The translations under genes were made by a program, and so were the position numbers. A stretch of DNA of 64,000 bases from Hysterangium stoloniferum (lineage: Eukaryota > Basidiomycota > Agaricomycetes > Hysterangiales > Hysterangiaceae): positions 992,001 through 1,056,000 of the forward strand of contig WHVD01000008.1 in the NCBI GenBank assembly GCA_015178975.1, given 5' to 3'. Below are positions 1 to 64,000 of this stretch, piece by piece (within the stretch, counting starts at the first letter, position 1; each line of letters opens with the position of its first letter). The notes beneath the pieces are model-generated. The model searched no databases. It was not told the DNA's origin and saw only the letters and a list, made by a program, of their open reading frames with translations.

Positions 1-738
1 TCAGCTGCACTCACATTCTACATCCCTTCACAATTGCAATACAATATTGCATATGGCCGCTCCCACTTTGGACCCACATGGTGTGAGAGGTATGGTGAAA
101 TACACTCAGAAAATATAGTCAGATGAGCTCCTACTATATTTCCTTTATTATTTCTGTTTTCTCTCTTTTATTATATCTATAATTAGTTTGACGACCTATG
201 TATGCGGTACATCGACTCTTGTGGGCGCACACATGCTAGACTTATGTATTCTAGCGCCCGTAGTTTAGAACTCAGACACTTTTTACACCGCAACCACGAC
301 TTACCCCGACACCTGTTAGTGTCCTGTAAGTTGTGATTGGTGTATCGTCTCGACCGTCACAGATGGGCTTTAGCTACTCACTCAATCTGAGTTTCTAACT
401 GTACCAGTCAAAACTCAATCCTTATCTCAACCCACGTGGACTACATCCACGCTACTCTATTATTCGACTCTCTAACTACTCTACTTGCACTCGAGCAGTT
501 GTCCAGAATTGCACTTAACAGTCGATTCTACTTATTTGTTCTAGCTATCTACCTTACTTTAGATAGCTACTTCTCTCTACCATATTGAACTAAGTAGTCA
601 ATATGCGTTCAGTTTGTATTAGACTTAGACAGTCAATACATTGTGGTATCGTACCTAAACGGTCAATATTCTTCGTATATAGAACGGTTAGAACTTCTAC
701 CACTCTTCACACATGGTATGGGTTTGTACTCAGAAGGT

Positions 739-1491
739 AAGGTATTCCATGTTTACTATACTCTATTGTCATTGCTAACCCCCCATTAGACCATGAGGAG
801 TCTCCTAGGTCATCAATGTCACCATTGTCACCTCATTCTCTTCAAGTGCCCACTACGGCCTCCCCTTATCACACAGTGCCACATCCTGTCGAGCCGCACT
901 CCTACTCAGAGGGTATGTTGTACTTAGCTGACTATTATTTTCTCTCATCACTGAGATGCCAATTAGGCGACACACAGTGTCTTGTGTCACTGCTGTCCTG
1001 TTATCTGTCTCAAAGGCAGCACTCTGGCTTGTATGATCCTCCAATGGAGTCGGATGAATCTGCACCTATTCTCAGCCCATTAAGGATGCATTCACATCTG
1101 CAAGGTGTGTATTTTACTGTTCAGGAAGGCCTTTTCCTTTTTATCATTGAATAATTCACTAGATGAAGTGTTACCCATGTCCTCCTCCTTATCCTATTCC
1201 CCCCAAACGAACCCTACCACCTTGTCGTCTCACTCAATGACCTCTAGTGCGGACCCTCTCGCCCACCATCCTTATTATGGTGACACTTTCCACCATGATG
1301 TTGGCACAGTGTCAGGCTCCCAGCCTCTCCAGTGGAGCTTGCCCTTCACCAGCCCTCTGACAAGACTTCAAGCTGTTGACGAGCCTCAAAATGTAATGCT
1401 CCAGTCTTTTGCGGAAGCTTTCCTGGAATTCATTGGATTCTCGTTGAGCAACCTATGGGTCGGAGGTTGTATTATTTCATATCCTCACTAG
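739..1491 (+). pseudogene. Gene X, copy A (unidentified repeat-borne gene, frameshifted)
   Basis: I do not recognise this protein. It is homologous to a second copy at 8534-10269 on the opposite strand. Exon 1 ends at 1104, an intron with GT-AG ends spans 1105-1162, and exon 2 runs to the stop at 1491. The same intron sits at the same place in the other copy (8990-9045), so this was a real spliced gene. The product is rich in Pro, Ser and His, with a shared block around YDPPMESDES and a C-terminal block AFLEFIGFSLSNL. Against copy B, a one-base deletion near 770 breaks the frame before the conserved NPPLD motif. DNA similarity to copy B extends beyond the ORF, from about 110 to 1536, so X travels as part of a repeat. 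Function unknown. Confidence 0.55.
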
Positions 1492-1616
1492 AGGACCACA
1501 CTAATTGCTATCATCACATTCATTTGGTCCCCATCTCTGTCTAGTTGGTTGAGATCAGTGACAAGAACAAGACATTAAATAGCTCAGTGCAATAGTACCA
1601 TGTAAACATGAACTCA

Positions 1617-2716
1617 TCAATGGTCCAGCTTGCCTCTCCTCACAGTAGTGATCTGTATCATGAGATGATTCACCCTCACATCCAGGCATCGTGCCTCCAC
1701 AAGACTTAGAGGGGTGAATACATTCAATGTGTTTCTTTTGACAATGTTTGCAAGGCCACCTGCAAAAAAGAATAAAGTGTGAATATGGTAATGAAGCAAA
1801 CTGAATGTGGGAACGAACTCAGCATCGCACCAGACCTTTTCGGCATGACAACCAGTGCAGGCCATTTTCACCCTCAAGCCTTGGCCCTTCTCTTTGCGTG
1901 GGTCATCTGTACATTCACCCCTGTATCAATGCAATGCTGACATGGCCATGCCCTCTCACACCTGATATTTTTCTGGTGACAGGGTGCACAACAGAGCTTT
2001 GGACTGGGGAGTGGGGGGAAAATGCATCGAGTGCCACACTCTGAGCAGCGAGAGCAAGGTAATTCGCCATCACATGTAACAGCATCAATTTTGCATGTAG
2101 CACATATTTTGTCAGGGGGTTGAGAGGGGTGGATAGTGGATAGACGGAATGGGGGTACCTGCCCTAGCCTGAGGTTACTGGGGGCGGTGGGGATAGGAGA
2201 GAGATGGAGACATTTTGAGCCAGATTTCGTGCAAGCAGAGCAGGACTGGTTGCCATCGCACCTGTGTGCACATGAGTGTGGATGTAGTATGAAAGATCCA
2301 ATCCAATGGGCAACTCACACTAGCTTCTTCTTCCTACACCCCTCACAATCATTGATGCACATCTGTGCCCTCCCCTTACTTTTGCAGCTGCTACAGGGCC
2401 TTTCTTCGTTGCAATGTGTCTTTTCGTGGCAACAGTTAGTACAGGCCCACAATACGTGGTGATAGGGGATAAGGGCCCTAGGATTTTCCATGGCGATGTG
2501 TGAGAAGAATACTATGAGAGAGAGGGAGCCCAATAAAAAGAAAAATGTGTATATGATGCTTTGTGAGATTCCAATCCATAAATGCCTTGCACCTTGTTTC
2601 ACTTTGTGAGGATGACCCACAGGTCCCATCAGAATTATATAATTTCCAGCTGCAACTTCTTCAAAACTGGATGCCTCATCTGTAGATTCCCCCATTTCAC
2701 TTCCATGCATGCACAC
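1617..2716 (-). pseudogene. Gene Y, copy A: tandem Zn2Cys6 modules (frameshifted)
   Basis: Read on the minus strand, this is a chain of zinc-cluster modules with the spacing C-x2-C-x6-C-x5-C-x2-C-x6/8-C. Module 1 (about 2400-2320) begins CTNC and is complete. Module 2 begins CEGC and is completed across an intron (donor after CTAGT near 2312, acceptor before GTGCGATGG near 2231). Module 3 begins CATC (about 2100-2020). Module 4 begins CAPC. Module 5 begins CTGC (about 1855) and runs into a last intron. A one-base frameshift near 1920 separates module 4 from module 5, so the copy is probably dead. A single Zn2Cys6 module is the DNA-binding domain of Gal4-like fungal regulators; an array of five is not a family I know. 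The N-terminus (MCMHGSEMGESTDEASSFEE) matches copy B at 10862-11870. Confidence 0.6.
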
Positions 2717-2799
2717 TCAACACATGTTACTCTCCCTATTTTAATGTCCTTTTTTTTCATTCTGTTTCCTTAAAAATGTCACAAAAGTGAAAACCTCCA

Positions 2800-3061
2800 G
2801 GCCTGAGCAGGTCAGTCAGATGCTTGTTGAGGAACAAAGACACCACACATATTCCCTTTGTTCTTTTATCACGTGACACATACTTAGTGATTATTTATTT
2901 CATGTATATACAATATGTAGTTCGGTTAGGGCAGAGTTATAGTAACTAACAATGTGTAAACAAACCACAGTAACAATGATAATAGGGGCTACTTTTTAAC
3001 AATGCTCAGATGTGCTGACTGACAGATCATGCCTGATTTTGTTGAAGACTTGGACCAGGCC
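2800..3061. other. Interval without a recognised gene
   Basis: AT-rich sequence between gene Y copy A and the inverted-repeat element. I see no gene or clear repeat here. Confidence 0.5.
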
Positions 3062-3064
3062 TGT

Positions 3065-3750
3065 CACTGGAGGCACCCCAAGATTTTTGGAGTTGCAAAA
3101 CCTTCAGAAAATCTTGCTATTTGGCCAAATTTGCTAAGCATTCTTTGAACTGGAAAAACTGTTCGGAAATCTTGAGTTTTAGTAGGTTTTTCTGAGGACA
3201 AAAATTGTATCTGAAAACCCTAAAAATGTTGATCAGGAAATTCTAAGGAAACATTGTTGGAAATAGCCTATTTTCTGTGGATTTTCTAAATAGGAAAATT
3301 CTTAAAAAACCCTGGGTTTTGTTAGGGTTTTTCCACCCAACAGAATTCTATGAAAACTGTAATAATTTGCCTAGAGAAATCAATTGAAAACCACATATTT
3401 CTACTCAATTTTTCTGCTCAGGGAATTGGGTGAAAACTGTAATTTTTTGCCAGGAAAATCTTGTGCCAAGACAAAGTTTTGTTAATGTTTTGTCAAGGGG
3501 AAAACCATAATGAAATTGACAATTTAATTATATGGGAAATCATTGAATAATTATAGATTTCAATAAGATTTTCCTTGGCCACAAACACTATGGAAATTCA
3601 AAAAATGTGTTGGTGAAATCTTGAAGAAATTAACATTTTCACATGACTTTCTTAAAGGTTTTTCAAGATGAGAAACCTTGAACTGATTTTTCCTGATTGA
3701 GCATGATTCACAATTTTTTGGAATGGTACAGTGGGATTCACAAATATTTA
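3065..3750 (+). repeat. Left unique arm of the fold-back element
   Basis: 686 bp of AT-rich, non-coding sequence that matches the reverse complement of 7581-8266. The only difference found is a CpG/CpA transition at 3165/8166. Confidence 0.9.
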
Positions 3751-5230
3751 AGAGGATTGTTTTAGATTCAGGTAGATTCTTTTAGATTCACATAGATTCA
3801 GATAGATGCTTTTAGATTCACATAGATTCAGATAGATTATTTTGGATTCAGGTAGATTATTTTAGATTCAGGTAGATTCTTGTAGATTCAGATAGATTCT
3901 TTTAGATTCAGATAGATTCTTTTAGATTCAGATAGATTCTTTTAGATTCAGATAGATTCTTTTAGATTCAGATAGATTCTTTTAGATTCAGATAGATTCT
4001 TTTAGATTCAGATAGATTCTTTTGGATTCTTTTGGATTCTTTTAGATTCAGATAGATTTTTTTAGATTCTTTTAGATTCTTTTAGATTCAGATAGATTCT
4101 TTTGGATTCAGATAGATTCTTTTAGATTCAGATAGATTCTTTTACATTCAGATAGATTCTTTTAGATTCAGATAGATTCTTTTAGATTCAGATAGATTTT
4201 TTTAGATTCTTTTAGATTCTTTTAGATTCTTTTAGATTCTTTTAGATTCAGATAGATTCTTTTAGATTCTTTTAGATTCTTTTAGATTCAGATATATTCT
4301 TTTAGATTCAGGTAGATTCTTTTAGATTCAGATAGATTCTTTTGGATTCTTTTGGATTCTTTTAGATTCTTTTAGATTCACATAGAGTATTTTAGATTCT
4401 TGTAGATTCTTTTAGATTCTTTTAGATTCACATAGATTCAGATAGATTCTTTTCAATTCACATAGATTCAGATAGATTATTTTAGATTCAGGTAGATTCT
4501 TGTAGATTCAGATAGATTCTTTTAGATTCAGATAGATTCTCTTAGATTCATATAGATTCAGATAGATTCTTTTAGATTCACATAGATTCTTTTAGATTCA
4601 GGTAGATTCTTTTAGATTCAGGTAGATTCTTTTAGATTCTTTTAGATTCTTTTAGATTCTTTTAGATTCTTTTAGATTCAGGTAGATTCTTTTAGATTCA
4701 GATAGATTCAGATAGATTCTTTTAGATTCTTTTAGATTCACATAGATTCTTTTAGATTCTTTTAGATTCACATATATTCTTTTAGATTCAGGTAGATTCT
4801 TGTAGATTCAGATAGATTCAGATAGATTATTTTAGATTCAGGTAGATTCTTGTAGATTCAGATAGATTCTTTTAGATTCAGATAGATTCTTTTAGATTCA
4901 GATAGATTCTTTTCGATTCAGATAGATTTTTTTAGATTCACATAGATTCTTTTAGATTCAGGTAGATTCTTTTAGATTCACATAGATTCTTTTAGATTCT
5001 TTTAGATTCTTTTAGATTCACATAGATTCAGATAGATTCACATAGATTCACATAGATTCAAATAGATTCAAATAGATTCACATAGATTATTTTGGATTCA
5101 GGTAGATTCTTGTAGATTCAGATAGATTCAGATAGATTCTTTTAGATTCACATAGATTATTTTAGATTCAGGTAGATTCTTGTAGATTCACATAGATTCA
5201 CATAGATTCACATAGATTCAGATATATTCT
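3751..5230 (+). repeat. Decamer minisatellite, left half
   Basis: About 148 tandem 10-bp units of the form AGATTC plus four variable bases, mostly TTTT, AGAT, ACAT, AGGT or TTGT. The 10-bp phase never slips across the whole tract, although unit order varies. TTTT-type and AGAT-type units often alternate, giving a 20-bp higher-order period. Confidence 0.95.
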
Positions 5231-7570
5231 AGAATCTATCTGAATCTATGTGAATCTATCTGAATCTAAAAGAATCTAAAAGAATCTATGTGAATCTATG
5301 TGAATCTAAAAGAATCTACCTGAATCTAAAAGAATCTATGTGAATCTAAAAGAATCTATCTGAATCTATGTGAATCTAAAAGAATCTATCTGAATCGAAA
5401 AGAATCTATCTCAATCTATGTGAATCTAAAAGAATCTATCTGAATCTACAAAAATCTACCTGAATCTAAAATAATCTATCTGAATCTAAAAGAATCTATC
5501 TGAATCTATGTGAATCTAAAGGAATCTATCTGAATCTAAAAGAATCTATCTGAATCCACAAGAATCTACCTGAATCTAAAATAATCTATGTGAATCTAAA
5601 AGAATCTATCTGAATCTATCTGAATCTATCTGAATCTATCTGAATCTACAAGAATCTACCTGAATCTAAAAGAATCTATGTGAATCTATTTGAATCTATT
5701 TGAATCTATGTGAATCTATGTGAATCTATCTGAATCTATGTGAATCTAAAAGAATCTAAAAGAATCTAAAAGAATCTATGTGAATCTAAAAGAATCTACC
5801 TGAATCTAAAAGAATCTATGTGAATCTAAAAAAATCTATCTGAATCGAAAAGAATCTATCTGAATCTAAAAGAATCTATCTGAATCTAAAAGAATCTATC
5901 TGAATCTAAAAGAATCTATCTGAATCTACAAGAATCTACCTGAATCTAAAATAATCTATGTGAATCTAAAAGAATCTATTTGAATCTATGTGAATCTATG
6001 TGAATCTATCTGAATCTAAAAGAATCTAAAAGAATCTATGTGAATCTAAAAGAATCTACCTGAATCTAAAAGAATCTATGTGAATCTAAAAGAATCTATC
6101 TGAATCTAAAAGAATCTATCTGAATCTAAAAGAATCTATCTGAATTTAAAAGAATCTATCTGAATCTAAAAGAATCTATCTGAATCCAAAAGAATCTATC
6201 TGAATTTAAAAGAATCTATCTGAATCTAAAAGAATCTATCTGAATCTAAAAGAATCTATCTGAATCTAAAAGAATCTATCTGAATCTAAAAGAATCTATC
6301 TGAATTTAAAAGAATCTATCTGAATCTAAAAGAATCTATCTGAATCTAAAAGAATCTATCTGAATCCAAAAGAATCTATCTGAATTTAAAAGAATCTATC
6401 TGAATCTAAAAGAATCTATCTGAATCTAAAAGAATCTATCTGAATCCAAAAGAATCTATCTGAATCCAAAAGAATCTACCTGAATCTAAAAGAATCTATC
6501 TGAATCTAAAAGAATCTAAAAGAATCTATCTGAATCTATGTGAATCTAAAAGAATCTAACTGAATCTATCTGAATCTAAAAGAATCTACCTGAATCTAAA
6601 AGAATCTATGTGAATCTAAAAGAATCTATCTGAATCTACAAGAATCTACCTGAATCTAAAATAATCTATCTGAATCTATGTGAATTGAAAAGAATCTATC
6701 TGAATCTATGTGAATCTAAAAGAATCTAAAAGAATCTACAAGAATCTACCTGAATCTAAAAGAATCTATGTGAATCTAAAAGAATCTATCTGAATCTAAA
6801 AGAATCTATCTGAATCTATGTGAATCTAAAGGAATCTATCTGAATCTAAAAGAATCTATCTGAATCTAAAAGAATCTACCTGAATCTAAAAGAATCTATC
6901 TGAATCTAAAAGAATCTATCTGAATCCAAAAGAATCTATCTGAATCCAAAAGAATCTATCTGAATTTAAAAGAATCTATCTGAATCTAAAAGAATCTATC
7001 TGAATCTAAAAGAATCTATCTGAATCTAAAAGAATCTATCTGAATCTAAAAGAATCTATCTGAATCTAAAAGAATCTATCTGAATCCAAAAGAATCTATC
7101 TGAATTTAAAAGAATCTATCTGAATCTAAAAGAATCTATCTGAATCTCAAAGAATCTATCTCAATCCAAAAGAATCTATCTGAATCCAAAAGAATCTATC
7201 TGAATCTAAAAGAATCTATCTGAATCTAAAAGAATCTACCTGAATCTAAAAGAATCTACCTGAATCTAAAAGAATCTATCTGAATCTAAAAGAATCTATC
7301 TGAATCTAAAAGAATCTATCTGAATCTAAAAGAATCTATCTGAATCTAAAAGAATCTATCTGAATCTAAAAGAATCTATCTGAATCTAAAAGAATCTATC
7401 TGAATCTAAAAGAATCTATCTGAATCTAAAAGAATCTATCTGAATCTACAAGAATCTACCTGAATCTAAAATAATCTACCTGAATCCAAAATAATCTATC
7501 TGAATCTATGTGAATCTAAAAGCATCTATCTGAATCTATGTGAATCTAAAAGAATCTACCTGAATCTAAA
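5231..7570 (-). repeat. Decamer minisatellite, right half (inverted)
   Basis: About 234 tandem units of the same decamer on the minus strand (plus-strand form AGAATCTATC / TGAATCTAAA). It starts directly at the palindrome centre ATTCT|AGAAT. The terminal units (7311-7570) mirror the left array's first units (3761-4020) variant by variant; further in, the two halves differ in unit order and number. Units with TTTAAA and CCAAA variants appear here more often than on the left. Confidence 0.95.
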
Positions 7571-8266
7571 ACAATCCTCTTAAATATTTGTGAATCCCAC
7601 TGTACCATTCCAAAAAATTGTGAATCATGCTCAATCAGGAAAAATCAGTTCAAGGTTTCTCATCTTGAAAAACCTTTAAGAAAGTCATGTGAAAATGTTA
7701 ATTTCTTCAAGATTTCACCAACACATTTTTTGAATTTCCATAGTGTTTGTGGCCAAGGAAAATCTTATTGAAATCTATAATTATTCAATGATTTCCCATA
7801 TAATTAAATTGTCAATTTCATTATGGTTTTCCCCTTGACAAAACATTAACAAAACTTTGTCTTGGCACAAGATTTTCCTGGCAAAAAATTACAGTTTTCA
7901 CCCAATTCCCTGAGCAGAAAAATTGAGTAGAAATATGTGGTTTTCAATTGATTTCTCTAGGCAAATTATTACAGTTTTCATAGAATTCTGTTGGGTGGAA
8001 AAACCCTAACAAAACCCAGGGTTTTTTAAGAATTTTCCTATTTAGAAAATCCACAGAAAATAGGCTATTTCCAACAATGTTTCCTTAGAATTTCCTGATC
8101 AACATTTTTAGGGTTTTCAGATACAATTTTTGTCCTCAGAAAAACCTACTAAAACTCAAGATTTCTGAACAGTTTTTCCAGTTCAAAGAATGCTTAGCAA
8201 ATTTGGCCAAATAGCAAGATTTTCTGAAGGTTTTGCAACTCCAAAAATCTTGGGGTGCCTCCAGTG
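7571..8266 (-). repeat. Right unique arm of the fold-back element
   Basis: Reverse complement of the left arm, ending in the CAGTG terminus at 8266 and followed by TGT (8267-8269). Confidence 0.9.
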
Positions 8267-8269
8267 TGT

Positions 8270-8375
8270 CCAGGCTGGTCAGGTGACCTACTTAGACCTG
8301 AACAGGTCATGTGAAACTGAACAGGCTTATCTGTTCAGGCTTGGACAGGTCATGTGAAGCTGCCCAGGCCTGGTG
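8270..8375. repeat. Short direct repeats just outside the fold-back element
   Basis: The string CAGGTCATGTGAA occurs twice, each time preceded by GAACAGG- or GGACAGG-like sequence and followed by CTG. This is a small imperfect tandem duplication. Confidence 0.5.
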
Positions 8376-9314
8376 ATGTCGACTAAATTAAATTAAAAAA
8401 AGGTGGAGTGGTTCAACCCTGACAGAACCATACAACTCCCTCGCCTCTCTCTTATGTTTGTTCTAGCTCTAATTAAATCTTTGATTACTAACTCTCATTG
8501 TAGCGGATGACTGATCTGATTCTAATGATACAATTATACAAATGAAAAACCAAGTCTAAATAAGTATTTTGTCATATCATCCAGGCTACGTGAATGTGAA
8601 TGAAAATGACTTTGGAAAGTGATTGACAGGAAACCAAGGAAACCAAGTACACTGCAGAAAAATGTAGACCAAGTGGACACAACCACAGCAATTAGTGTGA
8701 CTCGGTAGTGAGGATATAAAATAACACAACCTCTAACCCTTAGGTTGCTCAATGAGGATCCAACAAATTCCAGGAAAGCTTCCACAAAGGATGGGAGCAT
8801 TATTTTAGGGCTAGTGAAGGGGAACCTCCCCTGGAGAGGTTGTGAGCCCAACCCTGTGCCAACATCATCATGGAAAGTGTCACATGCATAAAAAGGATGG
8901 CCTGCACTTGAGGTTGTTGAATCACACGACAAGGTGGTAGGGCTCATTTGGGGGGCATGAGATAAGGAGGAACCTGGGTGACACTTCATCTAGTCAATTA
9001 TTCAATGACAAAAGAAAATGGCTTTCTGAAGAGTGAAATACATACCTTGTCCATGAAAATCCATCCCTAATGGGCTGAGACTGCCTGCAGATTCATCTGA
9101 CACCATTGGAGGATCATACCAGCCAGAGTGCCCCCTTTGAGACCCATAGCAGGACACCGGCAACACAGGCTGCTGTCCATCCCCTAATTGGCATCTCAGC
9201 GAGAAAAAATAATAGTCAGCTGAGCACAACATACCCTCTGAGTACAAGCACAGCTCCACAGGACATGGCATTGTGTGATAAAGGGAGGTGGTAGTGGGGA
9301 CTTGAGGAGGATGG

Positions 9315-9899
9315 TGTTACGACCCATTCCCGGATGTTTCAATATCTGACTTCCGGTCTCCCACTCCCGACTTCCGATCCCCGACTTCCGACTTTGACCT
9401 CTGACTACGGAACATCATAGTTACCGTATCATCCGCATGCTTCCCTTGTTCCGCATTTGGTAATTTGTCCGTTGACAAGTATTCACTCGTTTGTTTGTTA
9501 TATTCCTGTTACGGAATATTGCCTTCCTAATATGTCTTATTGTATTTCCGTTTTAAGAACACTTCCGTTTCCGTCTTATTATGGTCTTAGTTTGTAGCAC
9601 AATAACGAGCAGACTTATATTAGTTTCCGCGAATTTGTACTTTACCTTAGATCTGATATCGACTTAGTTTCTTATTCCTTCTCCCGTCTTTCTGTACGCT
9701 CGATATTCGGAACTCTTCGGAACTCTGAATATCCGTAACTCCCATCACAAGTCTCACCTCCGAAATTAAGGACATTGAGCGTTTGTGTAGAGGCGCAGCA
9801 CATAAGCTGAAGCCGACGTCCTGACCCTATCTAGTTGTTCCCGACCTTCCGGTGACTTCCCGATAGTTCCGGAATAAGTTCCCAACACGGCACTTAACA
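9315..9899 (+). mobile_element. Solo LTR, Ty3/gypsy family, TSD GATGG
   Basis: Begins TGTTACGAC and ends ACTTAACA, flanked by perfect 5-bp duplications GATGG at 9310-9314 and 9900-9904. It shares the near-terminal GCGCAGC..CATAAGCTGAAG block with the other LTRs of this window. It inserted into gene X copy B. Confidence 0.9.
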
Positions 9900-10063
9900 G
9901 ATGGGATGACAATGGTGACATGGGGGATCCAGGAGATAACTCGTAGTCTAATGGGGGGTTAGCAGCAACAGGTAGAGTATAGTGAGCATGGAATATCTTG
10001 CCTTTCCCATTCAAACACACATTGCATGGGTCCAAAGTGGGAGCAGCGATAGGTACCATTGTG

Positions 10064-10141
10064 TTGGGATTGTGAAGAGATGTAGAGCACAGGTGAGATA
10101 AATTGGGATTGTGAAGAGATGTAGAGCACAGGTGAGATAAA
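10064..10141. repeat. Perfect 39-bp tandem duplication
   Basis: Two identical 39-bp units (10064-10102 and 10103-10141) in gene X copy B. The length keeps the reading frame. Confidence 0.95.
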
Positions 10142-10861
10142 TTGGGCCATGTCTGGAATACCAGGGATGGGGACCTGGCAGAAGTAGGAGGATTGTGACC
10201 TATTGTGAAGAGTGGTGGAAGTTCTAACCGTTCTATATATGATGAATATCGACCGTTTAGGTGCGACACGATGATGTATTGACTATCTAAGTCTAATACA
10301 GACCAAAGGTATATTGACTGTTTAGTTCAATACGGTCGAGTGAATTAGCTATCTAAAGTAGAATAGAGAGCTAAAACAAATAAAGGAGAGTCGACTGTAA
10401 ATATGATTCTGAATGACTGCTCGAGTATTGAAGAGAATAATGAGAGAGTCAAATAACAGAGTAGCATGGATGTAGTCCACACAGATTGAGATAATGGTTT
10501 GAGTAAGTCTGGTGCATATGCACCCACAAGAGTCAATGTACCAAATGCATAGGCCGTCAAAGTAAATATATGTGTATGATAAAATAGAGAGAAAATATAA
10601 ATAATAATGGAAATATAGTGTGGGCTCTTGTGGACTATATTTCGGAAAATATTTTGCAGTATCTCTCACACCTATTTTGCAGGTCATTATAGAGAATGAA
10701 ACTAATGGGCGGCCTACAATGCACCCTGTGAACTGCTGTTGTGTGAATCAGCATTGGGAGCACAGACAGCTGTGTGATTATGGGGGCTTTGATGGGAATA
10801 GGGGAATAGAGGGGACTCCAGAGGTGTGACTCTGTCTAGTGATCGAGTTCAGTGATGAGAA

Positions 10862-11870
10862 CTATACATTAAATAGCACAGCACAAATAGTACCTTGTAA
10901 GGATGAGCTTTCCCATGCTTTGGTACTCTCCTGATAGTGATGGTGAGTGTCACCAGACAACTCTGCACATGTGCATCCAGGCTCCAGCCCTCGACAAGTC
11001 CTACACTCCTTGACACATTGAATCTTCTTCTTCACACAAGGCTTGCAAGGCCAGCTGTGAAAGGAATAAAGTGTAAATATTCCAACAAAGCAAACTGAAC
11101 ACAAAACCACACTCATCATTGCACTGGGCCTTGGCTGCATGACAACCAGTGCAGGCCCATTTCACATTCTTCTTTTTGTGTGCCTTGTCTACACACTTCT
11201 TCCCCAAATTGATGCAACACCCACATGACTGTGCCCTCTCACACTTGATATTCAGCTTGCCACAGGACATGCAACATGGTTTTTGTCCTGGTCCTAGGGG
11301 AAAAATACACCGAGTGCTGTGCATTGAGCAGCAAGAACAGGGCAATTCGCCATTGCAAACAGTACTGTCATTTTTGCACAACTTGCAGGTATTGTCAATT
11401 AGTTGAAATGGCTTTGGAGGAGGTTGAGAGGGGGAAGAGGAATGCAGGAGGATAGCGGGTTGGCAGGGTGGGATGACAATGTGCTTTGGCTTGACCCTAT
11501 GGGGAACAAGAGGGACATGAGTAAAGAGTGGGAGACTTGTTATGCCATTTTTTGTGCAGGGGGAACAGGGCTGGTTGCCATCACAGCTGTGTACATGTGG
11601 GTGAGTGTGGATGGAGTATGAAACATGGGAGAGTCTCACACTAGTTTCGAGAGAGAGAGAGAGAGGAGAAGGATAGATGGCAGTGAAAAGGATGATGTAC
11701 ATATATACCCCTGCTTGCCAGATTCCGATCCATAAATGCCTTGCACGTTTTTTTGCTTTGCGAGGATGACCCATGGGTCTGACCAGAATTATCTTGTTTC
11801 CAGCTGTAACTTCTTCGAAACTGGATGCCTCATCTGTAGATCCCATTTTGCTTCCATGCATGCACAACAT
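10862..11870 (-). CDS. Gene Y, copy B: poly-Zn2Cys6 protein
   Basis: The model starts at ATG 11870, splices 11055-11112 (58 bp, GT-AG) and stops at 10862, giving 951 nt or 316 residues with the frame kept. Three complete modules C-x2-C-x6-C-x5-C-x2-C-x6-C stand in tandem: C162-C188 (CKLC start), C200-C226 (CMSC start) and C240-C266 (CTGC start). The last is completed only after splicing. A degenerate half module (CDGNQPCSPC, about 96-105) precedes them and a half module CRTC..C..C (270-282) follows. Gal4-type modules bind two zinc ions and usually one per protein contacts DNA; an array suggests another use, or multivalent DNA binding. Compared with copy A, module 1 and half of module 2 are replaced by a CT-rich tract near 11650. 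Whether this copy is expressed cannot be told. Confidence 0.55.
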
Positions 11871-11939
11871 GCTCCTCCACAGCAGCCCATGTTGCAGGGA
11901 CTCCAGGGATCATGCCACTAAAACTTACCTTGCTCAATC

Positions 11940-12190
11940 TAGGACCAATGTTCATTAGACATATTTTCTCCAACATAAAACTTTCAGTTTCATAAGTCAT
12001 TTTCAGCTGGCATGAGTATATATATTTGGTTTATAGAATTTTTTATTTATTTGAAGGGTTGTTGTAGTGACAACACAATGCCCCACTATGCAGCTATCTC
12101 AGATAAAATGGGAAACCAGTGATTAGCCCACAATCAGAAGCATGAAAGATAAAACAATAATGGAGAGGGTAGGATAAACTGTTCATGCAA
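11940..12190. other. Interval without a recognised gene
   Basis: AT-rich stretch between gene Y and the integrase relic. No feature seen. Confidence 0.4.
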
Positions 12191-12390
12191 ACACTCACGG
12201 TATGATCAGCTTTGGTTTTCTGGCATATGTCACAGCTGCAATCATATGCCACGCAGTCCTGTAGCATTTGGGGCCAGAAGAAGGGGTCCTTCATCAGCTG
12301 AAATAATCAGTGTCCTCCTGCATGGGCTCCCTCAAAGGGATTGTCATGTATTAGCTTGAGTATGGTAGGTGTGATATTGCTGGAATGCAT
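12190..12390 (-). pseudogene. Ty3/gypsy integrase fragment (HHCC zinc region)
   Basis: The minus-strand frame reads LIHDNPFEGAHAGGH, a stop, then LMKDPFFWPQM..YDCSCDICQKTK. This is the HHCC zinc-binding module at the start of retroviral-type integrases (two His, then C-x2-C) followed by the usual CQKTK. One in-frame stop falls where a Trp is usual. No neighbouring pol sequence remains, so this is an isolated relic. Family assignment is secure; the source element is not. Confidence 0.65.
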
Positions 12391-12477
12391 ATTCAACTTT
12401 TCCAGTCCGAATCTCAGAAGCATAGCAGTTTACTCTTGCCAACAAAATAATGGGAAATAATTGTTACCACATTTGGG

Positions 12478-12809
12478 ACAGCTGTGATAGAGATTAATAA
12501 AATACTGAATAAAATGAATGCGAGTTTACTGTGATTTTGCACCAGGGGTGAAAATGAGATGGATGCAGTCATGCATAAATGGGAAGACCGGCCCACTAGT
12601 ATTGAGGGGGGGGGGAGTAACTACAGAAAGAAAGATTATAAGTCATAGTTAGGATGGAAATTTGTAGGCAAAAAGGACAAAATGGGACTCACATTCCAAA
12701 ATGGCCTTCATGGTAAGATACAAACGTCACTCAGGCTTACTTGGTTTGGTGTCCCAGATGCAGTGGAATAAAAAAGATACGAGGTATACCCCTCACCATG
12801 ACATCATAT
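12478..12809. repeat. Copy 1 of a 330-380 bp tandem repeat
   Basis: Starts CAGCTGTGATAGAG and contains GATGGATGCAGTCATGCAT and TTCCAAAATGGCCTTCATGG, all shared with the units at 13486 and 13866. It is separated from unit 2 by the insertion at 12810-13485. Confidence 0.85.
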
Positions 12810-13485
12810 GGAGGATATCTGAAAACTATTAAGTATACCAAATTCTAATATATTCTAAAGGTCATTTAAACATCTGGGATGTGATTCAAACATAATTTGG
12901 TTTTTAAAACTTTCAAAAAGTTTTAAACTCTCTCATACATTACAAACTAAAGAATCTTTCCAGACACGAGTAGACAATGAAAAAAATTAGTAGTTTGAAA
13001 CACTAATACTTTTAAAAAATAGATACCTTTAGATAGCCCATTCCATGCATATGTATATCATTGGCACCTCTAAATACATATGTATTACTTTGGAATAGAT
13101 CTGTCAATCTGAACAGATTTCTACTTGATTCAACATACCCCAGAATATATAGGTAATTTCACTTAATAAAGAAGGCCATAGGATGGAAAATTTCCAATGA
13201 CATCTCATATATTTTACTAGGAAATAACTACAGTTTAGTTTTTAAAAAACAAATTAACAACAAAAAAATTAACAAGTATTTACATAAATTGGAAAACTAT
13301 ATACAATAGGTTCTATTAATTGACTCTGAATTATTTAGGATGTAATATGAAGAATTGTTTCTTATGATTGGTGGTTAACAATATAATACTCTCAGAGGAT
13401 ATGTCACTATTTAAAGATGGATTTTTGTAGCAATTTTGCTTTTATTAGTAAACATTTGATATTATAATGATTACAGACAACCTCC
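12810..13485. mobile_element. MITE-like insertion, TSD TAT, GGAGG/CCTCC termini
   Basis: 676 bp of AT-rich non-coding DNA with an imperfect terminal inverted repeat of about 30 bp starting GGAGG. It is flanked by TAT (12807-12809 and 13486-13488). The unit 2/unit 3 junction at about 13856-13880 shows the uninterrupted site CATCATATGGTCCCTG, so insertion into the repeat array is directly visible. Superfamily not determined. Confidence 0.7.
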
Positions 13486-14240
13486 TATGGTCCCTGTAAG
13501 CTAAGTGGGGGAGTGCCAGGCCCATATGACATCACTGCACTGTGAAAAGTGTAATAGAGATTAATAAAAGAATGAATAAAATCAATGTGAGCTTACTGTG
13601 ATTTTTCACCAGACATGAAAATGAGGTGGATGCAGTCATGCATGAATGGGGAGAACGGCCCACTAGTGTTGAGGTGGGGAGTAACTATGGAAAGAAAGAT
13701 TAAAGTCATAGTTAGCACAGGAATTCACAAGCAAAAAAGACAAAATGGGACTCACATTCCAAAATGGCCTTCATGGTAAGATACGAACACGACTCAGGCT
13801 ATTTGGTTTGGTGTCCCAGATCCAGGGGAATAAAAAATATTACCAGGTGAACCCCTCAACATGACATCATATGGTCCCTGTAAGCTAAGCGGGGAGTGCA
13901 GGGCCCATATGATGTCACTGCAGTGTGAACAGCTGTGATAGAGATTAATAAAAGACTGAATAAAATGAAGGCTAGCTTACCCTGATTTTGGACCAGGGGT
14001 GAAAATGAGGTGGATGCAGTCATGCATGAATGGGGAGAATGAACCACTAGTGTTGGGGCAAGGAGTAACTACGGAAAGAAAGATTAAAGTCATAGTTAGC
14101 ACAGGAATTTGTAAGCAAAAAGGACAAAATGGGACTCACATTCCAAAATGGCCTCCATGGTAAGATACAAATGTCACTCAGGCTACTTGGGTTGGTGTCC
14201 CAGATCCAGGGGAATAAAAAAGATATGAGGTGTGGCCTCA
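13486..14240. repeat. Copies 2 and 3 of the tandem repeat
   Basis: Unit 2 (13486 to about 13867) and unit 3 (about 13868-14240) both open with TATGGTCCCTGTAAGCTAAG and are over 90% alike by eye. The short minus-strand ORFs here are by-products of the repeat. Confidence 0.85.
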
Positions 14241-14427
14241 GGATTTGATTCCTCATGTTCTGTGATCATGACTCTGGGTTTTTGAAATCTGTAATGTTCT
14301 TGGTGCCTCTGATTCTAAGCATTGATGAACACTTTCTGCAAGTTGTTGGCATAGCTCTGTAATCCCATTACATCATCAATAGGTTTGCCCTGTAACAGGT
14401 ACAGCCATTCCATGGGTAGAGTTAAAA
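14240..14427. other. Interval without a recognised gene
   Basis: Transition between the tandem repeat and the X-repeat fragment. No feature seen. Confidence 0.4.
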
Positions 14428-14691
14428 TTAAATGGTGGATCCTGCTGAAGGTTTACAGCTTGTTCCTTGCCCGTGGTCATCATGTGTAGCCAGATGTAGA
14501 GGTTTCTTTCCTTTTAATAGGATGTTTTCTTTGTAGGAAAAGAACAGTCCAGCCTGGATCACCACTGTGAAGAGTTGCAGAAGTTCTGACTGCTCTATAT
14601 ATGAAGAATATTGACCATTTAGGTATGACACAACTATATCAACTTTGCAGTACAATTCCCTAGGAACTATATATTGACTATCGACGTACAA
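14428..14691 (-). repeat. Third, partial copy of the X repeat
   Basis: The minus strand reads SYLNGQYSSYIEQSELLQLF, which matches SHLNGRYSSYIERLELPPLF upstream of gene X copy B (about 10265-10200). Only this segment is recognisable. Confidence 0.6.
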
Positions 14692-15030
14692 TATAGAAAG
14701 TAAATCACTTTAGTTGGCTTTAGTAGTGGTAAGACAACTAAGACAACTAAGGGAAATGGAATTGACTTTGCAGTACAATTCCCTAGCAACTATATATTGA
14801 CTATCGAAGTACAATATAGAAAGTAAATAGCTTTAGTTGGCTTTAGTAGTGGTAAGACAACTAAGACAACTAAGGGAAATGGAATTGACTTTGCAGTATG
14901 ATTCCCTAGTGACTATACAGTATATTGACTATCAAAGTACAATATAGCAAGCAAATAGTTTTAGTTGGCTTTAGTAGCAGTAAGACAACTAAGATGATGG
15001 AAAAATGGAATCAACCTTGCAGTATGATTC
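14640..15030. repeat. About 123-bp minisatellite, three units
   Basis: Units start near 14642, 14765 and 14887, each with TTTGCAGTA..ATTCCCTAG and TTTAGTTGGCTTTAGTAG. The first two are nearly identical, the third diverged, and a fourth start is visible at about 15015. Confidence 0.85.
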
Positions 15031-15117
15031 CCTAGAGTGAGTTAATGAAGTAATGAGGGGAGGGGAGGGAGGATGATACGAATAATGCAAGATGTGAGCA
15101 GAAGTCAATAGTAGCTG

Positions 15118-15943
15118 TAATGTATTAGCCTTATTTTAATATTATTTTCTGGAAAAAGGAGTCCAATGCTCTATCAAAGTATGCAAATACTCAATTCACT
15201 ACAAGGTAAAATAATTTAAGTATTTGATATTAATCAGTGGCAGCCTGAATAGACTTAGAACCCCTGAAGTCAAGAGTTTACTTGAATATATACACCCTAC
15301 TTCGCAAAGAAGGTTTTGAGAGCTGCTTGTGCAAGCTTGTTCTTTTTCTGTGATAACAACTACTAAAATAAGAATAACAATTTACTGATTCCAAAGCTAG
15401 ATTTAACTTCAATGCTAGCTAGTTTATATATATTTTATACTATTTATCAAACAGTAAAAATATTTATAAACAGGTCAAAAGATTAGATATAGAATAAAAC
15501 ACTATTTGGTTAATATATGCTTTATTTACACTAACTTATCAGAATCTTAATGTAGTCTTAGGATCTTGCAAGGATATTCTCAGTATTTATTTATGTGAAT
15601 ATGCTTTACTGATTCATAATAAATGAGGAACAGGGATTATTTGTAATGTAATAATCAGAAGTTTTTAGATTACAAATAACAAGAAATGTAACAAGGATTA
15701 TTTGCAATGTGATAATCAGTCAAATTACTCAACAAGAGGTGACTGAAGTCTTAAACTACAAATAACAAGATATGTAACAAGCAGTCAAATTACTCAATAA
15801 GAGGTGACTGTAGTACAAAGGATTAATACCAAAGTACTCAACAAGAGGTGGCAGGGAGTCCTGATTGGTAGAATTACTGTCAAATTACTCAACAAGAGGT
15901 GACAGGGAATCCTAGGTGCCAGATGCTCAACTAAGAGGTGGCA
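15118..15943 (+). repeat. Dispersed repeat R, copy 1
   Basis: Non-coding; matches the reverse complement of 30123-30796 over roughly 650 bp. The right part contains several short direct repeats around ACTCAACAAGAGGTG. The TRIM-like element inserted at its right edge. Confidence 0.75.
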
Positions 15944-15948
15944 ATAAA

Positions 15949-16154
15949 TGTTGACTTTTCTGGGATTTCGGGTTAGCGACGGATTGCGAGCATTAGGGCT
16001 CGGGTCGCAGCATTGGGGATTCACCGTGTACTATGGGTTACATAAGGTCTATTTGTACTTATTTAGTCCTTATCCGTTTACAATGAGTACTGCCACCTCA
16101 CTCAGACAAACGGAAAGTTATACGGTCTAGGAACAGCACCACGAAAACTTAACA
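15949..16154 (+). repeat. 5' LTR of the TRIM-like element
   Basis: 206 bp; retains CpG at most positions where the 3' LTR has TpG or CpA. Confidence 0.95.
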
Positions 16155-17041
16155 TAAACGGATCATGGCCAGCCATTGTTAACCAAAGCTAGGTGCTGTG
16201 CAGACCACCTTTGATCTCGTCGCTACAAATCACCATTTGCGCAATTTTGTTTTTCTCGAGTGTCGACTCGTCGCATCCTTGTTAGACAACCATATAGAAT
16301 GGCATAGAAGCCGCAGTATTTGCACGGGAAGGACTCCGGGGCGATACAGTGAACTTGCAGGAGTGAGCGGCCGTATTAAAGGGCTTAGAAGTTGCAGTAC
16401 TTGCACAGGAAGGACTCTGGGGCAGTACATTAAACTCTGCAGTTCGTAGATTCTCGTGGGAAGGACTCCACAGTATCTGTTTGGTCTATTTTAGACTGCT
16501 CGGTGTGTTTTGAACCACCGGGAGTGTGCTGACTTTATTGTCTGGCACTAGGCTTGTTTTAGCCGCATTTTCCTTTTTTTCATTTTTTCACTATTCTAAA
16601 TCGGCGTCGACCACTTGTCCAAAACGGGAGACGAGAAATGCTTTTTGCTCACGTCCACGGTGCATCGACGTATACCCCCCCCACTTTTTTTGCATCAACG
16701 GGTTATCAGTTCTGCAAAAATTACCATTCGGATTTCACACATCGTGCGAGACTTATCACTCGTAAATAATCAAATTCTACTGCTGGCACGAAGGACTGTG
16801 CAGAGTGCTGAGCCAGGTCACATTTGTCCCAGATCGCTGTTTAGACATCGCCATCCGCCATCATACTTCTCAGAAAGGGCCTTGGGATTGATTGGGAATG
16901 GGAGTTGCAGTGAGGGAGCTTGGGCTGGGAGGCTTGCTATCACGGTATAAGCATTTCAGTTCAGATTTGGAGTTGCTGAACTTCAGGGAGTGCTCGGGCC
17001 GTAGGGATGGTCACCGTGAGCCCCTTATGCTCGAGGGAGTG

Positions 17042-17247
17042 TGTTGACTTTTCTGGGATTTCGGGTTAGTGACGGATTGTGAGCATTAGGGCTCGGGTCA
17101 CAGCATTGGGGATTCACCGCGTACTATGGGTTACATAAGGTCTATTTGTACTTATTTAGTTCTTATCTGTTTACAATGAGTACTGCCACCTCACTCAGAC
17201 AAACGGAAAGTTATACAGTCTAGGAACAGCACCACAAAAACTTAACA
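17042..17247 (+). repeat. 3' LTR of the TRIM-like element
   Basis: 206 bp; preceded by the purine-rich CTCGAGGGAGTG at 17030-17041. Confidence 0.95.
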
Positions 17248-17504
17248 ATAAACTGCTAGCTGCAGTGACACACTGATGTGGTGATAAATTGGTTGATAAG
17301 ATTGGTTATATTTCATGGCTGGAGCAGAGCTCCTTATATACACTGAGATCTGAGACATTTAGAGACATATTGAACTTTATTTCTATCCTATTTTAGCTAT
17401 TTTACTTGGAATGTTTTAGACATTTCCGCCATTCTCTACTGTAGCATGTATGGTGGCATAATATTCCCAGATGACATAATATATGACATAATATTCCCGC
17501 GCTA

Positions 17505-17615
17505 GTGCACGTGTGACACCCATTGCACCTTGTGACTGTCACACGCCTTTTGTGACTGTCACACGCCCTTGTGACTGTCATGTGGCCTTGTGACGACTGT
17601 CACTTGTTGTGATGA
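17505..17615. repeat. Palindromic minisatellite TTGTGACTGTCACACGCC
   Basis: Four to five degenerate units of about 20-22 bp, each containing the inverted repeat TGTGACTGTCACA. Confidence 0.8.
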
Positions 17616-18291
17616 AGATTCCCGTGTGTTGTGTAATAAGCGCCAGGTGGCCGGTTTGAAGATATATAGTTAAAAAAGAATAAAAAGTAGAAATTTCGTA
17701 GCTCCCTCAATTTATAAGATAAAAATGCAAAATAAATTGCATATATTCAATATAAATTAAGAGAATATTGTACAATTTTATAATCGCGTTATAAGTACAT
17801 TTAGAAGCCTTTGTTAAGAATTTCGTTTTGGGAAAATTGCGAAAAATAGAAAAAACCTTTAAAATACATAACAGTAGCTCAAGCTTCAACTATACAGTGC
17901 AAAGCTAGATAGTTGTTGTAAGTTCAAGTTAGAAGCCATTCAAGACAGCTGAGACTTAGTTAAAAAATTATAATAAATTAACTAAGATATAATAGCATTA
18001 TATGAGCTCATATATGCTATTATTATGTGAAGTTAAAAGGAACTAAGCCTTATATTTCAAAATAGAAATAATAAAAATACAATAAATCCGAAAAAATATT
18101 AAATTATTCAAAGAAAATTAAGAGAAAATTATGAGATAATGCTGATACCTCACAGGTGTGCATACTGTATATTAGCACGCATAGTTGGAACTCAGACACT
18201 TTTACCACAGACACTGTTTTAGTGTCCTGTAAGTTGTGGGTAAGATGACATTTGGAATATGAATGGAAATAGGCCAGGAGTTGCAAGGAAG
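17616..18291. other. AT-rich interval without a recognised gene
   Basis: Very AT-rich between about 17640 and 18130. No gene or clear repeat. Confidence 0.5.
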
Positions 18292-18990
18292 TCACTGACA
18301 ATGGTGGGTGGTGAGATGATACTGAGCATATGATAATTTGCAAGGGGAGTGAGACAGTTGGTTGTGCAGGCATACAGAACAGTTACAACTCACCTTCACA
18401 ATGCTAAATGGATCCAGCGTAATCCGCGAAACAGGCAACTCTTCATGCGCCCTCCATGCATTCATCATATGCCACCCTTCGCTTCTCTCATCACCAGAAT
18501 CAACACTATACACTGCAATCACACCACTTCTTGATCCAGTCCACAACTTATCCAGCACACCTTCCAATGCCAACACATCTGAATTTGAAATCTTAACGAT
18601 CCCAATGTAAATGGGTACAGCTTTTCCGGAGTCGAAAGTATCCATGCCCTCTGTCCAGACCGAAATGAAACCACCTTCGATAGATGCAGTCAGGGTGCAA
18701 AGGCAGTACAGCACCGCTCCTAAGGACTCTGATGGTGTAAGTATCTTCAAGCTGCAATTCGCTGTGAGAATAGGACGCATTTGAAATCTGGCTGAGATGT
18801 CAGAAATGATAGCCTAGAATACACCAAAAACAACACTTACAACAGTGTACTTGGGATCGTAAGTGTCCACTTTGACATTGTCATATTGCAGAGCATCACG
18901 GAGTACAGTAAGGCCAATCTTCAGTGCGCTTTGTGCTGTACTTGCAAGGGAATGGGTGGCAAAGTATATTCCTGTATCCCCAGGTCATAT
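18292..18990 (-). pseudogene. Unidentified gene relic with an in-frame stop
   Basis: One reading frame on the minus strand runs THSLASTAQSALKIGLTVL through TYDPKYTVV, crosses a TAG near 18814, and continues AIISDISARFQMRPIL through EGGFISVWTEGMDTFDSG and WHMMNAWRAHEELPVSRITL. The 27 nt around the TAG keep the frame but would be too short for an intron, so a nonsense mutation is the simpler reading. I do not recognise the family. Codon-like composition and frame length suggest a former gene. Confidence 0.4.
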
Positions 18991-18999
18991 TTTTCCTTG

Positions 19000-19492
19000 T
19001 CACAGAAGATCTGAGTCGTCTGGTGAAAATTAATTTAATTTGATGGTGTGACCAAACAAACGCGACGTGAATGATGCAAATATGTGTTACAAAGCATGTG
19101 GGTGCTGTCGCCTAATGTAATATTCCCACGTCAGAGTGGGTATTTAGGCTCATGGACACAGAATAATGGTGAAAAAACCATAATATCAAGCTACCACCTT
19201 GGGCAAAACAAGATCTCTTACTATTTATTATACAGCACTGTTGTATATATTATTGCTTAACCAATCATGAGTTGTTCTCATTTTCCTTGCATAAGGCCCT
19301 TGAGAGTGAATATGTTAGCGAACACTTGCCTGCCTGGATCAATTTGATCTGGGGGTGAGATCCAGAGGCATTCAATGTCTTCCACCCTTTGAGTTATGGA
19401 GGCTCTGTTGGTATGTTATATTCTAGTTTAATATTAGCTGTGCCATAACAATGGCAGGAAGATTTGAACTCAATATCAGATCAAATTGAATG
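19000..19492. other. Interval without a recognised gene
   Basis: No ORF, repeat or RNA gene recognised. Confidence 0.4.
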
Positions 19493-19497
19493 AGAAG

Positions 19498-20316
19498 TGT
19501 TAGGATACACACACAGGGCGGGTTTCCGGAGAAACCCGCGGAATATCCGGTAGGACTTGGCTTCAGCTTATAGGCTGCGCCCTCGCTAGATCGTGTTGTC
19601 CAATTTCAGACAGGCAGACGGGAATCCCGGGGAGTCCGGGCGGGGGTTCGTGGGTCGTGAGCGTAGGTCGTGAGTCGAGAGTCGTGAATCGAGATAGTCG
19701 AGAGAGATAGATGCGCCGGAGCCCGTGGGCTCCGACTAGTGCGAGCGGTCTGATAAGAGTAGGGTTTTAGAGAGGAAAATGTATTAGATTACTGGGGGGA
19801 ATCTAAGCTAATTTTCTGACTGGATTGTATGTACAACATCTGCCAGTTTATATAGACCGTGGAATGCATGACATACCGAATCCAGTAATAATGAGACGAA
19901 ACGAGCAAAACATAAAACGGGAATAGTAAACACCAAATTGGTGTTAGGAACGGGACGGAACGGAGCGGAGTCCGAATCGTGACAAAGCATAACCCATAAC
20001 GGGAAACGGAGCGGGAGCGGAGTCCTAAATCGTGACAGGTCATTTGACTAAAATGGGAACGGGGCTCGATTAGAGCGGTGACGGGATTCTAAGCGGGTTC
20101 CGGTGACTGATGCGTGGGACGAAGACGGACATAGACAGAGACGGGGTCCGGGGGAAGTCCGGTGACTGATATGTGTCTTAATGAGGTCGAACGTAACGAG
20201 TCTTGATGTAATGGAGTCCGGGTGGGAAATCCTATAAACAGACGATTGGTGCTTGTAGTGCGTGGGGGCGTACGAGTTAGTGCCCGGAGTCCGGCGGGAT
20301 TTGTCCGGTCATAACA
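19498..20316 (-). mobile_element. Solo LTR, Ty3/gypsy family, TSD AGAAG
   Basis: Inverted orientation: TGTTAGGATAC at 19498 and ..GTCATAACA at 20316, flanked by AGAAG at 19493-19497 and 20317-20321. It contains the family block GGACTTGGCTTCAGCTTATA near its left end. Many intact CpGs remain, so it looks younger than the LTRs at 31-35 kb. Confidence 0.95.
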
Positions 20317-20459
20317 AGAAGCCACCATAGGAATCATTCACAACTGTTTGTACATTTCTTACATTTTGTATTGGAAAGAAAATTTAACCATGCATTGGGT
20401 CTGTGATATCTGATGGGCCCATAGAGCATGTAAGTAGCTGCTAAATTCTCGTCCAAGAT

Positions 20460-21990
20460 GTGATGCTGGACCTCGACCAGATTCACTCAAAAGTACCACC
20501 AATGATATTAGACTACCATCACCGATTCTGGGGAAGTCCCTTAGATCCAGCACTCACAATTCTCCCAGACCAAGCTAATGCCGTGAATTCTGGATCTGAT
20601 GAACAAGAATCATATGATGATGTCCTCCCAGGCGAACCTTTCCTCAAGGATATCAGCCTGCTGATGCTCATTCGTGCTGAGTACATTTGAGTTCTTGATG
20701 CGGTCAAAGCAACATCTCAGAAGTCTGACAACACCTGGTTACTGGCCAACCAGGCATTGGTGCGATAAAATAACCCCCAGTTTGCAGTTTTGTTAATCAT
20801 TGTATAGGAAAAACTTCTTGGATTAACTACGCAATACGCTATTGTCTTGGAGAAAGGCAGCCTGTTGTCTGGTACCGATTCGAGGACTGCTTTTTCTTTT
20901 TCAAGTCAGGTGTGGACATCATTGATCCCATGCTCCACCAGAGCGGTGGGAAACACGCATGGTGCCTTGTAGATTCGCAAAATGCCCCTCAAATGCTTCC
21001 CTATAACATCTGCTCTGTATCCATACAACTTTTTCCGGTTTATGTAACCTCTCCAAGCGAGAGACGCTGGTCCAAACTCCACCAGTCAGGAAGAATTCCT
21101 GAGTTGATTGTCATGGATCAGTGGACCTTGGGTAAGTTGGAAAAAGTGTAAGTGGTGGATTTAAACTTTAATGTGTCATATGAAAACTTGTTTCGGGGCG
21201 CAACTTTACCCTGATCAAAAGCTTGAAGATATTCATGAACAGTATCGTAAGGCGGGTCCGAGTGCACGGCTCTGCTTGACATTTGACCACAAAAATTTAT
21301 GATTCTCAGATTCAACTCCTCAACAATACGGTAACAGCAGAAGACCTTGGGAAGCTCTTCCGGGACAGCGGTGCTTTACTCATGGATGGACCAATTTTCT
21401 CAGCAAATTTGCATTATTCGTCATTCTCACCACAACACAATGGACTGGTACACTGTTGACCCTGTTACAGACACTGTACGCCAACAACTTGTTATTCAAA
21501 TCTGGACATTTGAACAAAATGATGTCCTCAAAATATTGCAATGTCTTACTCGGTGTCTAATGGCGCATTAACTGGCCCTTTCTTCAAAGCCTACTTCCAA
21601 AAACAATTCACCAAAGGCATCAACATTGCTGCCAAACCTATGCTTCGTGGTCACACAAAGAACTCTCGTTGGCATTCTACATTTGACAATTCCTCTACCT
21701 TTCAGGAGGCCCATTGCAATGCCTCACTTGACACTGTGCCCGGAATCCAGTGGGATGTCTGGTTGTAACAACCTGGACCTTCAACTCTTCATTCCCCACT
21801 TACTTTGTATACCAGCCAGACACTCACTAACCAGCCAGATGCCACAGAAGAAGCCCATATTGAAGAAGTCCTGGAAAACCTGGATGAATCTGAGCACAAG
21901 GACGAGTCTGTGGCCTCCCGACAAAGGCAAATGTGTCAAAATTCCCCATCTAATGATTGACTGCCACTTGTGGATCCCACTTCTGAGTTG
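20460..21990 (+). pseudogene. P-loop NTPase gene of an expanded agaricomycete family (degraded)
   Basis: Pieces in order: an N-terminal part ending LRDIS-like LKDISLLMLIRAEYI, a TGA, then VLDAVKATSQKSDNTWLL. After a likely intron comes GKTSWINYAIRYCLGERQPV (Walker A with GKT), then VDIIDPMLHQSGGKHAWCLV, FPVYVTSPSERRWSKLHQ and IPELIVMDQWTLG. Further on are EQYRKAGPSARLCL and SNGALTGPFFKAYFQKQFTK. This order resembles the large P-loop NTPase families of Agaricomycetes that overlap the Crinkler/RHS group; that link is from memory of the motif layout. In-frame stops and several frame changes mean it is broken. Confidence 0.5.
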
Positions 21991-21994
21991 TTAG

Positions 21995-22384
21995 CAATCA
22001 CTTTAGAAAGATTGATGAATCACATGCTCAGAGAAGGCAAAAAAACTAATACATACATACAGACAACTACCTAACTCACCTAGCAGGAGGGAATCTGAAG
22101 AGAAACAGTCTAAGGAATTCCCCCTGCCAGGTGTGACCCATAGGCACCCAGTAGTCTAAAAATAACTTTACCTATTACAGAACAGAGGTTCTTCCCACAA
22201 TGGAATATTACTCCTATGAACTTCTGAAGTTAGTCCTCTACTCTACATATTAGCCAGGGTGGTTGATATCCACAAGGAAAGGGAGTGTGACAAAGGCAGG
22301 GGTTGGACTGTGGACTCAGGGACTTCAATGAGATGAGAAAATGGTGCTTCCTAGGGTTTGTGACAGAGAGTCCCTGACAGGTTC
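21995..22384. other. Interval without a recognised gene
   Basis: Lies between the NTPase relic and the inverted gag-pol segment. No feature seen. Confidence 0.4.
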
Positions 22385-23860
22385 CGGTCAATCTTTGATG
22401 ACTTGCACTTTAGTTTCATCCATGTGGAGTCCGTTGGGTCCCATTATGAAGCCCAGGTATTCCACGGAGTCCATGTCAAAAGTACATTTTTTACCATTCA
22501 CGAATAAACCATGTTGTCTGAGTCTCTGGAGAACTTCACAGACTTGTTTGTCATGTTCCACGGGATTCTTGGAGTAGATAAGAATGATAAATCACAAGCT
22601 TGGGTAACAACTAAATTACTTGTGCCATCGAAGAGGTGGAGGCTGATGGGATTTATTGGATAAGTTGACAACAAATGTTTTTTCATGAATTTTGTATCTA
22701 GAAAACAATGAGTTGAGCCGGAATCTATAAGAGCTGAAAAAACGAATTTCGGAATCATATTAGACATAAGTTTAATAAAAAATGAATCAGAATGCAAAAG
22801 AGTGGATGCGTTGAGACAGGTAAACTCTTGAATGCATGGAGAGGCAACACAACCCCCAACCCACGTGGAGTCCACAAGGTTGCTCACTCTTTTTTTGAGT
22901 TGGAAGCCAGTTTGTCCTTCGATGGGGTTTCCATGGAGGTCTTGGCTGTTCAACCCTTTGCAGAGTTTGCTTTTTCCAGCAGACATTCCGGGACTCAATG
23001 ACTGGGTTTCCTGCACAAGAGACAGAGGTTATTGTCCATACAATGTTGTCTTTCTTGTGGGGTCAATTTGCCATTGGGTCCGAGTTTGCCTGTGAGGTCG
23101 GGTTTTTCGGTTTGCTTGCTGGACTGTTGACCTTTGTTGTTGTTGTTGTTGTTAGAAGACTTTTTATCATTCTTCTTGTCAGATTGCATGGAGTTCTGGT
23201 TGCTGGTTGATGAGTTGTTGTTGTTGGTCTTATTGGCCGTGAACTTGTTTACCTTGTCTGCAGAGGTCTCGCAGGCAACTTCCACATGGCATTCCCAATA
23301 ATGTGCATCTGTGTTTTGAGCCTTAAGGCACATATGGGACAGGGTTCTTGGCTTGCCATCTTCTCCTTTCAAGACTTAATATTTAAGGCAGGATGGCAAA
23401 CTGGCATAGAACTGGTGGCAGAGAGCAGGATTGCCCCACTGACAATGAGCTGCAAGATTGTTGAACTGGACAATATAGTCCATGATGTGCTGGGTGTCCT
23501 TCATACAAAGATTGGTGAGACTATTCTTGGCTTCTCCAGTTGGGTCATATGGACCAAAGTTTGTTTCTAGCTCCATAACAAAAGCATTCCAATCTTCAAG
23601 CCAAAGTGGCTCTTCCTCAGAAAGTTTGCTAAAAGCTGGTTCAAACTATTTCAATGTGGATCCTGAGAGGTATGAAAGTGCATAATTGACTTTTAGGGAG
23701 TCCATGGAGAATGGATTGGATTGATCATGGAGATTGAAGCAACATTGCATGAGGAAGGTGGAAGGTTTGTTGGGATTAACCCATGAAGGGTTCCGGAGTG
23801 TTGACTTGTGGCCACAGAGGTTCCAGAAATATATCTTCAGATTCCCTCCTGCTAGCCTAG
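22385..23860 (-). pseudogene. Ty3/gypsy gag-protease-RT segment, inverted relative to the rest of its element
   Basis: Minus-strand order: gag (about 23850-23380; FEPAFSK, then FGPYDPTGEAKNSLTNL), a linker rich in Asn/Lys/Ser, a zinc-knuckle remnant (CLLCRKPSH), the protease with ALIDSGSTHCFLDTKF (about 22735), then directly the end of the RT palm (LIYSKNPVEHDKQVCEVLQR .. FIMGPNGLHMDE, 22580-22385). The catalytic first part of RT is missing between protease and palm end. Several frame breaks and stops. The next expected residues (EPQKVKDIQSFLGF) are on the plus strand at 23893. Confidence 0.85.
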
Positions 23861-26108
23861 TGTGAGTACTGCAGGCTATAGGGGTTGCCCTTACAGAACC
23901 CCAAAAAGTTAAAGATATACAATCCTTCCTTGGCTTTGCCAATTTTTACAGACGATTTATCTGTGGATATTCTGACATCACAGTTCCCCTTACCCATCTT
24001 ATGGATAAGGATACTCTGTGGAATTTTAATGATAAGTGTCAAAAAGCTTTCAATCTTTTAAAAAATTCTTTTTCTTCAGCTCCTATTCTGTCACATTGGA
24101 AACCAGACTTCCCACTCATTGTCGAAACAGACACCTCAGACTATGCACTTGGAGCCATTCTGTCTATCCAGGACTCCAATGGAGAAGTCCACCCCATGGC
24201 TTTTCTGTCCTGGACTTTTACCGGAGCAGAGCTCAATTACAATGTTCATGATAAGGAACTCCTGGCAATTTTTTCAGCTTTCAAAACATGGTGACACTAT
24301 TTGGAAGGCTCAGGAACTCCAATTGATGTTGTAACAGATCACAAAAACCTGGAATATTTTTCTACTACCAAGCTTTTGACCTGCCAGCAGGCCCACTGGT
24401 CTGAATACCTATCTGCCTTCAATACGACTATCCATTTTCAACCTGGCCATCTCGGTGGCAAACCCGACACTTTAACTAGACGATGGGACATCTATCCTAA
24501 AGAGGGAAGCAATGACTATGCCACAGTGAACCTGCACAACATGAAACCTATTTTCACAAATCAGCAACTTACCACATCGGTCTGCACAACTTTCCTTGTC
24601 CATCCCATTGTCCATGGAATTATCATTATGGATATTGAGAAGCTACATCAAGATATTCTATCGGCAATTCCACTAGACCCGATTACTAAAGCACACCTTG
24701 ACAATCCCATGGACCCCGATCAACCCTGGTGGTCTCTTGATCAGCATGGTTTCATTAGACTTGACGATCAGATCTATGTACCAGACTCTGACAGCCTCTG
24801 CCTCAGGATCCTTCAGTACAAACATGATCATCCACTCTCAGGACATTTTGGGTACAACAAAACTCTATCATTAATAAGAAGAGAATATACTTGGCCCGGA
24901 CTCCATGGATTCATTAAGCACTATTGTAAATCTTGCACTACTTGTCCCTGCTCGAAATCTCAGCAACACAAGCCATATGGCCTTTTGAAACAACTCCTGG
25001 TACCAGAAAACCCATGGAATTCTATTTCTATGGATTTCATTGAACACCTACTGGACTCTGAAGGCTTTTCTGCCATTCTAGTCATTGTTGACAGATTCTC
25101 AAAACAAGGTATATTCATCCCTACATATGATACATGTCCGTGCAGTTAGCGGAACTTTTTATTATCCACATATTTTCCAAGCATGGAGTTCTGTCCCACA
25201 TAACTTCCAATCGAGGATCAGAGTTTGTGTCTCACTTCTTTAGATCCCTCGGGAAATCCTTGGACATGAAACTACATTTCACGTCTGGACATCACCTGGA
25301 AGGCAACAGACAAACTGAACACATCAATCAGACATTGGAACAATATCTCCGTGTATATTGCAATTATCAACAGGACAATTGGAAATCCCTGTTACCACTT
25401 GCAGAATTTGATTACAACTATGCACCTTTGGCCACTACTGGCATTTCCCTGTTCTTTCCAAATAAAGGGTATAGTCCAAATATTACAGTACACCCAGAAT
25501 GAGATCTCACCTCTGCCCATGCTCAAGAGTATGTCATGGACCTCCATGAGCTCCATGAGGAACTCTGGACTGCAATAATGTCCACCCAAGAGCAATACCA
25601 GCATTCAGCAGACAAAAACTGGATTCCACCACCAAACTTCAAAATTGGTGATCGCATTTTTGTCAAAGCTCGATTCTTCCAGACTACCCATCCATCAAAA
25701 AAGCTTGCTGAAAAATATTTAGGTCCGTTTGCAATTATTGCACAAGTAGGTTCAGTTTCTTGGATCCTATGGCTTCCAGATAGCATGTGCATGGTACACC
25801 TGGTATTTCATGTTTCTATGTTAGAACCTTGTACTGCTAACACTATCCTGGATTGTGTGCAATCTCTGCCTCCTCTGGTCATTATTGATGGAGAACCTGA
25901 GTTTGAAATCTCACAAATTTTAGATTCAAAAATCATCAAGTGTCGACACACTTGTAAACTGCTTTACTTGGTCAAGTGGGCAGGTTATGAGGGCACCGAT
26001 GAAGAAACCTCATGGATTTTGGCCACAGAACTCGGTAATGCCATGGAAATTGTTACTGACTTTCATACAGCTTACCTGCTCAAACCTGGACCACTATTGT
26101 CTCTCTGA
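23861..26108 (+). pseudogene. Ty3/gypsy chromovirus pol: RT tail, RNase H, integrase, chromodomain
   Basis: Plus-strand order: RT connection (VKDIQSFLGFANFYRRF, 23905), RNase H (VETDTSDYALGAILS, 24121; VTDHKNLEYFS), integrase HHCC (HDHPLSGHFGYNKTL.., CKSCTTC), integrase core (SMDFIEHL; TSNRGSEF; EHINQTLEQYLR), C-terminal GPFAIIAQVG and a chromodomain (EISQILDSK .. LYLVKWAGYEGTDEETSW). Lesions: TGA at 24291 where Arg is expected in TWRHYLEG, a frameshift near 25140, TGA at 25501 after HPE, and the second catalytic Asp of the integrase reads Asn. Chromodomains direct such elements to particular chromatin. The element is inactive. Confidence 0.9.
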
Positions 26109-26308
26109 CTGCACTCCGCAGACCCCATGTTACATTTGGACTCATTCTCATTATTCCCTGTTGCCCTATGTCTCTCTTTGCTTTTACAGGTTCTGACATA
26201 TTTTCAAGTCCCTAGGCAGATTTCCCATGGACTTTGATTTTAATGATTTTTCACACTTTACTTTTATTTTCAAAAAAAAAGATTATTATCAAGATTATTT
26301 ATATTTTC

Positions 26309-27266
26309 TCAGTCTACATTTATGGGGCTATGTTTCTGCCGGACCTCAGCCATCTCTTGAGGAAGCTCTGCTACCTCCGCAGGCACCCCATCCTCATCTG
26401 ACCTGGCATCATCGGAATTCCCGGCCTGTGGCTCCTCATATATGTACCTGCCGAACTCCACTAGGAACTTCCAAAACTCTGAGCAGAGCCCATGGAGTTC
26501 ATTCGCCACTACAATTTGAACTTTGTTGCTCTTCCGGAGAAACTCATTCTGGGCCTCTATGCCGTCGGCAATCTGACCCAAAACCTCATCCAACCCGGAA
26601 ATCCCGTCTGACCTGCTGATGTCCCATGCCACGGACCCCATGGGCTGCTCATGTACCAGTGAGCACCTCACTTTGAGGTGCACACATTGGTAGCAGCCCA
26701 GTCCCCACCCAGACTTTCAGTTGCACTCAGTGTTCCGGTCATTACAACTGGAACACTGTGGGTCATTCCGTGTTTGTAGGCAGACTGGTGCTGCCTTTTT
26801 TGCCTTCTATTGCCATGGTTAGTTCCCTGGATGTCCCTTGGACCTGAGACTTACCTTTTGGGGGCTCTCTAGCTCTCCCTCAGACTCTGATTTGACATCT
26901 ACTGCCTTGTGCTGAAAAACCAAGTCAGTTAAAGTCGACACATGAAACAGTGGAACTTACCTTTCCTGTGGCAACCACGACCCTGTCTGCAGCCGCCCAG
27001 GCTTTTTCCACAGCCACCCATGCAGCCTCCTCCTCATCTCTCTTCCTCTGCCTCTCAGCCTCTTCCTCTGCAGCCAATGCCGCCTGGTACTCCCTGTCCA
27101 GGGCCTCCTTGACCTCCCTGGCCTCTTTCCCCGCTTCTTCACATTGTCGGCGCTGTTCCTCTCACTGTGCCAAAATCTGGGCTGCACTGAGAGGTGCCCA
27201 ATATGGAGTGCCCGTGGAGGGCCTGGCGGTCGGCATCAGTCTTCTTGGTGTTGGCTTTGGACCCAT
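26309..27266 (-). pseudogene. Gene Z, copy 1: antisense coiled-coil/Zn2Cys6-like gene in the chromovirus 3' region
   Basis: Three exons on the strand opposite pol: 27266-26961 (102 codons), 26911-26855 (19 codons) and 26806-26309 (166 codons). The introns are 49 and 48 bp with GT-AG ends and the frame closes over 861 nt. Exon 1 encodes a charged coiled-coil-like stretch (ALDREYQAALAAEEEAERQR). Exon 3 carries CSSCNDRNTEC, a spacer of 9 and CYQCVHLKVRC, i.e. C-x2-C-x6-C-x9-C-x2-C-x6-C, a fungal Zn2Cys6 pattern. A helical tail follows, ending QKHSPIN. There are two in-frame TGA codons: one in exon 1 (after AQILAQ) and one inside the cluster spacer (26717-26719). A homologue lies at 32178-34360. 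Role unknown; DNA binding is inference. Confidence 0.6.
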
Positions 27267-28451
27267 TTTTGGTGAAGATGGGGGGAATAAAGAAGAAGAA
27301 ATTTCATTTTTTCAAATTTTTATATATGATCGTCACATCTGAATCTTACCTTCCAGATCACATGACTCTTTGACACATACGTATAACCGACATAACCTTT
27401 GAGACATGCACGTAGCTGACAAGAACCTTATCAAGGTCTAGAGCCTCTTTGGGACTTCAGCATAAAGGGAGGGTACTGTTACAACCGGAATTCCCGCCAG
27501 ACTCTGGGCACTAACTTATACGCACCCACACCCTATATGCACCAATTGTCAGTTTACTGGAATTCCCACTGGACTCCATACATCAGACTCGTCCACGTTC
27601 GACCTCGTTATGTCATGTATCAGTCACTGGAATACTGTTATGATTGTAACCCATGTCGCAACCCGACAGTCCCCGAGAATACTACAGTCTATCGATGTTC
27701 CAAGTTATTGATCAAGTCATCATTTCGGCAACCTTCGGAATACCGACACTGACGTATACCTTCATGGCGATCAAACCTCGTTTACGCCCCTGTCAAAATA
27801 TACTTGTACCATCTGGTTATGCTTTGATACATCCCCTTTCATTATGATGATCTGTTTTACTCTATGTTTCACATATGCCCATATATACTTGTAGTCTGTG
27901 GACTATTCCCTTTTCTCGTAATCCCACTCTCAGCTAAATCTCGGCTTCCGATCTTATTGTAACTTTCCGGTTTCTAGTCAAGTCTATTCGTCAAATAGTG
28001 TTTCTGCTCTTCCTTTAGTTAGTAGTTTCTAGATGTCGACAACTCGTATATAAACCTGCTGTAAATGTAGTTATTAGACAATCAGAATATCGACTTAGAA
28101 TATCGACTTATATCGACTTAGATACCCCTCTAATTTCCAACTCCATTATCTATTCACGACCACCACATTCCGACTCCATCCGATTTACGATTCAACCTAC
28201 ATTTACAACTTCAACCTCTAATCTCCGACTCTCTCAGTCTCTGACTCTCTCCGTCTACAACTCTCAGTCTCCAACTCTTAGTCTCCAACTCTTAGTCTCC
28301 AACTCTTGGTCTCCGACCCCTCAGCCCAACCCTCGACTGATCCTTCAGTTTCCGATCGGTAGTTTACTGAGAGGTTTACTTGACAGGACTAGTTTTTGCC
28401 TGCCCGAAATTTAAGGACACCCGACGGTAACTTGCGAGGGCGCAGCGCATA

Positions 28452-30051
28452 CAGTAGGCAACAAAACCCTTACAATGATTTGCACTTTTTGAAAGGCATG
28501 GTTATTCCTCCAGAAATAAATTCTGTAAATTGCTGAAAATATTATGTAATATACTTCAACATCATACCTTCCAGAAATGCACAGCCACAAGCCACCATGT
28601 CCTTATTTGGTAAGTCCACATCACACACAAACCAATAGCTCATTGTAAGGGTTTTGTTGCACACTATTTTGAGACTATTATTACAAGAAATTAGTATTTA
28701 GTATGGCCCCCCTTTGCTCTAATCACTGCTGCAAGTCTTCTAGGCATACTCTCAATAAGCTTCTGATACTCCTCCTTTGTAATCTCTTCCCACACCTTCT
28801 GCACCCTCTCCCACAGTACATGAACACTATTTGCAGGCTGTTCATACTCCCCCAGCTTCTTTTTGACATGATTCCACAGATGTTCAATAGGATTCATGTC
28901 AGGAGATTGTGCAGGCCACTTGAGGACTGTAACATCATGGTCAGTGAACCATTTCTGGGCCTTTTGTTGTGTGTTTGAGGTCATTGTCTTGTTGAAACAC
29001 AATGTCAGCCACTGTTTTGTTGTAATATTTGAGGGTTTGCTGGAGTTCATCATGCAGGATCTCCACATAAAGCTCAGCATCCATCCTCCCATCAATTTTG
29101 GTTGCAAAACCAACCCCATCCCAGCCCACACATTCCCACATCATCAGGTTTCCTCCTCCAAACTTGACTGTTCCCTCTACTAACCTATCATTTAACCCCT
29201 CACCCACATTTTTCCACACATATTTCCTTCCATCTGATCCCAGCCTATTAATCTTAGTCTCATCAGACCATATGACCCTCTTCCAGTCCTCCAGGGTCCA
29301 TTCCAAATGCCTTTCTGCAAACTCCAATCGAGATTTCCGATGATGAGGTTTGAGAAGTGGCCTTTTTCTCTTTACCACAGTCCTCATGCCTATGGTTTTG
29401 AGGTGGTGAGGCACTGTTTGTGAAGTCATAGGAGTGTTGATGATGTCTATAAGTTTCTTGGTTGCCTGTGTGGCATTATCAACCTTCCCCATGCAAATTA
29501 TTCTTCTAGCATAGGCAACATTGGCTGTGGTAAGCTTTGTAGGATGGCCACCAGAGCATTTGGGGAGGTCAGGACAATGCTCAGAGCGAATACAACTGAT
29601 GGTGGCACTGCTGAGATGAGTTTGGTAACATATTTGAGCTCCAGAAATGCCAGAGTCAAGTAGAGTAAGAACATGTTGGATTTGGCTGGAGGAGAGCTTT
29701 TTTATTGTGAGTAGGGTGATTGTGGGATTCCAACTGGTTGCTTTCATCTTATATACATTGAGGAAGAGTGGTCACATGACTTTGTTGAACTTTATAAACA
29801 AAGTCATGTGACTAGGACCCATTTTGAACTTTAAAAATGTGTGCAACAAAACCCTTACAATGAGCTATTGGTTTGTGTGTGATGTGGACTTACCAAATAA
29901 GGATGTGGTGCCTTGTGGCTGTGCATTTCTGGGAGGTATGATGTTGAAGTATATTACATAATATTCTTGGCATTTTACAGAATTTACTTCTGGAGGAATA
30001 GCCATGTCGTTCAAAAAGTACAAAACATTGTAAGGGTTTTGTTGCCTACTG
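28452..30051 (-). mobile_element. Tc1/mariner element nested in the LTR, TSD TA
   Basis: 1600 bp, flanked by TA at 28450-28451 and 30052-30053. Inverted repeats of 213 bp (28452-28664 and 29839-30051) start CAGTAGGCAACAAAACCC. Each arm also ends, on its inner side, with the inverse of its own outer 20-mer (CATTGTAAGGGTTTTGTTGC), so each arm looks like a small palindromic unit. The transposase gene lies between the arms. Confidence 0.95.
28691..29747 (-). pseudogene. Tc1/mariner DDE transposase, one frameshift
   Basis: Starts at ATG 29747. N-terminal helix-turn-helix region (SSSQIQHVLTLLDSGISGAQ), then the DDE core: VIWSDETKINR (first Asp), IVFQQDNDLKH (second Asp), then SPDMNPIEHLWNHVKKKL with the third acidic residue, and GGHTKY at the end. 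The length is 1057 nt, one over a multiple of three. The frame changes near 28970 in CACACAACAAAAGGCCC, just after the second Asp. Spacing to the Glu is 33-34 depending on how the run is read, matching the DD34E Tc1 group. The rest is remarkably open, so the frameshift is recent. It cuts and pastes its own element at TA sites when intact. Confidence 0.9.
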
Positions 30052-30122
30052 TAAGCTGAAGTCAAGTCCTTCCGTTCGGTCCCCGTCGGCCAGCTGACAT
30101 CCATCAGTTTCTGCTCTTAACA

Positions 30123-30796
30123 AATACCCACAATCCTTGTTACATTTCTTGTTATTTGTAATCTAAAACTTCAGTCACCTCTTGTTGAGTAATTTGACTG
30201 ATTATTACATTACAAATAATCCCTGTTCCCTTGCTCATTTATTGTGAATCAGTAAAGCATATTCACAAAACATCTTAAAGTGTTTGAGCATAAATAAATA
30301 CTGAGAATATCCTTGCAAGATCCTAAGACTACATTAAGATCCTGATAAGTTAGTATCACAGTAGACCCTGTAGGTTAGTGTAAATAAAGCATATATTAGC
30401 CAAATAAGTGTTTTATTCTATATCTAATCTTTTGACCTGTTTATAAATATTTTTACTGTTTGATAAATAGTATAAAATATATATATAAACTAGCTAGCAT
30501 TGAAGTTAAATCTAGCTTCAGAATCAGTAAATTGTTATTCTTATTTTAATAGTTGTTGTCACAGAAAAAGAACAAGCTTGCACAAGCAGCTCTCAAAACC
30601 TTCTTTGTGAAGTAGGGTGCATATATTCAAGTAAACTCTTGACTTCAGGGGTTCTAAGTCTATTAAGGCTGCCACTGATTAATATCAAATACTTAAATTA
30701 TTTTACCTTGCAGTGAATTGAGTATTTGCACATTTTGATTGAGCATTGGACTCCTTTTTCGGAAAATAAGTATTAAAGTAAGGCTAATACATTACA
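30123..30796 (-). repeat. Dispersed repeat R, copy 2
   Basis: Reverse complement of about 15118-15790, sharing for example GCAAGCTTGTTCTTTTTCTG. It sits between a complete LTR end and a truncated LTR. Confidence 0.75.
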
Positions 30797-31320
30797 CAGA
30801 CCCCGCTCCTGCTCCATTTCCGGTTATGGTTTATGATTTGTCACAATTCAGACTCTGCTCCGTTCCGTCCCATTCCTAACACCAAATTTGGTGTTTACTA
30901 TTCTTGTTTTATGTTTTGCTAGTTTCATTTCATTATTACTGGATTTGGTATGTTATTTATTCCATGGTCTATATAGTCTGGCAGATGTTGTACATACAAT
31001 CCAGTCAGAAAATCGGCTTAGATTCCCCCCAGTAATCTAATACATTTTCCACTCTAAACTCCTCCTTGAATTACACCACTCTCACTAGTCGGAGCCTATG
31101 GGCTCCGACGCACCTATCTCTCTTATTTATCTCGACTCCCTGACCTCTCAACCTACGCCCCCTCGACCCACGAACCCCGCCCAGACTTCCCAGGATTCCC
31201 ATCCACCTGTCTGAAATTGGACAACACGATCTCGTGAGGGTGCAGCCTATAAGCTGAAGCCAAGTCCTACTGGATTTCCCACAGGTTTCTCTGGAAACCT
31301 GCCATGTACGTACCCTAACA
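30797..31320 (+). mobile_element. 5'-truncated LTR of the second chromovirus
   Basis: Starts inside the LTR at CAGACCCCGCTCC (next to repeat R) and ends TACGTACCCTAACA. It keeps the family block GTGCAGCCTATAAGCTGAAG. It abuts integrase sequence directly, with no primer site, gag or RT between. Confidence 0.8.
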
Positions 31321-31985
31321 CTACTGGCATTTCTCCATTCTTTGCAAATAAAGGGTACAATCCAAATATTACAGTACACCCAGAATAAAATCTCACCTCT
31401 GCCTGTACTCAAGAGTTCATCACAGACCTCCATGAACTCTACAAGGAACTCCAGACTGCAATAAGGTCCACCCAAGAGCAATGTCAGCATTCAGCAGACA
31501 AAAACTGGATTCCACCATCCAACTTCAAAATTGGTGATCGTGTTTTTGTCAAAGCTCAATTCTTCCAGACTACCCATCCATCAAAGAAACTCACTGAAAA
31601 ATATTTAGGTCCATTTGAGCTAATAGCACAGATAGGTTCAGTTTCATGGACCCTACGGCTTCCGGATAGCATACATGCGGTACACCCAGTGTTTCTATGC
31701 TAGAACTGTACTGCTAACACTATCCCAGATTGCATACAATCTCTGCCTCCTCTGGTCATTATTGACAGAGAACCTGAGTTTGAAATCTCACAAATTTTAG
31801 ATTCAAAATAGATAAGCATCAATGCACTTGTAAACTGCTTTACTTGGTCAAGTGGGTGGGTTATGAGGGCACTAACGAAGAGACCTCATGGATTTTGGCC
31901 ATGGAACTCAGTAATGCCATGGAGATTGTTACTGACTTTCACACAGCTTACCCACTCAAACCCAGACCACTATCCTCTCTCTAAC
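31321..31985 (+). pseudogene. Second chromovirus: integrase C-terminus and chromodomain
   Basis: The plus strand opens at the same codons as 25431 onward (TTGISLFF-like), then NWIPPSNFKIGDRVFVKAQF, KKLTEKYLGPFELIAQIGSV, EPEFEISQILDSK and a disrupted chromodomain. Several frame shifts and stops (for example after ILDSK). Upstream gag-pol is missing and the LTR joins directly, so an internal deletion is evident. Confidence 0.8.
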
Positions 31986-32177
31986 CACATTCCACAGACC
32001 CATTGTATACAAGGGATTCACTTCATTTTTCCCTGTCACCCTATGTCTCTCTTTGCTTTTACAGGTTTTCTGACATGTCTTCAAGTCTTAGTGGATCTTC
32101 CCACAGACTTTTACACTTTTTATGTTTTTTTTTTAAATTATTAAACTTTATTGATTGTTTTCTTTCATTCTATTCTT

Positions 32178-34360
32178 TCATTCTACATTTATGGGGCTAT
32201 GCTTCTGCCCACTTTCTTTACCCTCTTTGTGGATTTCCACCACCTCCTTGGGGACCCCATCCTCATCCTCACCAGGCTTCTTGGAACTCCTGATCTGTGG
32301 TTCAACATACACATAACCACCATACTCCACCAAAAACACCCAGAACTCCCCACAGAGGTTCTGGAGCATTTCCACCACGGTCTCCTGCATCTGGTTGCCC
32401 TCTTCAAGCAACTGGTTTTGGGCCTCTATGCCCATGGCTATTGGCCCCAAGACCTCCTCCAAGCCTGCAGGCCTGTCTGAACCACCTGCATCCCATACCA
32501 TGGACCCTGTGGGCTCATGAACCAGTGAGCACCTCGCTTTGAGGTGCACACATAGCCAGCAGCCCAGTCCCTGCCCAGACTTTCAATAACAGTCTGTGTT
32601 CCAGTCATTACAACCAGAGCACTGTGGATCATTCTTCACCTCCAAATGGAGTGGAGCCATTTTCCTTGTTTTCTGCTAAAGTGGTCAGTACCCGGACATT
32701 CCTTGTAGTCCTGCCAGTTACCTTTTGAGGGCTCCCAGCCTCTCCCTTGGACTCAGACTCCACTTTTGCTGCCTTGCACTAGACACCAGAAGTCAGCAAG
32801 GATGACTATGTGAAATATTTGGGACTTACCTTTCCTGTGGCAACTGTGGCTCTCTCTGTGGCTGCTTTGGCTTGTTCTGCAGCTGTCAGGAACTGGAAAA
32901 CCCGCCAGTCTCTGGGCTCCTGGACCCTGTCCTACATGCTCCCGACCCTCTATATTGTATAGTTACAACCAGAGTTCCCACTGGAGCCCACACATTAACT
33001 TATTTATGCCTGACTCTCTGTATGCACCCCACCCTATCTGCCCCCAACTTGACACCTTCTGTTATGATACAGAATCCATTGGATTCCACCCTTTGACATT
33101 TAACTTTGTTATATGTTCTTGGTCATCTCCCAAACCGGACTCTGACTGGACTCCCAGAACCTGCACGTCACCCTATATGCACCAGTTGTTGGACTCCACC
33201 GGACTTGCACCTCAACCTGTCTATATCTGACACTGTCATATACACCAGTCCTCGGACTCTGCTGGACCCAGAAATCAACCTGCTTATATCTGACTCTCTG
33301 TGTCTCATGTACCCATCACCAGACTCTGACTGGACTCCCAGAATCCCTCTAACAGAGCATAGAACCCTGCTCCCATTATAGTCAAACAGTCTGTCATGTG
33401 TTTCATGTACCAGTTGTCAGACTCTACCAGACTCTGACCTCCACCCTATATACACCTGATACTCTATATCTCACAGACCAGTCACTGGACCCCAACCAGA
33501 CTCCCCAGAACCCCTCTGACAGAGCCCCATTCCCATTATGGACTAATGACCTGTCATGTTTTGGACCCCGCTCCTGTTCCATTCCATCCCTAATATGTAC
33601 CTAGTTTGGTATTTACTTGTTTTGTTTTATGTTTAATAGTTCTGCCCCTCATTAATACCAGATTTGGTATTATTACATTTCAAAGTCTATATAAGTCTGC
33701 TACATTCATGTACTTAGAATCCAGTTTGAATCTCAAACAAGTTACACCCCTGATCCAGTCTCTAGTCCTCTTGTCTGTCTGCATGCTCGATTCCCAGAAC
33801 TCCTATGGGAACTCCGGAATTTACATCTTCCTGTATACATTCTGTCAGCTCAAAATATGGACACCTGAATGAGTGTACAAGGGTGCAGCCTATAAGCTGA
33901 AGCCAAGTCCATCTCAGCAGTACCATACCTGTCTGGTAATTATTCTGATATACTGTCTTGTACTAATATCCCTGGAAACTCCCCTGGACTTATTACCTGG
34001 GGACTCCATGGGACATTTCCCAGAAGAAAGCATGTGTTCAGAATAATTACCAGAAACACTCCATGGGACTTCTGTGAGCCTTTGTTTCAGAACTTAATAG
34101 CAGCAACCTGTGCAGCCTCCTCATCTTTCTTCCTGTGCTCTTCAGCCTGTTTCTCCATGACCAATGCTGCCTGGTACTCCCTATCCAAGTCCTCCTCGGC
34201 CTCTTTGGCCTGTTTTTCCACTTCCTCCCTTTGTTGATGCTGCTCATCCCACTGCACCAGGATTTGGGCAACAGTGAGCAGAGCCTGATATGTATAGGGA
34301 GCCTGTGGAGGGCCCAGCACTAGGGATTGGCCTGTGAGGTGTTGGTTTCGGACCCATTGA
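32178..34360 (-). pseudogene. Gene Z, copy 2 (split by an LTR insertion)
   Basis: Same antisense gene as 26309-27266. Exon 1 start MGPKPTP is at about 34356. The coiled-coil part (EEVEKQAKEAEEDLDREYQA) is at 34250-34105. An LTR (32884-34099) interrupts it, and exon 1 ends AEQAKAATERATVATGK at 32883-32832. Exon 2 (ESESKGEAGSPQK) and exon 3 follow with the same intron positions. The cluster reads CSGCNDWNTDC, x9, CWLCVHLKARC, with TGA at the same spacer position (32583-32585). The C-terminal frame (32549-32178) is fully open and ends QKHSPINVE. A frame change near 34320 separates the start from the coiled coil. Confidence 0.6.
32884..34099 (+). mobile_element. LTR inserted in gene Z, TSD GCAGC
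   Basis: Starts TGTCAGGAACTGG and ends AACTTAATA (degenerate forms of TGTTA..TAACA). It is flanked by GCAGC at 32879-32883 and 34100-34104. At 1216 bp it is longer than its relatives; its first half carries several degenerate units around ACCAG..GGACTC. Confidence 0.75.
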
Positions 34361-34561
34361 TGATGGGGGTAATAAAGAAGAAGAAATTTTTATTTTTTCA
34401 ATTTTTTATATAGGCTCGTCACATCTGAATTTTACCTTCTAGATCATGTGACTCTTTGACACATATATGTAACTGACATGACTCTCTGACACATGTGCAT
34501 AACCAACAAACTTTATCAAGTTCTAGAGCCTCTTTGGGACTTTGGCATAAAGGGAGAGTAC

Positions 34562-35375
34562 TGTTACGACTGGAAAACCTGCTGGACTCCAGGAACTACC
34601 CTATACACACCTGCACTCTTTACACACCAATTATCAGTTTACCAGAATACCCACTGGAACCCAGACGTTAGACCTGTCCATGCCCAACCTTCATTATCTC
34701 ATGTACCAGTCACTCAGAATACCTGCCCAGACCCCATGCACATTATCCCTGTCTATTTCTGACCCTGTCCTACACATCAGTCACTGAACTTCACTCGGAA
34801 TACCTGTCAGCTCTCTAACTGAGCCCCGTTCCTGTTATGGTCAAATGACCTATCATGTTTCAGACTCCACTTCCACTCCATTCTGTTCCTAATACTAAAT
34901 TTGGTATTTACCTATCTCATTTCATAATTACTAGTTTGGATTTCATTATTACTGGATTTGGTATGACATACATTCCACAGTCTATATAGTCTGGCAGATG
35001 TTGTACATACAATCCAGTCAGAAAATCAGCTTATATTTCCCTCCAGTAATCTCATTACATTTTCTACTCTATTCCTCTCTTTGAAACACACCACTATTTA
35101 CCTTGTTGGAGCCCACAGGCTCCGACCTATCTATCACTCAACCTCTGACCCATCACCACCTGACCCCTCAACCTCTGTGGGATTCCCACAGTTGACCCTC
35201 TGACCTCTCAACCCACCAACTACTCCCAGACCCCCCAGGATTCCCATCTGCCTGTCTGAAATTGGACAACATGATCTCACAAGGGCACAGTCTAAAAGCT
35301 GAAGCCAAGTCCTACTGGCTTTCCCACAGGTTTCTTCAGAAACCCTCTGATAAGCTCCACATGCCCTCCTTAACA
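34562..35375 (+). mobile_element. 3' LTR of the second chromovirus
   Basis: Preceded by the polypurine tract AAAGGGAGAGTAC; begins TGTTACGACTGG and ends CCTCCTTAACA; 814 bp. The tract shows it is an element's 3' LTR rather than a solo copy. Confidence 0.9.
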
Positions 35376-35519
35376 CTGAAAAAGAATGTGACAAATTGCT
35401 GAGGTGTGAAGAAGCTTGCCATGGACTTGTGAAAGGTATTCAGCCACAGTGAGAACTAGAATGTGATCTTGAAGACATGATAATCAATGTACTTGTTTAT
35501 ATAGGAAGAATGAAAGAGA

Positions 35520-37010
35520 TCAAGAGTATAGCAAAGTGGAATGTCCTTTGGGGGGATCATTTCCATACACAGCAATGAGATGGGCAGAGCAGACAATGGC
35601 ATCTAGATGAATTATATCAGTAATATGCCCACCATCTTCATATACATCTGGTTCCACAAACCACATGCCAGTATCCTCATCTGACTCATCTCCACAATGA
35701 GAATACCACTGTACCACAGCACAGAGATAGAGGTGACCTTGACACTTGAATGAAAAGATTTGCTTGATGCATGCAACATCCAAACCCCACATGTCATCCT
35801 CACCAGGATTAAAGTTCACAAAGATGGTGTCATAACAAGGCCCATCCTTTCTTCAATTGGGTGTTGCGCAAATGTCTGAGCTATGCCACTCAGATCACTG
35901 GGGGCAAAGTATGATTAGGTTGTCGGTTTTAGGGTGTTGCTCGTCGGAATCATCCGTGGGCAAAATGTTGGAATAGGAGTCAGCATCAATTTGGTCTGCA
36001 GTGAACAAGTGAAGTTTGTTGACGAAGTTTGGCTCAACGACCGTTACAACGGCAGCTGAAAACACATTGATTACTTGCATATTTGAAAACTGTTGGACTT
36101 ACTCGGAATCTTGGCCAATGCTACTTCAGCAAGAATAGACAGTCTGATGACGTCTTCTCCATCGTCATCCTCTTTCTCTTTAAGTTTTATCCCAGTGTTC
36201 GTGCATTCTTCTTCGACGTCTGGACAACATAGTGACAACTGTGGTTAGCCATTTACTACGGTGACTCATATATATTACAGCCTACCCGAGATCGAAGTGT
36301 CAGCTAACATCCCACAACTTGCAAAATCAGCACGACAAGGAGCTATCTTATCAAGATGCTGATTAGTCAAGAGCATCTGATCGAGGGCTTTGTAGCGGTT
36401 GGAACGTCACCACAGTTGTTTGGTGTTTTGACTCGATAATAGAATAGCAGAGACCGTTGGGTGCACCAAATGCTCGGATAAGAGCAAGATAATGTACGAG
36501 AAAATGTGTTGAGGCAAGTTGAAGTCTTCAGCACGTACACCACATTCTTCAAATATTATGCGATAGTAATAGAAGCATGGGAGAGCCTCTTCAAGAGCGC
36601 TGGGAGATTGGGTGTCAATGGCGTCCCGGCACGCAATGTAACAAAATTCTAAAAAAACACGAATGGTGTACATCATTTCTATAGGAACATATCCTTCAAT
36701 GGCAGGTAACCAGATCTAATACACCACTAAGTTATTTTCTAATCGGAGAAAAAACAAATAAATGACTTACTTTCATAAGTGCCTTTGAGTTGGCAGCTGT
36801 ACACTGTTTGAATCCCGGAGGAGCGCGTTATCTGTGCACGATTGTCAAGAGAAGTATGTGGGCGTTGAGTAATGAAGGGGCTCACAGAAAGTCCAGGTGA
36901 GACCACGTTTGTCTGCTTGAGCTGTAGCAAAAAGGAGCGAGGCAAGGATGATGGCAGACAGCATTTCAAGAGCAATGGAGAGGTGGAAATTGCCGCAAGG
37001 TGTGTCGGTA
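35520..37010 (-). pseudogene. Plavaka-type (CMC/CACTA-related) transposase relic
   Basis: Minus-strand fragments in the expected order: FKQCTAANSKALMK, a 55-bp intron, IWLPAIEGYVPIEMM (about 36710), then FLEFCYIACRDAIDTQSP and LIRAFGAPNGLCYSIIESKH. After a frame change comes RSNRYKALDQMLLTNQHL. Downstream are VNFNPGEDDMWGLDVA and DEDTGMWFVEPDV, IIHLDAIVCSAHLI (35560), ending near 35520. This motif order is that of Plavaka transposon proteins of basidiomycetes (from memory of the family). Several stops and shifts; no terminal repeats identified. The protein would have mobilised a CACTA-like DNA transposon. Confidence 0.75.
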
Positions 37011-37129
37011 TTGAACGCATTCTGACCTCTTATACGGATTAGATTATACAAAGGTGATATAACATCATCACCAAGTAAACCAGGCACCATAATTGCACTC
37101 ATCACTTGAACATTTCCAAGCAAAGAATC

Positions 37130-37870
37130 AGCGCTTGCAGTCGAAGTGTAAAGTCGGATGCCCTATGGTGCGCAATGATGAAAAAATAGACGTCCGGATG
37201 CTTTTGAACTTAAGTGATTAAACATTTTCCAAAAGCGAAAAAATGGCATAGAACCTGATAGAGGGCAAAGAGTGTGTGCGTGATGCATAATGACCATCTC
37301 TCATCGGGGTATTGCCTAGTTACTGGATTCATTTTAATTTAATCATAAGAAACCAGCGTTTTGAAGCAAACAGACATTATCAGGAAGAGCTCCCTAGACA
37401 GTGAAATCAGCGGGGTCAATACCATGGTGATCAGCAGCTAAGCAGTCGCGAGTGCAGCCATGGAGAAGAGACCATGCACATGTCAGAGTTCAGGCACGGA
37501 TATGAAGGAGATGACCAGCATAGCAGAATCCTGGGTGTAAACATGGAGGATATGATGGGAGTACTAGAGTCTGGGTGTAGAGGTGGAGGAACAACGGGCA
37601 TAATAGACTACAGGTATAGATATGGGGGAGATGACGGGTGAAGCAGAGTCGTGGGTGTAGCAGTAAGGGCAGGGGACTGACTGTATGGTTGTAGAGGTTT
37701 TGTTTCGGTTGCCCAATTAAGGTTTTAAAAATTGGCTCAAGCCACCCACTGGCCAAGGCTTCTCAAGCTTATATTTCTGTTTTGTTTTCTTATTTAAATT
37801 TCTGGAAAAAAAAAGAAGAAAAAAATATTTATTCCAGGTTCCAGACACCGCACAGACTAAAACCACATTT
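37130..37870. other. Interval with weak internal repeats, no gene
   Basis: Between about 37490 and 37680 the plus strand shows loose repeats of GGGTGTAGAGGTGGAGG and ATATG..GGAGATGACGGG type. No coding support. Confidence 0.5.
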
Positions 37871-39085
37871 TTAAGGTCTAGACCCATCGTCCTGCATCTC
37901 CAGTAAACGAACACGTACAGACAGAACTTCTGACAAATTTGCCATGTCAGGGTGAACCAGAACGAATTCATCTAGAGCCTTAGTAGCTGCCCTGACCCAA
38001 CGAACACTCCGAACAGCATACTTTGTTACCCAATGGGCATAGACACCTTTATTTTGGATCGACGACTGGAAAACCTGCAGCTCGTCATCTGCCAATATGG
38101 AAAGCAAGCGAACCATGATGTCATCAGGTAGGCCGGAAGAGCGAATGACAGATGCAAAATGATCAGTGAACACCAGACGGTCCTTACGGAAAAGTTCGTC
38201 GTGTGGAGGATTATTGTCAGCAGCGATCATTGCCGGGCATATTACGGCACATTGCAGAGGCAAACGGCAAGCCCAATCATCCCAATCTAAAATTCTGAAA
38301 AACAATCAGCTGTGTAACATCGGCTAGGATAACGATATTTCATACCCAGTGATGTTGAAATTATCATCAACAAGAATATTCAATCGCCCAAGGTCAGTGT
38401 GCATCAGTGGAAAGGGGAAGGTATCCAAGGGCGAGACGAAATAGATTTCTTTGGCCATGGCACGATAGATCAAGCAATCAATGGGGTCGAATGGAGGGAG
38501 TTTTCCGGTTAAGATACGTTTAAGGCGGGAGTCAATCCTCCTTAATATCCACGTCAGTACCGACTGAGGGCTGGAATCTATAGCGGTGTGCGCTAGCAAG
38601 TCTACGATGTATTGTGCTAGCTGATGAAGGACCTTTTCCCTTGCAGCTGGTGGCGGAACATTTGCATCCCATTCCAACGGCTTGCCATCAATCCAGTCCA
38701 GTAACATATAGGGTGTCCCTACGCCATCACCATCCTCGCTATCCGACCAAGCGTGTACGGTGGCAACAGGTATACTTGGAACGGTACGGTGCACGTAACG
38801 CATCGTGGTGACTGTGCACTCAACGGGCAAGTGCATCTCGTCATATGGAATACGAAGAGCCCAGAGTATGCCGTCGTCAAAGAGGATGCGATTGATGATG
38901 TTACAACCACCAGAAAACTCTTCGGCTTCGAAGACGGCACAAGGTTTGCCCCTGATAGACGAAGCGGTCTTCAAAACCTGATCCCAATTAATTTTTCCGC
39001 GGGCAATCTGTCGTAGCTCAGCGACAGTCTACTAGGTAATCAGCAAAGGAAAATATTAAACGCGGCGTAGCCACCATACCGGCAT
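37871..39085 (-). CDS. Aminoglycoside-phosphotransferase-like (APH) kinase
   Basis: A three-exon model closes perfectly: 39085-39080 (ATGCCG), 39028-38346 and 37871-38294, with introns of 51 and 51 bp, 1113 nt and 370 residues. The second junction creates NITGILDWDDW, giving the APH pattern of catalytic loop HTDLGRLNILVDD followed by the metal-binding ILDWDDW. The N-lobe includes LRIPYDEM and a linker PYMLLDWIDGKPL, typical of the family. Members phosphorylate small molecules, choline-like substrates or proteins; substrate cannot be predicted here. A six-base first exon is unusual but is the only ATG that fits. No downstream operon-like partner. It appears intact. Confidence 0.8.
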
Positions 39086-40705
39086 GGTAAGGGATAATGT
39101 ACAATATCAATGAGGCGAAGCACAAAGATGTACAAGAGATGATGTGTCAGTAAATTGTACCCAAGGTTGACCTCGGGCCCCTCAAGCCACCACACACTTT
39201 GTTAAGGTCCAGAACGAGCGTAGGTAAAGAGCTAATACGACGCCCTGTAGTTACATATTAGACGCAATATAAGAAAGACTAAGCTTACCTGAGAGTGAAT
39301 CACAGATTTATCACAAGGTGTGTTGACGCAGGTGGATGTGAACAAAAAGCGTTAGTATGACTAAGCTACTGTACCAGGACGAAATATACGGGGACCCACA
39401 AATGTCATCACGGTAAGATTATTACCGAACGGCCAAAAACTTTAAACTGTATAAATCGAGTTTTAAATATTTTTTTAATGTATAATCGCCGTTCAGTTGC
39501 TTAGGTTTGTCACGCGGTCTCGGCCGTGATTATCGGCGTCCCACGCTTGGCTAAAGCCACTCACAAATCACCCGCTCCGTCGATCACACATGGATCCTCC
39601 GATGTTTCCTTACCGTTAGAAAGCATTACATAACACTGAGTAACAATACAAGAGTAACAATAGAATGTTGAAATAAGATCTTAAAGCTCGTGAATCTCAA
39701 GCAATGATGAATATAATTTCCGTTTGACCCTCTGTGTCTCGTAGAAGGCAAACGGATAGCGTAAGTACAAGAAATCTATACTAGTTATATACGCCTTGAT
39801 AACAATAGACGTATGGCAACAAAGGGTTAAGCTAAACTCAAAAGAACAATAGGGTGGCAAATTGCCGGTGTGGCATCTTGTGCATGCTTGCACAACCCTA
39901 TATTCTAACATAGAACACGTTGCAGATGCTAACAATATGCTATTCCGCTTTTGTTTAGAATCTTTCTTTTTCCAGTATTTTCTCATTGTTCTAAAATCAT
40001 TTATTTATAAGTATGCATTAACGTAGCAGGTACCTCGATATAAGCCATGCCCAAAAGGTACAACGAAGGGAGCAAAAAGTACAAAGACATGTGTTTTTGT
40101 ATATTTATATTGATGTATTGCAATCTGTTTCCGAATTACAAAAAGATCTAAATGCAAGGCATTACATTTAGGGGAGGGCCCTAAGTTTAATAATGACGAC
40201 GCCACGTGCCTCATGGAGGGAATCCAGGAAACCATTGGGCGGTCGCAAGTCCATAGTAACCAAGATACACTACGCTATTTACATGACCTAACGATCCTCA
40301 AGTCGCCTATATTATCCTGATTGACAGTCTTTTGAGGGTTGTCTCAACACTACCCGAAGTTTCTCGTTGTGCTCAAAACTGTGTGGCGGACGTACACTAA
40401 ACGCACGTGAATGGATCATCACATCCACCATCAACTCGGGAATGATCATAAGCGAGCTCCAAGCTTGAAGCGGCCATTAGATTGCAGTCGCGTGAATTTC
40501 CTTGGCTAGCACAACTGGATCTCAGAATCTATTTCTAGTCCTTAGTCCGGTTTCCTTTTATTAATAGAACTGGAGAGAAACAAGTTTGATAAAAATTCAT
40601 AGACACTGTGGCTAAATTTTGTAGCAATTTGCTACGCTGGGTCCTCAAAGATGCTTCTTAACATGGTATTGTGATTGTCCTCGAGGTGGGTAACTAATGT
40701 AAGCC
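39086..40705. other. Intergenic interval, with one short repeat
   Basis: No gene recognised. About 39310-39445 shares GAACAAAAAGCGTTAGTAT, ACTAAGCTAC, CGAAATATAC and ATTATTACCGAA with 44090-44235. Confidence 0.5.
39310..39445 (+). repeat. Short dispersed repeat, copy 1
   Basis: About 135 bp, imperfectly repeated at 44090-44235 in the same orientation. Confidence 0.65.
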
Positions 40706-41982
40706 CTACACTTTGTGTGGCGGCCATGTCATTTCAGAATCCAGGATCGTACGACCACTTGAGTGGTTGGTGGCAGTTGATCCATCTCCGAAGTGGGGTG
40801 CCTTCTTTGCGAAAGTCAAGATGCTTCTCAAGACAGTCATGTAATCGTCATCGTCTTTAGAGGCAAATTTGCACATCCCGAGATGGCTTTTATTCAGTCC
40901 AATGGTTTCCGCGTTGATGGCTCCGGGAACAACAGCACTGCATTTTGGGACAATCTGAAATATTGTAAGATATTTTGACCATTTAAAAGCAACATATCGG
41001 CTACCATCTTTGAGAAGCCTCCTGGCATAGGCGTATCATATGACTCATAACAAAACAAAGTACTATACAGGTCACTGATGGAATTATAATCAGCTAGCAA
41101 GTCTTGTAACGCTTCTGAGTTCTTTGTTAGATGTTGCAACACCATCACGTTAGTTCCCCGTATTATTGAGAGTATATGATACAAGCGGAGAGCCAAATCT
41201 GCTGCATCTGAACCTTGGTGGGGAGTTCCCAAGAAGATCAGACCAATGGTAGATGTTGCTATTGATTTGTGTTTGGGGAGATGATCGTCGCTGGCTTTGT
41301 TCGCAAGGATCAGTGCCTTAGGAAGTGATTAGAGTATGATGATAAGGAATAGTACTGGTGGACGTGCGCACGTATTTAAGAATGATCCCTCCCAAGCTAT
41401 GCGCCAAAAATATAACGGGGCGGTCCTATATTCCAACATGAATACACCGAATTTGACAGATTATGAAAGACTTAAAAATGTGGCCGTGTGCTCCCTATAC
41501 TGTACAAGTTTTGAAATCAGATCTTCCGCGTGGTCGTGTATAGTCTTTCTTGACAATTGGTGTTTGCCTCTGGTGGCGGTGTCGTACCCATAGGTGAGGA
41601 CCCTTGCGTTCGAAATATCATCTGGCAACATATCTCTAATCCACAGAATGCCGTTGTCTGCGGTCCAAGTTCCTTCTCGGTCACCATCCAACCCATGGAT
41701 CGCTATAATGCTACTCATACATTTAGTTTCAGTGGTATGCCACTCATGCCAGGTTCCTCACTCTAACACTGTGGCGCTCCCTTCAGCAAGTACTTTGAGT
41801 CCCAAATCAGTAGGAGGACTATCTTTCCACAGGCATATAAGTGATGCAAATGAATGGAATATTTTGAACGATCTGTTCTGGGAAGGTTTATGGGGGAAAG
41901 GATTCAAGTTCATGGTGGAGAGGAAGGAGAAATTCAGGGTCCGCAACGCACTGAAATTCGGATTAAACATGTGGACAGTCAT
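40706..41982 (-). CDS. SERAC1/SesB-like alpha/beta hydrolase, paralogue 1
   Basis: Five exons: 41982-41762, 41710-41506, 41425-41372, 41316-41005 and 40954-40706; 1041 nt, 346 residues, all introns GT-AG (50-80 bp). Motifs: DIIAIHGLDGDREGTWT (oxyanion-loop region), RVLTYGYD, HDHAEDLI, nucleophile elbow LAHSLGGIILKY (Ser in GxSxG-like AHSLGG), GLIFLGTPHQGSDAADLA, and near the end NAETIGLNKSHLGMCKF. Such domains act as stand-alone lipase-like enzymes or as N-terminal domains of fungal NLR proteins (SesB type). Exon 2 ends 30 nt earlier than in paralogue 2, and the intron 4 donor is shifted by one codon (ATG|GTAGCC). Both are consistent with point loss of the original donors. Confidence 0.8.
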
Positions 41983-44341
41983 TTGGCGTACGTGATATAT
42001 CTAGGCAAAGATATGATGTAAGAATGAGGTGGAGACATTGATGCTCCACCGAAATCGGGCAATGTCTTTCGGAAGATTATTTTTTCTGAATGACATCCTG
42101 CGCTCCTGTCTTCGAGCTAAACACGGACTTTTACATCACTAAATGTCTTTCCCCGGAAGATTTGCAAGATTATGTTATTAAATCCCTATTTAAGGAGCTA
42201 TTGGTACAGAAAAGTCTTCAGTCGGAGCGTCACTCTTTCGTACGCCACCTCGGTGACGTCGGGTTAAAGGCTCGGCGCTTCTACCACTTATTACTCCACT
42301 TAGTACTAATGACTGCATATCAAGTACCTTACTATCAATAAAGTCCTAATTGCTAGTTGTTGACACTTATGCGTCATCCGCGGGTGTTATGACTCGTGGC
42401 TAGCGCGCTCAAAGAACAACAGTGTTCCTTTGTCGACCATGTCTTACAAGAATTAGATATTTGTTGTTTCCCTTTTGTTCAAGCTCTTTCTTGTTCCACT
42501 TTCTGCTTTTATTCGGAATCCTATAGCTACCCGATGATTGATACGAGATACCTCAGTCGATTCCACATTCGTGTCGAATGAGGTAAGTTACTCATAGTTA
42601 TTTTCTCTGTATATTAGTAGAGTTATATTTTGCTCTCACAAACTCCTGTATTTGTAATAGCAGGTCATGATGTAACTCACAAGCCTATCATCAGGGATTT
42701 GGAAATGTCTACAACCATTATGTAGACTCCCTAGATGTATAGTAAGCTTTTGTACCGACTAGTAAATAGGTATCTCGCGAAAGTAGTGTGTCTAGCCCAG
42801 TCTAGCTGAGCTAGCTAGCTCTCTCCTCGATGGCTCTAGACAATATAGACGGCAATACTTACTGATCTTCCCACTTTCCTGATGATCGGTCTGATCCGTG
42901 ACGTAACTTCATCGATCATAGAACGAGTGGCTTTAACTGTTCATCTCTGGTTAGATATTACGGGGATATTATGACAATTGGGTATCTCGTTCGAGGAAGG
43001 AGCCCCTTCCTAAGGTTTCGCTTATCGCCGTCAGAAACCATTGAAAGCAGGGATTGATGTACCTTTTAGGGTCACAACGTAACTGGCACTCAATCGATCA
43101 ACGTTCACATCTTGGAGGTGTCTCGGAGATTGGTTACCTTGTTTTATATTGTTTCCGCGACTAAGTACTTCTGAAGGGTATAAGTGCATAGATTGTTTCG
43201 CACATTTCGCAGCAAAAGCTTATTATATGCGTATTTGTAGAAATACTTAAATTGCTATTAGTTGCATATATTCCTGCCACTGTGAATTCATGAGTGTCAT
43301 TTTCTGTCGCTGCAGTCTTGACATACTGACCCACCATCACCGCGGCCCGAGCTCACAAATGAGGCAAATGAGATCGGCACATACATAAAGAGGACATGGT
43401 TCTAGGACGTATATAGGCTTCATGGTGACTACACAAATCAAGAAATTTCTGGGGTGAAGGAGCAGTTTATTGCATTCTTTCATCGATGTATATGTTGACA
43501 TTTGGAAAAACAGTCACTTCATTCTAGTATATCGTCATAGAACTTGAACCCGATGGATTCAGAAAGGCTCTAGGCCGCGTACGCTCTGCAGGGGATTAAG
43601 ATATCAATAAGCTCTCAAATAGGCGAACAATGCTAAATGATATCTGACAGACTTGTAATGGTCATCAGTTTCAAATAAGATCTCTGTAGGACATTACACA
43701 ATGATGTCGCGGGCTGGGAAAGGAAAAACTGTAGGATCTGATGATAACCACTAGGAGACACCTATAATGCAGGTATGATGGGCCTTTTTTTCAGGCGAGA
43801 CGCACAGATGAGTTAAAGTTCATTATCGAGAAATAGGTCAGATCATTACATAACAACAAACATTAATAGACTCAGTGGTGAAATAGGGCAACTGTTCTCA
43901 GACTCGGACTATTACGACAGAAAAGCAAGCCATTGCTGTTTGGCCTGTAACTGTGAATCAACACAGATCATTATGACTACCTAGCATCGACCAACGGGTA
44001 ATTACATATGCTATGAGGGTAAGAGCAACCCACCAAAATAAAGACAGAGATCAATACCACCCAGAAGTGGTGGCGTGCTTTGTTGACGCAAAGGAGGGGT
44101 ATACGTCAGTACATGGACTGGACGCGAACAAAAAGCGTTAGTATTACTAAGCTACCGTACAGAATTATGTAGCTACGCGAAATATACTAGGACCTACATG
44201 TTGATATTAGTTGCAAATACTCTATTATTACCGAATGGCCAAAATTTGAACATGTCTCGCGGAGAGGAATCTACCCTATACGCTCAGACTTCCAGAGTCT
44301 TGAATAAAAAACCTATCCGATGACGGAGATTATGAATCATT
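41983..44341. other. Long intergenic interval without a recognised gene
   Basis: Only short ORFs that resemble nothing I know. Contains the second copy of the short dispersed repeat at 44090-44235. Confidence 0.5.
44090..44235 (+). repeat. Short dispersed repeat, copy 2
   Basis: Imperfect copy of 39310-39445, located just downstream of the second hydrolase gene. Confidence 0.65.
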
Positions 44342-45551
44342 TTATTTACTCTCTAATGCCTTCTTCACGAGAGTTTTGATATGAAACGACACAGTCAAGT
44401 AGTCGTCGTCCTCTCTTGAATTAAATTTGGACATGCCGGTATGGCTTTTATTGAGGCCAATCGCCTCCGCATCCACGGCGCCAGGAACAACCGCAGTGTG
44501 CTTCTGCACTAACTGCAATCCGACGTGTCAGATTGTTCATTTATGACAAGGAGAATGCAACTACCACTTGTGAAAGCCCTCCCGGAATAGGTGTTGGGTA
44601 GGTTTCGTAGAAAAATACTGTATTGTACAGTCGACTAATAGAATTATATTGATCGAGTTGGTCCTGCAACACCTCTGAGTTTGCCGTGAGATGTTGGGCT
44701 ACCTTCTTGTTTGTGGGTCGTAGTAAAGATTGGATCTTAAGGAGAAGAAGAATCAAATCGGTACTATCTGTTCCTTGATGTGGAGTTCCCAAGAAGACAA
44801 GGCCAGTCGTTGATGTAGCGATTGACTTGTGCTCTACTCGATGTTGATCATGTGCACCGTTCGCGACAATAAGGGCCTTCGATTTATTTGATTTTATGTG
44901 AATTATGTTCGTGGAAGGAAACATATTAAGTGCACATACAAATTTGAGAACAATTCCTCCCAGGCTATGCGCTACGAAAATGATTGGGCGGTCCTATGCC
45001 AATATGAAGGCGCAATCCTTCGCATGTATTGAAGGAAACCTTACCTGCGCCTCTGTTTCTCGCCTATATATCATAAGTTTATTAATAAGATCTTCCGCAT
45101 GGTCGTGTATAGTTCGATCCGACAACTGCATCCTGCCTCTCGTAGCCGAATCGTAGCCATAGGTAAGGATTCTTGCGTTGGGGACGACATCCGGAAGAAA
45201 GTCTCGAAGCCAGAGAGAGTCGTTTTTTGCTGTCCAAGATCGTTCTCGGTCACCATCCAAGCCATGAATAGCTACAATACTAGCAAAATGAACGGTTATT
45301 TATGTTCGCATACTTCCACACATTACGCACTCAACAACTGGCGAGTCCCCCTCTACAAGTACTTTGATACCGAGATTAGTAGGAGGGGCATCACCTCCTC
45401 CCCATAGCAGAGCTACGACGGACGTGATAGCGCTGACGAAATCCGTATATGAAACCATAAGGCGAAGGGACCTATATTGAGGTGCGAGTGGTGAGTTGAT
45501 AGCAAGTTGTTGGCATGCAAGACCGCTTAAAAAAAGAGTAGGCTGAAGCAA
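44342..45551 (-). CDS. SERAC1/SesB-like alpha/beta hydrolase, paralogue 2
   Basis: Five exons: 45551-45331, 45279-45045, 44993-44940, 44876-44568 and 44512-44342; 990 nt, 329 residues, introns 51-63 bp. Exon 1 (221 nt) and exon 3 (54 nt) have exactly the lengths of paralogue 1. Motifs: DIVAIHGLDGDRERSW, RILTYGYDSATRG, VAHSLGGIVLKF, GLVFLGTPHQGTDSTDL and DAEAIGLNKSHTGMSKFNS. The C-terminus ends in a short basic helix (LVKKALESK). No NB-ARC or repeat domain follows, so it is a stand-alone hydrolase in this model. It is intact and would be the cleaner paralogue for functional inference. Confidence 0.85.
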
Positions 45552-46679
45552 CGTTTGTGGTGCGGCATATATGCAGACGGTCTGAGACTTCGGAACGTGT
45601 GGTGATTAGGACTCGGCCATGCCGTTGAGGAACCCTGTATTCAGACACTGCCTTCTCCTCAGGGCTGCCATCCAGCCGGAGGGGGTTGTGGTAACCATTC
45701 ATGGATTATATGGAACATGCAGTATGCTCGACTTAAAATCCTATGACCAGCCAATTTCTATTGCCCCTCACTCCACACGGAAGGACTTATCGTCGGGCAA
45801 CTTCCTGGGGAAAAGGAGCAAGTAAATTAGAATGAATATATTTTCAAGATTCTGAAGTGTGAAATCTACTTTCGTCTTTTCGGACTGTGCATAGTATATA
45901 TTATTACTCCGATCGGTGCGGATTAACCCGGAAACGCATGGTCGCTGCACTGTGCGAGCATCGATGTGTTTCATGCTTTGTTCTAAAGCTATTGATATAT
46001 TAATCTTGTCGTCATCTCAATAGACTTGGAACAGTGTTGTAAACCGCTTGTCTGCAAGACGGGAACGGCTCCACACCAGTGTTTTGTCTAGGAGCTATGA
46101 GTCTCTTGTTCGTGAGTGCATGTGCTAGTGGGATGAAATATTATAATAAGAGGCAATTAATATAATCACAACCTCATTGTAGCACTTCTCGTCAACGAAG
46201 ACCATCAGCACAATCGTTGTCAGTCCCCATTGCCTACAAGACTACATCTACTTCATTTCATCTTGATGCCATATCGTGAGGCTGGATGCCGTGGACTAGT
46301 CATAAGGATACGCAATGCATTTAACAGCCATTTTCCTAAACCTCGGGGAGGCATAGATATTTGTGGGTCGCGGAGGGTCGCAGATGAGATCACAAACTCC
46401 CCTCAGGCTGAAATCAGTGCCCTGCAGGTTTCCCTCCATGTCTGCCATCCCACCTGTTTCATTATCGATTTATACGAGATACGGTATGTGTCCTAATGAG
46501 TGAAGCTATAACTTTACCGAACTTGAAGGGGTGGATATGCATGTTTTCCTTGCCGTTCAGTCATTCAAAGTGCGCGGTGCCACACATAAGCGTGGATCTG
46601 AAACTCGTTTTCCTCGCTTTGAGGTGTAGGGCTGTGGAAAATATTTTAAAACTGAGAAGAGTTGTCATATAAATAAAAA
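45552..46679. other. Interval without a firm gene
   Basis: A minus-strand ORF at 45702-45472 contains VPQRHGRVLITTRSEV, reminiscent of the NB-ARC motif ITTR, but nothing else supports an NLR. No other feature. Confidence 0.3.
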
Positions 46680-47175
46680 TTGTTTCAAAGAGCCGATAGT
46701 GATCTTCCGGAATATTCGGGAAATAAATTGTCAGTCGCTTACCGTGATTTTCCCTTGGTAAAACGGCCGCTCTTGAATTATCATAAAAGAAATTTAGAAC
46801 AGGGTTCATTATGTGTATTTGACCATACAATGTCCGAATTAATAACAGTCGATGAAGTGCCGACCTGGCATTGCTGGCTTGGACATGTTGACTACAAGAC
46901 AATCAAGTGGATGTATAAAAATGAAATTGTCAATGGAATAGATATGACAATGATAGTTCCAAGCCTGGGATGTGTGAGGATTGGATCATAGGCGAGCATA
47001 CCTGAACTCCCTTTCTATACCAATGACCATTGAGAAGCGACTATTTGTAAATGTGTATATTGATCTATGGGGGTCATCACATGTAAAGTCTGTGGGGGGA
47101 AATCTTACATGATGCTAATTGTCAACAGTTTTTCTGGTTTATATTTAAGGATGTTTCTTGGCATACAAGTAGGCA
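46680..47175 (+). pseudogene. Ty1/copia relic: GAG-pre-integrase and integrase start
   Basis: Plus strand reads PTWHCWLGHVDYKTIKWMY (the pre-integrase motif, usually WHRRLGH), then, with frame changes and three stops, VYIDLWGSSHVKSVGG and SYMMLIVNSFSGLYLRMFL. The latter matches the integrase core opening (first Asp in DLWG). The remainder of pol is absent. Confidence 0.75.
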
Positions 47176-47179
47176 GAGG

Positions 47180-47600
47180 TGATGGTAGAAGTCCTGAAAT
47201 GCAGTAGTGCTTTGACAGAACAGCAAATAGGGAAGATGATTTGTTGCATTTGAATGGATGAGGGCACTGCATTTTGCAGTGTATTGTGGGACCACTACAT
47301 TGCAGAAAGGACAACTTCCTAATGATACCAATCAGATGGATAATACAATCACTACTCTTCTGCCCCTTGTAGTCAAACCACCAGCTGCACCTCATACATC
47401 AAACCATATCCACATTGTACATACCAATGCAAGTGATACTCAATTCCCAAGGGTCCAAATGCAATGCTGAAAAAGTGAGACAAGCTGGGGAGGATTGGGA
47501 AACAGATGTGAGGGGGCCCACCAATGTCAATAGTACCTAAACCATCCCTGTGAATGACATACCAGTGGCCAAGCTCCCAGACCCAGTTCATATGATGAGG
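47180..47600. other. Interval without a recognised gene
   Basis: Short ORFs only. No similarity noted. Confidence 0.4.
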
Positions 47601-47620
47601 TGATGTCATGCCTGGATATT

Positions 47621-48447
47621 TGTGGGGAACCAACAGCCAAGGAGCTTAGCAGAGGGTTTCCAGAGAAACCTGCAGATAAACTTGGCTTCAGCTTATAGGC
47701 TGTGTCCTCGCGAGATCATAGTGTCCAATTTCAAACAGGTGGATGGGAAACCCGGGGAGTCTGGGTGTAGTTGACAGGTCAAAGGTTGATGTTGAAGGAC
47801 CAGTTGGAAAGCCCACAGGCTCTGATGAGGTTGATAGTGAGCATTGTGATATGAGAGATGGGGATGGAGTGGGGGCCAGTCAGAAAGCCTGCAAGCTCCA
47901 ACGAGGTCAATAGCATTGTGAGATGGGGATGGAGTGGGTATATACTAAGTAACTGGGGGAGGACTTAGTCTGAAAATTTAGTTGATTTTCTGACCAGATT
48001 GTACAGTATGTACAACATTAGCTAGTTTATATAGACTGTAGAATGTATGCAATACCAAATCTGGTAATAATGAGATCTAAACAAGTAATCATGAAACAAA
48101 TAAGTAAACACCAAATTAGGTGTTAGGGGTAGAACAGAATGGAGGTGGAGTCCAAAACATGACAGGTCATTAGACCATAATGGGAATGGGGCTCAGTTAG
48201 AGAGCTGTCAGGTTATCTGGGTGGAGCCCATGACTGGTGCATGGAATGGGGTCAGACATAGACAGGCTTTGACATGCACAGGTCCCAGTGGAGTCTGATG
48301 AGTGATGTGTGAGACACAGAGGGTCAGATATAGATGGGCTTGACATCTGGGTCCTGGCAGATTTTCCAGTTCAGCTGTAACTTGGTATAGCAAGTTGGGT
48401 ACATGTAGGATGGGGTCCAGAGCCTGACAGGAATTCCGGTCCTAACA
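47621..48447 (-). mobile_element. LTR, Ty3/gypsy family, degenerate
   Basis: The right end GGAATTCCGGTCCTAACA is the inverse of the family start. The left part has GGTTTCCAGAGAAACCTGC and CTTGGCTTCAGCTTATAGGCTG, the family 3' end. The left boundary is uncertain (47602-47645) and no target duplication is convincing. Confidence 0.7.
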
Positions 48448-48629
48448 GAGGTTCTGGTTCCTGGCAGGTAGCCCAGTCCTAAGGAGGATAGTCACAATTT
48501 ATTGAATATACAAAATTTTATGGAAAAGTCCTCATATTTTAAGTGGGACTATTTTCTCTGGCTATGACTACATGTTTTAGGGATTTATATTCCATTACCC
48601 CAAAATTTTAGCTTTAAGACTTGTATGCT

Positions 48630-48910
48630 CTTTTAAAATATGGACAAATGTCATGGTTATACAGTACAAGATTATCTGGGCTATTACCTAATCTTTGGGA
48701 TAGGATGCATTCTTTAGTATCTCTGTGACTTTTAAAATATGTGCAAATGTTATAGTTAAACAAGATTATCTGGGTTCTGACTTAATCTTTGTGATGAGAT
48801 GCATTCTCTAGTATCTCTGTGACTTTTAAAATATCCACAAACATCATGGTTAAACAAAATTATTTGGGTTATGACTTAATCTTTGGGATAAGATGCATTC
48901 TCTTGTATAC
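48630..48910. repeat. About 97-bp tandem repeat, three units
   Basis: Each unit has AAAATAT..ACAAA.GT.ATGGTTA, AATCTTTG.GATA.GATGCATTCT and GTATCTCTGTGACTTTTAAA. Confidence 0.8.
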
Positions 48911-49057
48911 ATGTGAACTTTCAAATATAGTTCATATAATTTAAATTTATTTGGTTTAGAAAGTTAACCAGAACTATCTGGCCAACCAATCCATGTTGTG
49001 AAATTTATCCCCAAAAGGTTAATCTATATATGCTTGTTTGACTAACTTTTGTCACAT

Positions 49058-49803
49058 TGTTAAGAACAGAAAACTGACTAATGTTGGTAGGCCGATGGGG
49101 ACCAATTGGAAGGACTTGGCTTCAGCTTATGTGCTGCACCCTCACAAGTTACCATTGGGTGTCCTTAAATTTCAGGCAGGTGAAGACTAGTCCTATTGAA
49201 TTCCTCATGGTGAGTTACTGATCGGAAACTGAAGGATAAGTCAAGTGTCGGGCCAAGGGGTCAGAGACTGAAGATGGGTGAGCACACACAGAGGTGGGGA
49301 GCGGGATACTTAGAGTAAGGCTTATAAGAGATGTATGTGGGTGTTCTGAGTTGATATTCTGATTGCCTAGTAACTACAATTACAGTGGATTTATGTATGA
49401 GTTATTGGCATCTAGAAAATACTAACTAAGAGAAGAGTGGAAAATACTATGGACAAATAAGCTTGACTAGGAACTGGAAGGTTATGATAAGTTTGGAGGC
49501 TGTGATTAACCAAGAGCAGAAATATGAGAAAAGGAAATAGTCCCAAGGGTTACAGGTATATATGGCATAGGTGAAACATAGAGTAGAGCAGATCAACATA
49601 AGTAAAAAGGGGACATATCAAAGTATAACCAGATAGTACAAGTATAATTTGACAGGGGTGTAAATGGGGTTTGATCACCGTGAAGGTATGTATCAGTGTC
49701 AGGTGGCTGATGGTTTCCAATATGAAGACTTGATTAATAACTAGAAACATTGTATCCTTGGGGACCATTGGTTTGTGACAGGGTTGTGACACAGTCGTAA
49801 CAC
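49058..49803 (-). mobile_element. Solo LTR, Ty3/gypsy family, TSD CACAT
   Basis: Inverse orientation: TGTTAAGAACAG at 49058 and CAGTCGTAACA ending 49803; CACAT at 49053-49057 and 49804-49808. Closest by eye to the Tc1-interrupted LTR at 27477-30122 (shared GTCCTTAAATTTC.GGCAGG block on this strand). Confidence 0.95.
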
Positions 49804-49808
49804 ACATA

Positions 49809-51012
49809 CAAAATAAATGTTAATATTTCCTTATTCTCCAGAGTATCACCTGGTGGACTGAATTTGATTAAATATTAATTCTACAACAAATAATATATAT
49901 ATATATATATTAGTGGACAAATAACTTTTAAAGTTTTGGGTTATCCTCCTAACAAAGAGCAGAATATATAGAAGGTGATTGATCCCCTCCAATGTCCAAC
50001 TACTACAACATATTGGACTTTTGCCAACAAGTATGACATAGATGGAAACCTTACAGCTCACAAAGCATGGGGAAGAGAACAAGGACCAAAACTAAATGTG
50101 ATGAAACACAAGTATTCTAAAGGTTATGAGGTGGCAAATAACATTTACATGTAGAATGGGTGATGGGGAAGCATTGGGACAGAGATGGGATGGAATTCCC
50201 AAAAGGGTAATCTACAGAAAGACAGGTGTCAGGGTGCCACAAACAGTGACACACATGTGGTTGGGAATATTGATACCATGGTGCTGGAGGGGTTTAGTAT
50301 AGTTATTAGGTCCACATAATAATTGCATTGATTGTTTTAACAGCTTTTATTCAGGGCCCATAACCTATAGCAATTAGAAAGTCTTTCAGAAGTGTAAGCA
50401 ATTGATTATAATGAATATGCAATACTCATAACATACCTCAGTCAATTGTTAAGCTTGGGACTTACAGTTAGAAAGTCAACTAAGGTTTGCTGGTTGAGCA
50501 GCTAGTAATTTATAAAAACCCAAACAAAAGTAAGAAATGGTATGATGTCTCAGATCAGTATCTTAAGTGCATACCCCACACTCTTTAGGCTCGAGACATA
50601 GTGTTATCTTGATTAGGCACACATGAGTCTTTGATCCATAACACACTGTAATCTTCAACTACAAATCAAGTCCATAATTTGGCACCTCCACTTTCCTTCA
50701 TAGATACAGGCTATGCAGTGCTTCGATCAGTCGAGACTTTGTGTGGCCCTTTGTATTAGTCAGCATTCTGTTAAGATGACACATGACACTGTAAACAAAG
50801 GAACCATATAAGGGAAAGTCACAGAGGAAAAGTTGTTGGAATATGTGGTTCGGAACCCTAAGTACCCACATGTATCCATAGTAGTCCTTATCCATGGCTT
50901 TGGTTCTGTCCACCATGCGGTCAATCTGAGTCTGAGTTTGAGTACGAGTGGTGGTCTATTCGTCCACTAGGGTCACTATTCTGTGCCCCGATCCCCCTTC
51001 CCTTCTTTCATT
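49809..51012. other. Interval without a recognised gene
   Basis: AT-rich, with a (TA)n tract at about 49892-49910 and a 72-residue minus-strand ORF (50916-50698) of unknown kind. Confidence 0.4.
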
Positions 51013-51100
51013 CTAACAAAAGTCACAAAGGAAAGTCACAAAGGAAAAGTCACAAAAGTCACAAAAAGGAAAAGTCAAAGGAAAAGTCACAAAGGAAAGA
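51013..51100. repeat. Minisatellite AAAGTCACAAAGGA
   Basis: Six or so variants of AAAGTCACAAAGGA / AAAAGTCACAAA in 88 bp, ending about 25 bp downstream of the zinc-finger gene's stop. Confidence 0.85.
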
Positions 51101-51123
51101 GTCGAGACGTATAAAGAGGCAGA

Positions 51124-54100
51124 TTAATCGCCGGTTTGTACATGGTCCTCATCACCATTTTCTACATGGTCCTCGTCATCATTTTCTACACGATCCTCAT
51201 CAACTCTTTCCAGATGATCCGCATCAGCGCTGCCGTGGATCTCGAACAACTCGAAAATGACCTTATCATACCAATCTGGGTACTGAGTATACTGCCTCTC
51301 TGTCAAGCAGAAATTCCTAGAAGCTTCGTTGACAAGCCTTTCAAGTTCCTCGGGGGGATCTCTATGTTTCGCCATGATGTGACGTTTCAAGGAATCCTCC
51401 CGATAGTAACCAATTTCATTTTCATGTGAGCCGGCAGCTTTTGGACAATCTGGCACAGGACAGCCGGTGCTTATCTTTAATAGATAGTCCAGTTTCTTCT
51501 GGCAGGTAACCAGTGTCGCTCGGCTATGCGTCAGGGCACCTCTACGGATAGCATCTGCTTCTTCGTAAGCATGACTTAAAAAGTGCCTCCACGGTTTGTT
51601 ACTATCTCCTCCGTTGCATACCTCGTCCTGTTCCCTCACCCGAGTCTTATCTTTGGTACCAGCAACATGAATGACGGTGCAATGGCCGGTTTGTAACTGT
51701 ATGTAATCTTGCGAACGCCTCGTCCTTTTCCGTTTAAGTGGAGGTTCGTCTGAGGGAATTTTCGCCGAATACGCCCCTTCATCCTGGGAGGTTTTTTCAG
51801 GGGGTTTGGTACGCCTTCCTCGCATACGAGGCTCCTTGGCCTTCTTATATGTCTGCTTACTGGAGGAAGAGTCTGCAACGGCAGGAGGCATCACAATATG
51901 AGAAATGCGGGTGTTTGGTATAGAAGGGCATGCGTCCAGCTCTCCCATACCTTCGAACGTCGTTCTATCCGTTGCCTGGTTGATATTCAGTTCAATCGAG
52001 GGCGGATTGATACGGTTCGTGGGTGTTGGGAAGCTTGACTCGTCTGTAAATCTATGGTACAGTAGCTTTGTCATTTTGGGTTCTATATGAAACATTGGAA
52101 ATACATACGAGCTTGAGTCCCCAGCATAAAGCTCTGCGGCCGACATAGACTGGCCGGAACCCTGAATTACCCCACTAAAATCTGACCAATGTCGATCACT
52201 AACTCGACACGGTTATTTCATTAATAATATATATTGAGGATAATGAACTCACCGAAAATATTGGACGGGTCCTCGATTCAAACTGGGAGTGTCCATTTGC
52301 TGAGCACCGCCGTTGTCATAAGACAGCTCCTGATTGAGGTTTTGTGGCAACCTTTGACCGGTGCCGCTGGAGCCTGGGCTAGTCGTGCAGAAATTAATGT
52401 GAAAAGCGTGAGAAGTTATGTGAGGAGTAACTCACCAATTACTGTTGGGAATTCGCAGTTGTGGTCCAGGGACGCTCTGTGCACCTGTATGATGAAGGTT
52501 ATCTTGAGATAGTCCAGCCTGATCATGAGGATTGGGATGGGTATGTTGAATGCGATTTCCACGGCGCGAACGGCGCAGATCAGCAATCGCGACCTGCAGT
52601 TCATCTTGGTTTCCTCTTCTGAGCCGACGGGCACGAGGTGCAAGTATGGTCCGAATTCGATGGAACTGTTCTTCTCTGACCACAAGAGGGTGAGCGGATA
52701 GAATAAACAAGGAATTTACGATCTATGGCTTACGAGGTGTATTGATGTTGATTGTCAGTGATTGGTGGGTTGCTCGCTTGCGTATGATGTGACGATGGAA
52801 AATTCCATTGATCTCTGCGACTAGGCATTGGAGAATGAAAAAGGTTCGAGTGACGAACTTACATGTTATAAGTAATAGGCAGATTGAGGTCGTGAAACTG
52901 AGCGGCAGGCTGAATTAGGTTGGTGGACGGGGCCGTCGCGTCAACAGTCTCTACGGCACTAGCACTTCGAATGTTTGATGATGAATATGCGGATCGCAGG
53001 AGGAACCTATAAGCTTACGATGTAGCGTAGCATGGCTGACTTACGGAAACTGGCGTGATCATTTGATAGAAATTAGACGACCCTTGAGGATTATCTGCAA
53101 TTCCGAAAGTCGAGTGGTAACTTCTGTGAATACATATTAATGAATGAAAACTCAAGTGCCAGTGGGTACTTGCCGATCGTAGTTAACGTTCTGGATCTGC
53201 TCGACAGACTGATTGGCTTGTTGGGAACTTGAAGCGAACGAGGTCCCCTCGATATATGTCGTCCTACTTTGATGGTGAGTGCGTGGATACTTGGAAGTAA
53301 ATGTGCAACTTACGGTACGTAATGATGTGTGTCGGCAGGTACTGCTCCATTCCCTTCAACTGCTGTTTGTATATCCGGTCTATTAGCCCTATAGTTAAAC
53401 TGAGCGTTAGAGAGTTAAAAGTCCCAGGCATCTTAATACTTGCTGGAGATACAAAATGGCTTCATCTGTCCTTGCCAAGGGACCGAAGGACACATTGGGT
53501 TGTTCAAAGCTTTGCATACCGCTGTTAATGCTCGACTGAGAAGTGCCAATGACGACTGGCCCGTCTATACTACTTCGAGTTTGAATGGAATCAACACAAA
53601 CTTCATACAAATGTGTTGCTTACGATGTTGTGCTGTGATCATAATAACCGGATGCCAGTCCATCCGTCCAAGAGCAGTCCGAGCCATAAGTGACGCGTGC
53701 CACTCCGAAATCCGATTTGGGAATCCTATAACCATGCGTTAAGGACAGAAAAGGTTCAAAATAGGAGCTTACAGTGTGCTTTGAATAGCTTGATCGACAA
53801 TAGGGTCACGTTGATTGATGGCATTTGGCACCTCATGGAAGAAAGATTCTGGATGTTCAGCGATCTGAGAAATATGGCCAGTATTTGGGTTTGGGAAAAG
53901 ATTCAATGGTGGCTCGGGTTGACCAGCAACTTGAAAGTCACTGTCAGTGACGCTCGGATGGTGGCTGGATTTATCAACTGTAGGTTGGGAAAGCGATTAT
54001 ACTAAATGCAGGTGACTCACTGATTGTGATGGGGAAATTGATCCGCGTTCGATACTCCATTGGGATTTTCGAGATTATCAAACGACTTGAGGACATGAGA

Positions 54101-54201
54101 ACCACTGCAGTGAAATGAGGCCTCATGGCTAAATTGTCTGAAATTGCGACTCACATGTCCGGGGGGCTGTCCTGAGAGATAGTTTCGTCGAAGTAAGACA
54201 T
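51124..54201 (-). CDS. Multi-exon gene: disordered nuclear protein with C2H2-like finger
   Basis: The proposed start ATG is at 54201 (MSYFDETISQDSPPDM, then a GTGAGT donor). About ten short exons separated by introns of about 45-60 bp lead to a long last exon (52146-51124 and slightly upstream). The N-terminal exons encode Gln/Ser/Pro/Asn-rich, low-complexity sequence. The last exon has basic clusters (MRGRRTKPPEK; LKRKRTRRSQD) suggesting nuclear import, then CPVPDCPKAAG .. LKRHIMAKH, an atypical C-x4-C-x21-H-x4-H finger with a long loop, and LTERQYTQYPDWYDKVIF. It ends in an acidic repeat DEDHVENGDEDHVQTGD encoded by a 24-bp DNA repeat (51130-51200). Probably a transcription-related protein; exact exon boundaries upstream of 52146 are my hand model. 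Confidence 0.6.
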
Positions 54202-55853
54202 GCTATACAGGGGAGAGGGAATAAACAGAGCCAATTGGGAGGGAGATAGGAAATAATGTGGTTATATTTCTAGTTAGAAGCACTTATATACATGTAGCGA
54301 ACCTGCCCTTTGTTCCATGGCATTGTGATACATTTCTTTCGCTTTGGTGGGGGCAAAGCGCGGCTACACTCGGATCGCAATTCAGTCAAAGCGTGCTTAT
54401 CCTCACTTTACCCCAAGTGTTCTTATCGTTTTAGGTAGTTTAATTCAGAGAATTTTGCCTTCCACCCATTGCTACTCATCGACGGCTGCAACCAGCGGAA
54501 AGCTGAATTTGCGCACGCAGGCGAGAAGTCTGTTTGACTCTTACCTTTGTCGACAATGATCTCAGTGCTCTGTATTCGATCGCCAAAGCTGATAGCTCGA
54601 TTTATTCAAACAAGGATTTATTATGTGGTGGTCATAAATAGAACTAAGACTCACGCTTTGTGCCCGCCTATTGTAGACCTAGGAAATACTAGGATTGGTT
54701 CACGCCATCCTTGTCACCGAAAAGCATCCGTACTCCTGGAAATATTAGTTTATTTTGAGCGAAACAAGTACTCACAAAATAATAGCTCTCAATAACCGGC
54801 ATTCAAAGTCGAAGAATCTTTCTCACTACCTATGGGAGGGTTTTGGGCTACGAGTAAAGCTTTGATTTCCTTTGTTGACATTGTGTGTGGGGTGAGGTCA
54901 TAAGGTTATTTGTGTGATAGACTGGTCTTGGTCATTGTGACATTCATCTATCAGGCCTAAGTTCGGCGTGCAAATTCTTTTGAATAAATTTGCCGTCGGC
55001 ATTTTCTTAGTTCTTGATAGTAGATGTCATATATAGAAAGCTGGACAGAGTGTTGCGGAATGCCGTAGGGAATACTAACAACATGTGAGTGAAGCAACCG
55101 CTCTAACATGCGGAAACTTGTAAATGTTTCCTTAAAGTGTCACCTTTAGGCTCACGCTCCAACGTCTGCAACGTGATGACCGCGTGACATTACTCGTCAC
55201 GATAAATATATCAGACAACATACGCGGCCAAAGGAAATCAAAAAGAACGCTGTTTTGATTTGATTTGCTTGTGTAAAGTACAAGGCTCCGAAGGTCATGA
55301 CTCAATCAAAGGTCCATCGTCCATGTAGCCCTGGTTGATTCACTGATTCACCTAATTCTGTCATCTCGTTCCCTCCCCAATTCTCAGCTCATTTAAATTC
55401 TCCTCGTTGGATTACATGATATTAGACACGTGGAGAGCAGGGAGGATTAATCATTACTTACGATCGGTTGGTACATATATTTGGATACCTCAGGGTAGTC
55501 GCCTTAGTTTTTTACCTATGACGTTCCCAATTAACGCGTACGGCGTATTCCGCCCACTTGCAGTCCACTAATTGACTAGTTAATTAATTACCCTTGTCAG
55601 GTACTTATATATGCATATTGCGTTTACCTATAACCGTCCAAACCAAGGCTTATTGTTGTCATTTTAGAATATTAGGGATTGCGACCAGTGTCGTGTGTGA
55701 GTGGGAACAGGCCAGAACTGCCACCCATCGGTTGTTACGCAGGAATCTAGTCTATAGGTAGTGTACTTGTATGCAATTTCTCACGCGTTTGAAACGAGTT
55801 TCCGAATTTAAGTTAAACTTGCAGTGTCTCGTAAAATTTAAAATGTCAATCTT
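54202..55853. other. Intergenic interval without a recognised gene
   Basis: Promoter side of the zinc-finger gene. Short ORFs only; no repeat recognised. Confidence 0.45.
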
Positions 55854-56640
55854 TACATAGTGCGGAATTTGAAAATCAATAAAAAAATTCCGCTTTGGTC
55901 CCAAAAATAAATTGGCATGTAACTTTATAACGGGGAGGACGTAAGATATAATACTTTGTATTCACCATATATATCTGGGGCAAGCTATTCCTATACTCAG
56001 AGTTTCTTATTTCCTGTTATTTAACATTTGGACCAAGCGAGCAGTCGGAGTCGTAGTGACCGGGGTCGTCAATACCCACATTCATTCTCGTTGTTAGTAT
56101 ATATACCCGTAATTACGCATGAAACCCCCCATGCGTTTATAACCCTCTAATATCACTCGCACTGCACTGCGCTTGTTCTGTCGAGATTCACTCACATTTT
56201 CTCTGAAAAGTTAACAGAAACTTGGTGAGAATAATATTATATATTATATATAAAAGTATAAACAAGAATGAATGCTTATACAGTGTGGAATGTGGGGAAC
56301 GGCAACACTTGTATGCTGCATTAGTGTATGTCTGCCCTTCCCCTACATTCTGTGCTGTATATGTAGGCATCCATTCTTGTTTATACTTTTATATATAATA
56401 TACAATATTATTCTCCCCAAGTTTCAAACCGAAAAAGTGTGTAATTGTGGCGGGAGCTGATTCTTTGACAGAGGTCCAAATGTTAAATAACAGGAAATAA
56501 GATCTGAGTATAGGAATAGCTTGCCCCATAAATATATACAAAGTATTATATCTTACTTCCCTGTTATGGAGTTACATGGCAATTTATTTTTGGGACCAAA
56601 GCGGAATTTTTTTATTGATTTTCAAATTCCGCATTATGTA
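55854..56640. repeat. Nested fold-back repeat
   Basis: Outer inverted arms 55854-56034 and 56473-56640 share ATGCGGAATTTG, GGACCAAAGCGGAATTTTTT and CCAAATGTTAAATAACAGG. Inside lies a second inverted repeat, 56215-56300 with 56337-56427 (ATATAAAAGTATAAACAAGAATG). Each outer arm also holds its own small hairpin, GCGGAATTT..AAATTCCGC. No target duplication was found. This may be a MITE with another inserted in its loop. Confidence 0.8.
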
Positions 56641-56846
56641 CCCGAAACAGCTGTAAGTCCATCCGTCCGGATTTATTTCTTCGGCCGGCACTCTATAAGG
56701 AACCGGCTAACCGGCTATTAAATCAGTATGCACGATTAAATTCTAGTCACCCAATCCACTTCTTTGATGACGCAACAATTACAGCTTTCAAAGAGAGGCT
56801 AGAAAGTCATTTGTAAAATGGTGTTAAAAGCTGGCAAGAAGTATCC

Positions 56847-57245
56847 CTATTTTGGGCTGCCGCAGGTACATACTAGAATGAGGCTCCCTATGGGAGCCGT
56901 CCGGATCAAAACCAATATGCCGACACGATGGAAGAGGAAAAACAGGCACATCGCGCTGAGAAAAAAATCTTGATAGGAAGGCATGCTTGTCTGCCAAAGA
57001 CTAGGGTCCACCTCTGGATGCTCTGAAAATATATCAGCCAACACCGCCACATATATATCTGTCCTCCCCAATTCGCGTACTATGGTGCGACTTTGCTCGG
57101 CCCCTGATACAGTCGAGTCTGTCATAAAAATAGAATTTCCTTGTGAACCTGAACAGCCAAATTTCATTTTTGCGACATCCCGGAAGGAGAGGTGATATCT
57201 GATACCGCCCGAAGAAAGTATTTGTCTAACACTAATGTGTTCCAT
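56847..57245 (-). CDS. Small unidentified ORF downstream of the ABC transporter gene
   Basis: 132 codons from ATG 57245 (MEHISVRQILSSGG). Same strand as the ABC gene and starting 90 bp after its stop. The middle (AVLADIFSEHPEVDPSLWQ) looks protein-like, and the C-terminal third is hydrophobic (FFLSAMCLFFLFHRVGILVL), a possible membrane segment. I do not recognise a family. It could be a chance ORF. Confidence 0.3.
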   Translation of the reverse strand: MEHISVRQILSSGGIRYHLSFRDVAKMKFGCSGSQGNSIFMTDSTVSGAEQSRTIVRELGRTDIYVAVLADIFSEHPEVDPSLWQTSMPSYQDFFLSAMCLFFLFHRVGILVLIRTAPIGSLILVCTCGSPK

Positions 57246-57334
57246 GATTGAATTAATACTTATGGTATAGTATACATGGTTGTGTGTAGTAGAGGTTAGA
57301 GATTATATATAGAGGAACACCATGGCATGGCCAA

Positions 57335-60300
57335 TTAATTTTTACTGAGATCTTGCAATTGAACGTATTCGTAATATCCTCCCCGCAATGAAATGAGTTG
57401 GTCATGTGTGCCCGATTCACTCACCCGACCCTCCTTGATAAAGTATCTATGTTAAGATAATGTGAGTTATCTTTTGAAGTAATTCAATTAGGAATGGCAC
57501 GAACATTCGATTCGCATTTTGGATGGTTGATAAGCGATGCGCAATGGCTATTGTTGTGCGACCCTTAGCGGCTTCATCCAAAGCAGCTTGAACTACTTTC
57601 TCCGAATTTGAGTCTAGCGCGGAAGTCGCCTCGTCAAGCAGCAGTACTTTGGGGTTTCGTAGCAAGGCACGCGCAATGGCGATTCGCTGTTTCTGACCAC
57701 CTGAAAGCTGAGAACCCTTTCCACCGACTTCAGTTTCGAAACCACTGCAGCAAGTCAACCATAAGTTTGGAACGGGGCCCAGCTATTCGTCTCACTTTGG
57801 TAAGAATTGTATAAATTCTAAAATATTAGCAGCGCGGCACGCCGCCTCTATTTCCTCTTGAGTGACTTCTTCCGGAGGCTTGATAGCACCGAGGAGAATG
57901 TTAAAACGCACAGTGCCTGCGTATAGCGTCTATGTCATCGTCCAGTGAGCCATCGATTGGCACAGTATGACCAACTAAATATGAGAAAAATTCTCACCGG
58001 TTCCTGCGAGACTAATGAAATTTGTTTGCGATATTCTCGAATATTCAGATCGGTGATCAGCTGTCCATCGAGCTAATACCAAAGACATATTTGAGCACAA
58101 TCTGGACTTTGCACTGTTGGGATCAAATAACGTACATATATTCTCCCAGCCAACGGGTCGTAGAATCTTTCGAGAAGTTGGATACTATCAGAATTTCATT
58201 TGAATTCCAAGATGTTTCAATTGGAATAAAGGTCAAGAAGGATCACGTACACTGTACTCTTCCCGCAGCCTGACGCTCCCACCAGAGCGATATACGTGCC
58301 AGGTTTTACTTCCAAATTCAAGCCTCTCAGGACTCGAACGCCTGGTCGCGTTGGATAGCGGAAGTGGACGTCTTCCAAACGAACATGACCGGAAACATTT
58401 TGAGGGGTCTGACCATCCTCGGATTCTGAGTCAATGGTAGGCACAGAATCCAGTAGATTGATGACATCGTTAGCGGCTCCTTGGGCAGATGATATGTCCG
58501 GTACTAACGCAACCACATTCCCGACTTGGATGGAGCCAAAAACCACGGCCTATGTGATGTCAGGGGCACTTTATGACGAAGAAAAAAAAAGACATACCAT
58601 GATGCAGACATAGAAACTCTTGATGTTTATCTCAAGGTCTGCGATAAGGCGAGATCCGAACCAAAATACCAGAGAGATTACAAAGAATGATAGGGCTTGG
58701 GTGCTGGCATAAAGTCCATTTGTGTAGACAGCGGTGCGATTGGATTCGCGAAGCGGAACTTCAAGGCTTTGAGAATAAAGTGCAAGACAGTCATCTTCCC
58801 GGGTTAGGGAGGCAACAGTTTTAATGGCAGCAGCAGCCTCACAAGCGACTTGCGCTGAGGTTTCATGTGCTTTCTTGTTGGCTTGATCTTTGAGAACGAC
58901 AACACGCTAAAGTACGCTGTCAGGCAAGATGTGGTGTTCACACGATGAGCATTGAGAGTTACCAAGCGCACAAATCCAGTAAGGATTATCAACGGACAGC
59001 ACGCTATGACAGCCAATTAAGATAAAATCAAGATCATATGAATGCCATGCTCACCGATACCAATAAGAGCAACCTTCCAGGTATATACTACCCCGATGAT
59101 TGACCCACCTACCAAGCAGGTAATATTTTGTATGATGCTGTGAGAATATTTCAATTAAATTTAATGTGAAATATATACGAAGTAGATGACTTGCGTTCCC
59201 AGAGTAATACCAGCCAAACCGCTGATTTTCTGAGGGTTTTCACTCAGACCAGCTGTCAAGCTACCAGCCTACGGATTGTGTAAGTGACGCGATATTGAAA
59301 CAAATGAAAGGCATCAAATCAACTCACACTGTTCGTGTCTTCATCAGAAAAGGCGACTATAACAAACAGGTGAATCGACGAAGCTATATGACGAAGTCAA
59401 GAGGACTCACTGTCTTGCCTTAAAATAGCTCTAAAGGAGAGTGACCGTAACTTGGAAGTCAAACGTGCAGCGGAGTAGGAAAATAAATAAGTCTGTCCTG
59501 CTAAAACGGCAGCCGCAAGCAATGCAATGATAAAAAACCACAGCGCGACCCGGTCTATGTTCACACGCAGTCGGTGATGGTCGGTCTCACCCAATGTAGA
59601 AACAGCGCCACCTGGGAGAAGTGTCTGCCATCACTATTTGAGAGGAAAATCGCGTGTTAGAATACGTACCATACACAATTGCAACCGATGGGAATACCAT
59701 TCCGTTCAAGATCGCTAAAATGGTGCCGATTGCATATCTGGACCAAGTCTCACGGCTGAGTTTACCCATCCTGATAAAAAGGGTGAATAGGGACAGTCGC
59801 CTCTCAGCTAATTTAGCGTTTTTTCTCCGTTTATCCAATATTTCACTAGCAATACTTTGAAGCCCAGTATTCTGACGGCCAAGTGCCACAGGGATGTCTT
59901 CAATGTTTTGTTTAAATACTGCTTCATCTTTCGTGACCTTTTCATCCATTCCCTCATCACCTTGTACTGGTGTTTCCACTGTCTCCTTTAATCGCTGTGC
60001 TTGAACCAGCTTTGCATACGGACTATCTGGGTTGGCGAGTAATTCGGTGTGGGTGCCATGTTGCAAAACGAGCCCCTCTCCCATAACGAAGATCGTGTCG
60101 GCATCTTTGATGGTAGAGAGACGGTGAGCAATTGAGATAGTGGTACGACCAGCAGCGGCTTTATCAAGAGCATTTTGAACAATCTCCTCGGACTGGGTGT
60201 CGAGAGCGCTGGTTGCCTCATCAAGGAGGAGGATTCGCGGATCGGAGATGATGGCGCGAGCAATCGCGATGCGCTCTGGACATGAGGATCCGCGTCATTT

Positions 60301-62550
60301 ATAATCGAAGGCGATAAGATCGGCAAAAATGCCTACGTTTCTGGCCCCCACTCAACAAAAAACCTCTCTCTCCAACCATCGTGTCATACCCACTAGGCAG
60401 CTTCTCGATAAATACGTCAGCATTGGCCTTAATGCATGCTTCTTTCACCAGCTGCATCTTCTCGTCGTCCGGTGCGTTTTCCCACTTGCTTCCAATCAAA
60501 CCATGGACAACGTTTCCCGTTATTGTTGTGGCAAAGAGGGTTGGCTCTTGAGAGACGAGACCAATCTGACTCCGTAGCCATTTCACGTTGAGAGACTTGA
60601 GGTCATGACCGTCGAGTTTGACGATGCCGGATAGAGGGTCATAGAAGCGTTCTACGAGGGAAACAATTGTGCTGGAAAATGCATCGTGTGAAACCTTGCT
60701 GCATATTTAAACAACATTTTTGCATCGTACCTCTTTCCTGAGCCGCTGGCGCCGACAAGGGCAGACTTTTTACCGGCCTCAAACGTGATGTTGAGCCCCG
60801 TTACAATTGGGACATCGGGCCTGCTGGGATAGCTGAAGTTAACGTCTTCAAATTCTACCACACCGTTGACGCTCTCAAGTTTTAGTCCATCCTTAGATGC
60901 ACTATCGATTGAGGGCACACGATCGATGGTTTCCCAGAGTTTAGCAGCAGCACCGAGAGCATTAATGATAGCTGACGATGCAAAATTAGATCTCAGAGAC
61001 AGTTACGATTTAAAGAAATTTACCCTGCACTTCTGGAGCAATGATCGCCAATGAAAACGATCCTACAATAATGGCGATGAGAACGGTGGCGATATCTCCT
61101 GCATCCGCTCGATTTCTAATAATGAGGGTGGCACCAAAGGAAAATGCCAGTGCATAAGCCCCCCAAAGTGAGAAGATAAATGCACCCATGCCAATACCTA
61201 CAAATAATACATCAACAGACGATCCGGGCCTGTGAAAGGGAGGCGGACACCATACCATGCACTACAGCAGTTTTTGAATCAGCCACAAAAGCCTTCCTGG
61301 CGTGAATATCATAAATCGCCGCGATCTTCTCTTCGCTACCGAATGCCTTGGCTGTGCGCACAGTTGAGATAGCTTCTTCTGCGATGGACCCGGATTCAGC
61401 GATTGCTGTTCTTCCGAGCCTTAAAAGCGGTCAGTTTTGAAACGCATACAATCTGCATCTACATACTGCACGTAGGTGCCCATGAACTTGCCCATGGCTC
61501 CTCCAGAAATCACTATGCAAGGGACAACGGCCGTGAGGGCGAGTGCGAGGCGCCACGATGTCATATAGCCAACTATCGAGACGAGCTAAGGATCCAATTA
61601 TACTTCATGCTATGATCGTGGAACTCACTGACGAACCCGCATACAAAGGCGCCGATGGCACTGATTGTGACTATGTTTGAGATCAGCAGGGAATATCTGA
61701 GAGGAGATCCAAGAGACATACGAGGAACCTTCTCAGAGGTGCCTTGTTGAAAAAGATCTGAGATATAGTTGATTAATTAGAATAGGGTATGCGGCGCATG
61801 CCGTCTTGGGCTTACGAGTATCCGTTTGTATACGCGTGGCAACCTCTCCTGCACCAACATTATCGAAGAAGGCAATATCTTGCCGGAGGATGGCGCGCAA
61901 ATATTTCTCTCTAATTCTTTTCGCCATTGCTTCACCTGGGCTGAATATAAACTTTCCCACCCTCTAGCTAGACATGTAGGAAACATACCGGTATGTACCC
62001 AAATTAACATGTACAGGTATGTTGTATTAAACAGCGCGATTCCAATGTATGTTAGCTTGACAGCGTCTTTTGCGGCGGCCGTTTTGAAGTTGTTTGCGGC
62101 AGAGATGAAGTCAGGGTCACTAATGGTAAAGTTGGCGGATGCAGTGACTTTTGAGAAGGCTACAAATTCATTTGTGAGGTTGCCGAATATAAGGGCCATG
62201 AGTGGCTGGTACTACATAGTCAGGAAAGAGAGTCGAAAACAGAGCACTCGTTCATACCTGCGCTGCACCGGCACCGACAGCGCAAACAAGTCCGAGAAAG
62301 TTGAGTGCCAGCTCTAATCTAGTGGAAAATCTGAAAGTAATATGAGACGTAGTGCAGAAGATACCAATTTCGGACAATGTAAATACCGAAACAACTGCCA
62401 TAGGGAGACTGCGGGAGCTTTCGTCTCTTCGAAAGCGACTTTAGTGTCCATGGAGCCGTTGATCGGTTCTGCCTTCTCCTTGTTTGTCGCAGAACAATTT
62501 ACAGCCTTGAAATGTCTCCGGAAGAATAAAGGAGATTTGTTTGTCCTCAT
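57335..62550 (-). CDS. Full-size ABC-B (MDR/P-glycoprotein type) transporter
   Basis: Start ATG 62550 ([10 protein letters not shown]; an alternative Met lies at 62448), stop TAA 57335-57337, with many introns of about 34-80 bp. Two TMD-NBD halves. TMD1: [58 protein letters not shown]1: [25 protein letters not shown] split by an intron at 60731, [28 protein letters not shown] (restored by intron 60276-60336), [23 protein letters not shown]2: [23 protein letters not shown]2: [55 protein letters not shown] (57700), [11 protein letters not shown]. All ATP-binding motifs are intact. Such proteins export hydrophobic compounds or peptides at the plasma membrane or vacuole. The substrate is unknown, and no biosynthetic cluster is next to it. 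Confidence 0.95.
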
Positions 62551-64000
62551 GGAAGCTCACCCAAGGTGGATTCGGTAGGACGGAGACTAGGTATAAGAGA
62601 GTGGGCTATTAAAAAACGCTGTCTGTGGACCAGTTATAGCAGAAAGAGCCATGAACTAAGGGGAGGTAAAACTTCTGTGGTCATAATTTGAAGACATAAG
62701 CTACTATGTGTAAGCCCCAAGGTCACCTACGCCCGTGCCGGCGGGTGCATTGGGCTAGCTACGGATCATCCACCGCGTGAAGTGATTGGAGCGTACTGCA
62801 AGTCCGACATGCTCAGGGAAGACTGGGAATACTTATCTAGTAAAATCAAGAATTTCCTTAGACTCCTATCCACTACATAAGTCCAGGGACATCGGATACT
62901 ATCGGTGAACTATGATGCCAGGCTACCCTCGTTAACACAATATATATGATTTCATTGTTACCTTTGAAGACGTTTCTGTTATCGTATGTTTTTCTTTCGA
63001 AAGTATCGTGCTCATTGTCATGGATGAGGACGATGGTCAACATTAGCGCTAACGCGCATCAAACAAATAACATATGCTTCAGAATTTTCCGCCAACCGGC
63101 CGACCAAGGCGATCGCTTCATCTCGGAACGGGTGAGTAAATTCTTGGATACTAGATTACGGGCCGACCCCAGGCGATCGATCCATCTCGGAACGGTATTC
63201 TTGGATGCTAGATTATGTCTGACCCAGGCGATCGGATGATCCGTCTTCCGAGCGGGCGGACTTTTTTCGGATTTTAGACTGCAGGATTCTCGATAGTACG
63301 GCCGCCAGGCCGAGTCCTCTGAGCAACTTGAAGTACTAAGTACGAGAATGCGTGGGCTCAGTGTCAGAGCAGTTCCTAAAATGACAAACCGCATATATTG
63401 TCATCGGGGGTTGGAGCTATTTAGTATCTGTGACGGTTGAAAGGTCCAACATGAACCCAGCCCGTGGTCAATGTTTTGGGTCCTTAGGGAATGTAAGAAT
63501 TGAGCACATGATTTTATAAATCTTCCACAAGGCTGCGCGACATTAGCAGTCCCACATGAATTTATAATTGTCAAATTGCGTTTACTAGATCCACTGGTAT
63601 TATGTTGGACACCCTGCTTCTATCATGGAGCAGAACCGTCAAAGATACCCTCGAAAAAAATGTGTACAAGTTATATATTCGTTCTGCTAGTGATACGGAC
63701 GTAAAAAGGCGTCGGAAGGACTGAGGTGACACGAACTTGAGGGGAAGACCTACAAGACCAATGAGTGTTTGTGGTCGAATCAGATTGCCGCACATGGAGC
63801 CGACGGGCCGCCACCCTAACCGAAGTACAAATTGATCGCATCAGACTTCCACAATAAAAACACCTTCTCGAGGTGTTCATAATTTCCGTGAGTTTGTTGG
63901 ACCCAAGTGGAAGGCCCGCGAGCACCTTCTGATCGTCGGATTAACCCTATCATCTTGCCTATTGCTGTGTCGATGGGGAGAATGTTTTATAGACAGGATT
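62551..64000. other. Interval without a recognised gene
   Basis: Promoter side of the ABC gene. Contains the short tandem repeat at 63100-63240; the ORFs here follow that repeat and are not convincing. Confidence 0.45.
63100..63240. repeat. Imperfect tandem repeat, about 62 bp
   Basis: Units carry CAGGCGATCG.TCCATCTCGGAACGG and ATTCTTGGAT.CTAGATTA; two full units and one partial. Confidence 0.8.

Follow-up and report, generated by a model that had tools for sequence, protein, structure and literature searches.

Structure of the element

Within the 64-kb window analyzed here, a stretch of 64,000 nucleotides from the genome of Hysterangium stoloniferum, positions 3065..8266 hold a fold-back transposon of 5,202 bp, hereafter W, which is delimited by its ends, by a target-site duplication and by paralogous empty sites. 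The duplicated target, TGT, lies at 3062..3064 and 8267..8269, and the element opens with the 15-mer CACTGGAGGCACCCC (3065..3079, plus strand) and closes with its reverse complement (8252..8266, minus strand), these being the only two copies of the 15-mer in the window. W is inserted into an older repeat, portions of which can be aligned with empty copies on both sides (3002..3061 and 8270..8415). When its flanks are joined they match contiguous paralogs, and all three paralogous empty sites examined (on C212, C234 and C157) carry a single TGT. An initial sequence-only reading had proposed a fold-back element, to be doubted if there were neither a second copy nor an empty site in related strains; the defined ends, the 3-bp duplication, the inverted arms and the empty paralogs bear this proposal out. 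W is a real insertion, one copy of a multi-copy mobile DNA element. It has no long open frame, the longest stop-free stretch being 73 amino acids, and at 5.2 kb it lies far from the few hundred base pairs of a MITE. Searches of the whole window with Rfam (at gathering score) and ARAGORN gave no matches.

The element is a palindrome of two nested parts. Its outer arms, of 690 bp each (3065..3754, plus strand; 7577..8266, minus strand), differ from each other at a single position, and the left arm contains no copy of the decamer GATTCNNNTA. Inward of the arms, Tandem Repeats Finder (TRF) reports two arrays of this decamer in opposite orientation, with a period of 20 and, on the right side, also of 10. 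The left array occupies 3755..5219 (plus strand) and the right array, of inverted units, 5231..7576 (minus strand), array lengths here and below being those of the assembly alone. Exact units number 123 in the left half of the element and 201 in the right. The window holds 329 copies of the decamer, where shuffled sequence has a mean of 11. By inspection of the sequence, the two halves meet without a unique loop at GATATATTCT|AGAATCTATC (5221..5240), with the axis between 5230 and 5231, and the centre pairs at 159 of 200 positions over the 200 bp on either side.

Pairing each position p with 11331-p gives one mismatch in 956 (position 3165) between 3065..4020 on the plus strand and 7311..8266 on the minus strand, a tract that runs through the arms and, without a mismatch, through the first 266 bp of array. 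Outside 3065 the pairing is lost at once, with 1-7 matches per 20-base step from 2800 to 3059. The single mismatch and the agreement in decamer order were as first noted from the sequence; the further statement that the arms then diverge holds for the next 344 positions, where the ungapped comparison of the halves has 35 mismatches, but inward of 4020 the similarity weakens rather than ends, and blastn aligns 3065-5219 with 8266-6112 at 91.7%. A chance origin of the palindrome and of the decamer enrichment is excluded.

A dispersed family with common ends

The exact 15-base end occurs 227 times in the genome, and a reversed control pattern not once. Of these ends, 221 could be placed, giving 69 facing pairs within 25 kb (60 computed and nine added by hand). 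Of these pairs, 18 measure about 375 bp, a single one measures 867 bp, 47 fall between 1.8 and 8.1 kb and three exceed 10 kb. The genome search for other copies that the sequence-only reading had advised was run with the left arm of W as query, and all 40 scored matches, out of 511 candidates, were full length at 98-100%. From these 40 best matches, and hence with a bias towards relatives of W, 24 full elements were analyzed. They span 3,238-7,542 bp, and all 24 are flanked by perfect 3-bp target duplications, as are four of four short elements. CACTGG starts each of their 48 ends, in keeping with the inverted CAC, classically CACT, of CACTA/EnSpm elements. The exact 15-mer is present at both ends in 21 of the 24; in L033, L049 and L050 one of the two ends departs from it by a single base. 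Further empty sites were found for L038, L042, L046, L047 and L050, which with W makes six elements.

The family has the hallmarks of the fold-back class: long inverted repeats that make up most of the element, internal tandem repeats, and copies that are scattered through the genome, vary in length and are flanked by target duplications. Length varies even between the closest copies: L035 and L036 show no difference in either arm, yet measure 5,406 and 7,542 bp. Biallelic columns in the alignment of all 48 arms comprise 64 transitions and 70 transversions, so that the transition excess sought as a signature of repeat-induced point mutation (RIP) is not present there.

Probable homogenization of the arms

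The 24 elements include three groups, A, B and C, which were defined after the data had been inspected. Group C consists of five elements, W and its four closest relatives. Its arm-pairing sum, 12, is as low as the lowest reached in 100,000 random pairings (P=0.001), and each of its members has one or two variants that are present in both of its own arms and absent from the other 46. Variants private to an element and common to its two arms, combined with a pairing as tight as the tightest random one, point to arm-to-arm conversion, and sequence comparison supports gene conversion as the process that homogenized the arms within group-C elements. In W the 266 bp of array adjoining the arm match its own other half throughout; the runner-up among the halves of all elements matches at 243 of 266. 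Conversion is not universal across the family. The own arms of the nine group-B elements differ at 5-20 of 690 positions and pair worse than random (P(<=observed)=0.99), and those of the eight group-A elements differ by 37-42. Beyond the 690-bp arm, the halves of the array are clearly matched only in W; in L031-L034 a half does not clearly find its closest match in the other half of its own element.

A second explanation for the likeness of these arms is that group-C elements are fresh palindromes, in which a broken half-element folded back and was copied by snap-back replication, so that the arms are alike because they are newborn. We consider this unlikely, although several observations fit it. 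Both arms are of the beta type in group C and of one alpha and one beta type in the related group A. The centre spacer CACCCTAAACCATAAAA, present by eye in 8/8 elements of A and 8/9 of B (one with a changed base), is absent from C; the centres of L034 (188/200) and L032 (179/200) are nearly mirror-symmetric; and outside the halves of W itself, among the six rows with the highest ungapped scores, the best gapped match of its array (89-91%) lies in the group-A element L046, in its beta half. A fresh palindrome, however, should be at least as symmetric at its centre as at its ends, and W has a centre of 159/200 against one mismatch in its outer 956 bp. Moreover, the centre of W, of the type GATTCT|AGAATC, recurs by eye in L031, L033 and L034, and a common centre type in four of five group-C elements suggests that they were founded in a single event and homogenized separately thereafter. 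Such an origin is therefore disfavoured for W. The sequence-only reading had left the choice between recent formation and ongoing conversion, of which arm-to-arm conversion has gained support; recent formation is the weaker for W because its centre type is found in three other insertions and its outer ends are more symmetric than its centre. The nearly mirror-symmetric centres of L034 and L032 leave more room for a fresh palindrome in these two, so that recent formation may hold for some copies of the family.

Short relatives, classification and the search for a partner

A 376-bp MITE (L055, L056 and L058), less than one-tenth the length of W, has the same ends as the W family and 3-bp duplications, and is nearly self-complementary. 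Over their outermost 127-128 bp, the arms of L047 and W resemble L055 and L056 at 83-86%, and no decamer is present in any of the three MITE copies. A MITE with the same ends and no decamers suggests that the arrays are dispensable for movement. The MITE also bears on the idea that the purpose of the element is double-stranded RNA, with hairpin transcripts feeding the silencing of its own family. The shape of the element is what speaks for this; the MITE and the copies with divergent arms suggest spread without perfect arms, and we regard such a purpose as improbable.

The CACTG ends and 3-bp target duplications place the family in the CACTA/EnSpm superfamily, and W is very probably a non-autonomous cut-and-paste DNA transposon of this type, a fold-back in the form of a giant palindrome, with some arm pairs of the family homogenized by conversion. 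Mutator-like fold-backs make target duplications of about 9 bp, and the mark of PIF/Harbinger is a 3-bp TWA duplication. A fold-back of another superfamily, whether Mutator-like (as FB of Drosophila), P-like (as Galileo), PIF/Harbinger or Plavaka, is improbable here: the duplications are of 3 bp and not 8-10, a length that the empty sites confirm, and 5 of 24 fit TWA (TAA or TTA). Fold-backs have been named from animals and plants, and most of those described seem to be relatives of Mutator (PMC4079207). Plavaka genes are common in the genome (68 matches), but Plavaka termini, as given in PMC12730594, are TGT..ACA or CATCA..TGATG, against CACTG..CAGTG here. Long inverted repeats being a known form of artefact, chimeric fold-back reads at the library or assembly stage might also be invoked, but we reject this as extremely improbable, since artefacts make neither the matching 3-bp duplications of 24/24 copies at different places nor the empty sites of six elements.

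An autonomous CACTA/EnSpm member would encode a transposase of the Transposase_21 type, and Tnp2-type transposase genes occur in the genome. None of the 12 genome matches to PF02992, the 68 to Plavaka (PF18759) or the 16 to a Tnp2 fragment (L060) used as protein query is tied to W-family ends. The TET/JBP profile PF12851 had no match in the genome, and neither did its positive control, so that absence is not implied. One 12-kb facing pair, on C442, has by eye a reverse-transcriptase-like open frame in the middle 2.8 kb sampled (L059), which we take to be DIRS-like. An autonomous partner was not found among the transposase matches checked or in this middle part of the C442 pair, one of the three pairs of more than 10 kb.

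A tentative model and its implications

A CACTA transposase supplied in trans would recognize the terminal ~15 to ~100 bp of the elements. The decamer arrays would be passengers that change fast and are not needed; they may be subterminal repeats that have expanded grossly. Gene conversion would homogenize the arms of some elements, with the inverted arms annealing to each other as the DNA is replicated or a gap repaired, and may thereby keep both ends usable. Tentatively, then, and with odds somewhat short of even, we propose a fungal fold-back lineage within the CACTA superfamily that renews its own ends by arm conversion and whose arrays change by kilobases between copies with identical arms.

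The view that fold-backs have independent origins in different lineages, cited in PMC4079207, would gain support from a CACTA-type family that numbers tens of complete copies in a single fungal genome. Its divergent-arm, mosaic and homogenized members, together with paralogous empty sites, form a copy set that allows inverted-arm conversion and tandem-array turnover to be measured. Palindromes of this kind may, in addition, be prone to rearrangement and give rise to double-stranded RNA.

Comparison with known systems

Fold-back transposons themselves are already known, and the literature surveyed, by title and the start of the abstract and with subscription journals mostly outside its coverage, did not show a precedent for a fungal or CACTA-type fold-back. 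The FB elements of Drosophila melanogaster resemble the W family in having long inverted repeats of which short tandem repeats, some with units of 10 bp, make up a part; they are Mutator-related and make 9-bp duplications. Galileo of Drosophila buzzatii belongs to the P superfamily, another than that of W. It is fold-back-like (PMC4079207), and differs in that the MITE of the W family suggests movement without the repeats.

The first impression that no named fungal element has such a layout stands for the literature surveyed, but the layout has precedents elsewhere, such as Tetris of Drosophila virilis (PMC4079207). Like the W family, Tetris has an outer flanking domain (up to 866 bp) followed by variable tandem repeats within long inverted repeats, lacks coding capacity, has ends in common with a short MITE (DAIBAM) and has no autonomous copy found. 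Unlike the W family, which has almost no loop, Tetris has inner and middle domains, and its 8-10 bp target duplications, repeat unit of about 220 bp and three complete copies contrast with the 3-bp duplications, CACTG ends, 10-bp unit and tens of complete copies described here.

CACTA/EnSpm elements (PMC8978399, PMC12730594, PMC1636069) have CAC..GTG ends, 3-bp duplications and subterminal repeats of several hundred bases, arranged as mirrored tandem-repeat zones. The W family resembles them in the first two respects and may do so in the third: it has mirrored decamer arrays, but these start about 690 bp inside the ends and are missing from the MITE. W differs from these elements in having no transposase and in repeats that are kilobases long and meet in the middle, so that the whole element is palindromic.

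Structure and copies of the fold-back element

The 5,202-bp fold-back element W (window 3065-8266) had been described, in a sequence-only reading, as pairing position p with 11331-p over 3065-4020, and this pairing holds with a single mismatch, at 3165. The boundary claimed for it at 3065 is sharp; past 4020, however, the pairing weakens rather than ends, with similarity persisting at 91.7% to 5219/6112. Inward of the 690-bp arms lie two tandem decamer arrays in opposite orientations (3755-5219 and 5231-7576). The element is without coding capacity, and G+C content is 25-32% in the five kilobases of 3001-8000, versus 41-46% in 1-3000 and 8001-12000.

The genome search for further copies that the same reading proposed was fruitful: with the 690-bp outer arm as query, the 111-Mb assembly (554 contigs), in which the window spans 992001-1056000 of contig C533, yielded 511 candidates, and the 40 that were scored are all full length at 98-100%, many of them facing pairs 3.8-7.5 kb apart. 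We fetched 24 regions, left out one that combines halves of two elements (L044) and added W, giving 24 full elements of 3,238-7,542 bp (median 4,753.5). CACTGG starts all 48 ends, and the full 15-mer is exact at both ends in 21 of 24 elements, one base being changed at one end in L033, L049 and L050. Identical 3-bp words flank every one of the 24: TGT, TTC, TGT, TCT, AAG, CTT, AAA, CAG, TAA, ACT, CTA and TGA for the first twelve, and TAA, AAA, TTA, CAC, CTT, TTT, TTA, TGG, AAA, TTA, TAT and AAG for the others.

An exact search of the genome finds the 15-base end 227 times and a reversed control pattern not once. In this census of exact ends, 211 were placed via the preceding base and 10 more by a further pattern, leaving 6 unplaced. 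The 211 form 60 facing pairs within 25 kb and the ends added later form nine more, paired by hand; these 69 comprise 18 of about 375 bp, one of 867 bp, 47 of 1.8-8.1 kb and three above 10 kb. Twenty-four were read as full elements, and it is from these that the 3-bp duplications of long pairs are known. The 867-bp element (L057, C431:553979-554845) has the same ends, an ATT duplication and a long interior unlike the short elements, possibly captured sequence. A 12-kb interval between two CACTGGAGGCACCCC ends on contig C442 contains a long reverse-transcriptase-like open frame (L059, C442:353000-355800).

The short facing pairs represent a MITE of 364-377 bp. Each of the three copies read (L055, L056, L058) is almost self-complementary, carries a 3-bp duplication and lacks decamers altogether; the first 127-128 bp of the fold-back arms are 83-86% alike to L055 and L056. 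With L056 as query, 40 of 448 candidates were scored, giving at least 41 full-length places at 80-100%, plus one partial. Because this decamer-free MITE has the same ends and 3-bp duplications, the arrays seem not to be needed for movement.

Empty sites

Both flanks of W, joined with one TGT and searched across the genome, gave 46 matches, two being W's own flanks; 25, counted by eye, extend past the junction by at least 20 bases each way, and contigs C212 (91%) and C234 (89%) hold the best of them. All three of the 25 that were fetched carry a single TGT and read GGCCTGTCCAGG; these are paralogous empty sites, and W is therefore an insertion into an older repeat. W's flanks are themselves paralogous (window 413-1509 and 8687-10504; 1535-2715 and 10830-11866), matching at 77-82% in inverted and at 67-86% in direct orientation, and the insertion thus sits in a duplicated, rearranged region.

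The joined flanks of the 23 other elements and four short ones were compared with the window and the fetched loci. Paralogous empty sites that are clean and hold the 3-bp word once exist for L038 (window 24714-25113, 92%), L042 (9698-9899, 87%), L047 (30351-30773, 93%; 15139-15542, 92%), L046 and L050. Weaker or less clean matches (71-85%; L037, L048, L051, L052, L058) were left out of this count, L032 sits inside a GACTTTGTG-type minisatellite that makes its flanks uninformative, and the remaining elements had no empty site among these sequences. The window also holds Gypsy-like polyprotein pieces at 24295-26105 (H2C2 integrase, Tf2-1-like SH3, and a chromodomain just below cut-off), a stretch of this Gypsy-like region present twice (25433-26768 and 31319-32634, 79% alike), and a Tc1/Tc3-like transposase fragment (PF01498) at 28944-29771 on the minus strand.

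Probable homogenisation of arms and turnover of arrays

An alignment of the 48 arms resolves three groups. The two arms of each group A element (L045-L049, L052-L054) are of unlike types, alpha and beta, and show 37-42 differences. Group B (L035-L043) has two arm types 16-20 apart, the exception being L039 (5), whose left arm appears mosaic, its outer part of one type and its inner part of the other; this looks like a conversion that went only part of the way. More loosely related are L050 and L051, with 37 and 24 differences between their arms. In group C (W, L031-L034) both arms are beta-type, differing by 1, 1, 0, 7 and 3. The sum for the true pairing in group C, 12, is the minimum over 100,000 random pairings (P=0.001), and 2, 1, 1, 1 and 2 variants, respectively, occur in both arms of an element and are absent from the other 46. 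The same test gave no homogenisation of arms in group B (P(<=observed)=0.99).

As the sequence-only reading held, the match in W continues into the array: the perfect tract enters it by 266 bp (halves 266/266), and the closest other half of any element reaches 243/266. Beyond this tract mismatches climb to 10%, and over 600 bp the best non-W half among the six best matches listed is that of L046, at 89-91%. In L031-L034 the array of one half does not clearly find its best match in the other half of the element, and the alike part therefore ends near the arm.

That reading had left W to recent formation or conversion. Newly made palindromes, in place of conversion products, would be an improbable though not negligible origin for the symmetric elements: the centres of L034 (188/200) and L032 (179/200) are near symmetric, and these two may have arisen either way, but the centre of W matches at only 159/200 though its outer ends are nearly perfect. 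For W, with its 956-bp tract interrupted by one mismatch, conversion of the outer ends fits better than a fresh palindrome.

By eye, the centre spacer CACCCTAAACCATAAAA is present, in either orientation, in 8/8 group A and 8/9 group B elements (one base changed in L039), a loop-less GATTCT|AGAATC type in W, L031, L033 and L034, and neither type in L032, L043 and L051. Neither arm differs between L035 and L036 (0 differences), and the two elements are 5,406 and 7,542 bp long; L037, with one difference per arm, measures 4,120 bp; arrays, as assembled, therefore appear to turn over far faster than arms. An 817-836-bp insert in L047, L048 and L049, starting TGTTAGG, ending GTAACA and flanked by ATCTG repeats, resembles solo-LTR-like cargo, and L046 has a related insert. 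Since L046-L049 lie in different places with four different duplications, they probably moved after acquiring it.

Superfamily, mechanism and comparison

CAC..GTG ends and 3-bp duplications are given for EnSpm/CACTA in two papers (PMC12730594, PMC8978399), and the ends and duplications of the W family are consistent with this superfamily; the family lacks the marks of Plavaka, Harbinger and Mutator. Tnp2-type transposase genes are present in the genome (12 PF02992 matches; 16 with a fragment, L060, that itself matches Transposase_21 at 2.8e-20). All 12 are more than 40 kb from every listed end, the nearest being about 44 kb away on C76; the L060-fragment matches and later-placed ends, compared by eye, likewise place no transposase near ends. 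Three Plavaka matches lie 17-21 kb from an end, and no autonomous partner was found among the genome's PF02992, L060-fragment and Plavaka matches. Plavaka transposases are abundant (68 genome matches, in some of which the open frame is 719-722 aa long).

The W family inserts with a 3-bp duplication and shares its ends with a decamer-free MITE. A CACTA transposase would mobilise it in trans, and conversion between arms may take place during replication or gap repair.

Judged by its genes, the genome is that of a fungus, probably a basidiomycete. As the sequence-only reading supposed, no named fungal element of this layout, and no CACTA-type fold-back from a fungus, appeared among the papers listed by our literature search; the layout is known from Tetris of Drosophila virilis, which is built to an identical plan and likewise has a MITE as its partner (PMC4079207). 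Its authors refer to the proposal that different lineages have independently given rise to fold-backs (PMC4079207), and the W family would extend such independent origin to CACTA-type ends and to a fungus.
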